Source: Apostichopus japonicus (Eukaryota > Echinodermata > Holothuroidea > Aspidochirotida > Stichopodidae). Taken from it: a stretch of 64,000 nucleotides of DNA. Each line of letters starts with the position of its first letter. Position 1 is the first letter of the stretch. The notes under the pieces were generated by a model. The model was not told the origin of the DNA. It was given only the letters and a program-made list of their open reading frames with translations, and ran no database searches. The DNA lies in the NCBI RefSeq assembly GCF_037975245.1, contig NC_092572.1, forward strand, positions 14,140,269-14,204,268, read 5' to 3'. The position numbers were made by a program, and so were the translations under genes. Below are positions 1 through 64,000 of this stretch, one piece after another.

Positions 1-1360
1 TTATATCTATTACAATGTGTGAACAGACAGTCATTTGCTCAACTGTTAAAAGTTTAAATAAGGGTGGAATCCTTGAAACGTCCCAACGTGGCATCGTATC
101 ACTTATCAAACCACTTACAACTACTACTGGTTATCTTTACTTCAGGTAAACTTTCTGGCCGACCATAAATGCGCCGTATAAATGGTCAAAACTATGGAAA
201 CGAGATAATCGAACTTCTCTACGTATATTCAGTGTCACGTGAGAAAGAAGTCATTGTCGCCTATTACTCTGAGTCATTGGCTTTGGCAATTGCAGGCATA
301 CCTCGCATATACGTCATCAATCTCCACGGATCTCCTTTTCCAGAAAAGTTAATTGCATAGTATCCATATCAGTTTCCCGAATCCAGTTTTATATACATGA
401 CTTGTTCTTCTCTACGCTCCATCACTACCCTGTGGCGTACACCATTTCGTTCGAGTATCCATTCAAGGCATGCACAGGAATGTTTCCGCCTATATTTTAA
501 TCCATCATTACAATGTTGTCCATTTGTTACGCCCTCACAGAAACCGTTTCCTCAACCGTCATTCAATTTACCTGTAGTTGCAGTTGTTGTTGATGGACAT
601 CGTGTCTGTTCATTTTTATATTACTTTTGTATTCGTCTGCGAAGTTGAACACGTAGAAAGTTCGACAAAAGCTAAAGACTCTTACAAAACAGGGAACTCC
701 AAAAGGAGCAAATCAATCTTCCAATTTTGTTAAATCATAATAATTTCACAATGGATGCTGTTCCAATGATTGCCATACGGTTTATCTAAAATCGGTATTA
801 CCATATGTACTTCATGTAATGATATGATATCCCCTGTTATGATCTGTATCTTAATGTTAAGAGGGAAGAGCGCCATCGTAATTTTCTTACCAAACAACCT
901 ATAAGAGAGAATTAAGAGAGTTCAGATTAAACACATAACATTACACTAGGTACCATAATTATTAATCACACACACAATCTGTCTTTTACAACTTTTTTAT
1001 TTCATTGCTTCATCATTTTGATATGCTCCTGCCTGGCAGTATAACCGCTTTGCGCTATCAATTTTTTTATCTAGTTTTTAGTATTTCAATGCAATGCTTT
1101 ATCAATTTGTTGGATCAATATGAAAGTAATCTACTAAAACCTATTAAAAGAGATGCCTTCCACTTTTCATCGTTTCTCCTTCGAAGTATAGAGAAAGTCT
1201 CCAAGTCAATATCATTTCTAGACGGATATGTTATACTTTTCAGAGAGTGCATTATTCACTAGCGTATGTGTCATTTAACATTTGTGGCGTTGACATTATC
1301 AACTATAGCAATGTAATCAAGTATTCTTGAAACACTGAACGAATATGTAAGTCAGTATTC
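1..1360. other. Non-coding AT-rich stretch, nothing recognised
   Basis: The short open frames here have no recognisable domain, signal peptide or splice context. I see no RNA gene or transposon end. Confidence 0.5.
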
Positions 1361-3016
1361 TTTGTTTCATCGTAACTTTCTACCAAAGTTGTCATATTTG
1401 ACCACCAAACTTAAAACTAGATCAAACTACCTTACCTCAGTAATGCGATCTCGTAATGTAGCAGGCAATTGCGATTGAAACAGGAAAAGGTCAAACATGT
1501 GTCATATTATAAGATACGAATATGTTTGCGACACGTGTATTGCTAAGATAATTATATTCAATCATTGATTCAGAGTAAGATTGGTCTACAATGACCATTG
1601 TCCTTGCTATCAAGTAGTACCAGACTCTCTCGTTTTAATTATCAACACTTCGTGGTTTGCACTAATTCGACATGGCAAACATAATAAACTCTTTTTTGCC
1701 AATACATATATGGAATGCTTGCTACTGAACATTAATCTGATTATAAGTAACTGGTGGAATCATTCAGAAGTTGAAATGGAATAATATGGACCGCAAAATG
1801 GTATAACCGTACCACATCTTTCACAGATTAGTTATTGCAATAACATTACACAGTTACAACATTAAATTAAGAAACCTAGACAATGATATATTTACCAATA
1901 ATGCATAAATCATTCAAAAACTTTCGATGCACTTTTCATGACTAAGGTAATGGGGCGATATTTTGTTCCTTAAACGACTGTATTCAGTGTATCATAAATC
2001 AATCTTGATACTGTGGTACTTAGCAAAAGAGAGTGGCACATTTTGTTACAGAGTGTTGAACGTACAAAAGACTAATCAAGCTACATAAAATAAGCATTGC
2101 TTCTAAAAATGACACATGAACATGTTTCTTTATATTGTCAATATTTAGCCAATTTTATTACGTACAAGCGCTTAAACTAGAACGGTGTAATTGGGGACTT
2201 TCATGAAAATTCATGAACTTTCATGATCTTCACATCTTCAGTTGAACATCTTATTGAATATTTCTCTTCTGATATAGAAATAAAGCAAACTTGTATCGAT
2301 TCATTTCATCAGAATGAACGGTTTAATATAGAAATCATTTTTTGTTTCGGCAAGCCATGGTGCCGTTATGCTTTTTAACATATTCTATTGAGTATAATAA
2401 ATGAAATCTACCGTTTAAACTATTTTTGTAATTCTTTTAGATGTGTTCAAACATTATTGGAAAATTGAATAAAAAATATAAGTTGCAGTTACATAATAAT
2501 TATGTTAAAAACAAGTCCCTTCTGTGTAAGATACAATTTTAACAACGGTCATGAAAATAGGCTTCATGACTGGAAAATTTTCGTCATGTATCCACCTCTC
2601 TGAACATTTCCATCAAGTTCCACTCATCCCACAAATGAAATAGTAACCTCGTTATAATTTCAATACTTTCTGCATTTATTTGACGCATTAGCAGTACATT
2701 TTACTCATAATCGACGTCTATGTTATCGGTAAAAGAAATTGAGGACAAACCCGTCTGCAAAAGTAAGAGGAAGTAGACCAAATTTAACATCAACTAAAGA
2801 AAGGAACATCAAAAGCACTTCATGAACTTACAATACAATAAATAAATGATTAACAGTTAGAAAAACTAAACAAAGTAGAAGCGCTCGTATGCACTGCTGT
2901 TGAGTCAGACATAAATGTTTCTTGTTCCGTACATCATTAAATCCAACAGAAAGGTCACAAAGCTTGAAATACAACCGCATTTGAACTCAATCAATTGGTC
3001 AGTCTAGCTCTAATAA

Positions 3017-3945
3017 CTAATGCCTATTGCGTTTATTCCCATGCATGTCTCGTGGTTTGGGATTCAGGAGGAAATATTCTAGCCCGGCTTCACAGCGGTC
3101 CACAAACGGTACTTCCACACTGTGCAAACACAAATGGCAGTGTGTGCGCTTGAGCATACACACATTCCCCATTCGTATTACATATTCTAATGATATGGAG
3201 GGTAACAAGACAGCTCGGCCCCAAAAATTCACCATAAGCGACGGCCATGCTCCAATTGAACTTTGCATGTGGATTATGTCCACAACGTCACTTCCTGACT
3301 GGTGGGCAATCTTGAATCCATTCACTGATCCTTGCACTAATCCTTGGGAACGTACATGTTTTTTTACGCAGTTCATAACGTGACTAAATAACGTTAGCAA
3401 CGTGAATGTTAACAATCGGTTGAGATCGGTAATCTTAAATAACTGGACATAATCTCCCTCGGTGCAGTAGCGCAGTTTGCTAAACAATTCATATTATAAA
3501 GAATATTCTAAGCACTTACAATATCTACGATCAGGCGCCGTGGTATTAGAAACATACCGACTTGATTGATATAAATTAATAAGATGACGTACCGTAAGTA
3601 GACGTTTTTTTTAATGAGTTTTTGTCAAAGAGTACCACGCTGCACGTTACCCTCAGCTCCTTTACTACTAGCCTTAGCATTGGCTTAAGCTTACTCGTGC
3701 GAGAATATACTACTTCAGAGAACACCGCGTCTGAGTTGCGGTCACCAGCCTTCCGGACACCGGAAAGCTCAACTCTTTGAAAAAAAGGCCAGGTACACGA
3801 TTGCTTACTTCATAGTGAGCAACTTCAGAGGATAACGGGAATTTCCCGGCAAAGAATTACAACTTTCCTTAAAGCTGTAAACAGTCAATACAGCATATAC
3901 AACAACAAATAGCAAATAGCTATCAAAAGTTAAAATACTACGCAA
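3017..3945 (-). pseudogene. Candidate relic exons of an unrecognised gene (copy 1), strand uncertain
   Basis: On the minus strand, 3487-3017 is open for about 156 codons and contains several cysteines. A second segment, roughly 3945-3600, is the counterpart of the open frame 19891-19526 in copy 2, but here it is broken by a TAA at 3805-3807 and by one extra base in the A-run near 3780-3787. Neither segment begins with ATG. The hydrophobic start of the second could simply be an intron polypyrimidine tract read as protein, since an acceptor-like TTTACAG follows. The plus strand of 3027-3383 is also open (118 codons), so the coding strand is not certain. I recognise no family. Conservation between the two copies is the only support. 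Confidence 0.25.
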
Positions 3946-4248
3946 GTTCGGTTACAAGACATTATATTGTTGACGTCTGACAGGTCTCCCAGTTGCAACA
4001 CTTACTGTTGCATTTACCGCGATATATATTAGTAATCCGGCATAAAAGCATATATATTTCAAACATGTTTTACTTAAGGCCTATCAGCACCTTGCCACAC
4101 GCAGGTTTCAATTGGAGTCCGAGATGGCTCTGTGTCTAGATTTTCCGTAATTAACATTGGGGAAGTCGGCTTCTCTAAACGACAAGAAGAAGCAGGATCG
4201 ATAACACATTATAAACACCAAATTAAAATTACATTAGATGACACCTAA

Positions 4249-4451
4249 ATAAAACAAACTGTTAGCAAACTGCTTATCCACTAGAGAGCCTGTGTAATAT
4301 AATGTGTAAAAGTAAGTTGGCCTGACGTTTCGATCCTAGCAGGATCTTCTTCAGAGGCTAAATGTCCCTTCTGTTACTGTTACTCGTCATTTAGCCTCTG
4401 AAGAAGATCCTGCTAGGATCGAAACGTCACGCCAACTTACGTTTACACATC
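4249..4451. mobile_element. Foldback (long inverted repeat) insertion in copy 1
   Basis: Two 63-base arms, 4302-4364 and 4388-4450, are inverted copies with only two mismatches around a 23-base loop. The inserted block is missing from the corresponding place in copy 2 (around 20180). It is flanked by a near-identical 12-mer, GATRACACCTAA, at 4237-4248 and 4452-4463, which reads as a target-site duplication. It holds no coding sequence. It is a non-autonomous element that could form a very stable hairpin. I do not recognise the family. Confidence 0.75.
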
Positions 4452-4661
4452 GATAACACCTAATTAGACCCTTGAATGTATCACCAAGCGATTCAGATCT
4501 CCTCTCTGCCATTTCAATGTTAAGTTTACGTTTAAAGTTAATACATCGATGACAGGTTATTGCCTCATTTCCGGCTTAGACTCATATTTGTTACAGCGGT
4601 AATGCTGACTTTATCGCTTGAGTTTCAAAGTCGTCCTCAATATTCGTTGATACATTGATGC

Positions 4662-4984
4662 TCATGGAAGTAGGCCTACTGCGCTGAACATGACCTTCAA
4701 CCTATCATAATCCGAGGTTGATGTCGAAGAATAACCAGCTGATGGATACATTGAAGTGGAATATGTAGATTCACCCTTCAGCAAATCTTCATCAACTTCA
4801 GTAAACAAAATTAAGACATTGAACTTGACCGAGTTGGGGATGATGCAGACGAAGTTCATGTGCCTCAAATGGAAGCAAATCCATATTTGTGTGAGCAACT
4901 CCTTCCAGAAAGAGTTCATCCAAGTGACAAACCAGTTGTATTTAATCCGGCAATCCAGGACCGTCTCCAAGACTGGTTTGTTTT
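4662..4984. other. Conserved open segment in the duplication, strand unclear
   Basis: Both strands are open here in copy 1. The minus reading (4970-4662) is serine- and tyrosine-rich near its end, like a receptor tail. The plus reading (about 4860-4984) gives a proline-containing stretch beginning PQMEANPYLC. Copy 2 (20400-20701) has a stop in both readings. A degraded exon is possible, but I recognise no family. Confidence 0.2.
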
Positions 4985-6160
4985 AATTTTTCCGGTCGTG
5001 AATATAACTAGTTTAGAATGGCATAATACATTCAGTAACTTGAATCCTCTATATCATTTTTTCCCTTTAGGTTCAGCTTGTCTGTCGTGTTAATATAGAG
5101 TAGGTTGCAATTGAAATAACACACTCGGTGCAAGCAGCTGATATACAGTCTACACTGAGCTTACTCTGTTATCATCATAATGACGTCACATACGATTATC
5201 ATACAGTTTTTCGCAAAAAGCCACAATTGTTTAAAAAAAAAACACAGGTTTTGAATTTAGGATTTCACAACATCGGATAGACGCCACATTTTAGATATGT
5301 AAAAAAGGAAACCAACTAGAATAACCACTAGAATAACGTAAATAAAATCGTATTTTTTTCGTTCATCTTTAAGTAATGGGCGTGGATACCTGGTAAAGCA
5401 AGCTTTGGTATTGGTTTCTTAAGCAAAGCCGACTATGTGGACTTGTGTCAGCAATTCCTTATTCAGAAGGTACATTTTGAGACATCAGTGACAAGATTGC
5501 CTCTGAAGAATCGTCATTCTACAAGTATATATTCACTATTCATAACGTCAGACCTCGTGACCTAGTGGGGATATCTTCAACGTACATTAAAACACAATCT
5601 TCACCACTTAGATCTTCCTATCTTTATAATGGAGTTTTCCGAAGCAGAGCGAGCCGTTTGAAAAAGAAAACATCCCAAGTATATATTCCTTTGCTAGCAG
5701 TTGAATTATTCATGACTTAGTTCTGTTAAATTGTTTACCACGCTGTGGTGCCAATACGACGACATGGTTAGGGGTCAGATAGATTGTGTTTAAAATGAAA
5801 CACAAACTAACGACCTGTTGTCACGATCACTTGCAATACTTTGCATATCTGCAACCACGTGATTGTTTCTTTTGTTTTGGTTCTCTGGTACAAAATCAAT
5901 ATAATCCAGACTAGTACTATACAAGACCTGTCACAAAAGGGTAGTATTTCATTAACATAACAGTGGGCTGCCTCCCTGCATATTGTATTAATTGCTAAAA
6001 TTGCTTGAGTTGTGTACTTCCCTGTCGGTGTACAGAATAAAACTCTTTAACTTTGAACAATAACGCAATTTGTAGTTGTTTATATAGCGACGAAATACAA
6101 GCAGGTTGATTTTTTTTAAACATTTTTAATCAAGCCACGAGTTTTATTGGAAAGTCAAAA

Positions 6161-9030
6161 TAAAAGCTTATGAACAAAGAATGTTACGTCTTTTCTAGCA
6201 ACTTCATACCAAGTAAGCAATAAGTTCAACAACGACGGTGTCAATTGATAAAACTTAGAGAACATGGCGTGTCATTACTTGCAGAATGTTCTACAAAGGC
6301 AAGCAGAGATAATCACAAAGCGAAACTGGTTGATATTATGAACAAGATTTACGGGCGCGTAAATTGGAACTTTGAATACAATTACAAGCAGTACATTCCT
6401 GATGATCCTGCTATCTGATTTCTTCCTGATAACACTGCTAGACTCGAAGCGTCAGTCTCCCTACTTTTAGCAAATTTAAACGCGCAGGAGCTTCTTGTAG
6501 AATATAAGCTGTTTTAACATTTGTAATATATAAAATTACGGAAATCTAACAAAGCTTTATTGAATATTTCTTTCCCGGGCCTGGAATTTTATATATTTCA
6601 AATAGCTTTCTGTTAGTTATAAAGATTTTGGTACATTTTATTACTGACTTCTGCTATAGATATTATGATCATATACCACAAGTACAGCTATAGCATAAAT
6701 GCGTATTAGGCAGAGTTCATATATATATTACTCGTGTAATGAGATCAACGGAAAAACATCACATAGACAGCAGTGCTATTGCTTGGATTTTTACAGAAAC
6801 GCGACAAACTCCACACAAAATCAGCAAAATTTTATACGTCGAGACATGCCAGACCTATGTTCCCATGGACCGATAGCTTCGAGTCAGATAGGTGAGTCTT
6901 TCCACAGCACAATTGCCAGCGAAATGTTCCAGTCAATTACATAAATAATTATGCTTAACGAACAACTACGCACCAAGAAAGTTGATATAATGTTTTATAT
7001 ATATATATATTAAATAGAATACAGTTTAACAACTTTAACAATAAGTACTACTCGGCTCGCTTTTTATTAACTTGGACTTTTTCGCAGCTAATGTTACAAT
7101 TGTCTTCGTTGTGTCGATATTGTTTCTCTTTGCTTTCATCGATACAACTCGTATCTTTCAAATGATTTAGATACACCGTCACAATCAAGGAAGGAAGACT
7201 ATCCTCTTGAACAATACCAAAAGCAAGTTGATTTTCATTTCTTTTCACTGTTTTTAATGTTTAAACACTTCTTGCAATCGCTTAACTTTTCTTCTTTATC
7301 TTAGAGCTGTTAGGGAAAGCTTCATTGTTAGCAAACATTAACTGAGTTATACTTTTGACGCTATGGTAGTGGAGCAATGGATTATTTTCTAGGCTGATAA
7401 AAAATAAATAAAAACATGAGTAACGATACAAATTTGCAAACTCGGTCTTACTGAGTGGAAAAAAAGTTAACATTATTTCATTCCAGCAATTCAAGTTAAA
7501 CTAGTACACGAGCAATTCAATACAGGCTAAACTTGTTCAACAAAATTAAAGATAACTGAAGTTTTCAACTGATATCTGTTCGTCTAGTTTCCAAGTTTTT
7601 GATCGCACCGGGTCTGCAACTCCAGACGTCCCACTGGCTAAGTTCGATAACGGTGCAAGCTATGGAGTTAAGGTATGTATCTGTGGATTACAAATACAAC
7701 AAAAAACTGTTATCATCTCAGCGATAAAAAATACTGCAATAAACACTATTGAAGGTCTGTGATGAAATTGATAGAAATATATATGACAGTCCTAAGTTAC
7801 ATAAAATGCGTTGGTTATTAATACACTTTTCAATTTTTGGTATCGCAGAGAAAGAGCACCAAAAGCAAAATTTGCTGTTTCTAGATTTGATGACGGAGCA
7901 AACTATGCAGTGGTGAAAAAGAAAAGGTGTGTACCGTACATTATACAACATATGTGTATTTTTTGTGTATATCTGTCAGCCATTTAATATAGGGTTTGTA
8001 AAGTGTGTTTCGTATTATCAAACGTCAAGAGAATGGTGGCTGTCTTGAGGGTCCGTCACCCTTAATCTGACGATGTACAGTTGAGCAAATCATTAACAAT
8101 GCATAATTTTATTTCGGACTCGCTCGGTCTATAAGAACCACAAAGCGATAAGAATAAATCAAACATAACTTTTAAAATATTAAAAGTAATATTTTCTGCA
8201 TTTTTATTAATCATGTGAACCATAAATTGTTATACATGAAAAACATTATACGAAGTTGTGATAAATGGATCTTCTCAGTAATGATAACGGTGTCATATTA
8301 AGTTTCGGTTTATGAAGAAGGGGTATAAAAAACGTGTTGTATTTATGTATCACCGCTAGCTATTTCAGTTAGGCTGGCAGTGCAAAAATGTTCCTTAGCT
8401 TTCATAGTTTTTTTGCCAGCAGATTAAAAAAAACCAATGTATAAACCACCACCAACGAAAGCAGAAGAGGAAAACACTAACATGAAATATCGAGAGTAAT
8501 CTAGCATTACAGGACAGCCGATTATTATAATTTATGGTCTGGATGAGCATGACGTTTCGTCAAATTTATCAGAATGCTAAAAAACGTCAATGACTTAATG
8601 TTACAAAAAATTCACCACTCCCGGGGGCCACCACTAACACAGGACAGTCACCTTTGTACATCCAATGTTGATGTTAACTGCTGGTATTATTTTCTGACAT
8701 GATAATGATATTTGAGTGTAACATATCAATATCAACCTTTACATGCTGACTTTAAATTTAACAAAGTGATAATCTATTCTAACGGAATATGTTGATGTAT
8801 TCTTCTAAACAATTGATATTTTCCCACCATATTTCTTTAAGCATTTGAAAAGAATACCTTTCTCAGTATAAATAATTAGAATTTATTAATTTCTATCTTA
8901 ATCAATTTAATTAAGCTGTATAGAGATTTTTAAGGAAGTTCTTAACTCACGCTTCCCGTTAATGCATTTCTTGTTTTATCAATATTACGCTGCAGTGTTA
9001 TTTTACAGTTGTATTAGATGTTTGTTTGTT
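6161..9030. other. Non-coding AT-rich stretch
   Basis: There is a (TA)n run near 6993-7010 and scattered short open frames without domains or convincing splice context. No gene, RNA gene or transposon end could be supported. Confidence 0.45.
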
Positions 9031-9031
9031 T

Positions 9032-9692
9032 AGATAGATAGATAGATAGATATTTATTCAGCCAATCATATAAAAATACAATGGAAATTGGTTGATAACA
9101 AGAGCTCAAAACATTAAAAATTGTAAACAACAAATGAGACGTATAATATTGCACAAAGATATGAAAACGTTCCTATAAAATATTAAGATGAACAAAATAT
9201 AAAATGTACCTACAAAATATAAAAGAGTACAAATTTAATATATAAATGCCCTCAAATCCAATATAAAGTCTACAAAGTTTAAAATTGTTGACGGTTTTGG
9301 TGCGTATTGAATATCTTCACAGCAGAAGGATAAAAACTGTCAGTAAATCTTTTAGAACCTTTAAAAGTACGCATTCTTTTGCCTGAAGGCAGGAATTTGA
9401 AATAATCAGTTGCTGGGTGGTAATCATCAATCAATATATTTTCAACACGTTTTAACGTTCGCTCCTGGTAGAGTGAGTGAAGGGACGGTAGGCCTGTGCC
9501 AATGAGGCGCTCCGCGTTTTTTATGACAGATTCTAGTTTCCTAAGATCATGCTTACTTACGCGACTAAACCAGACTAAAATGTTTAAAGTTAAAATACTT
9601 TCAATAATAGCACGATAAAAGTTAATTAAAATATTCTGACTGACACCATACGATTTTAGAGCTCGCAAAAAGAATAATCTCTGTTTGTTCAA
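9032..9692 (-). mobile_element. 3' tail of a minus-strand non-LTR retrotransposon (LINE)
   Basis: An open frame on the minus strand (9692-9279, about 137 codons) reads like the C-terminal region that follows reverse transcriptase in CR1/jockey-type LINEs. It has an HP...F..LPSGKR-type segment, then arginine-rich and SFYP..VKIFN segments. The element ends in a TATC/GATA microsatellite (9032-9052, read on the minus strand as CTAT repeats), as many such LINEs end in short tandem repeats. The catalytic RT core and endonuclease are missing, so it is a 5'-truncated dead copy. Confidence 0.7.
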
Positions 9693-9749
9693 CTATATTT
9701 CAACCATCAACGTTATCAACATTTTACATAATTCAAGTATATACATACC

Positions 9750-10146
9750 TAGTATATGGTTGTGGGGATCCTCGAAAAGTTCATAAGAACTTGTAAGTGA
9801 GGTATCCCCAAAATACAAACTGACAAACTGACAAAGGTTCAAAGTATGACCAAAAAAAAATGTTACAAGAAAATGAATAACAATAAGAAGAAAAAATGTG
9901 GGGGAGAAGAAAAAAAAAACTTTAATAAAGATGTGGCCCGAATTTTAGACTAAATCATAAAATTTTATACGAAAGAAGGTAACGCTTTAAATTACGTTTG
10001 AATGAGGATAAATTATTAACTGAATGCAATGCAGTTGGTACGGAATTCCAATAAGAAATAGCGGAGTATTTGACAAAATGTTGACTAATAGCAAGAGAAT
10101 AATGGGGAACGGAAAGTAATTGCGGGTATTGTAAGCATGAAAACAA
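9750..10146 (-). mobile_element. 3' tail of a second minus-strand LINE
   Basis: The minus-strand frame 10146-9955 encodes a LINE C-terminus pattern (SYWNSVPTAL...F+RNLKRYLL). Downstream on that strand an inverted repeat at 9763-9809 (GGGGAT..CTC / GAG..ATCCCC) resembles the short hairpin near the 3' end of CR1/L2-type elements. The copy is only a few hundred bases long and has no catalytic domains. It abuts the other LINE tail, so this site has taken two insertions or one rearranged element. Confidence 0.6.
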
Positions 10147-10188
10147 TTATTTGATAAAAAAAAAATAGGAGAAGCTACTTGGTACTTT

Positions 10189-10660
10189 GTATATGTTTAA
10201 TGTACAAAACATATGCTTCGTGATACTGGGTTAGATTAGTATTGTTTTGAAAATGTATTTACTTATAAGATAGATTGAACAGTTTGGCCAAACCGTATAA
10301 CGATTATCCTTAAATTTCTTCTGCTTTGTTTGATATATGTATGCGTGACCAGCCAAAACGTTTTAAACTATAATGACTATCACAATATTATTAAATAATG
10401 CAAAATGACAACATTTTACACATTTATTTGATTTATGTATCTGTTTAGTGTACATAAAAAATAATTCATGATTGCTGGGTTAGATTTGCATTGTTTTGAA
10501 AATGTATGTTCTTATAACATATATTTTACAGTTTAAGCATAACGTATAAAATGATTCGTATGGTTCCTTTTTTATTGTATATGTATCCGTGATGAGCTGA
10601 AACGTTTTAAAATATCATGAATATTACAATATTATTAAATAATACAAAATGGTCACATGA
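10189..10660 (+). repeat. Two-copy tandem duplication, period about 248 bases
   Basis: Block 10189-10436 is followed directly by a diverged second copy at 10437-10660. Shared anchors include CTGGGTTAGATT, TTGTTTTGAAAATGTAT, ACGTTTTAAA and ATATTATTAAATAAT. It is non-coding. Confidence 0.8.
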
Positions 10661-11409
10661 TCAAAGGAGATAATGGTTAAAATTGAACAAACTTGAACAC
10701 ATACCGAAATGAGCTGAAATGTGTGGTTAACATATTTAATATTTCAAGTCAAGGCTTTTCCTCTATGCTTAATAAAATAGCTACATATTTAAAGTTTTTA
10801 AGAAGAGTTCTTTTGGTTTCTATGTTAATGCCAAATGAAAAACTAGCTGAAAGTGCACACACGAAAAATTACTGCAGTGACTGCATTGTTTGATTGAATG
10901 TATATTTGTGCATATATATCCAAAATGTAGGATGAGATGTAACAATTAATATTTTATAGCATCACCTCAAGTTTTAATTAGCTTGAAATTATTTTACAAT
11001 GGTACAAAAACTCTTTGCATGATTTATTTTGACATTTTTAATATAAGTGAAATGTACCATCGCAACGATTTTACACGATTGTCGATCGTGTTCAAAAGCA
11101 CCTCTAGTCGAATGTTGAAGATGACCACCTCTAAATCATATTCTCTCCTGTGCTACAACTGTCTACATCAAATGAATAAATAATCACATAATCGATATAC
11201 TCTGTCTAGTTTAATCATTCAATTATTCGTTCTGAAGCACCTATACACAATGACCAATATTGGACTTCTGTTATATGGCGGAAACTTACTGGGTTGATTA
11301 CTGTATATATGACAAATCAATGATACTAATCACAGCGTTAACATCTTTAAAAGTTAAATTTTGAGCTTAACAATATTTTAACAATGTGTGAAATGTGTTT
11401 GAAAATGTG
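10661..11409. other. Non-coding AT-rich stretch
   Basis: Two short open frames (about 66 codons each) have no recognisable feature. Nothing else was seen. Confidence 0.45.
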
Positions 11410-12826
11410 GGCCGTGCTGTTTCAAAAGAAGATTGTAACGTTGTGATAGTATTGTAAACGTTTGAAACGGTGATTACTTTCAATATTTTTGGGAAAAACC
11501 CAATTTAAATCTGTCTTCTTAAAAAAAATCATCAAAGCGTAAACGTTGTTCATCAGCAACATTTTAATAATGTTATTGCAACAGTCCAACCATATCAGCG
11601 TACACTAGTATGATATCGTGTTCGTACATAACTTTCTATGCTAATTTAAACATTCGCAATTGGAAAATAAACTGTCTCAGTGTTATGAAGTGACTGCTGA
11701 AGAAGCTTGATCAATTTGGATACGTTATCATTCTGAAATATGAAAATGTACCACACATGTTACACTGTAGGTCTGGCGATTTTGAGTTGGCAGATTGTAT
11801 TTGCATAGACTGGTCACATGGGTAATGTCCTTTCAATCAAGCATCGACTCACCGTTTGAAGTCCATCTTTGAAGTCTTTTGGTATTTCCATGGTTGAAGA
11901 TTCACCCGTTTATAATCAGCCAATATACTTGCTTACATAATATCGGATGGTAATTATCAATATATTAATTATGACAATATGCTTGAGAATATGCACTGTC
12001 GTTCTCTATTAGTCTAACGTTAGCCTTAAAATAAGCCATGTGTATTTTTATCGTGTAGTCAATTTATGTATTAGTTGCGTACACGTGCAGATTTTCAATA
12101 CAGATTTAGATTAGACTAAAGATCAGTGAATTAATATATTCTGGAATGCGTTTAGTATTACATAAACTGTGGGCGGTTGACTAAGCCTAACAGAAAAGAT
12201 GATCGCTGAGTCTACGAATGTTTACAACTAAGATATATCGAAGTGAGTTTCCATTCTTAGGAAGAAATGGACAATGCATACAGTTTAAGGGACTATGGTC
12301 TAATGACTGTATTCTAACCACACCGAGCCATCGTGAAAATGCATTCTCACTTCTTTAGTTGAGAGAACATAATTATCCAGAAAATAATTAACATATATAT
12401 GTTTATGTTATGTTAATTGTTTCATGAGTTTGTGTTTCATTTTGAAATGCTTGCTTAGTGTCTCATTTATAAGCAACTGCACATGTTTTGTCGCCACTTG
12501 TTTCGTTGGGCGAGTTTAATCAAGTGCTACGTTAGCCATATGCTCTTCATGTTAACAAAGAAAAGGGAGGTTGTTTCAAAACGGACACTTTCTTGTCAAA
12601 CGAACAGGTATTTGCCAGCTGTTGATGACCATATATACAGTCAGACTATGATATTTCTAAACTAAAAATACTCAGTACATTATTCATCATGTGTAGTCTT
12701 AAAAACTAGACCGTTTGCAAGTAATGGCTCATAGCACGCATTGGAGATTAGGACTGTTGATCTAAGTCTAGCTAACAAACTGACTCGGCCACGCCATAGC
12801 GTATGAACCAAATACATGGTAATAAT
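11410..12826 (+). repeat. Dispersed repeat A, left part of copy 1
   Basis: This matches 54860-56330 in the same orientation. Shared stretches include GTAACGTTGT.ATAGTATTGT, GTCTAACGTTAGCCTTAAAATAA, GGGACTATGGTCTAATGACTGT and CTGACTCGGCCACGCCATAG. The alignment stops at 12826, exactly where the inserted element begins, and resumes at 17581. Confidence 0.85.
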
Positions 12827-13683
12827 CAGGGGCGTATCCAGGATTTTCTAACCCGGGGGGCGCGAATTACTATCTAAGCGGAGCGCCACCTTCGGTTGGC
12901 GCGCAGCGTACAAGAAAATTTCTGGTTTTGATAACCCCCCCCCCCCCCAGATCACCGGAAATGACACTTCTCGAGGATGAAATGACCAACCAGATGCACA
13001 CTTTCGCCTGAGAACCAAGAATTTAGGGAAGCGTCAACCAAGAAGTTAGGGAAGATCTTGGGATTTTCATCCTAGATGTCGCTAGATATTGCTAGATATC
13101 CATACAGTACAGTGCCCTTGGGATTTCATGGATTTTTCGGGGCCTGATCTTGGGAAATTGCAAAGGCGGAAGCGGTCACACTCCATGTAGGTCAGTGCAC
13201 GACCTCTAGCGGTCACTAATATCGTCCCCGTTTTCGCGTAGTGGCGAACGTGCACTTTTGGCGAAATTGAGTTAAATATTGTTCTTACCTATTTCGAGGG
13301 TGAAGAATCGGTTGAGCCGGGTTAGAAGTTTTAAAACTGTCTATTTTTTCGTTTTTTCTGACTCATTTTTGACGAATGTCCACCTAAGACCCACTCTCGT
13401 TTTTACATACTGACGAATACTTAAGTCATCATTACAACCACTCAGTAACACTATTTGTCTAAGGTCCATGTATTTTTGCATATCGACGAATATTACCCTT
13501 TGGAACAAGCCGAACATAACAACCATGTCATACTGACTTGAGAACCAACTAACTGCCATTTGAAAACACCCAGGATTATGGGAAGGTAATATCTTTATTA
13601 GTTCACCTCGTCATTTAATTGATTAATACAGTATTCATATACTTCGGAAGCGTAGAAGGGACATGGTGGTGAAAGAGAAACGA

Positions 13684-14152
13684 ACTCGTCAAAATGACAA
13701 AATTCGGAAAAAGACGTTTTGCCGAGCTTAACAACTCGTCAAAACGACAAAATTATTAAATTTGCCGAGATACAACAAGTCGTCAAACTGACAAAATTCT
13801 GAAAATTGACGTTTTGCCGAGATACAATAACTCATCAAAATGACAAAAATCTGAAAATTGACGTTTTGCCGAGATACAAAAAGTCGTCAAACTGACAAAA
13901 ATCTGAAAATTGACGTTTTGCCGAGATACAGCATGTCGTCAAAATGACAAAATATTGAAAATTGACGTTTTGCTGAGATACAACAAGTCGTCAAAATAAA
14001 AAAAAATCTGAATTTTAACGTTTAGCCGAAATATAACAAGTCGTCAAAATGAAAACAAAGTCTGAAAATTGACGTTTTGTTGAGTTACGACAACTCGTCA
14101 AAATGAGAACAATCTGAAAATTGACGTTTTGCCGAGATACAAATCGTCAAAT
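13684..14152 (+). repeat. Minisatellite, about nine units of about 51 bases
   Basis: Each unit carries a CGTCAAAATGAC-like box followed by GAAAATTGACGTTTTGCCGAG and ATACAA. Units vary between about 45 and 53 bases and have point changes. Within a unit, TCGTCAAAA and TTTTGCCGA/GACGTTTTG can partly pair, so the array could form repeated hairpins. It lies inside the 12827-17580 insertion. Confidence 0.85.
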
Positions 14153-14445
14153 CGTTACAAATGTAACATCTCCCTAAGGTAGTATGGTTTCTCTTAGCTG
14201 TTGGCGGCTTTGCTCATCACGAGCATTACTCTAGCCTAACTTAAAACTAACTTTTCCTAGCTAAGTAATACCTAGTTACATAATTGAAGGTCACATACTT
14301 TTACATGAAACTTTGGAAGGTACTAGCATAGTTTATACTTAAGTAGTTACTTTGCTACAAAGGACAAGGAGGGGAGGGGGGGGGGGTGAGTTTAGACCGA
14401 ATTACTAGAAAATCTGTATAGCAACCTTTAATACTGTCTTGTCAA

Positions 14446-14730
14446 ATGCTTCAATTAATGAAGGATCTTTTACGATTTATCAAAGAAACATGGCTTATTC
14501 ATTGGCTGACACAATTTCTTCAAGGATGGCCCAGACAAGTAAGGTTGGATAAAGGGTTATCGAAAACATTGGAAATAAAGGTTGGTGTGCCTTGGGGTGG
14601 GAGGGGGGCCATTATATGCTATATTATTTACTATATATACTGATGAAATTAGGTCAAACTCACATATTTCTATAACAAAATATGCCGATGATACTGCTGT
14701 ATCATGTACAATTCATAAGAGCTCTGTTGA
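14446..14730 (+). pseudogene. Reverse transcriptase relic of a LINE
   Basis: Reading across one frame change near 14635, the protein runs through a GVPQG-like box (here GVPWG, damaged), an IYTDEI stretch and a YADD catalytic motif (bases 14681-14692). This is the order of RT motifs in non-LTR retrotransposons. The upstream endonuclease and most of the RT are missing. It is a small dead fragment carried inside the larger insertion. Confidence 0.65.
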
Positions 14731-14898
14731 AACTGACCAATGAAATTTTCAGTGTTCTGTAATTGACATAGTTCCAACATGTGACCGCAAGACTTTATTG
14801 CGTAACTCCCCCCCCCCCCCCCCAAAAAAAAATAAGGGAAATTTGTTTTTGAAAATAAACCATAAAACATGAAGGTCTCATTCTATCAAGGTCGCAAC

Positions 14899-14900
<2 letters not shown>

Positions 14901-14933
<33 letters not shown>
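14901..14933 (+). repeat. ATT trinucleotide microsatellite
   Basis: Eleven uninterrupted ATT units. A run of about 16 C lies just upstream, near 14808-14823. Confidence 0.95.
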
Positions 14934-15670
14934 GAGGGATCTGATGTGGCTAGAACCTCCAAAACTGAGTACTGGGAGTATACAGTGACGACAGTTTGAC
15001 CTTTTTTTGCAAAGCATTAAGGTGTTAAAAAAGTATATTATATAGTATTTAGTGTGGCTTACGTTGTGTCTTTCTTTAACCAAAATGCTAAGGAAAATGT
15101 TTGCAATACTATTATTCTACCCTGGCACATGTGATCTGTACAGTGCCTGTCTGGTACCATTTTATATTGCAAAAAAAAGCAAAGAAAAGAAGAATGAAGT
15201 TTCTTAAATACACATCATCTATATTAATTTAGAATACAATATACTTTTAGAAAAAGTAAATGCTGCTGCAAGACCTGAGTTTACAAGAATGGCTAATACG
15301 ATTTACAGTGATCAGAATAACCCTTTGTATACTGTAGTACTGTACTGAAACTCTCCTGCACAAATCAGGCAGAAATCTAAGAAATCCACACAAAATACCG
15401 AACGTAAGTTTACAGCAACTCATTTATTTACCGTGTTGCTTTATACATTTCATTCGAGCACTTAGAATGTTTGTTATAGTCTGTTTGTTATATCGTTTTA
15501 TGTAATAACTTTTGTATTAGTAGATGTATTTTATATGATATCCTATCATCTTGACATTTTCTCCCTTTTTATATTAGTTATTCTTGGACTGTTTGGTATC
15601 CTATCATCTTAAAAAAAACTTTTATATGAGTTATTCTTCTTGTTGAGGTGTTATATGACTCCTCTCTATA

Positions 15671-15955
15671 ATTTTTATATGTATACTGGAAGGAAATAAA
15701 AAGAAGGAACAACATACTACTGTACATCTTGGAAACACTTGAACAATGGCACAGTTATTTCCTTCTTTAAATCTGAGGATTCACACGAGGTTGGGTTGGA
15801 TATTATGAATGTGCCTGTGAGCGTAAGAATTTTTTTATATGTATACTGGAAGGAAATAAAAAGAAGGAACAACATACTATAGTACAACTTGGAAACACTT
15901 GAACAATGGCACCGTTGTTGGGTTGGTTATTATGAATGTGCCTGTGAGCGTAATA
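15671..15955 (+). repeat. Two-copy tandem repeat
   Basis: Blocks 15671-15828 and 15829-15955 both begin TTTTTATATGTATACTGGAA and end in a shared GAATGTGCCTGTGAGCGTAA segment. The second copy has lost about 30 bases in the middle. Confidence 0.85.
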
Positions 15956-16185
15956 AAATTTCACATTCGGTTTAAGGGGATAGTATAGTGGAATAGCTTC
16001 CCAAAGCGTTTGAAGGATACTTAGAAACTATCGTCAGAGACATTTCACGTAATACACTTACTTGAAAATGAAGAATTGCACACAATTTTCCGTAGTCTGT
16101 GTGCTTTATAAGAGTTCCGACTTAACAGATTACGCCACTGGAACTATTATTTTTGCAACTGCATGTGTTCACATTTCATCATATA

Positions 16186-16640
16186 CCTTGTCTATTTTAT
16201 ACATTATAGAAAATGGTGGGGGTTCTTTAAAATTAATAGGACCAATATATAACCCTTTCAGCAGCCGGCTCTCCTTGCCCTCCCTACCTCAACATCTCTC
16301 TATCCGACACCCTACATTTCACCCAAGAAACACATACTAAAACACTTACATCCGCCCATACCCATACAAATTCCTTGTCTATTTTATACATTGCAACAAA
16401 ACGTGGGCGTTCTTTTTAAATTAATAAGACCAATATACCACCATTTCAACAGCCGGCTCTCCTTGCCCTATATACCACCTCCCCTCGTCATATCCGACTC
16501 CATCCATGTCACTCAAGAAAAACATACTAAAACACGTATGTTGATACCTGCGTATAACCCATTCCTTGTCTATTTTATACAGTAAACCGTGGACATTCTT
16601 TTTAAAATTGATAAGACCAATGTACCACCCCTTCGATTAT
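16186..16640 (+). repeat. Three-copy tandem repeat, period about 188 bases
   Basis: CCTTGTCTATTTTATACA recurs at 16186, 16373 and 16564. It is followed each time by a TTCTTTTTAAAATTAATA-like stretch and, in the first two copies, AGCCGGCTCTCCTTGCCCT. It is non-coding. Confidence 0.85.
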
Positions 16641-17399
16641 TTTCTTCTATCGTAAGGTTATTCCACCTAACCCCCCCTTCCTCTCCCCATGTGACAGTGA
16701 ACATTCACGGTGTACCCAATGGCTACTACGCACAAAAGTGACGAATACAAGTCTGTGACAGGACGAAACTTCAAAATTTAGTTCTAGCATAGTGCCGAAT
16801 GTGTGGCGAATGTCTAAAATTAACTGAAAATGACATGACATAACGACGAAAATTTTTACACTAAAATTACTACTATGTAAGAAATTTCAGCAACAAACAT
16901 GAGAACTCAAAGTTCTATTTGTTATATTTAAAATATTGAAAACTTTCGGTAAAAAAGATCCTCTTTTAGTTACGTTATACTAAAGTCAAAATATGAAAAT
17001 CTTTAGAGCGCGTTTTCTCAAAACTCACATTTTGAACATTCGTCACTACGCCAGAACGGGGACGATATACCCGATCACTTGTTATCGATGAAGTGGTGTG
17101 TTGCCGGATTTTGTCAAGGTCTTGGTACTACGAGCGTTTCATAGCACAATTGTACAATTGTTTAAGGCGTCCATACACACACACGCGTTATGATAAACCA
17201 TAGATGGTATATATACATATATATATATATCTACATTAGTGAGAGATGAAAATGGAAACGTCAAAAATGGAGTTGTCGGTGTAAGGGGTAGGGTGAGACG
17301 CACCCCCCCCCCCCCCGTAATCCTCGATTCGTCACTGGCTACTATGTGTATATAATAGTGATCAGCGCTTTAATTATGAATGTTCCTCTTGTCTTCCCG

Positions 17400-17545
17400 G
17401 TGTCTTGGCGTTTATCTTCTACTCCCTCCTTTTCTCCTTTTTCTCTCTTTCTTTTTTTCTTTTCCCTTCCTTCCTCTCCTTCCTCCTCTTTTTTCCCCCT
17501 CTTTTTCCCTTTTTTCTTCTCTTTTTTTTTCTCTCCTCTTTTTCT
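17400..17545 (+). repeat. Polypyrimidine (C/T) tract
   Basis: About 145 bases are almost purely T and C. Long open frames on both strands here are low-complexity artefacts. The tract lies just inside the right end of the 12827-17580 insertion. Confidence 0.9.
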
Positions 17546-17580
17546 TACCCGGGGGGCGCGCCCCCCTGGATACGCGCCTG

Positions 17581-17788
17581 ATAATATAGTCATCGTAATG
17601 TGAACATGACACCAGTGACAAAGGTTGTGCCATCTATTAGGTTTTAGTTTCGATTCGGGCTGGCTGTTTATTTAGTGCTGCAACCTTTGTACCTTGTATC
17701 TGGATTATACATCAAGACACCTCGTGTGATATCGTTTACTGTGTAGTCAATGCCGTTTATATTTCAATGACAGTGATATTGTTTCATT
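17581..17788 (+). repeat. Dispersed repeat A, right part of copy 1
   Basis: This continues the match to 56330-56533, for example GGCTGGCTGTTTATTTAGTG in both, after the 4754-base interruption. Confidence 0.8.
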
Positions 17789-17800
17789 GTTTCATTGATA

Positions 17801-20800
17801 TTGTTTCATTGTAACTCTCTACCAAAGTTGTCATATTTGACCACCAAACTTAAAACTAGATCAAGCTACCTTACCTCAGTAACGCGATCTCGTAATGTAG
17901 CCTTCAAGCAATTACGATTAATACAGGAAAAGTTCAAACATGTTTCATATTATACGATACGAATATGTTTGCAACATGTGTATGGCTAAGATAATTATAT
18001 TCAATCATTTATTTAGAGTAAGATTGGTCTACATTGTCCTTGCTATCAAGTAGTACCAGACTATCTCGCTTTAATTATCAACACTTCGGGGTTTGTAATA
18101 ATTCCGACATGGCAAACATAATAAAATCTTTTTTGCCAATACATATATGGAATACTCGCTACTGAACAGTAATCTGTTTATGATTAATTGGTGGAATTAT
18201 TCAGACGTTGTAATGGAATAATATGGACCGCAAAATGGTGTACGAAACCCTACCGAATCTCTCACGGATTAGTTATTGCAATAAAATTACACAATTACAA
18301 CATTTAATTAAGAAACCTAGACAATGATGGTTTTACAAATAATGCATAAATCATTCCAAAACATTGGATGCACTTTTCATGACTAAGGTATTGGGGCGAT
18401 ATTTTGTTCCTAAAACGACTGTATTCAGTGTATCGTAAATCAATCTACACCATTTGGTACTTAGCACAAGAGGATGTTACATTTTGTTAAAAAGTATTGA
18501 ACGTATAGCAATAATAATCGAGCTACAGAAAATAAGCATTACTTCAAAAATGACAAATGATCATGTTTCTTTTTATATATTTACATATGTATTTTAAAGT
18601 ATGAACTATCGTTATGCAATTTTACTTTGCTTTAAATTTGTAAATATATCACATAATTTTAATGTGAGAATAGGTTTGAGCCTTACACATACCGCTGCCA
18701 CGCCCACTATATTATTGGTACTGCCAATCATCTTTTCATGTTCGAAAACTTAACGTATAGAATGTATAGCTTTTCATGTAACTAATTTTAACAGTTACAT
18801 GTTGGTTAAAGCAGAAAACTATTACTTGTCAATATTTAGCCAATGACATTTTCCATGGGATGACAATTATCACATATTATTATGTAACAGCGCTTAAACA
18901 AGAATGGTGTAATTGAGGACTTTCATGAAAATTCATGAACTTTCATGATCTTTACCTCTTCAGTTGAACATCTTATTGGATATTTCTCTTCTGATATAGA
19001 AATAAAGCAAACTTGTATCGATTCATTTCATCAGAATAAACGGTTTAATATAGAAATCATTATTTTGTTTCGGCAAGTCATGGTGCCGTGATACTTTTTA
19101 TCATATTCTATTGAGTATAAAAAATGAAATCTACCGAAAAATGAAATCTACCGAAAAGACAGCTCGGCCCCAAAAATTCACCCTAAGCGACTTCCATGCT
19201 CCAATTGAAATTTGCATGTGGATTATGTCCACAACGTCACTTCCTGTCTGGTGGATCAATCTTGAATCCATTCACTGATCCTTGCACTAATCCTTGGGAA
19301 CGCACATGTATTCTTACGCAGTTCATAACGTGACTAAATAACGTTAGCAACGTGAATGTTAACGATGGGTTGAGAACGGTAATCTTAAATACCTGGACGT
19401 AATCTCCCTCAGTGCAATAGCGCAGTTTGCTAAACAATTCATATTATAAAGAATATTCTGAGCACTTACAATATCTACGATCAGGCGCCGTGGTATTAGA
19501 AACAAACCGACGTGATTGATATAAATTAATAAGATAACGTACCGTAAGTAGACGTCTTGTATGAGATTTTGTCAAAGAGTGCCACGCTGAACGTTACCAT
19601 CAGCTCCTTTACTACTAGCCTTAGCATTGGCTTGAGCTTACTCGTGCGAGAATATACTACTTCAAAGAACACCGCGTCTGAGTTGCGGTCACCAGCCTTC
19701 CGGAGGCCGGAAAGCTCAACTCTTTGAACAAATGCCAGGTACACGATTGCTTTCTTCATAGTGAGCAACTTCAGAGGATAACGACAATGTCCCGGCAGAG
19801 AATTACAACTTTCCTTAAAGCTGTAAACAGTCAATACAGCATATACAACAACAAATAGCAAAAAGCTATCAAAAGTTAAAATACTACGCAAGTTCGGTTA
19901 CAAGACATTATATTGTTGACGTCTGACAGGTCTCCTAGTTGCAACACTTACTGTTGCATTTACCGCGAAATATATACATAATGCGGCATAAAAGCATGAA
20001 TCTTTCAAACATGTTTTACTTAAGGCCTATTAGCAACCTTGCCACACGCAAATTTCAATTGGAGCCCGAGAGGGCTCTGTGTCTGTTTTTCCATAATACA
20101 CATCAGGGACGTCGGCTTCTCTAAAACGACAAAAAAGCAGGATCGATAATACCTAATTAACACCGAAGTAAAATTGCATTAGATAACAACTAATTAGAAC
20201 CTTGAATGTATCACCCAGCTATTAAAATCTCCTTTCTGCCATTTTAATTTTACGTTTATGTTTAAAGTTAATACATCGATGACAGGTTTTGCCCCATTTC
20301 CGGCTTATACTCATATTTGTTACAGCGGTAATGCTGACCTTATCGTATGAGTTTCAAAGTCGGCCTCAATATTCGTTGATTCATTGATGCTCATGGAAGT
20401 ATAGGCCTACTGCGCTAAACATGACATCCAACATATCATAATCCGAGGTTGAAGTCGAAGAAGAACCAGCTGATGGCTACATTGAATTGGAATAGGTAGA
20501 TTCATTGTTCAGCGAGTCTTCATCAACTTCAGTAAACAAAATGATGACATTGAACTTTACCGAGTTGGGGATGATACTAATGTAGCTCATGTGCCTCAAA
20601 TGGAAGCAAATCCATATTTGTGTTGGTAACTCCTTCCAGAAAGAGTTCCTCCAATTGACAAACCATTTGTATTTAATCCGGCAATCCAGGACCGTCTTCA
20701 ATTTTGGTTTGTTTTAATTTTTTCTGGTCGTGAATATAACTAGTTTAGAATGGCATAATAAATTCAGTAACTTGAATCCTCTATATTATTTTTTCCCTTT

Positions 20801-21871
20801 AAGTTAAGCTTGTCTGTCGCGTTAATATAGTGTAAATTGCAATTAAAATAACACATTCAGTGCAAGCAGCTGACGTACAGTCTACACTGTGCTTACTTTG
20901 TTATCATCATAATGACGTCACATGCGATCATCATACAGTTTTTCGCGAAATGCCATGATTGTTTTTTTTTAAAAAAACACAGGTTTTGAATTTAAGATTT
21001 CCCAACATCGGATTGACGCCACGTTTCAGATATTTAAAATGGAAACCAACTAGAATAACCACTAGAATAACGTCAATAAAATCGTATTTTTTCGTTCATC
21101 TTTAAGTAATGGGCGTGGATGACTGGTAAAGCAAGCTTTGGTATTGGTTTCTTAAGCAAAGCCGACTATGTGGACTTGTGTCAGCTATTTCTTATTCAGA
21201 AGGTACTGTTTGAGACATCATTGACTAGATTGCCTCTGAAGAATCGTCATTCTACAAGTATATATTCACTATTCATAACGTCAGACCTCGTGACCTAGTG
21301 GGGACATCTGAAGCGTACATTAATACACAATCTTCACCACTTAGATCTTCCTATCTTTATAATGGCGTTTTCCGAAGCAGAGCGAGCCGTTTGAAAAAGA
21401 AAACATCCCATATATTAATTCCTTTGCTAGCAGTTGAATTATTCATGACTTAGTTCTGATAAATTGTTTACCACGCTGTAGTGTCAATACGACGACAGGG
21501 TTAGGGTCAGCTAGATTGTGTTTAAAATGAAACACAAACTAGCGATCTGTTGTCACGATAACTTACAATTCTTTGTATATCTGCAAACACGTGATTGTTT
21601 CTTTTGTTTTGGTTCTCTGGTACAAAATCAATAGAAGCCAGACTAGTACTATACAAGACCTGTCACGAAAGGGTAGTCTTTCATCAACATGACAGTGGGC
21701 TGCCTCCCTGCAAATTAATATTAATTAATATTACATTAATTGCTAAAATTGCTTGAGTTGTGCACTTCAGTGTCGGTGTACAGAATAAAACTCTTTAATT
21801 TTGAACAATAACGCAATTTGTAGTTTTTTATTTAGCGATTGATTAAGCCATGAGTTTGATTGGAAACTCAA
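17801..21871 (+). repeat. Segmental duplication, copy 2
   Basis: Direct copy of 1361-6160. It lacks the block equivalent to 2410-3200. At that junction (about 19121-19153) the stretch AAAATGAAATCTACCG occurs twice in tandem, a typical scar of end joining with templated filler. It also lacks the foldback element. Confidence 0.85.
19237..19891 (-). pseudogene. Candidate relic exons of the unrecognised gene (copy 2)
   Basis: On the minus strand 19891-19526 is open for 121 codons, ending next to a good donor-like TACG/GTACGT. The homologue of the other open segment (19437-19237) is cut short by an extra base near 19254 and by the 0.8 kb deletion. The intact and damaged segments are therefore swapped relative to copy 1. 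There is no ATG start and no recognised domain. The plus strand also shows an open stretch around 19550-19710, so the coding strand is unsettled. Confidence 0.25.
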
Positions 21872-22780
21872 TCTCTGGTACACATGCGATTCCTCCAAGA
21901 AGAACAAAATCAACCTGCTGTGAAATATTTGTCTTTCCCGTCCTCATCCGCGTACACGTCTTCCAATAAATCATGAAAACCGCTTCAGGACCTGCTCATA
22001 CGGTCAAAACTTTTGTTTTTCCCTATCCCATCAAAATAATGTAAATGGACAAGATAATTCCTTGATATTTTCGTCATTTTCGTATCTGGTTATGTTACGG
22101 GAGAGTATATCATGGATATAAAGTGGTTCTTTGGCAAATCATGACGGCGGATAAATGATAAAACTCAAGAACTTCAACGATATTGCAATATTGTAAATTA
22201 TTTTCTAAAACAAAAAAATGTACTTCCGATTTTGTTGAGATGTGTTTAGAATATCATTGGAAAAGAAATTGTTCTAAATGCTTTTGCTTTGTACAGCTAA
22301 CTGCTTTTACATCATGCTTCAAACATAGATTGATATTAAGTCTTCTACTTTTCATTTAGTAATTATCTAAATGTTCTTGATGGTCTAATGGTAACGACGT
22401 CAATGTTGTTAATTACGAGTCGTAACGATTCTTTCTAAAAAAGAAACTAATATGAATGCCGCCACCATATTTAAGTATATATAATTCTCAAAGCGCTAGA
22501 TGTGCACGTTACGGATTAAAACAACAATATAACACCAGAACTGATGTATTCAAGATGGAATGATTCACTATTTGCATATATTAATTGTTGTTTCATAACA
22601 ACAGTACTGCAGCAGATCTGTTGTATTCACGATGGACTGTATCACTATGTGCATATATTATACGCTACACAGTTTGAATCTTTACATTTCATATCTCATA
22701 ATACATATTTCTTACAAAAGAGAACATGACATATCATAAATCTCAGATTGTTACTGGTTATGCAATTAATCATACGTATT
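21872..22780. other. Non-coding; partly homologous to 45.0-45.6 kb
   Basis: Stretches such as ATCATGAAAACC followed by a CTCATA segment also occur near 45108-45140, which extends the third, diverged copy of the segmental duplication. No gene was seen. Confidence 0.45.
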
Positions 22781-25700
22781 TAAGCAGACATTCTGTTTAA
22801 ATGTTTGCTAAGTTTTTACAATATGCAATTCTCATGACTTTAATACTCACAAAGTTAACACTAACATGTTGAATACGGCAGAACACTGTTACTTGACAAA
22901 AGGGTACGTTTAACGTTACAGGTTTTCATTGGCAATCAATGTAACATGTTACTATGTACACGCACCTGAGATATAATTATCTGATTAGGGATATGTTTTA
23001 TAATATATTGTGCCGTGATGGTAAACATGTACTGATAAACATGTTCAGAACTACTGGTTTAACATTTTTGCGTCGTTTGTTTAATTGCTTAAATATAACC
23101 AATATTGTAAAGAACAAAAGCATAATACAATTTAATCAAGTTAGCTATGATAATTTTAATAGCTTCTCTTGTGTACAAAAAGTAATCTCTTCAGTTTGAA
23201 CTGGGATTAAAATTCTTACAGATGAGTTTAGCTAACACATTTATAGGGACACATTCTCATCATATCATATAAACAAATATTTCTATTATAAATATATTAA
23301 CAACATGTCCTTTCTCTAAAGATAATATATTTTGTACAACTATAAAGAAAATTAGATACTCATTGACAAATATTTGCAACCCTTTTACCCATTCCCACCC
23401 TACCAACCCACACATCCTCCCACGTATCCCATCCTTCAACTGCTCCTACCGTAAATAACCCGTCTAACCCCTCCATGAATTAAATATTTTAATTTCAATA
23501 TTTTGTTTCATTTATCTGACGCATTAGCAATACACTGTTTACTTTCTAGTACTCAACATGTCTGTAATCTGGGAAAAATTTAAGGAAAATCACGTCAGTT
23601 GAAACAACGGGAAGTAGATCAAGATATCGACAGCCCTTCATGAAACTAACGGTGTACTAAATACATGAGTGCCTACTATAATGCCATAAACGCACTCAGT
23701 TAGTGATTGTTATTAAGGTTATTAAAATTACTAGCAATGTATACAAAAAAAAAACAAATATTGCTGCTTGACAAATGCATGAAACTGAAAACAAATTACT
23801 CAGTAACTTGAATATAAATAAACTTTGTTTTAATATTTTTTTAATAAAGTTTAAATAGAACGTTTTCCATGTAATACCCATATCATATGGTAAATTAATC
23901 GTTTATGAAAACGATCTCATCCTATTAAAACTGATTTGATAAGTTACAGCTATTATTTGAATGACTGATTCAAGAGAAGCAGTTTGACACTATAAACTAG
24001 ATGGTATCTTTATGACTCAACGTAATGGGCATACTTGTCGGGCCTATTACGGCATTACAGCAGTAAACTGAACTAATACTAGTATAAAAGAATATTTCAC
24101 TTCTTGCTGTTAAACATTTAATGCTTTCAGCAATCTTGCAGACATTACAGTTGATAAATAATCACCTCAGCAAGCATTTGACACCTTTGTAATAGATCCT
24201 AATTAGGTATCGAAACAAACTGCAATCAAATCAAGGAATTTTGTGTTTGGTCAGAATATTTTATTTTATTTGTTGAAGTAGACAATCTTCAGTGCCTAGT
24301 AGTTGTGGTATCTAAACCTAATAAACAATCCTCCAACGTTCAATAAAGATCAAGTACAATCCACTTATTTATCGATCTTTAGTGATTCGAAAAACAACAA
24401 TAGTAAACCTATCATGCCGTTTTTGCTTATGTCAATTTTGAGATGCCAGAGTGTTATAGTACAATGTAAATGTTCTAGTTAATTTGATCTATTTCTAATA
24501 AAGGTAAATGGTTATTTGATGAGGGTGTGTATTTTCCAATATTAGGACTGTACAGCCTTACTAATACAAATTATCCAGAACAGTTATGTTGGCCATTTCT
24601 TATAAAAATAGTGTGTTCCACTCTTTTCAAAAGTCTTCCTCTAAAGTCTGTATGTAGAATGCGACTATAAGAGTCGCCTTTGTTTGATCCCTTTTAATCT
24701 AACACAGAAAAATAAAATGTTAAAGTGATTTTATACATCACATTGTGGACTTATGATAAAGTTAAGGATGTCTAAACCTTTATAGTTTAAACCAGTGTGT
24801 ATGCTACTATCTATAATTACCGATATTGTAAAAGAACAAAAACATATACACAAACTAATACAGTATGATCACTGACTGAAAATAACAGTTTGAAAGTGAA
24901 ATCCTTTACCTGACTTTCTGGCAATGTGTAACCACTTTTGTGAGCAACATTCAGTGTATATAGCAAAGAGTGTGTGTTAATAAGCATCTAGTGAAACTTG
25001 TGACAAACCCAGATCATACCGAAGTACAGATTCAATGATGTAGTTATGAATAATTACCAAACAATTCCTTCAGACTGCACTTATTAACGAAACTAATTGA
25101 GTGTTTTCTTGTAAGGAAAACCTACGTAAAAGTAATTACAATTCGTATATAAGACCCTGAGCCGGTAATTACTTAAAAAAGCAACAACTAAAATCCATTA
25201 AAGACATATACGCTTGGTGTGAAATGTTCTATCATACTTGACTTGACTTCATTCTGTTAAAACACAGGTTCAACACTTATTAAATGGAGACACAAATTTT
25301 TTTCTTACTACTTATGATTCCCTTTGTATGTTCTAAATGCGGCATCAGTACAACAGGTGATGTATAAGCGTACTTTTTTCTTGAATATAGAATTTAGTTA
25401 GCTTTGACTAAATGTAAAATCGATAAAAGCTGATCGTCTTGTCAAGACTTTATAATGATACTCATGCAATAAAATGAGAAATGCAATTTATACTTCAATG
25501 ACGATAAATATCATTTCATCACATAGCCTACTCGATCAATTATTGAAGCTTATCAGGTTTCTTAAAATGACTATGGCATATTTTGTTAAAATCAAGCACA
25601 TACATTCATTAGTTTTAAAGATTTCCAAATGGAACGGTGAAAATACATTTTGTAGCATTTACTCAAGTTTATAAATTATCATGGAGCTCTATTTTAATCT

Positions 25701-26600
25701 ACCACTGCCAAATGCCACGGGGCGACCCTTAGAACTTTATGTAGTATCGCAGAAATAGGCAGAAATAAAATAATAATGAATGTATTGCGTGTAGTTTTAC
25801 AGAATGTCAATCCTTAAAGCTTTAAAACAAATTGTTCTTGCTATTTTGTTGTTAAACTTTTTATTCTCTAATCATATTTTTATCCCATTTTCTGTTGCTG
25901 GGAGGTGGTTCCATTTGGTTTATCAGTATATAGTATAGTACGGTAACTGGCAGGCTACATTAACATCAAGAAACGTTAATATCCGTAGTACAAAGTAGTC
26001 TTAAAAAATGTCGAATCTCTTACACCATTGTGAGCAAATTGGAACTTATCTTCCGTATTAATCAGGTATAAGTTACGTATATTGTTAAAATATATCAGCC
26101 TTGCTGCATATACGTATGGATTTTCTATGATATTAGCATAAGAATGTGGTTATTGTTTATATCTTCAAGTTATATGAAACTACCGTTGTATTAAGCCACA
26201 CATGCACTTATATTACGCAAATGTTAGATATACGTTTTTCAAATGGAATAATTGTTAAATGTCTGCAGAGGTGTATTTTAAAATTTTTAGACTATAGCAG
26301 CTTTGAAGCCGAATGGTGCCGTGTTTGCCAGATGGTTCAACAAATACCAGGAAAAAAGATAATTACATTTCTGGGACTTTACAATAAGTCATGAGGGATA
26401 CATCAACTTACTTCGTTACAGGTGTTGTAATTTTTCTTTAAAAAATAATAGATGCGACTCTAGGTGCAATCTGTTGCTCAATCATATACAACGTTTGACA
26501 GCGACATGTTATTGCCAACTTAACACTTTGGTTATATGCACAAACAATTTCCAATGAAGCACTTGTTGCATTATTGAAGGTTTGTTCATGTTAAACTGCT
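22780..26600 (+). repeat. Tandem copy of the gene 1 unit (5' flank to kinase region), degraded
   Basis: Blocks of this interval match 28690-37330 in the same order and orientation: 23270-23640 with 29100-29430, 24370-25283 with 30200-31133, then the signal exon, the Ig1 exon remnant, the intron before the first kinase exon, and one kinase exon. The interval is shorter because of internal deletions. Confidence 0.75.
25284..26391 (+). pseudogene. Dead partial copy of the Ig-receptor pseudokinase gene
   Basis: A signal-peptide exon (25284-25356: MET then a leucine/phenylalanine-rich core, with donor CAACAG/GTGATG) closely matches exon 1 of gene 1. About 330 bases on, an Ig1-exon start is recognisable (25670-25760), but its acceptor is destroyed (ACCAG became ACCACT) and the exon is truncated. 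A deletion then joins into the intron ahead of the kinase. The kinase exon with the QMV..(M/I)P....FLGL pattern is retained at 26290-26391 with a TTTTAG acceptor, but its donor reads TCATGAGG instead of TCAGGTAAG, giving a stop. Ig2-4, the membrane span and most of the kinase are gone. It could at most make a short secreted peptide. Confidence 0.8.
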
Positions 26601-27120
26601 TCGTCGTAGAGTTCACAAAACTTACAGAGAGAATACTTAGCTTTGTACAGACGTTGGGAATTTAAGTTTTCAACAGCATTCAGTGCATCTGAAGTCAATA
26701 CTATATTTGACCACTGTAGTAGGCATGGCATAAGTCCAAAAGCCATTAAAATAGTTCGCTGCTGAGGAAGCTACTTTAAATGCGCCCTGATGTCTTTGTG
26801 TATCAGATTGGAAGACATTTCTCCAACCAATGTTATTTCTATGTTCCAGAATTGTTCCCAATCATAGGGAGGGGGACTCGATGGTTTGGTTTCACATTAA
26901 GAAAACGACTTTTCAGATAATAGTCATATGTTCTCCTGTCTGGGATACATTTCCTTGTGGCTTATCTCTAATGACTTTCTTCTGTTCAAAACAGGTTTAT
27001 GTTGAATTACGACGGAAAAGAATACAACCTTTTCATAAAAAAAAAAATGTCACATTATTGAAATATGATCTTTCGTTTCGCAGGTAGGACCATCTAATCT
27101 TCAAAACATGACCCTCTGAA
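26600..27120. other. Non-coding, nothing recognised
   Basis: Short open frames only, with no domain or splice support. Confidence 0.4.
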
Positions 27121-27400
27121 TCCGCCAATACTGCCTAGACCATCCTACTCTTTTCCACTCTCAAATGAGTCACATGCTTTTAAGTTCAATACACTAATCT
27201 AACGCATTAGTAACGCATTTTATATTTTTTGCATTCCAATCGTTGTGTTAAAAGGAAGGGAAAATCCGTCAATAGGAGCAACAGAAAGTAAACTAATATT
27301 TAACACCCACAAAACAAATGGACACTGAGAATACTTCATGGAAAGAACAATGCATTTATGAATAATTAACCGTTACGATGTCATTAACGTATGCAAGTAA
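27120..27400 (+). repeat. Dispersed repeat B copy (flank-associated)
   Basis: The family is defined by GCATTAGYAAYRCA, a GGAAGTAGATCAA-like box and a terminal ACTTCATG box over about 250-350 bases. Other copies lie near 2590-2850, 23380-23660, 29190-29450 and 41250-41420. The function is unknown. Confidence 0.6.
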
Positions 27401-27590
27401 GATAAAATCTGCAAGTGTTTCCGGATAGCTGTTAGCGATGGGAAAGGAAAGAAAGATCTTTACTTGAAAAAGACATTCAATTGATCAATCATGTTGAAAT
27501 ATGTGACACTCATATTTTAAACTTAATTCATCGCCTCTTATTAGAATAACTCGTCTTGGTTTCAGATACCCTTAACCTATGACTTATTCG
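27235..27590 (+). repeat. Arm of a long inverted duplication (partner 41530-41880)
   Basis: The reverse complement of 41530-41880 matches this stretch, including TTTCCGG.TAGCTG, AAAGATCTTT, ATCATGTTGAAATATGTGA and TTGGTTTCA.ATACCCTTA. The two arms lie about 14 kb apart on either side of gene 1. Confidence 0.75.
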
Positions 27591-27834
27591 ATCTTTTGCT
27601 GACCACGGCCCCATTAAAACGTGACTGCGTTTTAAACCGGCAGGGACTTAATGTCCGTTTACAGGATATTATATCCCAAAATATATCCCAAATTTATCCC
27701 ACAAATATAAAAAACCTGTATGTATTTAAAGCTCTTACTTAGGTCAATGTGAATGCGACATAACATTTCTTTATTATTGTATATATATATATACAGCGGT
27801 ACAACTTTGCGAGCAAAACACCATAGTAACAGGA

Positions 27835-28060
27835 TAGTGCGGCAATGCGACCCAGAATGAACTCTAGAAATTTGATTGACAAGGATATAGACGCTTTTTG
27901 TTTCATGACAATGAGGAAGTGTGGTAAAATTTACAATCACGGCAAGTATAATTCATTATAATGAGAGTGAAATCAGCATATGTTGCTATCCTCTTGTAAG
28001 TGCAGTGGAAACGCATATTGAGAGAGATATCTAGGCATAAAAAGCGGTTTTATCCTGCTA
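27835..28060 (+). repeat. Direct duplicate of 42190-42400
   Basis: Both contain TGCGACCCAGAATG, AGAAATTTGATTGACAAGG, TTTCATGACAATGAGGAAGTG and CATATGTTGCTAT.CTCTTGT. No open frame spans either copy. Confidence 0.85.
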
Positions 28061-28690
28061 GATGACGATCTATTAGCCAATTAGCCAACATTTTAATGTA
28101 CAATCTGAATAATTCGAGATGAAAACAGAAATGATCATGTAAAGTTATTATTTACAGGACACAGGCTATTTTATACAAGTCCTGAATGTCCAAGTTTCAG
28201 CAGTTGCAGGACCATTCAGGATTCTGTTAAAAAAAGCTGAGTTCATAAAATCGACTGGCCAGACACCGGTTAACACACACGGTCATCAAGTATATCAGTT
28301 TTGAATTCTTCTGTTATTTCAGTTCTCCAGTCCTCTGTACTTTCGTAAACTGTTGTTTTTCTAAGAAAAATGTCGTCATTAACATAATCCTGGAAGCACT
28401 GGTCCTTTATTTTATGTATAGCTCGAACACTCATACAAGTGACATAATTTTTGGGCTTTATACTAACACACTTGCACCTTAGAGTGTGCAGTTAGTTTGG
28501 TAAATCACTCGTGTTAAATCTACAACATATTTTGTGAAATCCACACCATGTGTTGTGTAGTAAGTTTTTACATCAAGTTTCACACAATGTTTTTTTCTAC
28601 ACAACACAGGATAGGTGCACTGGTTGCACCAGCTTTGTTTGTGTAAAATGTGAACAGGTTGAGTGTATTTTTTTCTGTAGATAAATTGTT
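28060..28690. other. Non-coding stretch with TGTG/ACAC-rich segment
   Basis: Between 28430 and 28650 repeated ACACA/TGTGT words give weak inverted repeats, possibly an old foldback element. No gene was seen. Confidence 0.35.
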
Positions 28691-31133
28691 TGAATGTTGT
28701 AAACAGTGACTAAGGAACTTTTTAGATCAATTGACATGATATGTTTTAAATTGGTAATAAACTACATGTGTTAATATGTAAACGCACCTCAGCTGGAATT
28801 GTCTCATTAGGAACGTCGTATTTCAATTGGTCAGTACACATTGTATTATATATTGTGGCGATATTTTTAGTGTCGTGCGTTTCAATTATCTCTGGATAAT
28901 TAACGATATTGTGAAGAATGAAAGCATAATACAAAATCAAACAAGCTATCTCTGATAATTTCAACGTGCATGTCAACAGCTTCCGTTGAGTACAATAAAG
29001 AAATATCAACTAGGTTTGCAATTCTTCTGTTTAACTAACACGTTTATACGGACACAATCTGTTTATATGGATTAAAGTTTAAACAATTACTTCCTTTATA
29101 CAAGTTTAACAACAGGTCCTTTCTTTGGGAGATATATTTCTTACAACCGTGAAGAAAATTGGCTACGTACTGGAAACTATTTTTCAACCTTTCAACGACT
29201 CCCACCCATGTCACCCAATATCTCCCACCCTTCTACCGCTTCTGTCACTTCAACCCATTCGACCTCTCCGTCAAATGAAATTAATGTCAATGCAGTCGTC
29301 ATTTATCCGAGACGTTTATCAATACACTATACATTTTCTAGTACTCGACATGTCTGTATTCTGGGTAACATATAAGGAAAACCCTTCAGTAAAAGTAACA
29401 GGAAATAGATCAAGCCACTGAACATCAAAAGCACTTCATTTAACAATCAATTTTACGATTAAAGTTAGCAAATTGATATAAAGAGATAGATTGATCTGAA
29501 AGTTAATTAATCAGTAACCTGAGTATATCAATAAAAATATAACTTGTTACGATCCATAGTAACTGTAAACTATTAACTGCTCTAATAGACTACTTGCCTT
29601 GCAATAAAACTCACTTATGACTGTGAGCAACGAGAGTAGATGTCGTGAATTCACATGTTCACGCAAACTATTTTTTTTCACTGTATTTATTTACAATACT
29701 GTAACATATAATACAGAAGAATAAGTAAAAAGACTTACATAAAAAAATACATTAAAAAAATGATAATGGCCTAGTCGTTAAGGTTAAACAAAGTGTTGTT
29801 TTGCTTAGATATAAAAAAATACAGGTCAATTCGAAGCGCAACTTAAAATAAAATTGGTGTATATCTGGGATTTTATTATCAAACCTACAGGTATAAATAT
29901 ATTTTTTTACCACGCAATATGAAAATTTTCACAGGTTTACCCATAGTATCAAAGTCACCTTAACAAATATTGTGCACATTAAAAGTATAATTAATTTTAA
30001 TTCAACTTCAATTCACTGCCTCTCAGAAGCGTTCAACTTATGAAACAAATGTATTAGTGTTTCATCCCAAAAATTGTTAGTCCTCGAATGGAATGTTTTT
30101 GTAGTGATTTTTTTTATCATTTTATTATTTAGTTTTTAATTATTTACATTTGTTGGAGTGGGGTGTCCTCTACTATAAAGAAATAGCCTTATGTAATATC
30201 AAACAGTATTATTATTTGATAAAGCTTAAAGCTAGGATGTGGTGTTTGCTTGTGTCGATATTGAGTTGACAGAGTGCTATTAGTCTAATGCTGATGTCTA
30301 ATTACACTAAGAATTGGCTTGCATTTGAGTCAGTTCATACCCACTTGGGATTCTCTAGCCGTAACTGGTAAAATACAGTATTATAAATATGAATATGATT
30401 CATTTCTATACAGGTACATAGGTTTGAGGATACCTTTTTTTAAGTATAATGACTGAATAACTTTGCAAATACAAATCTTCCATTGCCATGCCCATAAAAT
30501 TAGTGTGATCTACTATTCATCCCTAACATTGTTTGTAACATGTTTATTGTAAAATAGTAATCTCAATAATACAAATTATTAAAATAAATACATACGTCAG
30601 ATTGTGATCTTACGACAAAGTTTAGGTTGCCTTCACATTTAATAATGTTATCCAATGTGTATGTTGCTTATTATAATAACCGATATTGGAACAAGAACAA
30701 AACTGTATTACTATCACTGATTGAAAAATAAAAATGTTGAAAGTGGAACTCAATCATCTGCCTTTCTAGCAATGTTTAACAGCCTTTATAACTACCATTC
30801 AATGCGAAGACGTATTTGTATTAATACATATCTCTTTTGTGAAGGATGTAACAAACTCAAAACAAAAGGATGTACAAAGTCAATAATGCATTTATCAATA
30901 ATTACCAAAATGATGCTTTTAGACTGCACTTATTAACGAAACTAATATAATATTCTTTTGTAAGAAACACATGCTTAAATTAATTACGATTTATAAAACC
31001 TTGTACCGCTAAACAGTTGACAAAGCGACAACTAAATTCATTATTGGTAAAGCGTTGATGTGAAATGTGCCATCATATGTTGGTAATCAGACTATTTTCA
31101 TTTCTGTTAAAACACCAGTGAAACACTTGTTAA
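28690..31133 (+). promoter_or_regulatory. 5' flank of gene 1, duplicated upstream of the dead copy
   Basis: The flank is conserved in pieces at 22.8-25.3 kb and, in part, at 42.66-43.08 kb. It must hold the promoter of gene 1, but I cannot point to a specific TATA box or initiator with confidence in such AT-rich sequence. Confidence 0.4.
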
Positions 31134-31206
31134 ATGGAGGTACCAATAATTATCTTACTACTTATGTTTCCCTTTGCATATTCCAAATGCGGTAGCAGTA
31201 CAACAG
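31134..31206 (+). CDS. Gene 1 exon 1: signal peptide
   Basis: ATG starts a 24-residue leader with a hydrophobic core ([13 protein letters not shown]) and ends phase 1 at CAACAG/GTGATG. The same exon is present in the dead copy at 25284-25356, which supports this start. Confidence 0.85.
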
Positions 31207-34200
31207 GTGATGTATGAGCTTTCGTTTTCTTTAAATATAAAGTTTATTTAGCTTCGACTAAAATGTAAAAACAATGTATACAAGCTTTTCGTCTAGTGAA
31301 TACGTTATTATGATATTCGTGCAATAATATCAGAAACAATGCATATTTCAATTAATGAAGCTTAACCCATTTCCCCGCATAGCCTTAAAGAACAGTTATA
31401 GAACTAGAAGTATAAAGCTATATAACTAATATATTATTTTATTAAAAACAAATCAACTTGAAATAACAACAGCCTATCTTTCTTTTAAATCAGTTTTATA
31501 TCGTAACAAAGAACATGATATAAAGGTCACATGTCTTAATATAACTGGAGCATATAAGTTAAACTCATGCAAATGCATTAAATAGTTGAAATGATTTCCA
31601 ACTGGACAGGTAAAAATGTATACCTTTTGTTGTATTGTCAGTACAAGTTATGTTCCATATTATGAATTATCGTTGAGTTTTAATTTTAAACTACCAGTGT
31701 CAAATGCCATGAAGACCTGTAGAACTTTTTGTACTGTCGGTTCAAAGGCAGAAATAGAGTTTGTCTTTGACACATCTTGGTCGGACTACTCAGTGGTTTG
31801 GAAACAGAATAGCAAATCTCTCATGAGACATGATGCAAGATCATCTCTGATACTGAGAGAGGGTTGGAAATACACATCAACGCTATCCACCAGTGGCACC
31901 CGAGCAAGGTTGGGAATCAGTGATGCAACAATTGGTGATGCTGGAAGTTACTCTTGTATCAGGTACCCGACTATACATGGAGTCGTAGAGACAAAAAGGT
32001 GTTACCTCTTCCTGCAAGGTATGTGACAGTTAAGATACAATACCTTGAATAAAGTTTAGGAAAGTAATGACGACCATATTGTAAAAATATACGGTACGAT
32101 CGAACAAATCTAAGTAATATCACGACTTTATTGCCACGAATAATTTTGTATTTCAAACTCTCAACTTGTGTTGTACACCATAACTGCTATAACAATTGTT
32201 ATACCGTTCATCATTTCAAATGTGTTATTGCAAGAGCAAAGTAATACATCGTAGACAATGCTTCATAGGTTATAGCAATTGCTGATTTTTTCGGTCTTTA
32301 ATGACACTTCTCAACTATTTAAACTTCTCAGGCTTGATGTGATTGGTTAGGAAAAACAATTGAAAAAAAAACCCCGTCGCATACTATATATTCAAAATAT
32401 AAACCATCAGTGGAAACAATGTGAAATCAAGTCTTATCTGATACAAATTACTGCTTTTAAACAAAAAAAGCTGATATATCACTGCTTGCTTTAATTTCGG
32501 TACACAGGTCCCGTTACGGTAACCCTACATACTATTCCAGAAGAACACCAAAATATGACACTTGAGTGTTGCGTGACGTTTTCGGAACTGTGGAGTTCAT
32601 CGACAATATCTTGGATATTTGATGATGGCATTTCAAGTCTACCTTTTGGTTCTTGCGTTTCAACAGAATCCACCGAAACATCAATGTGTAGCAATATTAC
32701 TTTTATAAGTCGGCGAAGTTACCATGGAAAGAATATGAAATGCCTAATCCGAAATCAAGTTAACGCTTCTTCCAGTGCAAATATTGTTGTCTTACGTAAG
32801 TTTATAATACAAGTATTGATGTTAATGTTGGGTTAAGAACTATTAATGCGGGCAATTCATATGTTGAATGAAGTGTCCCTATTTAAATGGAAATTTGTAA
32901 CAAAAGCAGGTGAAGTATATCCGTCTTACCATTTTACAAAGGCAGTCGTTCGCGCTCGTAACACACGCCCAATTACGCATCTAATGCATGCATGTTGTAG
33001 CCTGGACAAGAAGTCAAAGTTAATTCCTTAAACATACTCTGTTACTCTATTGCTTTAATAAGCTTGTTTTAACGTTACAAGTTCTGTGGTTTACATGGAT
33101 TTGCTCATTTGTCTTTATTTAGTTTATATATACCGTAAATATGATCGTTTGACTCTTTACTGATGTGATATATCAAGCGTCATAATCATATTGTCAGTCA
33201 CTATACATTGTTTTGGTTTTAGTACGTCCAATGCATGCAGTTACCATCCCATCCCCCCCCCCCCCCGCCCCCACTACCGTTGTACTCTAAACATGGTTCA
33301 AATGTAACTTCAAATATCGTAATTTTCATTGCAAGTTTACTATTTATTGGCAACTTCTGGCTTAAAGGACAATGTTGAGTACTCACTCGGGCAAATAAGC
33401 AATTATCTTGGATTGAGCGGTATATCCAGCTATGATAACGTTAATCTACGAAATGAAAACAAAATGAGATATTTACATCTTCTTGTAAGAATTCCAAAAG
33501 TGTTACGTTGACATTATGAATCCCAGATATAAGTATTATAATTTTCATAATTTTTTGTCTGGTATCTAAGTGCATATTTTGTGTATGCTAGTTGTTTTCG
33601 CAGCACACAGTTTTTTAAAACAGATTTTTTATATAATATTCTTGTTTTGGCGTTACAGATCCCGCTTCAAATGTTAGGCTTACTTCCAGTGCCTCCAAGC
33701 GGTTGTTTCTTCAAGAGAAAAACGATCGCATTAACCTGACATGTTCTTCAGATGGATATCCAACGCCTACGTTCATCTTACAACAGTTTCTATCGGAAAA
33801 GGGTTGGCAAAATATGTCGACGATAGGGAATATTCCAGAAGAAGGCTTGGCAATTACTAAGTGTATTTTCCACAACGTTGCTATAAGCCAGAACATCACT
33901 GTATTTCGATGTTTATCCTGCAACGGATACAATGGATGGGCATTGAGTGGAGAGTTGATCATTGAAAAACCGTGTAAGTTCAGTTTCGCTTCACCAAACA
34001 GTTTTAAATAAGATGTAGATTTTGCTATTGTTATATCCATTTTTCGTCTCTGTCTTTGATTTGGAACTCTGTGGTGTGATAATGCAGGTGGCACCAATCA
34101 CTTCATTGCTTCAACTCTAATAAACCCAAATTTATTTCCTTTTCTTTAAAGTCATATTTCATCACCATGTAGACATTATTGTGAATCTCTTTAGCCTAAT

Positions 34201-37200
34201 CCTTTGAAATGTTTGTTTATGAATAGATCCTGCGCTCGTGAATGTAATTACACCACATGCATTAGAGATTAAAGAGAATGAAGATGTACTCATTAGATGT
34301 AAAGCGACGGGCAATCCGACACCAGTGGTAAAATTACAGCGGTTAAGCGATTTATACGAATGGCAAACACTTCAACTTGATGCTCAAAACCAGTCACTTA
34401 ATCCAACGGTCTGGGAATTTCAACTTCAGCACCACAAAATTCGCCATGTAGAAGAATTCAGATGTATTGCGCAAATAACTGGTAGGGATAATGCTATCAG
34501 TGAAATAGTTTTCGTGCGTAATGGAGGTGAGTTCGTAAAAAAATACAGAGCAAGTATCCTGGACATAATTTGTTCAATTTAACATTTACAATTATCCTCC
34601 TCGGCTCGTTTATCATCTTTGTGTACTTAAATATTAGGCAAGTTAAATTCATTTGTTCAACGTGTTCTACTTTCTCATCGGCTTAAAATGTAGCTGTAAA
34701 TATACAGTTGCCATATTTATTTCCAATTTAATATCAGGATGTTTCTTTTTGGATTTTTTTTAGAAAGGAAACATATGTCATTAGGGTTGGAGTAAAATGA
34801 TTCTAGATGAATAATACATCTTGTATACATTTAAATGTATTTCCACTTGGTTTCAAAGGTGCAGAAGGTAGTACTGAGAGCATGGTGATTTTCATCTGTT
34901 GTGGGGTCATCCTTGTCATGGCATTATCTATGTTCATAAAGAGTGAGTAAGTTCGTAGGTTAGTTTATGATGTTTATATCAATGATTTACTAACGGTAAG
35001 TCTACTAAACGGTAATAATTAACGAATACACTACAAGTCACGTATTCATATCAGATGCGAACACATTTTAATATCAACTGTACAGTACTTTAGTGGGTGG
35101 GGTGGGGGGGGGGGTTAGGGGAATGGCTTGAATAGTTTAGTTCTCTTTGTATTTAGAACTTTTAACATAATTTAAATTTGAATAATTCCTTACAAAGTTT
35201 TTTTGGAGTTTGTTGTGTATACGTTATTTTATGTACTCAATGTAATCAGAGATATTAGTTAGCCTTGTTGTTATTATGAGTCATTGTCAGTGTTTTTTTA
35301 TTTAGTAGGCAGTGGACTCTAAATACAATTGTATTAATTAACTGTTTATAACGTATGTAAACTATATTACAGAGGGTGTCCGGTTATGTAAATTCTACGG
35401 GTGTAGTTGGTGAGTAGTATCTACATTTTTATTATGTACAGTAGCTTTCATTAAATGTGTTTGATAGATCATAGAACCATCATAGTTAACATTGAACAGT
35501 ACAAATCAAAGGTTTATTATTTCTGGACACACAAACCAAGGTACAGTATTGATATGTTACAGTTTCATGGTTGGAGACGAACGTGTTTATTGTAATAACA
35601 ACAAATAAGTTCCTCTTTAAATCCATTTATTAAGAAGAAATATGTGTGTAGAACAGGTAAATATAACAAAACAGAATCTTACAAGTTTTCATATTATCAA
35701 AATTCTCACTAATGAACAACTGCGAGTTTTATTCCAATAACGCTGACATTCGCTTTCGCCTTTCTATTAACCTTTAATTCAGGAATTAAATACATGAAAG
35801 AATCCAGCCTGGGCAACATAATTAGTGATTAGAGATTAACAGAAAAGTAAATTTGGAAAGATTAAGCTGTGATAAATTTCTGATAACAGCTTTACCTGCA
35901 ATTCAGTATGTCATACCGAAGCAATGAAGCACGCAGGAAAACTGTAGGTTGCTTTTAAGACAGCCAAGTAATTTCCTTTGGAAATTTTCACACAATTACA
36001 GTTGCAAACTTAATTGTAGTCTGTTTCGGAACCAATTTGTAATATCATTACTTTAAGTTTTATCCAACTCAAAAAACACATATTTATCTCACCTAAGTTT
36101 CAGTTGCGTGATTGTGATCGTGAGATTAATGACTGATGATATATGATTACAATCGTCTGTAGCTCTTTTCAATGTATATCTCACACTCAGGCAGCTGTCC
36201 TTATCTAAATCAGCAGAATATGACCTTGGTAAGTGAAAGAAACCGTAATATTTACCGTTTAAAACATAGCCTTCTAACTTTGATAATTTAGAAAACATAA
36301 AATAAAGCATATCACCAACATTTTCTGCTGTTAAGCTTATTTATTCTCCAATGAATTAGTTATCTTCTTCGTGCGTTGGGAAGTGGTTCCATTTGGTTTA
36401 CTACACTATGGCAGAAGACAGGTACTGCAATGTTATATTTACACCAATGAACTTTAATATCAGTTATAGTAAAATATATCGAACAGTTGCATATATGTAA
36501 ACTTGTACTTTCATTTCAGAGTTAGATAACCTGCACAGCGGAACCGTCACAACATTTTCACAAACAGATATGGTATTTTCACTTCTGCTGAAGGAAGGAA
36601 AATTCAGGCACCGGTGGATAGGAATTTTCAAAAAGGGAACAGATGGTCAAACCAAAGTTATTCTATCGACTGCCGGAGGTAACCGTGTAATATAAAGCAC
36701 AATAAACTTTATCAGTGCCTTTTCTCTCTCTTAATTTCGCATCTTGGGATACTATTATTCACTCTTTAGTGATGTGTAATCTTACAAAAAGTTTGGACCT
36801 TTTCCACCTTTTGCGCGATAGCAACTTATTTATATTTATCAAGTATTATTATTATTATTTTTTTAAATGTTTAAATTGTATACACATATCAGTCTTGCTC
36901 ATAAAACAAATGAGAGGTGCATAATACTAGCACCTCTGTTTGGCTGTTGTGTCAAACCTAGAATTTTGTTTTCATATGAAACTAACGCTATACCAAGTTA
37001 AACATGCATTTTCATTTCAAAAAGTAAATTAAACCTTTTTGTAATGGAACTGATTATTAAGTGTGGGCCAAAATATCTGCAGTGATTTCTCTTTAAATTA
37101 TAAGATTACAGCGGCTGTGAAGCTGATTGGCGTCGGGTTTGCCAGATGGTTCGAGAAATGCCAGACAACGAGAATGTTGTTAAATTTCTAGGGCTTTGCA

Positions 37201-39842
37201 CAAAGTCAGGTAAGATACAACCAACTTATTTTCTGATGTTCTGATCTTTAAACAAATTAGTTGGATGTGGCTTCAGGTTCAGTCTGTTGTGCAACCATAT
37301 GCAAAGTGTGACATTGACATTTTATTACCAACTTAACGCTCTGATAATAGCTTGTAGCAATGTTCCAGTTGAAGCTTTCTTTTTTAGATTATATAATGTA
37401 TCGCTCTGTTACAATGTCCATATCATCATTTAAAACAAATCATACACTTTAATACGATCTTAGTAAGATCTTTTAATCACATTGCAAATTTAGTCAAATT
37501 CGGTTCATAATCTCATATTTGGAATGAGCATATGACAGTGGAATGTAAAGTTTTTAGTGTTTGTAATATTTATAATCGTGTAGATATAACAATTGATTTC
37601 TGCAGATACAGTTTATTGTGTTCATGAACATTTGGCATACGGTACTGTCCGTACTCTACTGGGAAAGGACTATGGAAGAAACATGGTACAGGGAGAACTA
37701 AATGGAGGAGTCGCACCTTACTATTTCTTCCGATTTGCTCTTTGCGTCGTTCGTGGAATCAAGTTTCTGCACCAATATCACTGGATCCATCCTGGACTAT
37801 GTATTGACAAGTTATTGCTTACGGCGAATAATAATTCCTGTAAATTGTACAACTTTTGCCATTCAGCGGTCAAAGATCTCGAACCGAGAGCAGATGTAAG
37901 CCCGTTTTTTGTTGCTGGCATTTTAATATATCATCACTTATTGTGTAGTACAGTTATCTATATCTCCCGATACATTTCGTAGCACATTCCGTTTTAAGCG
38001 CACACTTACCTACATGCTGGCTGGTTGTCTGTATCGAGTATTTCAATGCTGGCCGTTACACATCAGTTATTACGATGACGAAGCACTTTACGAAAATGAT
38101 GGGACGGTCGTAAACGGAACATTGCCTTGAATTAGTCTAAGGAAACGGATGCATCGAGTACTAGTTATGTTTCAATCGAAATATTTAATGGACGATGACT
38201 TGATACCCTTATGTTGTTGGCCTGAATATTAATAGTATACAAATTGTTGATAAACTAATTAATACATGATTATGAAACTTTGCATAAACAACTGAGCACC
38301 CTCCAATGAAACTGAATACTATTTTTGTTTAAATATGATCATACAAAAACCACGAGGACATCAAATGTTATGCATTTCAGTTGAGAATTGTTAAATAGAT
38401 ACAGCTTGAACTAACAACAGTACATTAAAGTATCATAACATAAAGTAAATTACAGTATACCTAACAAAGCAGTTGACAAGAAAGTAGATTATTTAGTTAG
38501 AATAAGTACTTCAACCAAAAGCAAGAATATACATTTGTTTGCTAAGCAACCGGAGATTTTGACTATACGACACCTTTCCAGTTCAAAAGAGCAGAAAAAA
38601 CTTACGTGGTTAAATAATACTAATAATTCACTGTTGCAATTAATTTCCATTGTCTGATTTCTTTGCTTCTTCTATTGTGTCATAGGTTTCTACTTCCTTC
38701 GTTCCGTTGTATTTTCCCCCGGAACACATCGGGAAGAGAGTGTATACAAAGAAAAGTGATGTTTGGGCTGTGGGAGTTGTGGTATGGGAAATATTCTCAT
38801 ATGGTAGGTTAACGGCTCTACCGGTAATTCCTATTCATTGGCATAAGCTCTACATATCTTCGTGTTTTCTTTATTTTGCCAAGAACCTGTTTAAAAAAGT
38901 TAATACATTGCAATGATCGATTGCAATTATATAATACCATGATTAGACGTGATTGACGTGATATTGACGTGATTGTTTCAGTTGCATACTGTAAGTGAAA
39001 AAAAAAATGTCCTTCAATATTGTATGGATTTAAGAAATATATGCAATTAGAATGAGCTTATGTTTATTCACGTTGTATTCTCCACAGGAGTTCTGCCGCC
39101 CACCCATGCTGATGTTCGTTCTCGTGTTGATGTGTGTAGGAATCTGAAGAAGCCAAGCAGATGTCCAGACAAAATGTTAGATTTAAATTAAAACGGTGGT
39201 TAAACTGTTTATTTCATTAAACAACTTATAAATTAATCAGTTTTCCATCTTCAAGGAATTGCTTGTTTATTACTCTAGAATAGAATTTAACACCTTTCTG
39301 TAGACCATCAGCTCCAAACTATCTCACTTTCAAGTATTAACGTAGCTATATGTATAGCCTTATCGAGATGGCTTAACAAAATGAGATTAGTATATATATA
39401 TATATAATAAAAAAATGTGTAAATTAGTATAATATGTAATTGCTCCATTTATAGATACTCCGCAGCCAGTGAATGTTGGCACTTTAACATAAACTTGCGT
39501 CCAAACCTTGAGAGGTTGGAAGAGTGCTTGGAGGAGGCTTTCGATGATCACCAGAAAATCCATAGTAATGAAGTAAGCGGAATTATGTACGCATTTCAAT
39601 GAATTAAGTTACCGGAGGTGAATATTATCAATGACGAATCTGAACCATTTGTACTTTCGGGTTTCTCTTATGTTATCGGATTTAGTTTGTATATAATTTA
39701 AAAACGTTCTATTTACCATTGTCATGATTGTAAAATTGTCATTATTTTCCATTTGAAACAGGCTTTCTATGATATACCACAAGTGGAAGTCGAAGGTGGA
39801 TACAAATGTTATGACAATGTTTACGATCGTCAAATCTTATAG
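31134..39842 (+). CDS. Ig-domain receptor tyrosine pseudokinase (gene 1, full span)
   Basis: Thirteen exons join to 2340 bases (779 residues plus stop) with no lesion. Order: signal peptide (1-24), four Ig domains (about 25-131, 132-227, 228-332, 333-432), membrane span (about 440-458), kinase-like domain (about 480-740) and a short tail. The C-lobe is clearly tyrosine-kinase-like (PPE..., [20 protein letters not shown]...LRPNLE), but the active site is lost. The VAIK lysine is Ser510, HRDLAARN reads HPGLCIDK from residue 610, DFG reads NFC at 631-633, and the glycine loop is degraded. It should bind a ligand outside the cell and act inside as a scaffold or by pairing with an active kinase (inference). 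All junctions through the first kinase exons are phase 1. The next gene, 47215-57805, shares the ectodomain. The introns hold nothing recognised. Confidence 0.85.
31698..32018 (+). CDS. Gene 1 exon 2: Ig domain 1 (V-like)
   Basis: The acceptor is CTACCAG and the donor CAAG/GTATGT, phase 1 to 1. It shows the core Trp (VVWKQ) and the DAGSYSC motif of strand F. The strand-B cysteine expected in IxCxF is phenylalanine (IEFVF), while two extra cysteines (CRTFC) sit just upstream. The canonical disulfide is therefore absent or rearranged. Confidence 0.8.
32508..32795 (+). CDS. Gene 1 exon 3: Ig domain 2
   Basis: Flanked by TACACAG and CTTAC/GTAAGT, phase 1 to 1. It has CCVTF, ISW, a CSN segment, RRSYHGK and KCLIRN. 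The same landmarks are found in exon 3 of gene 2, which identifies the two as direct counterparts. Confidence 0.85.
33659..33973 (+). CDS. Gene 1 exon 4: Ig domain 3
   Basis: Flanked by GTTACAG and CCGT/GTAAGT, phase 1 to 1. It shows INLTC in strand B and FRCLSC in strand F. The core tryptophan position carries Leu-Gln (FILQQ), as in the matching domain of gene 2. It contains several N-glycosylation sequons (NLT, NMS, NIT). Confidence 0.85.
34227..34526 (+). CDS. Gene 1 exon 5: Ig domain 4
   Basis: Flanked by GAATAG and GGAG/GTGAGT, phase 1 to 1. An I-set-like pattern is visible: [22 protein letters not shown] instead of a Trp, WEF and EEFRCIAQ. Confidence 0.85.
34859..34942 (+). CDS. Gene 1 exon 6: transmembrane segment
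   Basis: A short exon between TTCAAAG and AAGA/GTGAGT encodes a short acidic-polar spacer, then about 19 hydrophobic residues ([17 protein letters not shown]), followed by lysine. This gives a type I topology. It joins in phase 1 directly to the exon at 36520. Confidence 0.85.
36520..36678 (+). CDS. Gene 1 exon 7: juxtamembrane and kinase N-lobe
   Basis: The acceptor is TCATTTCAG and the donor GGAG/GTAACC. It encodes a degraded glycine loop ([12 protein letters not shown]) and strand b3 as TKVILSTA, where a kinase would have VA(I/V)K, so the ATP-anchoring lysine is serine. Only one reading frame is open and it fits phase 1. Confidence 0.8.
37105..37209 (+). CDS. Gene 1 exon 8: kinase N-lobe, helix C to strand b4
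   Basis: It encodes [20 protein letters not shown] and then [10 protein letters not shown] chose the acceptor TATAAG at 37104 because the nearer ATTACAG at 37111 breaks the frame and because the dead copy uses the same boundary (TTTTAG/AC TAT AGC). The donor is TCAG/GTAAGA. Confidence 0.8.
37606..37895 (+). CDS. Gene 1 exon 9: kinase hinge to activation segment
   Basis: It covers hinge ([14 protein letters not shown]), helix E ([13 protein letters not shown]), the catalytic loop as [11 protein letters not shown] and the DFG site as LYNFCHS. Both the catalytic aspartate and the metal-binding residues are missing. It ends in phase 0 at GAT/GTAAGC. Confidence 0.85.
38686..38803 (+). CDS. Gene 1 exon 10: kinase C-lobe
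   Basis: It encodes [18 protein letters not shown] followed by [13 protein letters not shown], the APE and helix F region typical of receptor tyrosine kinases. The acceptor is CATAG and the donor ATG/GTAGGT. The structural core is kept although catalysis is lost. Confidence 0.9.
39088..39175 (+). CDS. Gene 1 exon 11: kinase helix G region
   Basis: It begins [10 protein letters not shown] and ends RCPDK. The donor AAAAT/GTTAGA is weak, but it restores the frame exactly to the next exon, giving [14 protein letters not shown], which matches the RTK pattern CP..LY.LM..CW. Confidence 0.75.
39455..39572 (+). CDS. Gene 1 exon 12: end of kinase domain
   Basis: It encodes [25 protein letters not shown], the helix H/I end of a tyrosine-kinase fold with the RP dipeptide kept. 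The acceptor is TTATAG and the donor GAA/GTAAGC, phase 0. Confidence 0.85.
39762..39842 (+). CDS. Gene 1 exon 13: tyrosine-rich tail and stop
   Basis: The acceptor is GAAACAG. The 26-residue tail has four tyrosines, in YDIP, YKCY, YDNV and VYDR contexts. YDNV matches a YxN Grb2-type SH2 site and YDIP an YxxP-type site, so the dead kinase could be a substrate and docking platform (inference). It ends with TAG. Confidence 0.8.
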   Translation, partial: AFYDIPQVEVEGGYKCYDNVYDRQIL

Positions 39843-41250
39843 CTGAAAACTACTTTGCTTTGCTTTGGAACCGCAGCGCGGCATTTGCCCGTCGTTTTTA
39901 ACTCTTACATTGCTTGTTAAAAAATTTAACGATTTAATATTTGTATCCTAATATTGTAAGATACCTAGATTAGACATATCCTAAGAATTTTGTATCTTAT
40001 CACCTGTTTATGTCACCGTTATTAATGCATTACCATTTCCATGTTTGTTTTTACATAGATATGCAAAAAGTACTTTTTCTATGTTTTAATTTGATAAGAT
40101 TAACAATTCAAAGTAGCTTGAATATTAAAACTAACATCTTAACCAACTACAGTATCAAAGTGTAAGCATTAGGTTAATAAAATGGCTCTTCTTATAACGC
40201 GTAAAATAAAATACAGCTATAATAATATCTACTTAAAAAACTGATGACTTTTATTGTTAAATTTATTATGAATTTTATTCTATCATGTTTATATTTTAAT
40301 TAAACCATCATTTTTTAACTTAATATAAACAGAGCTTTCATGCAAAAGGAAAGTTTTCGTCACACATTGGTTATAGTCATTTTAAATTAGTGAATGGCTT
40401 AAAAGTGGTAGATATATCTTTTTTGGGAAGCAAAAATCGAGGTGTGAGATATGCTAAGAATGTGAGCGACTGTAATGAGAGAGATCCCACAACTAAATCA
40501 ACGAAGCTCGTCCAAGAAAATCACTTTATAATAATACTTGTCTGAAGGAAATCTTTGATACAAGGCAATTTTATACTGGATTCATCAATAGAGTGGATTT
40601 TGAAAGGTAAAATGTGAACGGAAACGTGACAAATACCAAAACTTTGAAGAATATGTACACTAAGTTATTTGAAAGTTCATGAAAAAAAGCTATAATTATA
40701 AATATTAATTATAAAACAGTTCAATGATTTATGCTTGCTGAGAGAAATCGATTGAAACCCTTGCAAAGTTTGGTTTGTATATTGAAGTTAAAGATTGCTG
40801 TTAACGGCATGTATAAAGAGATATGGAACATTTTGTCAGTTCTTGAACTTATCTTTTATAGCGTTTTAGTTTTAATATACTTGTGTATTTTATAAAACAT
40901 TACGATGCTTTTTCAATTGAAAAGAAACTGTATTAAAACCTTTGAAAAAGTTGTGTTCGTGATGTTCATTCAAAATTGTTCCTTATAATATGTCTACGTA
41001 TAAGAACTTCCCGTATTTTAGCTCTGTCTAATTAAAGAAAACTTGTATCGATAAGCCCATTAAAGGTAGTGGTTGAATGATTCCGACATCTAATTATACT
41101 GTTTAGCGTTGTGCTTTTTAGCTCTATTGCGTTTAATAAATAAAACACAAACTTTTAATTGAATTTTCAATACTTACAGATGTGCTTAACTATCATGTGT
41201 ATAAGAAGCATTTGCATTCACATTGCTAACGGACTGTAAAATCTCCGTCA
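39843..41250. other. Gene 1 3' flank, nothing further recognised
   Basis: The first few hundred bases are probably 3' UTR. No other coding or repeat feature was seen. Confidence 0.4.
40176..40181 (+). terminator. Possible polyadenylation signal of gene 1
   Basis: AATAAA lies 334 bases after the stop codon. Such hexamers are common by chance in this AT-rich sequence, so this is only a candidate. Confidence 0.3.
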
Positions 41251-41420
41251 TGTCTCCACCCCCCTTCTCCACCCCTCCCCTCCAATCCTCTAACACTTCC
41301 CAACCGTCCCACCATTTTCCATCCACAAATTAAATAGTTACCTACTTTCAATTTCGATACAATCATCTCACGCATTTGCCAAGCAGTGAATATCTCCATG
41401 TATTCGAAATCGTTGTACTC
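41250..41420 (+). repeat. Dispersed repeat B copy
   Basis: It shares the pyrimidine-rich CCACCC stretch, the AAATTAAATAGT box and a CGCATTTGCCAAGCA segment (GCATTAGCAA-like) with 2590-2850 and 23380-23660. Confidence 0.5.
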
Positions 41421-41529
41421 TGATTTACAGTAGTTATTGTAATCTCTGTGTGAATCAGCTGGCACCATCCTATAACTATGAATTTGTGCTCGCAGTCACG
41501 TTTTAATAACGCCTTCGTCAACCAAAGAT

Positions 41530-41880
41530 CGAAGAACGTATAGTTCTAAGGGTATATGAAACCAACACGAATTATTCTATCAGAGGCGATATATTCAGTT
41601 TAATATGTGAGTATCACATATTCAAACATGATGGATCATTTAAATGCATTATTCAAGCAAAGATCGTTCTTTTCTTATCCATCAATTACAGCTACCCGGA
41701 AACAATTACAACATTCATCGTACTTGCATGCGTTAACGCCACCTGAACCGTCAAATATTTATTAGTGCATTGTACATTTTCATTAAGTGTCTTAAACTTT
41801 CCTTTGTTTAGTGGATGTTAAAATTTAGTTTACCTCCTGTTGCTCTTTATGGACTGGCTTTCCCTTAACTTTCAACACAG
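41530..41880 (-). repeat. Inverted duplicate of 27235-27590
   Basis: Read in reverse complement, it aligns with 27235-27590 over about 350 bases. It ends immediately before the foldback element at 41887. Confidence 0.75.
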
Positions 41881-41886
41881 AGACAG

Positions 41887-42188
41887 CCGATTCACACAGA
41901 GATTACAGTAACTACTGTAAATCGTAAAATTTTGTACCACAGTAAATACTGGACTGTGCTGACAAATCTAATAAATCGGTAGCATGTGTTATTAGGTTTA
42001 CAGTAATAACTGAGGATGTGTGTAATCCCAACTAAACCTAACAACTGGATTTGTTGGAATTACTCATATCCTCATTTCATACTGTAATCATAATAGCACA
42101 TGCTATCGATGTATAACACGATCCAGTGTTTACTTTGGTACAACATTTTGAGATTTACAGTAGTGACTGTGTTCTGTGTGTGTATCGG
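41887..42188. mobile_element. About 300-base foldback element (MITE-like)
   Basis: The two halves are inverted copies over about 140 bases each. Left begins CCGATTCACACAGA and right ends in the complement of CCGATACACACACAGA. Shared internal blocks are ACTACTGTAAATC, TTTTGTACCA and TAGCATGTG. There is no coding sequence. It sits between segments homologous to 27235-27590 and 27835-28060, so it marks an insertion or rearrangement point. A half copy occurs at 60373-60512. Confidence 0.75.
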
Positions 42189-42189
42189 G

Positions 42190-42400
42190 TGATGGTGCGG
42201 CCGTGCGACCCAGAATGTACTTTAGAAATTTGATTGACAAGGTTATAGACGCATTAAGTTTCATGACAATGAGGAAGTGTGACATAATTTACTATCACGG
42301 TAAGTTATAGTTACCTCTAATGAAAGTGAAATCAACATATGTTGCTATGCTCTTGTCAAAATAGTGAGAGGCTAGGTATAAAAATCGGTTTCATCCTGCA
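42190..42400 (+). repeat. Direct duplicate of 27835-28060
   Basis: See the matching blocks TGCGACCCAGAATG and TTTCATGACAATGAGGAAGTG. Confidence 0.85.
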
Positions 42401-42659
42401 AATAGGGATTTTCAATGATGTATAACAATTATTTCCGCCACACGTTTATCACGGAAACATCTTTACACTATAACTATACATTTGATTAACAGCTCAATGC
42501 AATGGACGTTGTCAGGCCAACAGCTGTATTAGAACAATTCATTGTACCTATATACTATCTTTATGTATGTTTATAGATATTATCTAATGTTAACTTATAT
42601 TTGTAGTCAATCATAAACTCATAGTAATTTTTAAAACACACAACATGTATTTGACAAGT

Positions 42660-43080
42660 TTCTGATCGAAAATCCTAATTAGGCATCGAAACGAATTGAA
42701 ATAACATTGACATTTTTGTTTTATAATTTTAAAGAGACGACCTGGGACATCTAGATGTTAGTGGTACAAACCCTCAACATATTAATCCTAGTGCGTTAAA
42801 AAAAATAGCAAGGAAACGGGCACAAACCAACATGTCAAACTATAGTTTGAGTTGGAGAAAAAAGATATGACGTAATATTTGTTAATGCCAATTTTAAGGA
42901 CATATTGTCATATGTCTAATGGTAAATTTAGGATTTTTGATGGACTTTCTATTTTTGAGTCAGTCCATACCTCCTCGAGGTTTCCTGTTAGTAGCTTCGA
43001 AAGTTCAACCCCGGAAATTTATGTGTTTAATCGAGGGCTAATAAAGTTACACGGTTATGCGTTTTCATCATTATGACTGC
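42660..43080 (+). repeat. Third copy of the receptor 5'-flank segment
   Basis: TCCTAATTAGGCATCGAAACGAA matches 24195-24220 (TCCTAATTAGGTATCGAAACAAA). The later GAGTCAGTCCATACC..CTCG.G matches 30327-30350 upstream of gene 1. No receptor exon follows, so this is an orphan flank. Confidence 0.65.
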
Positions 43081-44330
43081 GCGGCTTTTCTCATAAAATG
43101 AGTGGGATCCACTTCTATTTTTATATTTGTCAATTTTTACCGTTTTTTTTTGGATGCGTTTGTTAACATCCCTTATGTGTGTTCAATTTAAAATGGTAAA
43201 GAAAAATAAGATATAACGATAAAATAAAAATGTCCTTAATTAAATTTGTTAATACCAATCCGTGTACCGTCAACGGTTATTACCGATAACAAATACAAAA
43301 TATTCAGATAAGACCACTTACTAAAATGATATGTTTCACGAAAAGTCGAGTGCTCAAAACAAGTATTAACCTTTATTGAGAGAACTTTGCCGACCTGTAA
43401 ACTACGTAAACGACCAATCAGATTATATATTTACGACACTATTTTTTCAAGCATGAAATATGAAAAGTGATCCGAGATCGGATGGACTAGCAAGAAAGTT
43501 TTATCTACCGCTCTGGTGATTGTTAAACTAGATGAGTGGGTCGTTCTCAAAAGCGCTTGAAAAAAGTTACTCTCCTACAGCGAAATATTTAGCTCGATAA
43601 CTATTCTACCTACTACATGTGTGTAACCTGCGCATTATAACTTCATCGAATTTGGTTTCGAGTTGCTTGTCAAGTTCTGCCAATACCTTAATACTTGCTA
43701 TGCTAAATTATGTGGGTGATCTCCAACCGTATCCCGTAAACAGCAAAAGTGAGCTGCACAATATATAAGGTTCATATGAGAATCGCTGGATTTTGTAAAA
43801 AAAAGAGGTGTACCCTTTACATGGTTTGAATTGACAATATGAAGACATGTGAGATGGTGGATCTTAAATTTGTAAATAAAGTATCAAAAGGATTTAAGTT
43901 GTAACAATCCAGAAGTCTCAGTTCAAATATTGTTCATGGGAGTTGCCGTCATTGCAGTTCTCCGTCACCTCGGAGTACATTCTCTTGGATACGCATGATT
44001 TATCCTCTTGTTTCCCGAAGTGGTGTTTAACAAAGTGTAATCAGTATGCTGATGATCTTCGTCTTGGAAGTTGGAGCTTGATATTCAAAGGCTTCGTGGT
44101 CGAAGCATAACATCAACATCAGGGTGGAGAATGGAAGGACACATTTGTTTATTGTAAGGGGTGGCTAGTAACTAGAAAACACAATCGGCTGGAGTTTGCT
44201 TACCTGGAAGTGACTTTATGTAATCATTATGTAATATTTCTATAATCCCGCGCGGAATACATTATCCCTTTAAGGTATTTGATTCTACATTAGAATGCAA
44301 AATTGTATTTTATATGAGCGGGCAAAATGG
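43080..44330. other. Non-coding, nothing recognised
   Basis: No open frame, RNA gene or repeat end that I can support. Confidence 0.4.
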
Positions 44331-44339
44331 ATCACGTGT

Positions 44340-45600
44340 AAAGAGGGGCTTTGTTTCCGAGCCTTTCTCGTTCAGAAGGTCCTGTTCGAGAAAGTAGTGA
44401 CAGAGTTGCCCCTACAGAATCGTCATTCCGAAAGTATTGTGTGCTGCATTGATAACGGTGCATAGTGCCTGACTTCTTTTACAAGTGTAGAGAAATCAGA
44501 TGGGGACATTTGCCTAGCACCGTTGCGTGATGAAAGTCACAGACTGAACCAGATTTCTCTTTATAATAACGTTTCAGTAACAGAGCGAACCATCCGATGA
44601 CCAAAAGATAACACATCAAAGTCATGAACTCCTTCGCTAGCAGATGAATTCATGACTAAGTTCAGGTTAATTGATGAGCAAGTGCCAACACGTGCCAGCC
44701 AGGGCGTGATTTCAGTGAAGCAGAATTAATAATGTAATGTCACGGTTACTTTTATTTCTATCCATACGAGGTAAACCCGTCATTATTATTATTTTTTGTT
44801 CTCTGGGACAAAATCAAATGTTACGGACTATTATTAGCAGAAAATGCCACAAAGTCTGAAAGTTTTGCAGACTAGCCTAGTACTCTAAAAAAAGGAATCA
44901 CTTCGGTGTGTAGAATACATTTTGAAAAATAACAACGATTTAATCGGTTTATTTAAAAACAAAATTACGGACATGCAATTTTATTCCTCAAAATAAGCTT
45001 GACGTTATATTGACTAATTTTGTTTTTGTAATACGCAACATGGGATTCCTCTACTAATGTGAGAGATATGTATTCCCCATATCCATCCACATATCCCTTT
45101 GTTAAGGAATCATGAAAACCACATCGGGACAATCTCATAATAGTAAATTTATATCATTCCTGTTCCCTTAAAGAAAATGTAAATAGACAATGACAATTCG
45201 TCATGCAGTAAGCCTACCATCTCCATCATATTACATGGTAAAACAAATGCTTGTTTAAAAAGATGATAACATCACTTCCTCGTAGCTCTGGCTATACCCG
45301 TAAAGAAGTGAATTGATGGGAGTAATAAATAAAACCAATCATAAACATTTGCTATTGTTACTAATAGACGCTATAAAACATTAAATACTCTTCTAAAGAT
45401 CACTTTCGGAAACTTGAAATGTTCAATTATTAAGCACTTTCAAGGAGATGCGAACATGTCGTTGGCGGTAAACTGTGTATTCTGTGTTGACGGACTTGGC
45501 AAGGTACTTTAAGTATATACAATTGGATATGAACTTGAACGAACAAAAAACACTATAACACACTTACAGAAGTAACTGTTCAATCAAAATATTGCTATAA
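44340..45600 (+). repeat. Third, diverged copy of the segmental duplication
   Basis: TTCAGAAGGT, GACAGAGTTGCC.CT.CAGAATCGTCATTC, CTCCTTCGCTAGCAG.TGAATTCATGACT and CTCTGGGACAAAATCAA correspond in order to 5460-5900 and 21190-21640. The match then continues into the sequence after 21871 (ATCATGAAAACC). It is clearly more diverged than copies 1 and 2. Confidence 0.7.
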
Positions 45601-47214
45601 TTGAACAATGTTAACATTAATAAATGCAAACTGTTACTGCTTTCTTATAAGCCAATTGATTGCTTTATTGCCCACGAAACCATCGTTGATACAGTAGCAT
45701 ATTATCTGTAATTAGAGGAAGTGTTTTAGGCTAACTTGTATCATTAACCATATATATTGCATAACAAAACCATTTTTTATACTCATTTCAGTTAGAGCCA
45801 GTGGTGTTATTTATATGAAGTTACTGTTTAGCTGACTGTTAAGACGGAATGCACCTTCATTCATACCGTGTTACTCCAAGAAGTAGCAGCTCGACACTAG
45901 AGCTATGGACTATGATAGCATCCTCCATAACAACAAAATGTAAACTATTGAATCAAAGTCGTTTTACATCAAAGTGATATTACGTAGAGTGAAACATCAT
46001 ATATTGGTAATACATGTAAGCATGTAATCCAGCTCTTGACAGCATCATTTTGTCAGCAACACTAAAAATTTATATTTAAACTCAAGCAAATTTATTTTTT
46101 TTAAATAAAATGATGAAGACCAGTCTAAAAAACATTTTAATTATATAAAAAAAATCAACAAAAGTAAAGGAAATAGAGCATAATTACACATAATTGTGTC
46201 ATTCCTATATGTACTGAAGACTAGGGGTTCACTTAATAGACATTTTTTAAACATGCTATTAAATAGCTGCTAAATCGCGCCCCTTAGTGGATTTGTGTGC
46301 ATAATTGGATGGTTCCATATGGTAAAACAATAGCATGGGGACGACTCATTTGCAAATGCGCCCTTTAAAACCACTGCCATAACAGTTTACCTGCCTCAGG
46401 CATATCAATAAGCTCTCGCGGTAGATCAGGGGAAATTTGAGCTTAGGAAGTGACTTTTCTACGCTCGTTTCTATTGCTAGGCTTGGCGGATTGATGACGT
46501 AACACACGCGCCAATGTTTTAGACTGATAACCTTGAGGGTTACAAAAGTGGCCAGCGACTTAAAAGTACTAAGGGCGGATTTTCAAATGTTACTCAAAGG
46601 AAGGGATATTCGTCCCCTAAGAACTATCCCCAGGACTGATATCGGGACAATACCAGTCCCTCAACCCCTCCCCGCCTTCAAGAACCTGTATACATGCTTG
46701 TATAGCGGTCGCAAAATACACGAACAACATACATATAGCATATACGTCACTGCAAACTAAGGGACACAAATGAGGCATAGTCGCTTGTATCAAGTTTGTG
46801 TTAATATTTGGGAATTTGTAACTTCCGTTTTAATATATATATTCATCCAATTTATATGAACTAGCCTGTTATTATACGTGTTATACGTTTGTACTTTGTT
46901 ATTACGTGCACTCATTTCAAGGCGCTCCTTTTTTTGTATTGTAATTTTACACGTTATTCCTGTTTTGCCTGACAGTAGTGTGTTCACTGCAATATCATCA
47001 ACGCATGCGCACTATCACATGGTGGAAACTGTATCTAATAAAGTGAGCCTAAGGCAACTGCTTTCATTATTTGTGTAAAGTTCCGTACAAATGACAACAC
47101 ACTTGATTTGATTACCGATTTATTTTCAGTTTTTATTCATAGATTGAACAGAAGGCTATAGGAGAAACTTAGGCCACAACAAATGCGGAACCGAGAAGCT
47201 GATTTATCATCAAA
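45600..47214. other. 5' flank of gene 2, no recognised feature
   Basis: It contains a less AT-rich block (about 46250-46700) that looks like an unidentified repeat. I cannot place the promoter. Confidence 0.35.
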
Positions 47215-47293
47215 ATGTCTTTAAAGTGGAGAAGAGTATATTTACTGCGCTTTGTTTTCATAATAGCAGTTGGTTCTACGCTTACGTTAGTTG
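47215..47293 (+). CDS. Gene 2 exon 1: signal peptide
   Basis: ATG, then SLKWRR and a hydrophobic core (FVFIIAVGS), with donor GTTG/GTAAGG, phase 1. The only link to the next exon crosses the LINE-bearing intron. The frame fits (G+AT). Confidence 0.75.
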
Positions 47294-50200
47294 GTAAGGA
47301 AACGAAAATCATTAATACATTTTATAGTGATTCGTCTCATATTCTTTTTAAAACTTAGGTAATGGAATGGACACAATCGAAGTAAAATAATCAATGGAAA
47401 CTTACCGTTGATATAATACCACCAAAAGTTGTATATCTTATGATATGATTTTCCCCTCTCAGTTCTATTGATCCTGATATCAATTCTGTTCAAAGTTTTC
47501 AAGCTACTAACTGCAAGTATTATGATTATAATTTCTTTCAAGATATTACCAACGATTTATGGGATCAGAAACTTACCTTGTATCATGTGAATGCTAGGTC
47601 TCTGAATAGTAACTTTAATAATTTATTATTATCACTAAGATCCGTTAGGCATAATATTTCTGTTATCGGTATAACCGAGACCTGGCTTGGTAATCCTAAT
47701 ACTTTACATACTCTCTACAACATCCCTGGGTATAATATGGAACATGCCTCTAGGCAAGGGCGTGGTGGAGGGGTCGCACTATATATCAATTCATCTCTTA
47801 AATACAAATCTCGTTCAGATTTGAGTATATTTGTAGAAGGCGTATTTGAGTCGACTTTTATAGAACTACAGGCTTCTCATTCGCCAATCATCATAGGGGT
47901 TATTTATTGCCCCTCCGGTGTTAGCGAAACTGTGCTTGACATGTTCTCTACTTTATTTATTTCATTGAATCGAGAAGACAGGAGTTGTTTCTTAATGGGC
48001 GACTTTAACTGTAATCTCTTAATTACATCGGAAAACATCGGTAATCAGTTTATCAACCTTGTACACTCTCACTCTTTTCGTCCACTCCACAATTTGCCTT
48101 CTAGGATAACGTCACACTTTGCTACACTTCTTGATGTAATTTTCACGAATAGTCCATCACTGTCATCTACCTCGGGCATAATTTGTGACGACATTTCGGA
48201 TCATTTCCCTGTTTTTACTATTGTTGACATTGACAATGTTAAAACTAGTATTCCGTCAATTACTTTAAGGAGGCACGTTAATCCAGCAACTATACGGTTA
48301 TTTCGGTCTGCTATTGAAAACGAAACTTGGCAAGATGTCTTTTATGGCAATGATGTAAACGTTGCATTTGATCAGTTTAATAAAATATTTAGTTAGCATT
48401 TAAACAACTGTCTTCCGTATGTTCCTAGTACAAAGAAGGGTATTAGTGACAAGAATGACTGGATGACTCCTGCCATCCTTAATTCTTGCCGTACAAAGAA
48501 TCGTCTATATAAAAAATATCTCCGTAGCCGTACTGCAAACAACTTGAACGACTACAAATGTTTTCGTAATCGTCTTACGTCTGTTATCAGGCTGGCCAAA
48601 AAGTCTTACTACACCAATATGTTTAATAATAACAACCAGGATGCGAAAAGTATGTGGCGGTCAATAAATACCCTTTTACATGGTCGACAAGCTAATCGCA
48701 CTCCTGAACAGATTAATTATCAGGGGGTCAGTTTTTCTAATCCATTGGATATTGGAAACATTTTTAATGATTATTTTACTACTATTGGTCCAGCCACTCA
48801 ACATAAGATTCCTAATGTTAATTCTCACTACAAAATGTACCTGCAAGCACCAGTCATTGACTCTTTATTCATTATTCCTGCAACAAGAGATGAGGTCCTT
48901 AAAGTACTTCTATCACTCAAGCCATCCGCTGCTGGTTTTGATGGTGTTTCTGCTATTATTGTAAAACATGTTGCCCATTCATTATGTATTCCACTCACAT
49001 ATCTTTGTAATCTCTCTTTTGAGCTTGGTGTTGTCCCCACATCTTTAAAAATAGCTCGAGTTGTTCCTGTCTTTAAGGCCGGTGAAAAGGAATCCGTGAA
49101 TAATTATAGACCCATTTCAGTTCTCCCATGTTTCTCCAAGGTAATCGAAAAAATAATGTTCTCACGGTTATATAACTTTATTGCTAAGCATAATTTACTG
49201 TATAACTATCAATTTGGTTTCCTTCCTGGCCGCTCAACTACACATGCTATTTTACATTTTACTTGTAAAGTTATGGAAGCTTTCGAAAATAATCAGTATG
49301 CTTCTGGTATATTTCTGGATCTTTCGAAGGCGTTTGATACCCTTGACCATAACATTTTACTTGAAAAACTTAGTCATTATGGAATCCGGGGAACTGTACT
49401 TCAGTGGTTCAAAAGCTATCTTGCTGATCGTCACCAGTTTGTTGTTATTAATAATATAAATTCTGTTTCTAAGCCAATTAAGTGTGGTGTTCCTCAAGGG
49501 TCCATACTTGGTCCATTGTTGTTTATAATTTATGTTTAACATATATTAACTTAATGACCTCTATAGAGCCAGCAACAAATTTCATATAATCTCTTATGCT
49601 GATGATACCAACCTGTTCTTTTCCAGTAATGACATTAATTTTCTATTGGATACTATACAGAATGAGTTTACATATATTCATGATTGGTTTTGTGCAAATA
49701 AATTGTCACTAAATGTTAAGAAAACTACCTCTATTGTGTTTAGTACACCTTCAAAGCACTTAAATCCTAACATTAATAGTATCAGACTTTGCGGTGTTGA
49801 TGTTATGCTGTCTAAGACTACTAAATTTCTTGGGGTTTATATAGATAATCATCTTTCTTGGAAAAATCATATTCAGAATATTTGTATGAAAGTGTCTAAA
49901 GGCGCTGGAGTTCTTAATAGACTTCGCTAAATCATTCCCAGAAGCACATTGGTCACTTTGTATAATACACTCATACTTCCCTATCTTACATATTGTAATG
50001 TTATTTGGGGCAGTACCCATGCCTCTAGAATTCAACCCGTTTACTTACTTCAAAAGAGAGCCATTCGTTATATTTGTAATGCGGATTACCTCCAGCATAC
50101 AGCACCCCTGTTTACTACTCTTAACGCTCTTAGTATCTATGATATAAATCGTTACTATGTTGGTATTTTTATTTTCAATTGGTTACATGATAATGCTCCG

Positions 50201-53200
50201 TCGACTTTTCGCAACTATTTTCAGTTACGTAACGATCCTTATCCCAACCGTGCGCCAAATCAATTGACTGTTCCTTACTTTAGACTTAGGTCTGCACAAC
50301 TTGGTATTCGCTATGTCGGCGTAAAACTTTGGAATTCCCTCCCTACTACTATTACTGGTTGTAAAACTCTGAACACCTTCAAAAAACGTCTTAAAGGGTA
50401 TCTTATATCAAACTATCATTGATTTTGTATTTTCCTTTCTTTGCCATCTTTGTTCTGTTTTCTCTGTATACTTAAGCTTTCTTTCTATGTTTTATTTGTA
50501 AAGGGGTGTCAACGTAAACAAGCTCTGCAGAGCTTCTTGTTGGCACTCATCAATCTCTTGTTCTCTTGTACATTTACCCACGTCTATTGTCATAATTGCA
50601 TACTTTAATGCGAGAGATTGAAATAAAGTCTTATGAATTGACTTGAATTGAATTGATGATGAGAATATTTCATTCTAACATTTGATTTCAGATTCTTCAA
50701 AAATCAAGACGACAGGAGAAAACGAGAGATTGCAACTGGCTTATATTGGTTCCTCGGCAAAGATTATTTGCTCTTTCGAAACATTTCATGAGCATGATGT
50801 AGTACAATGGTCACACGGAGAGAAAATGGTAATAACTGACCAACCATTCATAAATGAGGAGGACAGTATTTATTCAACGGAAAGAATTGAAACCACAGCT
50901 TCACTTATAATTAAAAATATTAGGTATCATGACGGAGGAAATTACAAGTGTAAACAAATTACAAGCGCAGGAGGACAATGGGTGGTCCATAACTGGCTGT
51001 TAATAATACAAGGTGAGATATATCGCATAATGTGCAATCTATAGTTTTCCAAATCTAAACCTCTCCAGTTACTAACATAATTTCAAAAATTAGTGTAAAG
51101 TTTAATTAAAGGTTTCATTTAAACTACAACAAAATCACATACACTACAACTCTTTGAGTGATGTTTTCGAACCTATTCCAGTTACTACTTTAAGATTTAC
51201 AAAGCAGTTTCATTTCTTTTTCAGATGGACCATTCTTGGAATCAATTGCAACGGTAATGGAAAATGAATCTATATCGGCGACATGTTGTGTAGAATTTTC
51301 ACACGCCGTTGATCACGTAAAATATCTTTGGTCGATTGATATTCCAATATTCACAACAAACAGAATCAGCAACACAGTTGCACCCATAGTTCATATTTGC
51401 AGCAATGTGTTAATTGCAGCAAAACGAAGCTATCACAACAAAATGTTGGAATGCACCATAGCAAACGGACTCAATGTTTCCAGCTACAGGCGTGTTAAAT
51501 TTATGTGTAAGTAACAGTGTAAAAGGGAAATATTTTTACCGAACATTTTTTCTGCATCTATTTCATCTAGTTCATTCTCGATTTTCATTCATTCTGTCAA
51601 TGCTTTCATTTTCTTCGTTTCCATTACAACTTACAGACCCCGCCACATCAGTATGGAAATCTCCAACGACTCCATTAATTGTTGAAAATAACACTTACAT
51701 CAATATAACATGCTTATATGATGGATTTCCGCCTCCTAATATTACATTGCAAAAGTACAATGCTGATTTAAAAATGCGATGGATCAATACAAACTCCTTT
51801 CCTGAACCTGTTAGACGAAATGATACACATATCACAGTAACGTTTCTGTACTACTTCTCAAGTGAGAACTCAAGTGAGAGGTTAAGATGCTTTGCTTCAA
51901 ACAACATGTCAGACATTCAAGGCGACCATGGAGTTCTCGTGGAAGCATTCAGTAAGGATGTTATTCGTTTCGTAAATATGTGTCCTTGGAAATTGTTAAA
52001 ATGGAATGTTAGATTAGGATGCACTTGATATCAAGTTTGCTTAAACATATGTAGCTTATCAAGGTATATTTATTATGTGGTAAATTAAAGGAAAATGCAA
52101 GCCTTACCATTGTCTGAACGTTGATTTAATCTGACATTATTGTAATAATGTGGGTAGTGTGGGCTGAAGAGGTTTTTGGTCGTAACGTTACTAAGGGATA
52201 CATAGGGATTGCCTTTATAACATATGTCGTGAACAAGTTCCGAACAAAACAATGACTTTTGTTGAAGAGTCCAAACTGCCACAATAAGGACAAAGAGAAG
52301 TGGCAGTGTAACACCAAACTGGAAAATGCATGCCAGAAACGAGTTTTATACTCTGACACCCCCCCCCCCTCTCCCTCTTTCTCTCTTTCTCAAAGTATAA
52401 ATATAATTTTGGGAAGTTGCAGACTATCATGACTATCATATTAATAAAATATATTAGCTAGGGGTTTCAACTCCTGTAAATTTAAACAAACATTAAGCAA
52501 GAAGTAATTACGAATAACATCACAGCATGCATGTATCTAGCTTAGCCTGTATTCAACAAGTCAAATTAATGTATAAACAGCCAATTCCTTTGTGTCACTA
52601 ATGCTTTGCAACAGTAATAAGTTATATTTACTATCGTATTTAAGCCTGGCTTTTCTTAACATTGTCCAGTCCCAGCAACGGTTGTGATATTGTCCGGGCC
52701 ACGGTACAGCCATATGGGTGATGACATAGCGATAACGTGTGCTAGCTATGGTCGTCCAACGCCAGACGTTTCCCTACAAAAGAATGTTGTTGGCCAATGG
52801 GAAACAGTGAATGAAGTGTCACCTACTAAGAATGCTACCACCAATCCACTCCAGCTCATATGGGAATTTCGTCTGGTAGTGAACAGTGCTAATACGGGAG
52901 AGTACAGATGTCACGCCAATAATACAATAGACACTTTTGATGATAGTAGTGCTTTACCTGTAGAAATTTTAAGTAAGTAATGGTTATTTGCACAATTGTC
53001 TTTTTCAATGGTTATTTGCACAATTGTCTTTTTCAATATATGAAGTGCATTTCTTCAATATATAATCTGCATATTAAAAAATCTTCATAAATTGTCTCTT
53101 CAGCCAGTCCGCATAATCTCGAAAGGCTCTTCAAAGCACAACTTTGTTTATATGTTCAAAGAATATCTCAAGAAGAGCTTCCTAGTGAATTCAGTAAAGG

Positions 53201-56200
53201 GGACACAATATATGTTTCCGTCTAAGAAAGAAGTATCGTTGGAATATAATATCTTCAACCGCGTATCAATACAAGTTACCAACCTTGGAAATCTACATCA
53301 GCATGTTGCACGTACAGTTATTTATATTTGGTATTAACATTAATCCAATTTCGATTATCCAAGTCTCATCGAAATGTACCTTTTCCTTGCTTTCTCCGTT
53401 TGTCTCAGACATAAACAAAATTATACGCCTTTGTGGCATTGCACCCTCGTTGTCGCTTAAGCGTCATAAAAATAAATGATTGATCACTATCATTATTACT
53501 AAGCACTTGTATCATGAACTGTATTTGACATAGGTTGAATTGAACACACCCTCTGTATAGCAAATGTGGAGTATATTATAGTACAACTTATATATTACAA
53601 ATAGGGCTACTGTTACTTCTTGACCTACACAACTATATTTAACAGATCAAATATCTCGTAAAATGATCGACGGAATGTCTAGGGAAAACTACAGTAAAAT
53701 AGATACATAGCACTATGTTATTTCTTTAACATACTCCCACGACCGCCACAACGATCGGACTGTTTATTCTGAATAATACTAGGCTGTCATTCATTATTTT
53801 GGTTGACTCGTTGCGCATTTGGTATTTGGTTTAAACTCTATAACTGATACCACAGAATACATACTTTCTAGTAGTATGTTACGCAAAATGTCAAATATCA
53901 CGTGATCAAATTAGGTACAGGTCAACCTGTGCACTTAACAAAAGTCTGTAATTGTGTAAGTTTCAGGTCAAGGAAAGTTTATTAATTAACAACATTGCTT
54001 TGTACATAACTAATGAGACAATAACTTAAAGTTTTTCACTCACTTACATTGTCTGTATGATATTTATGATTACATATACACCCACATTCGAGGATGAGAT
54101 CTGCAATTCCATTTATTGCCTACTTGTTGTTTTTTCTTTTCTAAATGGATACAGTTATGGTCTTCCATTAAAGACACACATGTAGGTCATCTATTGCACT
54201 TAAGTTTTAATAAGGAAGATAAGCTTAAATTACGTAAGCAGTTCAGGCAGTAAAGTATTATTTTTACCGAAACTGTTAAAATATCCCAAACCAAATATCT
54301 TCCGGACATTTCCTATTTGGGCTGTAAGAATTCTGTTACTCAAAATTTGAAGCCCTGTAAGCATATATTGAATATTTAATATGCATGTTTTAATTTGTCT
54401 TTCGCACAGTCAGCTTTTCCATGTTTATCCAGAAAAATATCAAAACAGCTGTCAGTCTACTCATCGGTATACTAGTCATCATTATCGTAATAGCAGCGAC
54501 TATTTGTCAAAGTAAGAATATTATTTTGATCGTTTTACGACTGAGTCTTTTAAGAGAAGGATAAGTTTTTTTTTCCAAAGCCAGGTTAGCTGTTACAGTT
54601 GGCTCTCGGATACGTTATCTGCTAGTGTCACTTCGTAACAATATAATGTTTGTTATGACGCATGCGTGAGAGCCCTTTTCGTGCTTTAGTGACTTGAAAT
54701 AACCCGTTGGTGATATTTTGATCAAATCCATAGCAAACATATTTTGAAATATAGACATGAAAATCATAAAATTATATATTTTATTATTATATATAAATTT
54801 GCTTCATCATGATCATTCTGTTATTTTATATTTTATGGCTGATATAATGTTGTACAACACTTCCGTTTCAAAAGATGGTTGTAACGTTGTCATAGTATTG
54901 TAAACTTTTGTCATGCTGTTTACATGCAACATTTTTGAAACGACTAAATAACTTAATTTAAATCTGTCTTATTAAAAAAAAAATCTTCCAAAGCAGATAC
55001 TCAGTTATCAATCAAATACTAATCAGTCCGCTATCACTTGTGATGGTATGAAATACACGGGGCATGTTTTATGATGCTTTGTTCACCAGAAAACCTTTAT
55101 ATAATGCTATTGCAACGGTCTCACTAAATGAGTGTACTCTAGTATGGTATCATGTTTGTACAATATATGCTAATTTATGCTTTTTATGCTAATTTAAAAT
55201 TCTCTAGCGAAAACTAGTGTCTCAGTGTTATGAAGTGACTGCTAAAATATGAAAACGTACAACACATAAGAGACTTCGGTCAGCTTGCGGCTTTGATAAG
55301 CCAATTTGGCTACAGTTTGTGAGTTCATGCTTGCAGGAGGATCTTAAATACATACATATATACACCCATTCACACACACATAGACCCATGCAAACACACA
55401 CATACGTACATAAATGCATACATACATGTTAAACTATTGGTCTAGTGATTTCGAGTTGGCAGATTGTCTTTTCATAGACTGGTCATGGGCAATGCTATTT
55501 CAATCGAACATTTCGACTCACCGTTTGAGTTCAATCTTTGGAGTCTTGCGGTATTTTCTTGGTTGAGGATTCACCCTTTTGTGATAAGCCTCTATACTTG
55601 ATTATATACGATCGGACGGTAATTATCTATATAATTATTAGGACAATATGCTTGAGTTTATGCACTGTCGTTCCAAAATTAGTCTAACGTTAGCCTTAAA
55701 ATAAACCATGTGTGTTTGTATCTTGTAGTCACTTTATGCGTTAGTTGCGTACACGTGCAGACTCAGGATAGTGTTTCAATACAACATTAGCTTAGACTAA
55801 AGATCAGTGAATTATGTTATACAGGAATGCTTTAACGATTATAAAAACTGTGGGCTGTTAACCAAGCCTACCAGTTACAAAGGATGATCTCTGAGTTCTA
55901 CGAAAAATGTTAGAACCAAGATGTAGCGAAAGTGAGTTTGCATTCGTAAAGAGATATGGACAATGCACACAGTTTAAGGGACTATGGTCTAATGACTGTG
56001 TTCTACCCATAACGAGCCAGATTGAAACCGATAAACCCCAATGTAACGTAATCTTTCCCTTAACATTCTCTTGTTTACTTCAATAATTTTTAGTTTTCAT
56101 AGCCAAATTATCTAGAAGGAATTTCTGCAAAAATCTTATCATAATTTCTTGTCAAAAGAACACTTATGTGCCCGCTGTTAATGACCGTCAAATTATGATA

Positions 56201-57805
56201 TAACAAAATATACACCGTTGGTAAGTAACGGCTCATAGCACCCACGGATGTTAGGAATGATTTAAGTCTAGATTACAAACTGACTCGGCCACGCCATAGC
56301 GTATGGAACAAAAACATAGTACTAATATAATTATGATAATGCCAACATAACATCAGTGACAAAGGATGTGGCATCTCGTAGGTATTTAGTTTTGATTCAG
56401 GCTGGCTGTTTATTTAGTGCTGTATTAAGAACCGTTGTTCCTTGTATCTGGATTATATATCACTATACTACATGTGATATTTCGTTTATTGTGATGTAGT
56501 CTATGCCTTTTATTTTTAATGACAGTTATATTTTTGGCGCCAAATCAGTCTTTATGGTTCAACAAATAGTTGTTTAACTACTTAGTGGAGTTTTACGAAA
56601 ATATAATTTTGGAATAGCTTAGTCTATGGAGGTGGGTATAATTTCGCTGTACTCAAAGCATTGTAACCAAATACAGAATGTTAAACCCGAACCTTCGTTT
56701 CATTATAACAGATCATACTTTCGCTAACGTATTTGTAAAAAGTTTAAAAAAAAAACTATTATTAATTGCTTACCCTTGTAACCTTCGAAATACTGTAAAC
56801 CCATCTAAGTGAGTGGTTCCTGTGACTAGGAACAGTTATCGACTGAAAAATTGTTTGTCTTTTCTGTTTAAGAGTTACACTTTTTCTTAGTTACACAATT
56901 CTTAGTATCCACATGTTTAGGCAGAAGAAGGTATGTAGTGTCATTATCCGAAGGTGACTTTCTCTTTGGCCATTTACACATAACGATGACATTATGTACA
57001 ACAAGTGATTACTTAAATAATGATGGTGGTCTGGGGTTGGAGGTGATAATTTGTGTAAATAATGGGGTTGAATGTGGTTTTGTAAAGTAATGAAAATGAG
57101 CTCTCGATGTGACACATTGTTCAAGTTGGGGAGGGGGATGAGGGAACGGGTTGGAAACTTGGTTGAGTGATCTAATTTGTTAGTTATCTCATCAAAGTGT
57201 CGAATAATAGTCAATAAAATAGGTCACTAACTAACCTGTTATTACTATTAGCTTGTAAACTTTTTGAACTTGAGTTTTATATGGGGGGGGGGGGGCGGTG
57301 GGACATGGGGAACTGGAGTTGTGGTGTGTGTGAGGAGCTGTTGATATGGTATTCACACCTTCAAACGATGAATAATAAAATGCCATCAAGACCTAACATG
57401 GATATGGTGTATAAAAACTTTGCGGTTGTCAAACTATATGAAGCAGAAATTGAAAAGTACAGGTGACTTATTCTAACACACAGCTTCACCCTATATTTGC
57501 ACACCCTACTAATGGTATGGCAGGCAATCATAGTATAGTGTAGTCATACCTGTTACATACGTAAATAATAGCCTTAAACGTGGAACAATTCTTTTCTTTC
57601 CTTTGTCACACATTTTTTCTTATGTCCAGATTCTTGCTGTTTACTCAAACCTGGATATATAGCCGGGCTAGTTCTTTTCATCATTTGGATGAGAGAACAA
57701 AAAAGATTAACAGTTAGCAGGTCGGGCTTTATAGAGGATTTAACGGAGCGTGACAGTTTGGGTATAGGAATGGGTTTCAGTTCCCTTTCGAAATATTCAG
57801 AGTAA
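47215..57805 (+). CDS. Four-Ig cell-surface receptor with short tail (gene 2, full span)
   Basis: Seven exons join to 1578 bases (525 residues plus stop), all phase 1. Order: signal peptide (1-26), four Ig domains (about 27-133, 134-227, 228-332, 333-433), membrane span (about 445-465) and a tail of about 58 residues without a kinase. Cumulative exon lengths through the four Ig exons (400, 682, 997, 1300) almost equal those of gene 1 (394, 682, 997, 1297). Ig2 shares CCV.FS, CSN, RSYH.K and N..N.SS with gene 1. It is a paralogue that keeps the ectodomain and has a different cytoplasmic module. Intron 1 contains a LINE in the same orientation. The last exon is the least certain part. Confidence 0.75.
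47455..50655 (+). mobile_element. Nearly full-length LINE (CR1/Rex1/L2-like group) in intron 1 of gene 2
   Basis: The first reading block (in-frame from about 47455, ATG at 47578, to 48396) is an APE-type endonuclease: ITETWL, GGVALYI, GVIYCPSG, MGDFNC, LDVIFTN and SDHFPVF. The next (48463-49539) is reverse transcriptase: NYRPISVLPCFSKVIEK, FGFLPGRST, LSKAFDTLDH and GVPQGSILGPL. YADD follows at 49596-49607, then the C-terminal region to 50422. Three lesions break it: TAG at 48394-48396, TAA plus a frame change at 49537-49539, and TAA at 49928-49930. The 3' UTR has a 16-base palindrome (50520-50535) and the end is a TGAATTG-type short repeat. The 5' UTR looks truncated. It is inactive and inserted in the sense direction of the host gene. 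Confidence 0.9.
50692..51012 (+). CDS. Gene 2 exon 2: Ig domain 1 (V-like)
   Basis: The acceptor is GATTTCAG and the donor CAAG/GTGAGA. Canonical landmarks are present: GSSAKIICSF, VVQW and DGGNYKC. Unlike Ig1 of gene 1, both disulfide cysteines are kept. Confidence 0.85.
51225..51506 (+). CDS. Gene 2 exon 3: Ig domain 2
   Basis: The acceptor is TTTTTCAG and the donor TATGT/GTAAGT. It shows ATCCVEF, YLW, ICSN, KRSYHNK and LECTIAN, the counterpart of exon 3 in gene 1. Confidence 0.85.
51637..51951 (+). CDS. Gene 2 exon 4: Ig domain 3
   Basis: The acceptor is CTTACAG and the donor TTCA/GTAAGG. It is 315 bases, the same as exon 4 of gene 1. It shows INITC, DGFPPPNITLQKY (Leu-Gln at the Trp site) and LRCFASN, with several N-glycosylation sequons. 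Confidence 0.85.
52670..52972 (+). CDS. Gene 2 exon 5: Ig domain 4
   Basis: The acceptor is TGTCCAG and the donor TTAA/GTAAGT. It shows DDIAITCASYGRPTPDVSLQK (Leu-Gln again), WEFRL and TGEYRCHANN, an I-set-like domain. Confidence 0.85.
53104..53225 (+). CDS. Possible alternative terminal exon of gene 2 (soluble form)
   Basis: A good acceptor (TTGTCTCTTCAG) follows the Ig4 exon by 131 bases. In the required phase 1 it opens a 40-residue hydrophilic stretch that ends at TAA 53223-53225, with an AATAAA-like hexamer near 53470. Its use would give a secreted ectodomain with no membrane span. There is no independent support, and it could be chance. Confidence 0.25.
53230..54409. other. Gene 2 intron sequence, nothing recognised
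   Basis: AT-rich. No Ig, kinase or transposon pattern was seen. Confidence 0.4.
54410..54511 (+). CDS. Gene 2 exon 6: transmembrane segment
   Basis: The acceptor is TTCGCACAG and the donor CAAA/GTAAGA, phase 1 to 1. It encodes a polar spacer, then a hydrophobic helix (TAVSLLIGILVIIIVIAAT). Its size and position match exon 6 of gene 1. Confidence 0.8.
54860..56533 (+). repeat. Dispersed repeat A, uninterrupted copy 2
   Basis: It lies in the last intron of gene 2 and matches 11410-12826 plus 17581-17788. It serves as the empty-site reference that defines the 4754-base insertion. Confidence 0.85.
56898..57024 (+). repeat. Direct repeat C, copy 1
   Basis: TTCTTAGTATCCACATGTTTA...AGAAGGTATGTAGTG...TTATCCGAAGGTGACTTTCT is repeated at 58989-59112 with few changes. 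Confidence 0.85.
57630..57805 (+). CDS. Gene 2 exon 7: cytoplasmic tail and stop
   Basis: A strong acceptor (TTTCTTATGTCCAG) opens phase 1, the phase required by exon 6. It encodes about 57 residues: a short hydrophobic patch (GYIAGLVLFIIW), then MREQKRLTVSRSGFIEDLTE and a serine-rich end with KYSE before TAA. No ITAM, ITIM or kinase is evident. The minus strand is also open here (57825-57574), so this call rests on the splice phase and the membrane-to-basic transition. Confidence 0.55.
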
Positions 57806-58988
57806 CAAAGATTAAATGCAAACAAAAGAACTTTAACATACGTGTGAAGTCGTAATGGTTGAAATAATCGATAGGATTCTTAGTTGAAAGTATGAACGTG
57901 TCCTTCATTAACGAGGGTTGATGGTTGCCTGGGTAGAAGGAGGGGGGGGGGCGGTGGTCACTTATTATAAGAAAATGTTGGCTTAAATAATAAAATAAAA
58001 CATTCAGAGATAATGAGAAATGGCTGATTAGGTGTGGTCATTAATTGAGGTGGGATGGGGGTGGAGGAGGGGGACAGAGATAAAGGGAATCACGGTGTCA
58101 TTACCTACAGAGGTATGGGGGCGGTAGAGGAGTGTACACCCCAAGTGGTACTACGATTGTTTATTAAGGCCGAGGAGTTGGTAGCATGGAGATTCATACA
58201 CATCACAATTGAAAGGGAAAGGAGGGAATTCTCTCGTTTCACCCATCTTTAAGCTAGTGATGCAAAAGATTATTTAAAAAAAATATAAACAATTTCTGGA
58301 TCAAAGATCTTGAGGCAATTTGTATCCGCATTGAATCTAATTTGTAGTGACATGATCGACTGACCATTATTTAATCGTCTAGCATATTTCTAGTCAAAAC
58401 GAATGTCCTTATAATATAATGAAGATAACATAAATAAAAATATTAATTGGATTAACCAAAACAATTAACAAAATAACTTTTTTTCTTCCTTTTTATTGGT
58501 CTTATTGTCTTAACAATTACCGGAAGTGAAAATAATAAAGACAAATTGAAAACTAATAATTTGAGCAACTTGTCTCTATACAATACAGAAACAGGTTACA
58601 CATAGTAGTACCTTTATTATTTTAATTCTTTAATAAATAACTTTTTTTGTTTTAATTTAATAATTACCCTATTGAAACGATTTCTTTTGTCATGCAATAA
58701 CACATAAACACAACTTTGTTGGTTTACGTCAGTTCACTTCCGACCAAGATACAGAGGTGATAGAACAATGAAAGCAGTAAAGATAAAAGAAAGAACAATA
58801 TATAATATAATAAAAGGAAAACAGAAGAGCATAATATAGTAAAATGTTCGTTGTGACTACGGTGGGCTTACAGTGGAGTATTGTATGAATTTAATACAAT
58901 GAAGAAATACATGGAAAAGGCATGCCTGGTTATTATGCAAGCATAATACGACACATTGAAAGAAAATATCACATTTTGTTATTTGCAA
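57806..58988. other. Non-coding 3' flank of gene 2
   Basis: It contains G-rich tracts (near 57943 and 58050) and AT-rich sequence. No feature is recognised apart from possible 3' UTR. Confidence 0.4.
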
Positions 58989-59112
58989 AATTCTTAGTGT
59001 CCACATGTTTAAGTGAGAGAAGGTATGTAGTGTTATTATCCGAAGGTGACTTTCTGCGCTGGTCATTTACACATAACGATGATATTATGTACTACAAGTG
59101 ATTAATTAAACA
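58989..59112 (+). repeat. Direct repeat C, copy 2
   Basis: Copy of 56898-57024. Confidence 0.85.
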
Positions 59113-60131
59113 AATTACTTTATAACGAAAAAGGCCTACTTTCTCAGTGTAAGCCTGGTAAACGATGGCTGAACATTAGAGTGATGGGTGGAGTTAGAAC
59201 TTGTTGATACTGCTTTGAGACAACGTGATGTTTGGACTTAATGTAAGATGACCAAACCAAACGTTGATCTTAGAACGTCCATAAAAATTGCACAAAGGTA
59301 CCGCTAAAGTAGTTTGCAAATGACAATATTTTTCTTTGCTTCATTGTTTACCAATTAATATAATATTGTCAGTTAATAGTAGCATGAACGGACCATTTAT
59401 AAATGTAAATTTAGCCAATGAAAGGAATATATGTTGGTGATGTTGCTTCTGCCCATAAACATTGCAGGTGCGATAGCTATATCAGATTGAACTTCAATAG
59501 CTTATGGCTTCATTTGGTATCAAAGATGTTTGGTAATTACCCGAACACTTGTAATTAATTGATACAAAAATTATATTTAACTTCTAAATGAAAACAGGTT
59601 GTAACACTTTCTTCATTTAAAACAATACACGTGTTTGCTTGTAAAATCTGCAACCGAAAGAATTAGTTTCACATCAAGAAAGCGTAGTTCATTTGTTGTT
59701 AAATGTTAAAGTAAGAATTTTTAATTGGTTCGGGGTAAGTATAAATACCCTCTTCAAGTAGTACTGTATTATACAGTTAAATAATGCAGACGATTTATCA
59801 TAAGTAAACTGGACTTTATTAGCAAAGGAAGATGCGAAATCTCTCATCAACACATGCGATTATCATATATAAAAGGTGCATAAATACATTGGTAATTATA
59901 TCACACAATTCTTCACGATATCTGACATTCTCTACTCAGATTTCTAACTCAAATTATCCATGCATGTAACTCTCAAGGCAGTTGGTACTCAATAAATGCA
60001 GACCTCTAACAAGGATTAATCTAATGATAATTAAGCGAACGAAGCTGTAGGCTTGTTTGTGTTTACACCACTGTTGTATTAGTATGGCACTTAATGTATT
60101 ATCTGAATCTCCGTTACAGCACGCCAACACG
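59113..60131. other. Intergenic flank of gene 3
   Basis: Nothing recognised. It presumably contains the promoter of gene 3. Confidence 0.35.
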
Positions 60132-60186
60132 ATGAACCTCTTTGGCATTTCTTTCATTTTGGTCAGCTGTCTTTCAAGTCTGTGTG
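60132..60186 (+). CDS. Gene 3 exon 1: signal peptide
   Basis: MNLFGISFILVSCLSSLCG ends phase 1 at GTG/GTAAGC. An in-frame upstream ATG at 60084 exists, but the leader starting at 60132 has the better n-region and core. Confidence 0.65.
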
Positions 60187-62215
60187 GTAAGCTGTTGATT
60201 TCTTCAAAGATAACATCATTTGAATGTGCAATGGTTTCGAACTTCGCTCAATAGGGTTGAATGCTTAGCATTTATTTCATTTAGTCTCATTATCTAGTTT
60301 TTTAGTTCGATCATTATTACTTGGCCTATACGTATATTGGATAATATCACGGATATTAATCGACTGAAAGAACCGATTCACACTGAGTTTACGGTAACTA
60401 TACTTTAAATCTTAAAGTTTGGACCCACATTAAAAATATATGGTGCTGATAAATCGGTAGCATGTGATATGAAGATACAGTCAGAGTGGAGAATATGTGT
60501 AATCCCGACAAATGCATTAATTGATTTCAATAATTTTCGAACTACATCTAAAGAAATATACGTATCAAAATCTTTCTATCCAATATACACTACTCTATGC
60601 AGTATATTTTATTAGATCAATATGGTAACGTTCAATTAGTCTAATCTTTGTTTTACTTTTCCAGGAGTTTTTTTTACATACTAAACAGCGTTCCCCAGTA
60701 CAGATATTTGCCCATCACCTCCTCCTCACACAAAAACAAATTCTCCCTCAAAGTTTAGATACTAATTTTCTACTTAATTGGATATTTCAATGTCATCATT
60801 TCTCCTTCTTATATTTCTTACCCAATGGTTTGTGTTAAATGTTATATATTGCTCCCAAGAACATCAATAAAGATTTGCACATTGGACTCTAGCCTTAGAC
60901 AATAAACAAACACATCGGCTTTTATAGGAGATAGGAGTGTGAAGATAAACTGCGCATTTGAATGAAATTTTGTCAATTCAGAGATTCGTGAATCAAAAGA
61001 ATGGGATATTACATTAAGCACATCAGACAAATAAACCATCCTAATTCATATGTGAAAAGAAAATCAATGAAACGTTATGCTTGGTTGTGACAACACTCGT
61101 AAAAATGCTACCTTTATACTTTATAAAAGCGTTTTGATTATTTGTTTTACTACAAAATCAAATAGAACTCGTTGCACAAATTATGAACAGCAATGAAATA
61201 GAGGGAAGTGAAACTCAAAAGAAAACAATAAATCTTGTCGAAGAAAAAACAATGAAATACTTAAAGTAAAGGGAAAGTAAATAAGGCAAAACAAAAAGTA
61301 TGAAATAATACGAATCCCGACTGCAACATCCCACCTACCATCACGAAACCTACCAAGATCAACCCGAGCACCCCTTTCCACTAATGAAACAAATTGACAG
61401 AGCAGTGAAGTAGAAAGCTATGACAATGTGCATGTAGCTTCAAAAATCAGGTAGAGTTTAGGGTATAAACAAGCAGAAATGTAGCAAAATTTGTAGATGC
61501 TACGATGGCCAAAATTGGAACTTCTTTTTATCTAATTTTTTCAAGTTCGACCATCTTCCCTCAATTTATCGGATATGCGATTTGTTAAATTGGAATGCAA
61601 ACTGTTCATATCAAAACCTTCGACCTGATTCTTGAAATTGCGTCTGCCACCCTCCCTTTTACCAACAGAAAAAATCAAATTCATTTTTAGCAATATATTG
61701 CGTTATACCTAACTAAAGAACTAAGAAATTTTTAAAAGTACCAAGACAGCATAATTTGATAAGAAGAATTTTCCCAGATCCTCTCCTTAAAAAAAAGTAG
61801 TTCACTGCAATAATCTAATGATCATCCAGCCTTCTTCATAAAATCATTGATCCTCCGGTGATATTGTGTGATTTAACCACGCTGGTGATATCCCTTGTTT
61901 TGAAGTGCACCTCTAAACCCCTCCCTCCCCCAAGACCCTCAACTTCTGAATTCTTCAAAAAGGCTCTGCTAAGTACTATATGTATAAAGCTAATGATCCA
62001 CGCTTCAATGCACAGTTCCTCTGTACAGTAGTGTTTTCAACAATATCACATTGCGTTTTCATATTACTTGGGTTTGAGTTAAATAATTAATTGTTTTGGT
62101 ATCCATACAATGATGACTAAATAAAAATCGCATCGTTCAGAAAAAGCAGTGGAAATAAAATATCTGAATCATGTATTCAAAACTCAAATAAAACTTGTAC
62201 ATGCTTTTAATCTAG
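60187..62215. other. Gene 3 intron 1
   Basis: It includes a half copy of the foldback element (60373-60512). No other feature was seen. Confidence 0.45.
60373..60512 (+). mobile_element. Half copy of the 41887-42188 foldback element
   Basis: CCGATTCACACTGAGTTTACGGTAACTA, then GATAAATCGGTAGCATGTG and a TGTGTAATCCC block follow the order of the left arm of the 41.9 kb element. The right arm is absent. Confidence 0.7.
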
Positions 62216-62526
62216 TTCAACCAGCTCTTGCAAACTGGCCAGTATTCTCCATCGAGGAAGGTGGAACAGCAGTGGTGCTGTGTGTACCAAAAGGCGATGA
62301 GACGGCTTACTTCTGGAGTAAAGGAGAAGATTTTGCAACTAGCCAGAGCGTAGCGTCAAGAGTGCTTGGCATCCCTAGCTCTGATTTGGAGAAATATTCA
62401 GTGAATGAGGATGGTAGTCTCGTCATAAACAATGTTACCCTAGCAGAAGGGGAAGATATCATTGCAGAATTGTATCAGAAAATGCCAACTGTCGCGGGGC
62501 TGTGTCGATTGAGGTCACGGTGAATG
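62216..62526 (+). pseudogene. Gene 3 exon 2: Ig domain 1, frameshifted
   Basis: The acceptor is AATCTAG at 62215 (CAACCAG at 62224 would also keep phase). It shows GGTAVVLC, AYFW and GSLVINNVTLAEGED, then, after a one-base shift, YHCRIVSENANC and a strand-G SIEVTVN running into the donor AATG/GTAAGT. Confidence 0.65.
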
Positions 62527-62907
62527 GTAAGTAATGGTGTAAATTATGTGTACAGTGTACCACAGTACTGTAACTTTTAAGTAAATCTTGAAAACATACT
62601 TGGAAATATATGTACAAAATGAACATCATATTATAATAATCCTGTAAATAAATCATCCCTTATTGTTACCCTGTGGGTTATGGGTTTGTATGAACTGACT
62701 GCTGGTTGCACGGAGAATGCTCACAAAGAAATGATTGGTAGTGTATATTTTTACAGATTATTTTCGATTATTTATGGGCTCTAACTGGTTGTTACGTAAG
62801 TGTTGTGTGACACATTCAGTATTTGGTTTTTTCGAAAATTGCAAACAAACCTTCCATCATTGATTTTCTGTTGCATTTGTTATGTTCTTACATATACTGT
62901 TTTTCAG

Positions 62908-63244
62908 ATTTCACATTCGGAATCGAACAATGTGAACCAAGTGAAAGCTGTACTCTTCAAGTGGAGCCCTCTAAGAAAACCAAAATAACTTGTATGGCAA
63001 AAGGTGGCCCATCATCGTTATCTCTGAAATGGTTTAATGGTTCGAAAAGAGATGAATTCTGTTTCTAATGAACATCCCTTGAATGAAGAATCCAGTACAG
63101 TATCATAAAAAATTACGGTGCCGAAAGAGTTTGGATTACCTCTGACATGTGAAGCTGTTGCTAGTAAAGATGAACAAGCATGTGCAAGACTTGCCCATGT
63201 CAGACTGGATAAAACAGATATAGCTAAAGAACAAACAGATGCAG
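62908..63244 (+). pseudogene. Gene 3 exon 3: Ig domain 2, frameshift and stop
   Basis: The acceptor is GTTTTTCAG and the donor GCAG/GTAAAC. It shows CEPSESCTL, KITCMAKGG and LKWFNGS in one frame, then VSNEHPLNEES, the TAA, and FGLPLTCEAV..ACARLAHV in the next frame. Confidence 0.65.
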
Positions 63245-63447
63245 GTAAACTAAGGGCGTCTCCATCTATCCGTTCACCTATTAGTCTCCTCCCTAGATCC
63301 ATCCAGTCATATATCTGTCTGCCCAAACTGACTTTCTTTACTTGTTTATATGTTTTAAAAGTTTATGTTTACGTGTATGTCATATGTTTTCTATTTATGG
63401 TTATAAATGCAATGAGTCTATCGAACAAAAATGCTTTTTCTATACAG

Positions 63448-63525
63448 AAACGTCGTCAGCCAGGTGGATAATCCCGATTATTGTTGGAGCCGTGATTATT
63501 GTTTCCCTGCTGATCTATATATACG
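63448..63525 (+). CDS. Gene 3 exon 4: transmembrane segment
   Basis: TSSARWIIPIIVGAVIIV, then SLLIYIY, between CTATACAG and TACG/GTATGT, phase 1 to 1. Confidence 0.7.
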
Positions 63526-63614
63526 GTATGTAAAGTAAACTACCATAACTTACCAATACCTTTCACGAATGTCATTTTTACTAATTAATTTGTATATTTT
63601 TTCTTCACTTTTAG

Positions 63615-63648
63615 CAAGAAGGAAAAAATATGCACAAAAGAAAAAATG
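63615..63648 (+). CDS. Gene 3 exon 5: start of cytoplasmic tail
   Basis: It encodes ARRKKYAQKKK, a basic stop-transfer stretch, between CTTTTAG and AAATG/GTAAGA, phase 1 to 2. The rest of the gene lies beyond the window. Confidence 0.55.
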
Positions 63649-64000
63649 GTAAGACTTCTTTTCTTGCAAGTTTATTTGCTACAGAATTATAGTTCTAAAT
63701 AACGACGATTCAACACAATATTTAAGTTGTTCAATTGGCAAAAAAAAAAACAAACATGGTATTATTCGATATAATGCATGAATTTAATTATTTGCTTCTT
63801 TAAGTTTAAGAAATTAGAAGCTTATTTATTTCATTTCACACAAGTACCAATATAAAGAATCAAATATAGATATTAAGATATCACTAGTTTACAGCAACGC
63901 AGTTTGGGCAGTAATGTCATTGTGTGAACGGTTAGAATTATTACCATCAATCATTATTTTGTTCAGCAACGATATCCCTATAATAATGGATAAACTAAAA

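What the first reader, a model, noticed from the sequence alone, without database searches (positions are those of the whole stretch)
31134..39842. Receptor tyrosine pseudokinase with a four-Ig ectodomain
The kinase fold is kept (PPE, KSDVW...WEIFSYG, CW..LRP), but lysine, HRD-Asp, loop Asn and DFG-Asp are all replaced. The reading frame is intact over 779 codons and 13 exons, so selection appears to keep a dead kinase. Known receptor pseudokinases (for example ErbB3, PTK7, ROR-type proteins) signal as scaffolds or through partners. A lineage-specific four-Ig version beside a kinase-less twin looks undescribed, although I cannot search for it.
Basis: partly seen in the sequence, partly recalled or inferred. 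Interest (0 to 1): 0.85.

Follow-up and report, generated by a model that had tools for sequence, protein, structure and literature searches.

The report
Sea-cucumber dead-kinase receptor family
The gene is an intact cell-surface receptor whose enzyme part has lost its catalytic residues, and it belongs to a family of more than a hundred such dead-enzyme loci in this (probably sea-cucumber) genome, one of which seems already to have been published as an ordinary growth-factor receptor needed for gut regeneration.

Summary
Window 31134-39842 encodes an intact 798-residue Ig receptor with a tyrosine-kinase-like domain lacking the beta3 Lys, HRD-Asp, loop Asn and DFG motif; I model 15 exons, not 13. 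Two tandem copies, about 0.1 Mb up- and downstream, are equally intact; dN/dS of the kinase-like part is 0.30-0.37.

The gene is not a lone oddity. I read 131 loci of the same genome with this catalytic-loop exon. Of 128 readable, 127 lack the HRD-Asp (115 read HPG), 127 lack the Asn (118 Lys); none of 131 has DFG (120 DFC). Of 18 other tyrosine-kinase exons fetched as controls, 18 keep Asp, Asn and DFG.

Its 'Fgfr' and 'tyrosine-protein kinase receptor' expansions are in print, but I found no mention that they are dead. A published AjFGFR2 primer matches this genome once, in an Ig exon 0.35 Mb beyond the window, beside kinase exons that are also dead.

Most likely these are ligand-binding co-receptors signalling through active partners; that mechanism is inferred. 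Expression and orthologues elsewhere were not testable.

The parts
31134..31206 (+). exon 1: start codon and signal peptide ([17 protein letters not shown], read by eye)
   Evidence: identical in both tandem copies
31698..32018 (+). exon 2: Ig-type domain 1 (lacks the first disulphide cysteine)
   Evidence: by eye; single-exon fold uninformative
32508..32795 (+). exon 3: Ig-type domain 2
   Evidence: 0 changes in 288 nt in both copies
33659..33973 (+). exon 4: Ig-type domain 3
   Evidence: resembles Ig3 of paralogues
34227..34526 (+). exon 5: Ig-type domain 4
   Evidence: Ig_3 best stretch 341-414
34859..34942 (+). exon 6: transmembrane helix ([19 protein letters not shown], read by eye)
   Evidence: AG/GT and 0-1 changes in copies
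   Evidence: AG/GT and 0-2 changes in copies
36520..36678 (+). exon 9: N-lobe; glycine loop replaced by RHRWIG, VAIK -> VILS
37123..37209 (+). exon 10: alpha-C region (unusual AAG acceptor; the CAG acceptor 11 bases earlier shifts the frame into a stop)
37606..37895 (+). exon 11: hinge to activation segment; HRDLAARN -> [11 protein letters not shown] -> NFC
38686..38803 (+). exon 12: PPE ... [17 protein letters not shown]
39088..39175 (+). exon 13: C-lobe
39455..39572 (+). exon 14: C-lobe CW..NINLRP
39762..39842 (+). exon 15: tail with YDIP and [11 protein letters not shown], stop codon
   Evidence: NVYDR also in a 3' open frame of the L009 paralogue
25284..26391 (+). broken remnant of a related copy: exon-1-like and exon-10-like pieces only
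50730..52975 (+). related gene piece with four Ig exons, no kinase exon found after it in the window (limits approximate)

Best explanation
The gene is a receptor tyrosine pseudokinase: signal peptide, four Ig-type domains, one transmembrane helix, a kinase-fold domain that cannot catalyse phosphoryl transfer by the known route, and a tyrosine-bearing tail. It is one of three intact tandem copies and one of at least 128 loci of a pseudokinase family in the genome. Most likely mechanism (inferred): the Ig ectodomain binds a ligand, possibly FGF-like; the pseudokinase C-lobe, whose fold motifs are kept, pairs with a catalytically active receptor; the partner phosphorylates tail tyrosines (YDIP, YDNV, NVYDR), and these recruit SH2 adaptors toward ERK. 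Shown here from sequence: gene structure, loss of catalytic residues, family size as a lower bound, dN/dS below 1, and the match of the published AjFGFR2 ectodomain primer to a clade member. Inferred: ligand class, partner kinase, docking. My confidence is about 0.93 for what it is and 0.4 for the co-receptor mechanism.
For: Intact 798-codon frame in three copies, 14 of 14 introns with GT/AG ends in each. dN/dS over the kinase-like part 0.31 (A-B, one-sided Fisher p=1.4e-4), 0.30 (A-C, p=5e-4), 0.37 (B-C, p=0.05). Exon 11 differs by 2% between A and B, its flanking introns by 28% and 5%. Census: 127 of 128 readable loops lack the HRD-Asp, 127 of 128 lack the Asn, 0 of 131 have DFG; controls 18 of 18 keep Asp, Asn and DFG. 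By eye the VAIK Lys is absent and an RW.G motif present in 10 of 11 gene regions read, the N-lobe exon not being found in L088. 128 pseudokinase exons split cleanly from 15 kinase exons, support 0.996. By profile the nearest solved relatives are FGFR1-3 (59 of the best 60 rows shown, of 2209 matches; the first row is an EGFR construct). Exact and single match of the AjFGFR2 fragment primer at C12:14556332, with the paper's siRNA in the same exon at 2 mismatches. The paper reports co-precipitation of that Ig2-Ig3 fragment with AjFGF4, and lower ERK phosphorylation after siRNA (passages).
Against: No transcript, protein or binding data for the focal gene. Ligand and partner are extrapolated from a paralogue 42% identical to it over the kinase exons compared (L010). 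The siRNA and the forward primer of the AjFGFR2 paper are not found in this assembly with up to one mismatch, and the join of that Ig exon to the L010 kinase exons is mine, from adjacency and strand. Tail tyrosines were compared only in the trio and L009. In the wider family 18 close pairs give dN/dS 0.41 (0.26-0.72) on the loop exon, so constraint there is moderate. The three copies share history, so the three dN/dS values are not independent, and B-C alone is borderline (p=0.05).
Confidence: 0.5

Rival explanations
1. Decoy or dampening receptor: it binds ligand and forms dead heterodimers with active receptors, lowering their signal, in the manner of the kinase-less FGFRL1.
For: The key catalytic residues are gone; an Ig-only relative lies in the same window. 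Known decoy receptors are recalled, not tested.
Against: A pure decoy needs no kinase fold, yet the kinase-like part has a lower dN/dS than the ectodomain in all three comparisons (0.31/0.60, 0.30/0.46, 0.37/0.86; few ectodomain changes). siRNA to AjFGFR2 lowered, not raised, ERK phosphorylation in the paper (passage).
Confidence: 0.2
2. Diversified recognition receptors (immune or self recognition): many loci with varied Ig ectodomains on a shared non-catalytic signalling module.
For: At least 128 loci, many in tandem clusters, on several chromosomes; outside the trio the Ig4 matches are 23-41% identical, apart from one 41-residue remnant at 61%.
Against: The trio's first three exons are almost identical (2-3 changes in 682 nt), so no sign of ectodomain diversification between these copies; expression in immune cells could not be tested.
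Confidence: 0.15
3. The domain is catalytic by an unusual route (for example using the Lys that replaces the loop Asn and the Asp kept in DFC).
For: 118 of 128 loci carry Lys at the Asn position and 120 of 131 read DFC (the DFC count is biased by how 78 loci were found); such uniformity suggests the pocket does something.
Against: HRD-Asp, beta3 Lys and glycine loop are all gone; the focal trio has also lost the DFC Asp (N, N, S).
Confidence: 0.03
4. The gene is a decaying pseudogene or an assembly duplication.
For: A broken remnant lies nearby (25284-26391); the copies' first exons are almost identical, as haplotype copies or recent conversion would give.
Against: Three intact copies; introns from the third on differ by 4-28% between A and B, splice sites kept, dN/dS under 1.
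Confidence: 0.05

Closest known systems
A. japonicus 'Fgfr' expansion (Li 2018, PMC6018497) and 'tyrosine-protein kinase receptor' expansion (Zhang 2017, PMC5638244)
   Same: Our family is nearest to FGFRs by profile.
   Different: The passages I read treat them as FGF receptors and do not mention lost catalytic residues. Our count is at least 128 loci. Gene-by-gene identity could not be checked (supplements not available).
AjFGFR2 (PMC9890533)
   Same: Its Ig-fragment primer matches exactly one place, in an Ig exon followed by the L010 kinase exons; L010 groups, weakly, with the focal trio (support 0.598).
   Different: A different, more distant member than the focal gene; the paper reports three Ig domains and a 'conserved intracellular STYKc domain' (passage), whereas the kinase exons beside it here read RWSG / IHIS / CPG...K / DFC.
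Human receptor tyrosine pseudokinases HER3, PTK7, ROR1/2, RYK, EphB6, EphA10, STYK1
   Same: Receptor with a kinase fold and substituted catalytic motifs (Table 2 of PMC13259870).
   Different: None of the eight departs in every motif row of that table; EphB6 comes nearest and keeps the glycine loop. HPG...K and DFC are not in the table. In human they are eight genes of several families.
PTK7
   Same: Ig-only ectodomain plus pseudokinase.
   Different: Seven Ig domains, HKD...N and ALG; not among the 60 PDB rows shown for the family profile.

Membership tests
Protein tyrosine kinase fold (PF07714) | Profile match over the curated cut-off | tested here: met
   113.8 bits against 23.1; 4 of 4 spliced members match at E <= 0.001
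Active protein tyrosine kinase | VAIK Lys, HRD-Asp, loop Asn, DFG-Asp | tested here: not met
   VILS, HPG, K, NFC
Receptor tyrosine pseudokinase | Signal peptide, ectodomain, one TM helix, kinase fold with lost catalytic residues | tested here: met
   (sequence only; signal peptide and TM read by eye)
Receptor tyrosine pseudokinase | No phosphotransferase activity in an assay | not testable with these tools
   needs protein
FGFR family | Kinase-domain sequence nearest to FGFRs | tested here: met
   59 of the best 60 PDB rows for the four-member profile are FGFR1-3, after an EGFR construct; with the focal sequence alone EGFR, ABL1, FGFR4 and TrkB mix
FGFR family | Three Ig domains with acid box | tested here: inconclusive
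   four Ig-type exons, Ig1 atypical; acid box not examined
FGFR family | Binds FGF | not testable with these tools
   reported for the AjFGFR2 Ig fragment only (passages)
FGFRL1-type kinase-less receptor | No kinase domain | tested here: not met
HPG/DFC pseudokinase family of this genome (named here) | HPG-like loop, Lys or Arg at Asn, xFC for DFG, RW.G in the glycine loop | tested here: met

The most novel reading that the evidence does not exclude
A sea cucumber carries a large clade of catalytically dead FGFR-like receptors, descended from one ancestor that lost HRD, VAIK and DFG together. They carry FGF-to-ERK signalling in gut regeneration without kinase activity of their own, so that the published 'Fgfr expansion' and AjFGFR2 work describes pseudokinases.
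Probability: 0.35. Interest if true: 0.88.

Novelty: new variant of a known kind. Interest (0 to 1): 0.72.

Why it matters
Receptor pseudokinases are known as small sets of genes (eight in human). A clade of over a hundred loci with one shared set of catalytic losses outnumbers the strict HRDLAARN tyrosine-kinase loops of the same genome (78 exact CKLY[DN]FC hits against 30; each pattern counts only exact motifs). If right, reported FGF-receptor biology of sea-cucumber regeneration may have to be read as non-catalytic signalling, which is directly testable. It also gives a natural series of dead kinases for asking what a kinase fold is kept for.

Tried and rejected
Structure prediction: two single exons folded alone gave mean pLDDT 46 and 43, so no fold search was run and nothing is claimed from them. 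Rejected: that another exon choice restores the catalytic motifs; no plus-strand frame of the gene span holds H[RGK]D[LIV] or DFG, and the AAVK string is out of frame. Rejected: that the third copy (C) lacks its ectodomain, a first impression from L008; its signal-peptide, Ig and TM exons lie just upstream. A first motif tally mis-anchored some rows and was replaced. A first pooled dN/dS (0.55 over 25 pairs) mixed in distant pairs and motif-selected codons; one search replaces it (18 pairs; motif codons, L023 and L055 left out). In one search, 3 of 131 loci were unreadable (L023, probably a chance hit; L055 and L100, the open frame read there not reaching back over the loop). 78 of the 131 were found by the CKLY[DN]FC pattern, so the DFC count is biased by selection, but that pattern says nothing about HPG; the other 53 came by similarity to queries that themselves read HPG. 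The loci are exons, not proven genes. The 18 controls were picked by me from the 150 PF07714 matches, a profile that favours canonical kinases. The tree used 12 of these 18 plus three PDB segments; its columns include the motif residues; the line it prints for L009 is a leftover value and is not used. VAIK and RW.G in paralogues, and Ig domains of paralogues other than the window twin, were read by eye or by similarity to the focal gene.
Full report
What is in the window. Reading splice sites by hand gives 15 exons and 798 codons with compatible phases throughout: signal peptide, four Ig-type exons, transmembrane exon, two small juxtamembrane exons, six exons of kinase-like domain and a tail exon. 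Pfam scores the kinase region at 113.8 bits (PK_Tyr_Ser-Thr, residues 541-758) and Ig families Ig_3 and I-set above cut-off. The kinase profile is matched only from its position 48 on; the first strands are very diverged.

Catalytic residues. Against ABL1, FGFR4 and EGFR HRDLAARN reads HPGLCIDK and DFG reads NFC; against ABL1, VAVK reads VILS. The glycine loop reads EGKFRHRW. The alpha-C Glu has no convincing counterpart. PPE, SDVW and the CW..NINLRP arginine are kept, so motifs that hold the C-lobe together remain. No plus-strand frame of the gene span holds an HRD-like or DFG string.

Where it comes from. The whole genome is 671,581,487 bases in 35 contigs. A published Apostichopus japonicus assembly has 671,643,915 bases in 34 scaffolds, 23 chromosomes (passages of PMC10344927), and an A. 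japonicus primer matches exactly. I infer A. japonicus; the two totals are close, not equal.

Tandem copies. Two further copies lie on the same contig, from about 14.056 and 14.260 Mb, the focal gene being at 14.171 Mb. Both are intact over the same 15 exons, 799 codons with the stop, and 14 of 14 introns have GT/AG ends. The proteins differ at 48 (A-B), 19 (B-C) and 38 (A-C) of 798 residues. The first three exons are almost identical (A-B 2 changes, B-C 3 changes in 682 nt), while introns from the third on differ by 4-28% between A and B, so conversion or a recent exchange has touched the 5' part. For the kinase-like part dN/dS is 0.31, 0.30 and 0.37 (A-B, A-C, B-C; one-sided Fisher p 1.4e-4, 5e-4, 0.05); for the ectodomain 0.60, 0.46 and 0.86, with few changes. 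The comparisons share branches and are not independent.

A family. A search with the focal catalytic exons found relatives at 14.46-14.56 and 21.9-22.0 Mb. The four compared, 40-49% identical to it, show the same replacements: HPG (CPG in L010), Lys for Asn, KLYDFC. A DNA pattern for CKLY[DN]FC hit the genome 78 times against 1 for the reversed control. I fetched 72 of these (the other six were already in hand) and 52 more loci found by protein similarity (fetched in 47, 48, 62, 63). With copy C this makes 131. Of 128 readable loops 115 are HPG, 6 HPC, 2 HPA and one each HVA, HPF, YPG, CPG and HPD; the Asn position is Lys in 118, Arg in 8, Trp in 1, Asn in 1; DFG is DFC in 120 of 131 and never DFG. 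One search scored only 150 of 533 candidates, so the family is probably larger than counted. In 10 of 11 gene regions read by eye (the focal one and ten others) the glycine loop holds RW.G (R.RW.G in 6 of these 10) and the VAIK Lys is missing; in L088 I did not find the N-lobe exon.

Controls. From the PF07714 matches I fetched 18 other exons: 18 of 18 keep the Asp, the Asn and DFG; 10 of them read HGDLAARN, a second expanded kinase group. The strict HRDLAARN pattern finds 30 places. A tree of 128 pseudokinase and 15 kinase exons separates the two with support 0.996, and puts the focal trio with L010, L011, L012 and others, weakly (0.598). One ancestral loss is the simplest reading; some 40 residues including the motif itself cannot prove it.

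Selection in the wider family. 18 disjoint close pairs of the loop exon, with motif codons left out, give dN/dS 0.41 (bootstrap 0.26-0.72). An earlier pooled value of 0.55 over 25 pairs included distant pairs.

Nearest kind. A profile of four members finds FGFR1-3 in 59 of the best 60 PDB rows (2209 matches in all), after one EGFR construct; the focal sequence alone finds EGFR, ABL1, FGFR4 and TrkB. All four scan as PK_Tyr_Ser-Thr.

Literature. Li 2018 reports 38 'Fgfr' genes in A. japonicus against 4-13 elsewhere, the expanded ones mostly in a separate clade, mostly suppressed in aestivation and activated in gut regeneration (passages of PMC6018497). Zhang 2017 lists an expanded 'tyrosine-protein kinase receptor' family (passages of PMC5638244). 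A 2026 preprint repeats both (passages of PMC13228809). In these passages nothing is said of lost catalysis. Nine searches were seen as listings only, and 22, 23, 38, 51 and 81 showed a small part of their hits; among the rows listed no title or abstract start describes receptor pseudokinases of echinoderms. The echinoderm pseudokinase papers listed concern MLKL/RIPK and KSR3; the Venus kinase receptor paper (PMC3703292) holds both words and was not read. The sea urchin kinome paper of 2006 and the 2019 pseudokinase survey were seen only as references; the survey is not held. The held library lacks most subscription journals.

AjFGFR2. PMC9890533 (passages) cloned the Ig2-Ig3 fragment (81-431 aa) of AjFGFR2, reported co-precipitation with AjFGF4, and reported that siRNA lowered ERK phosphorylation and cell proliferation. 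Its reverse primer matches the genome once, exactly, at C12:14556332, inside an Ig exon; a transmembrane exon follows in L163 and kinase-like exons follow on the same strand in L010: RWSG, IHIS, CPG...K, DFC. The siRNA lies 202 bases upstream in the same exon with two mismatches and was not found anywhere with up to one; the forward primer was not found with up to one mismatch. So the published receptor, or an allele of it, most likely has a dead kinase domain. This rests on my joining of neighbouring exons, not on a cDNA.

How it may work. Human receptor pseudokinases bind ligand, and some pair with active receptors and are phosphorylated by them on docking tyrosines (PMC13259870: abstract, section 4 part 1 and section 5 read). 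The focal tail has YDIP and [12 protein letters not shown] and C differ from it only in GGYKC, which reads GGSKC. NVYDR also stands in a 3' open frame of the L009 paralogue. SH2 preferences for YxxP and YxN are recalled, not tested. Hence the co-receptor model is put first at about 0.4, decoy at 0.2, recognition receptors at 0.15.

What remains open. Expression, ligand, partner kinase, orthologues in other echinoderms and the structure. No other animal genome was available to search.

Noticed in passing
G000 C13, C17, C18, C19, C21, C22 (L131-L138, L147, L148): A second expanded tyrosine-kinase group with HGDLAARN in place of HRDLAARN but Asp, Asn and DFG kept (10 exons read); clustered matches.
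   Followed up: partly
L163 (C12:14556332) and L010: The published AjFGFR2 Ig-fragment primer lies in a pseudokinase-type gene of the focal clade.
   Followed up: yes
window 25284-26391: Broken remnant of a related copy, with an exon-1-like and an exon-10-like piece about 1 kb apart.
   Followed up: partly
window 50730-52975: Four Ig exons related to the focal ectodomain, with no kinase exon in the window after them.
   Followed up: partly
window 47449-50422: Non-LTR-type retrotransposon (endonuclease and reverse transcriptase by Pfam) interrupted by stops, directly before the Ig twin.
   Followed up: partly
window 3207-6090 and 19156-21838: A segment of about 2.8 kb duplicated 15.7-15.9 kb apart, pieces 87-95% identical.
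   Followed up: no
window 13709-14179: Tandem repeat with a 52-base unit.
   Followed up: no
window 62125-63533: Another Ig-looking gene by eye; Pfam finds nothing in the two open frames tested.
   Followed up: no
L162 (C12:14451562): An Ig4-like exon piece with stops, another apparent remnant of the focal type.
   Followed up: no
L124 and L038: Single family members that keep the HRD-Asp (HPD) or the loop Asn; possible reversals or relics.
   Followed up: no
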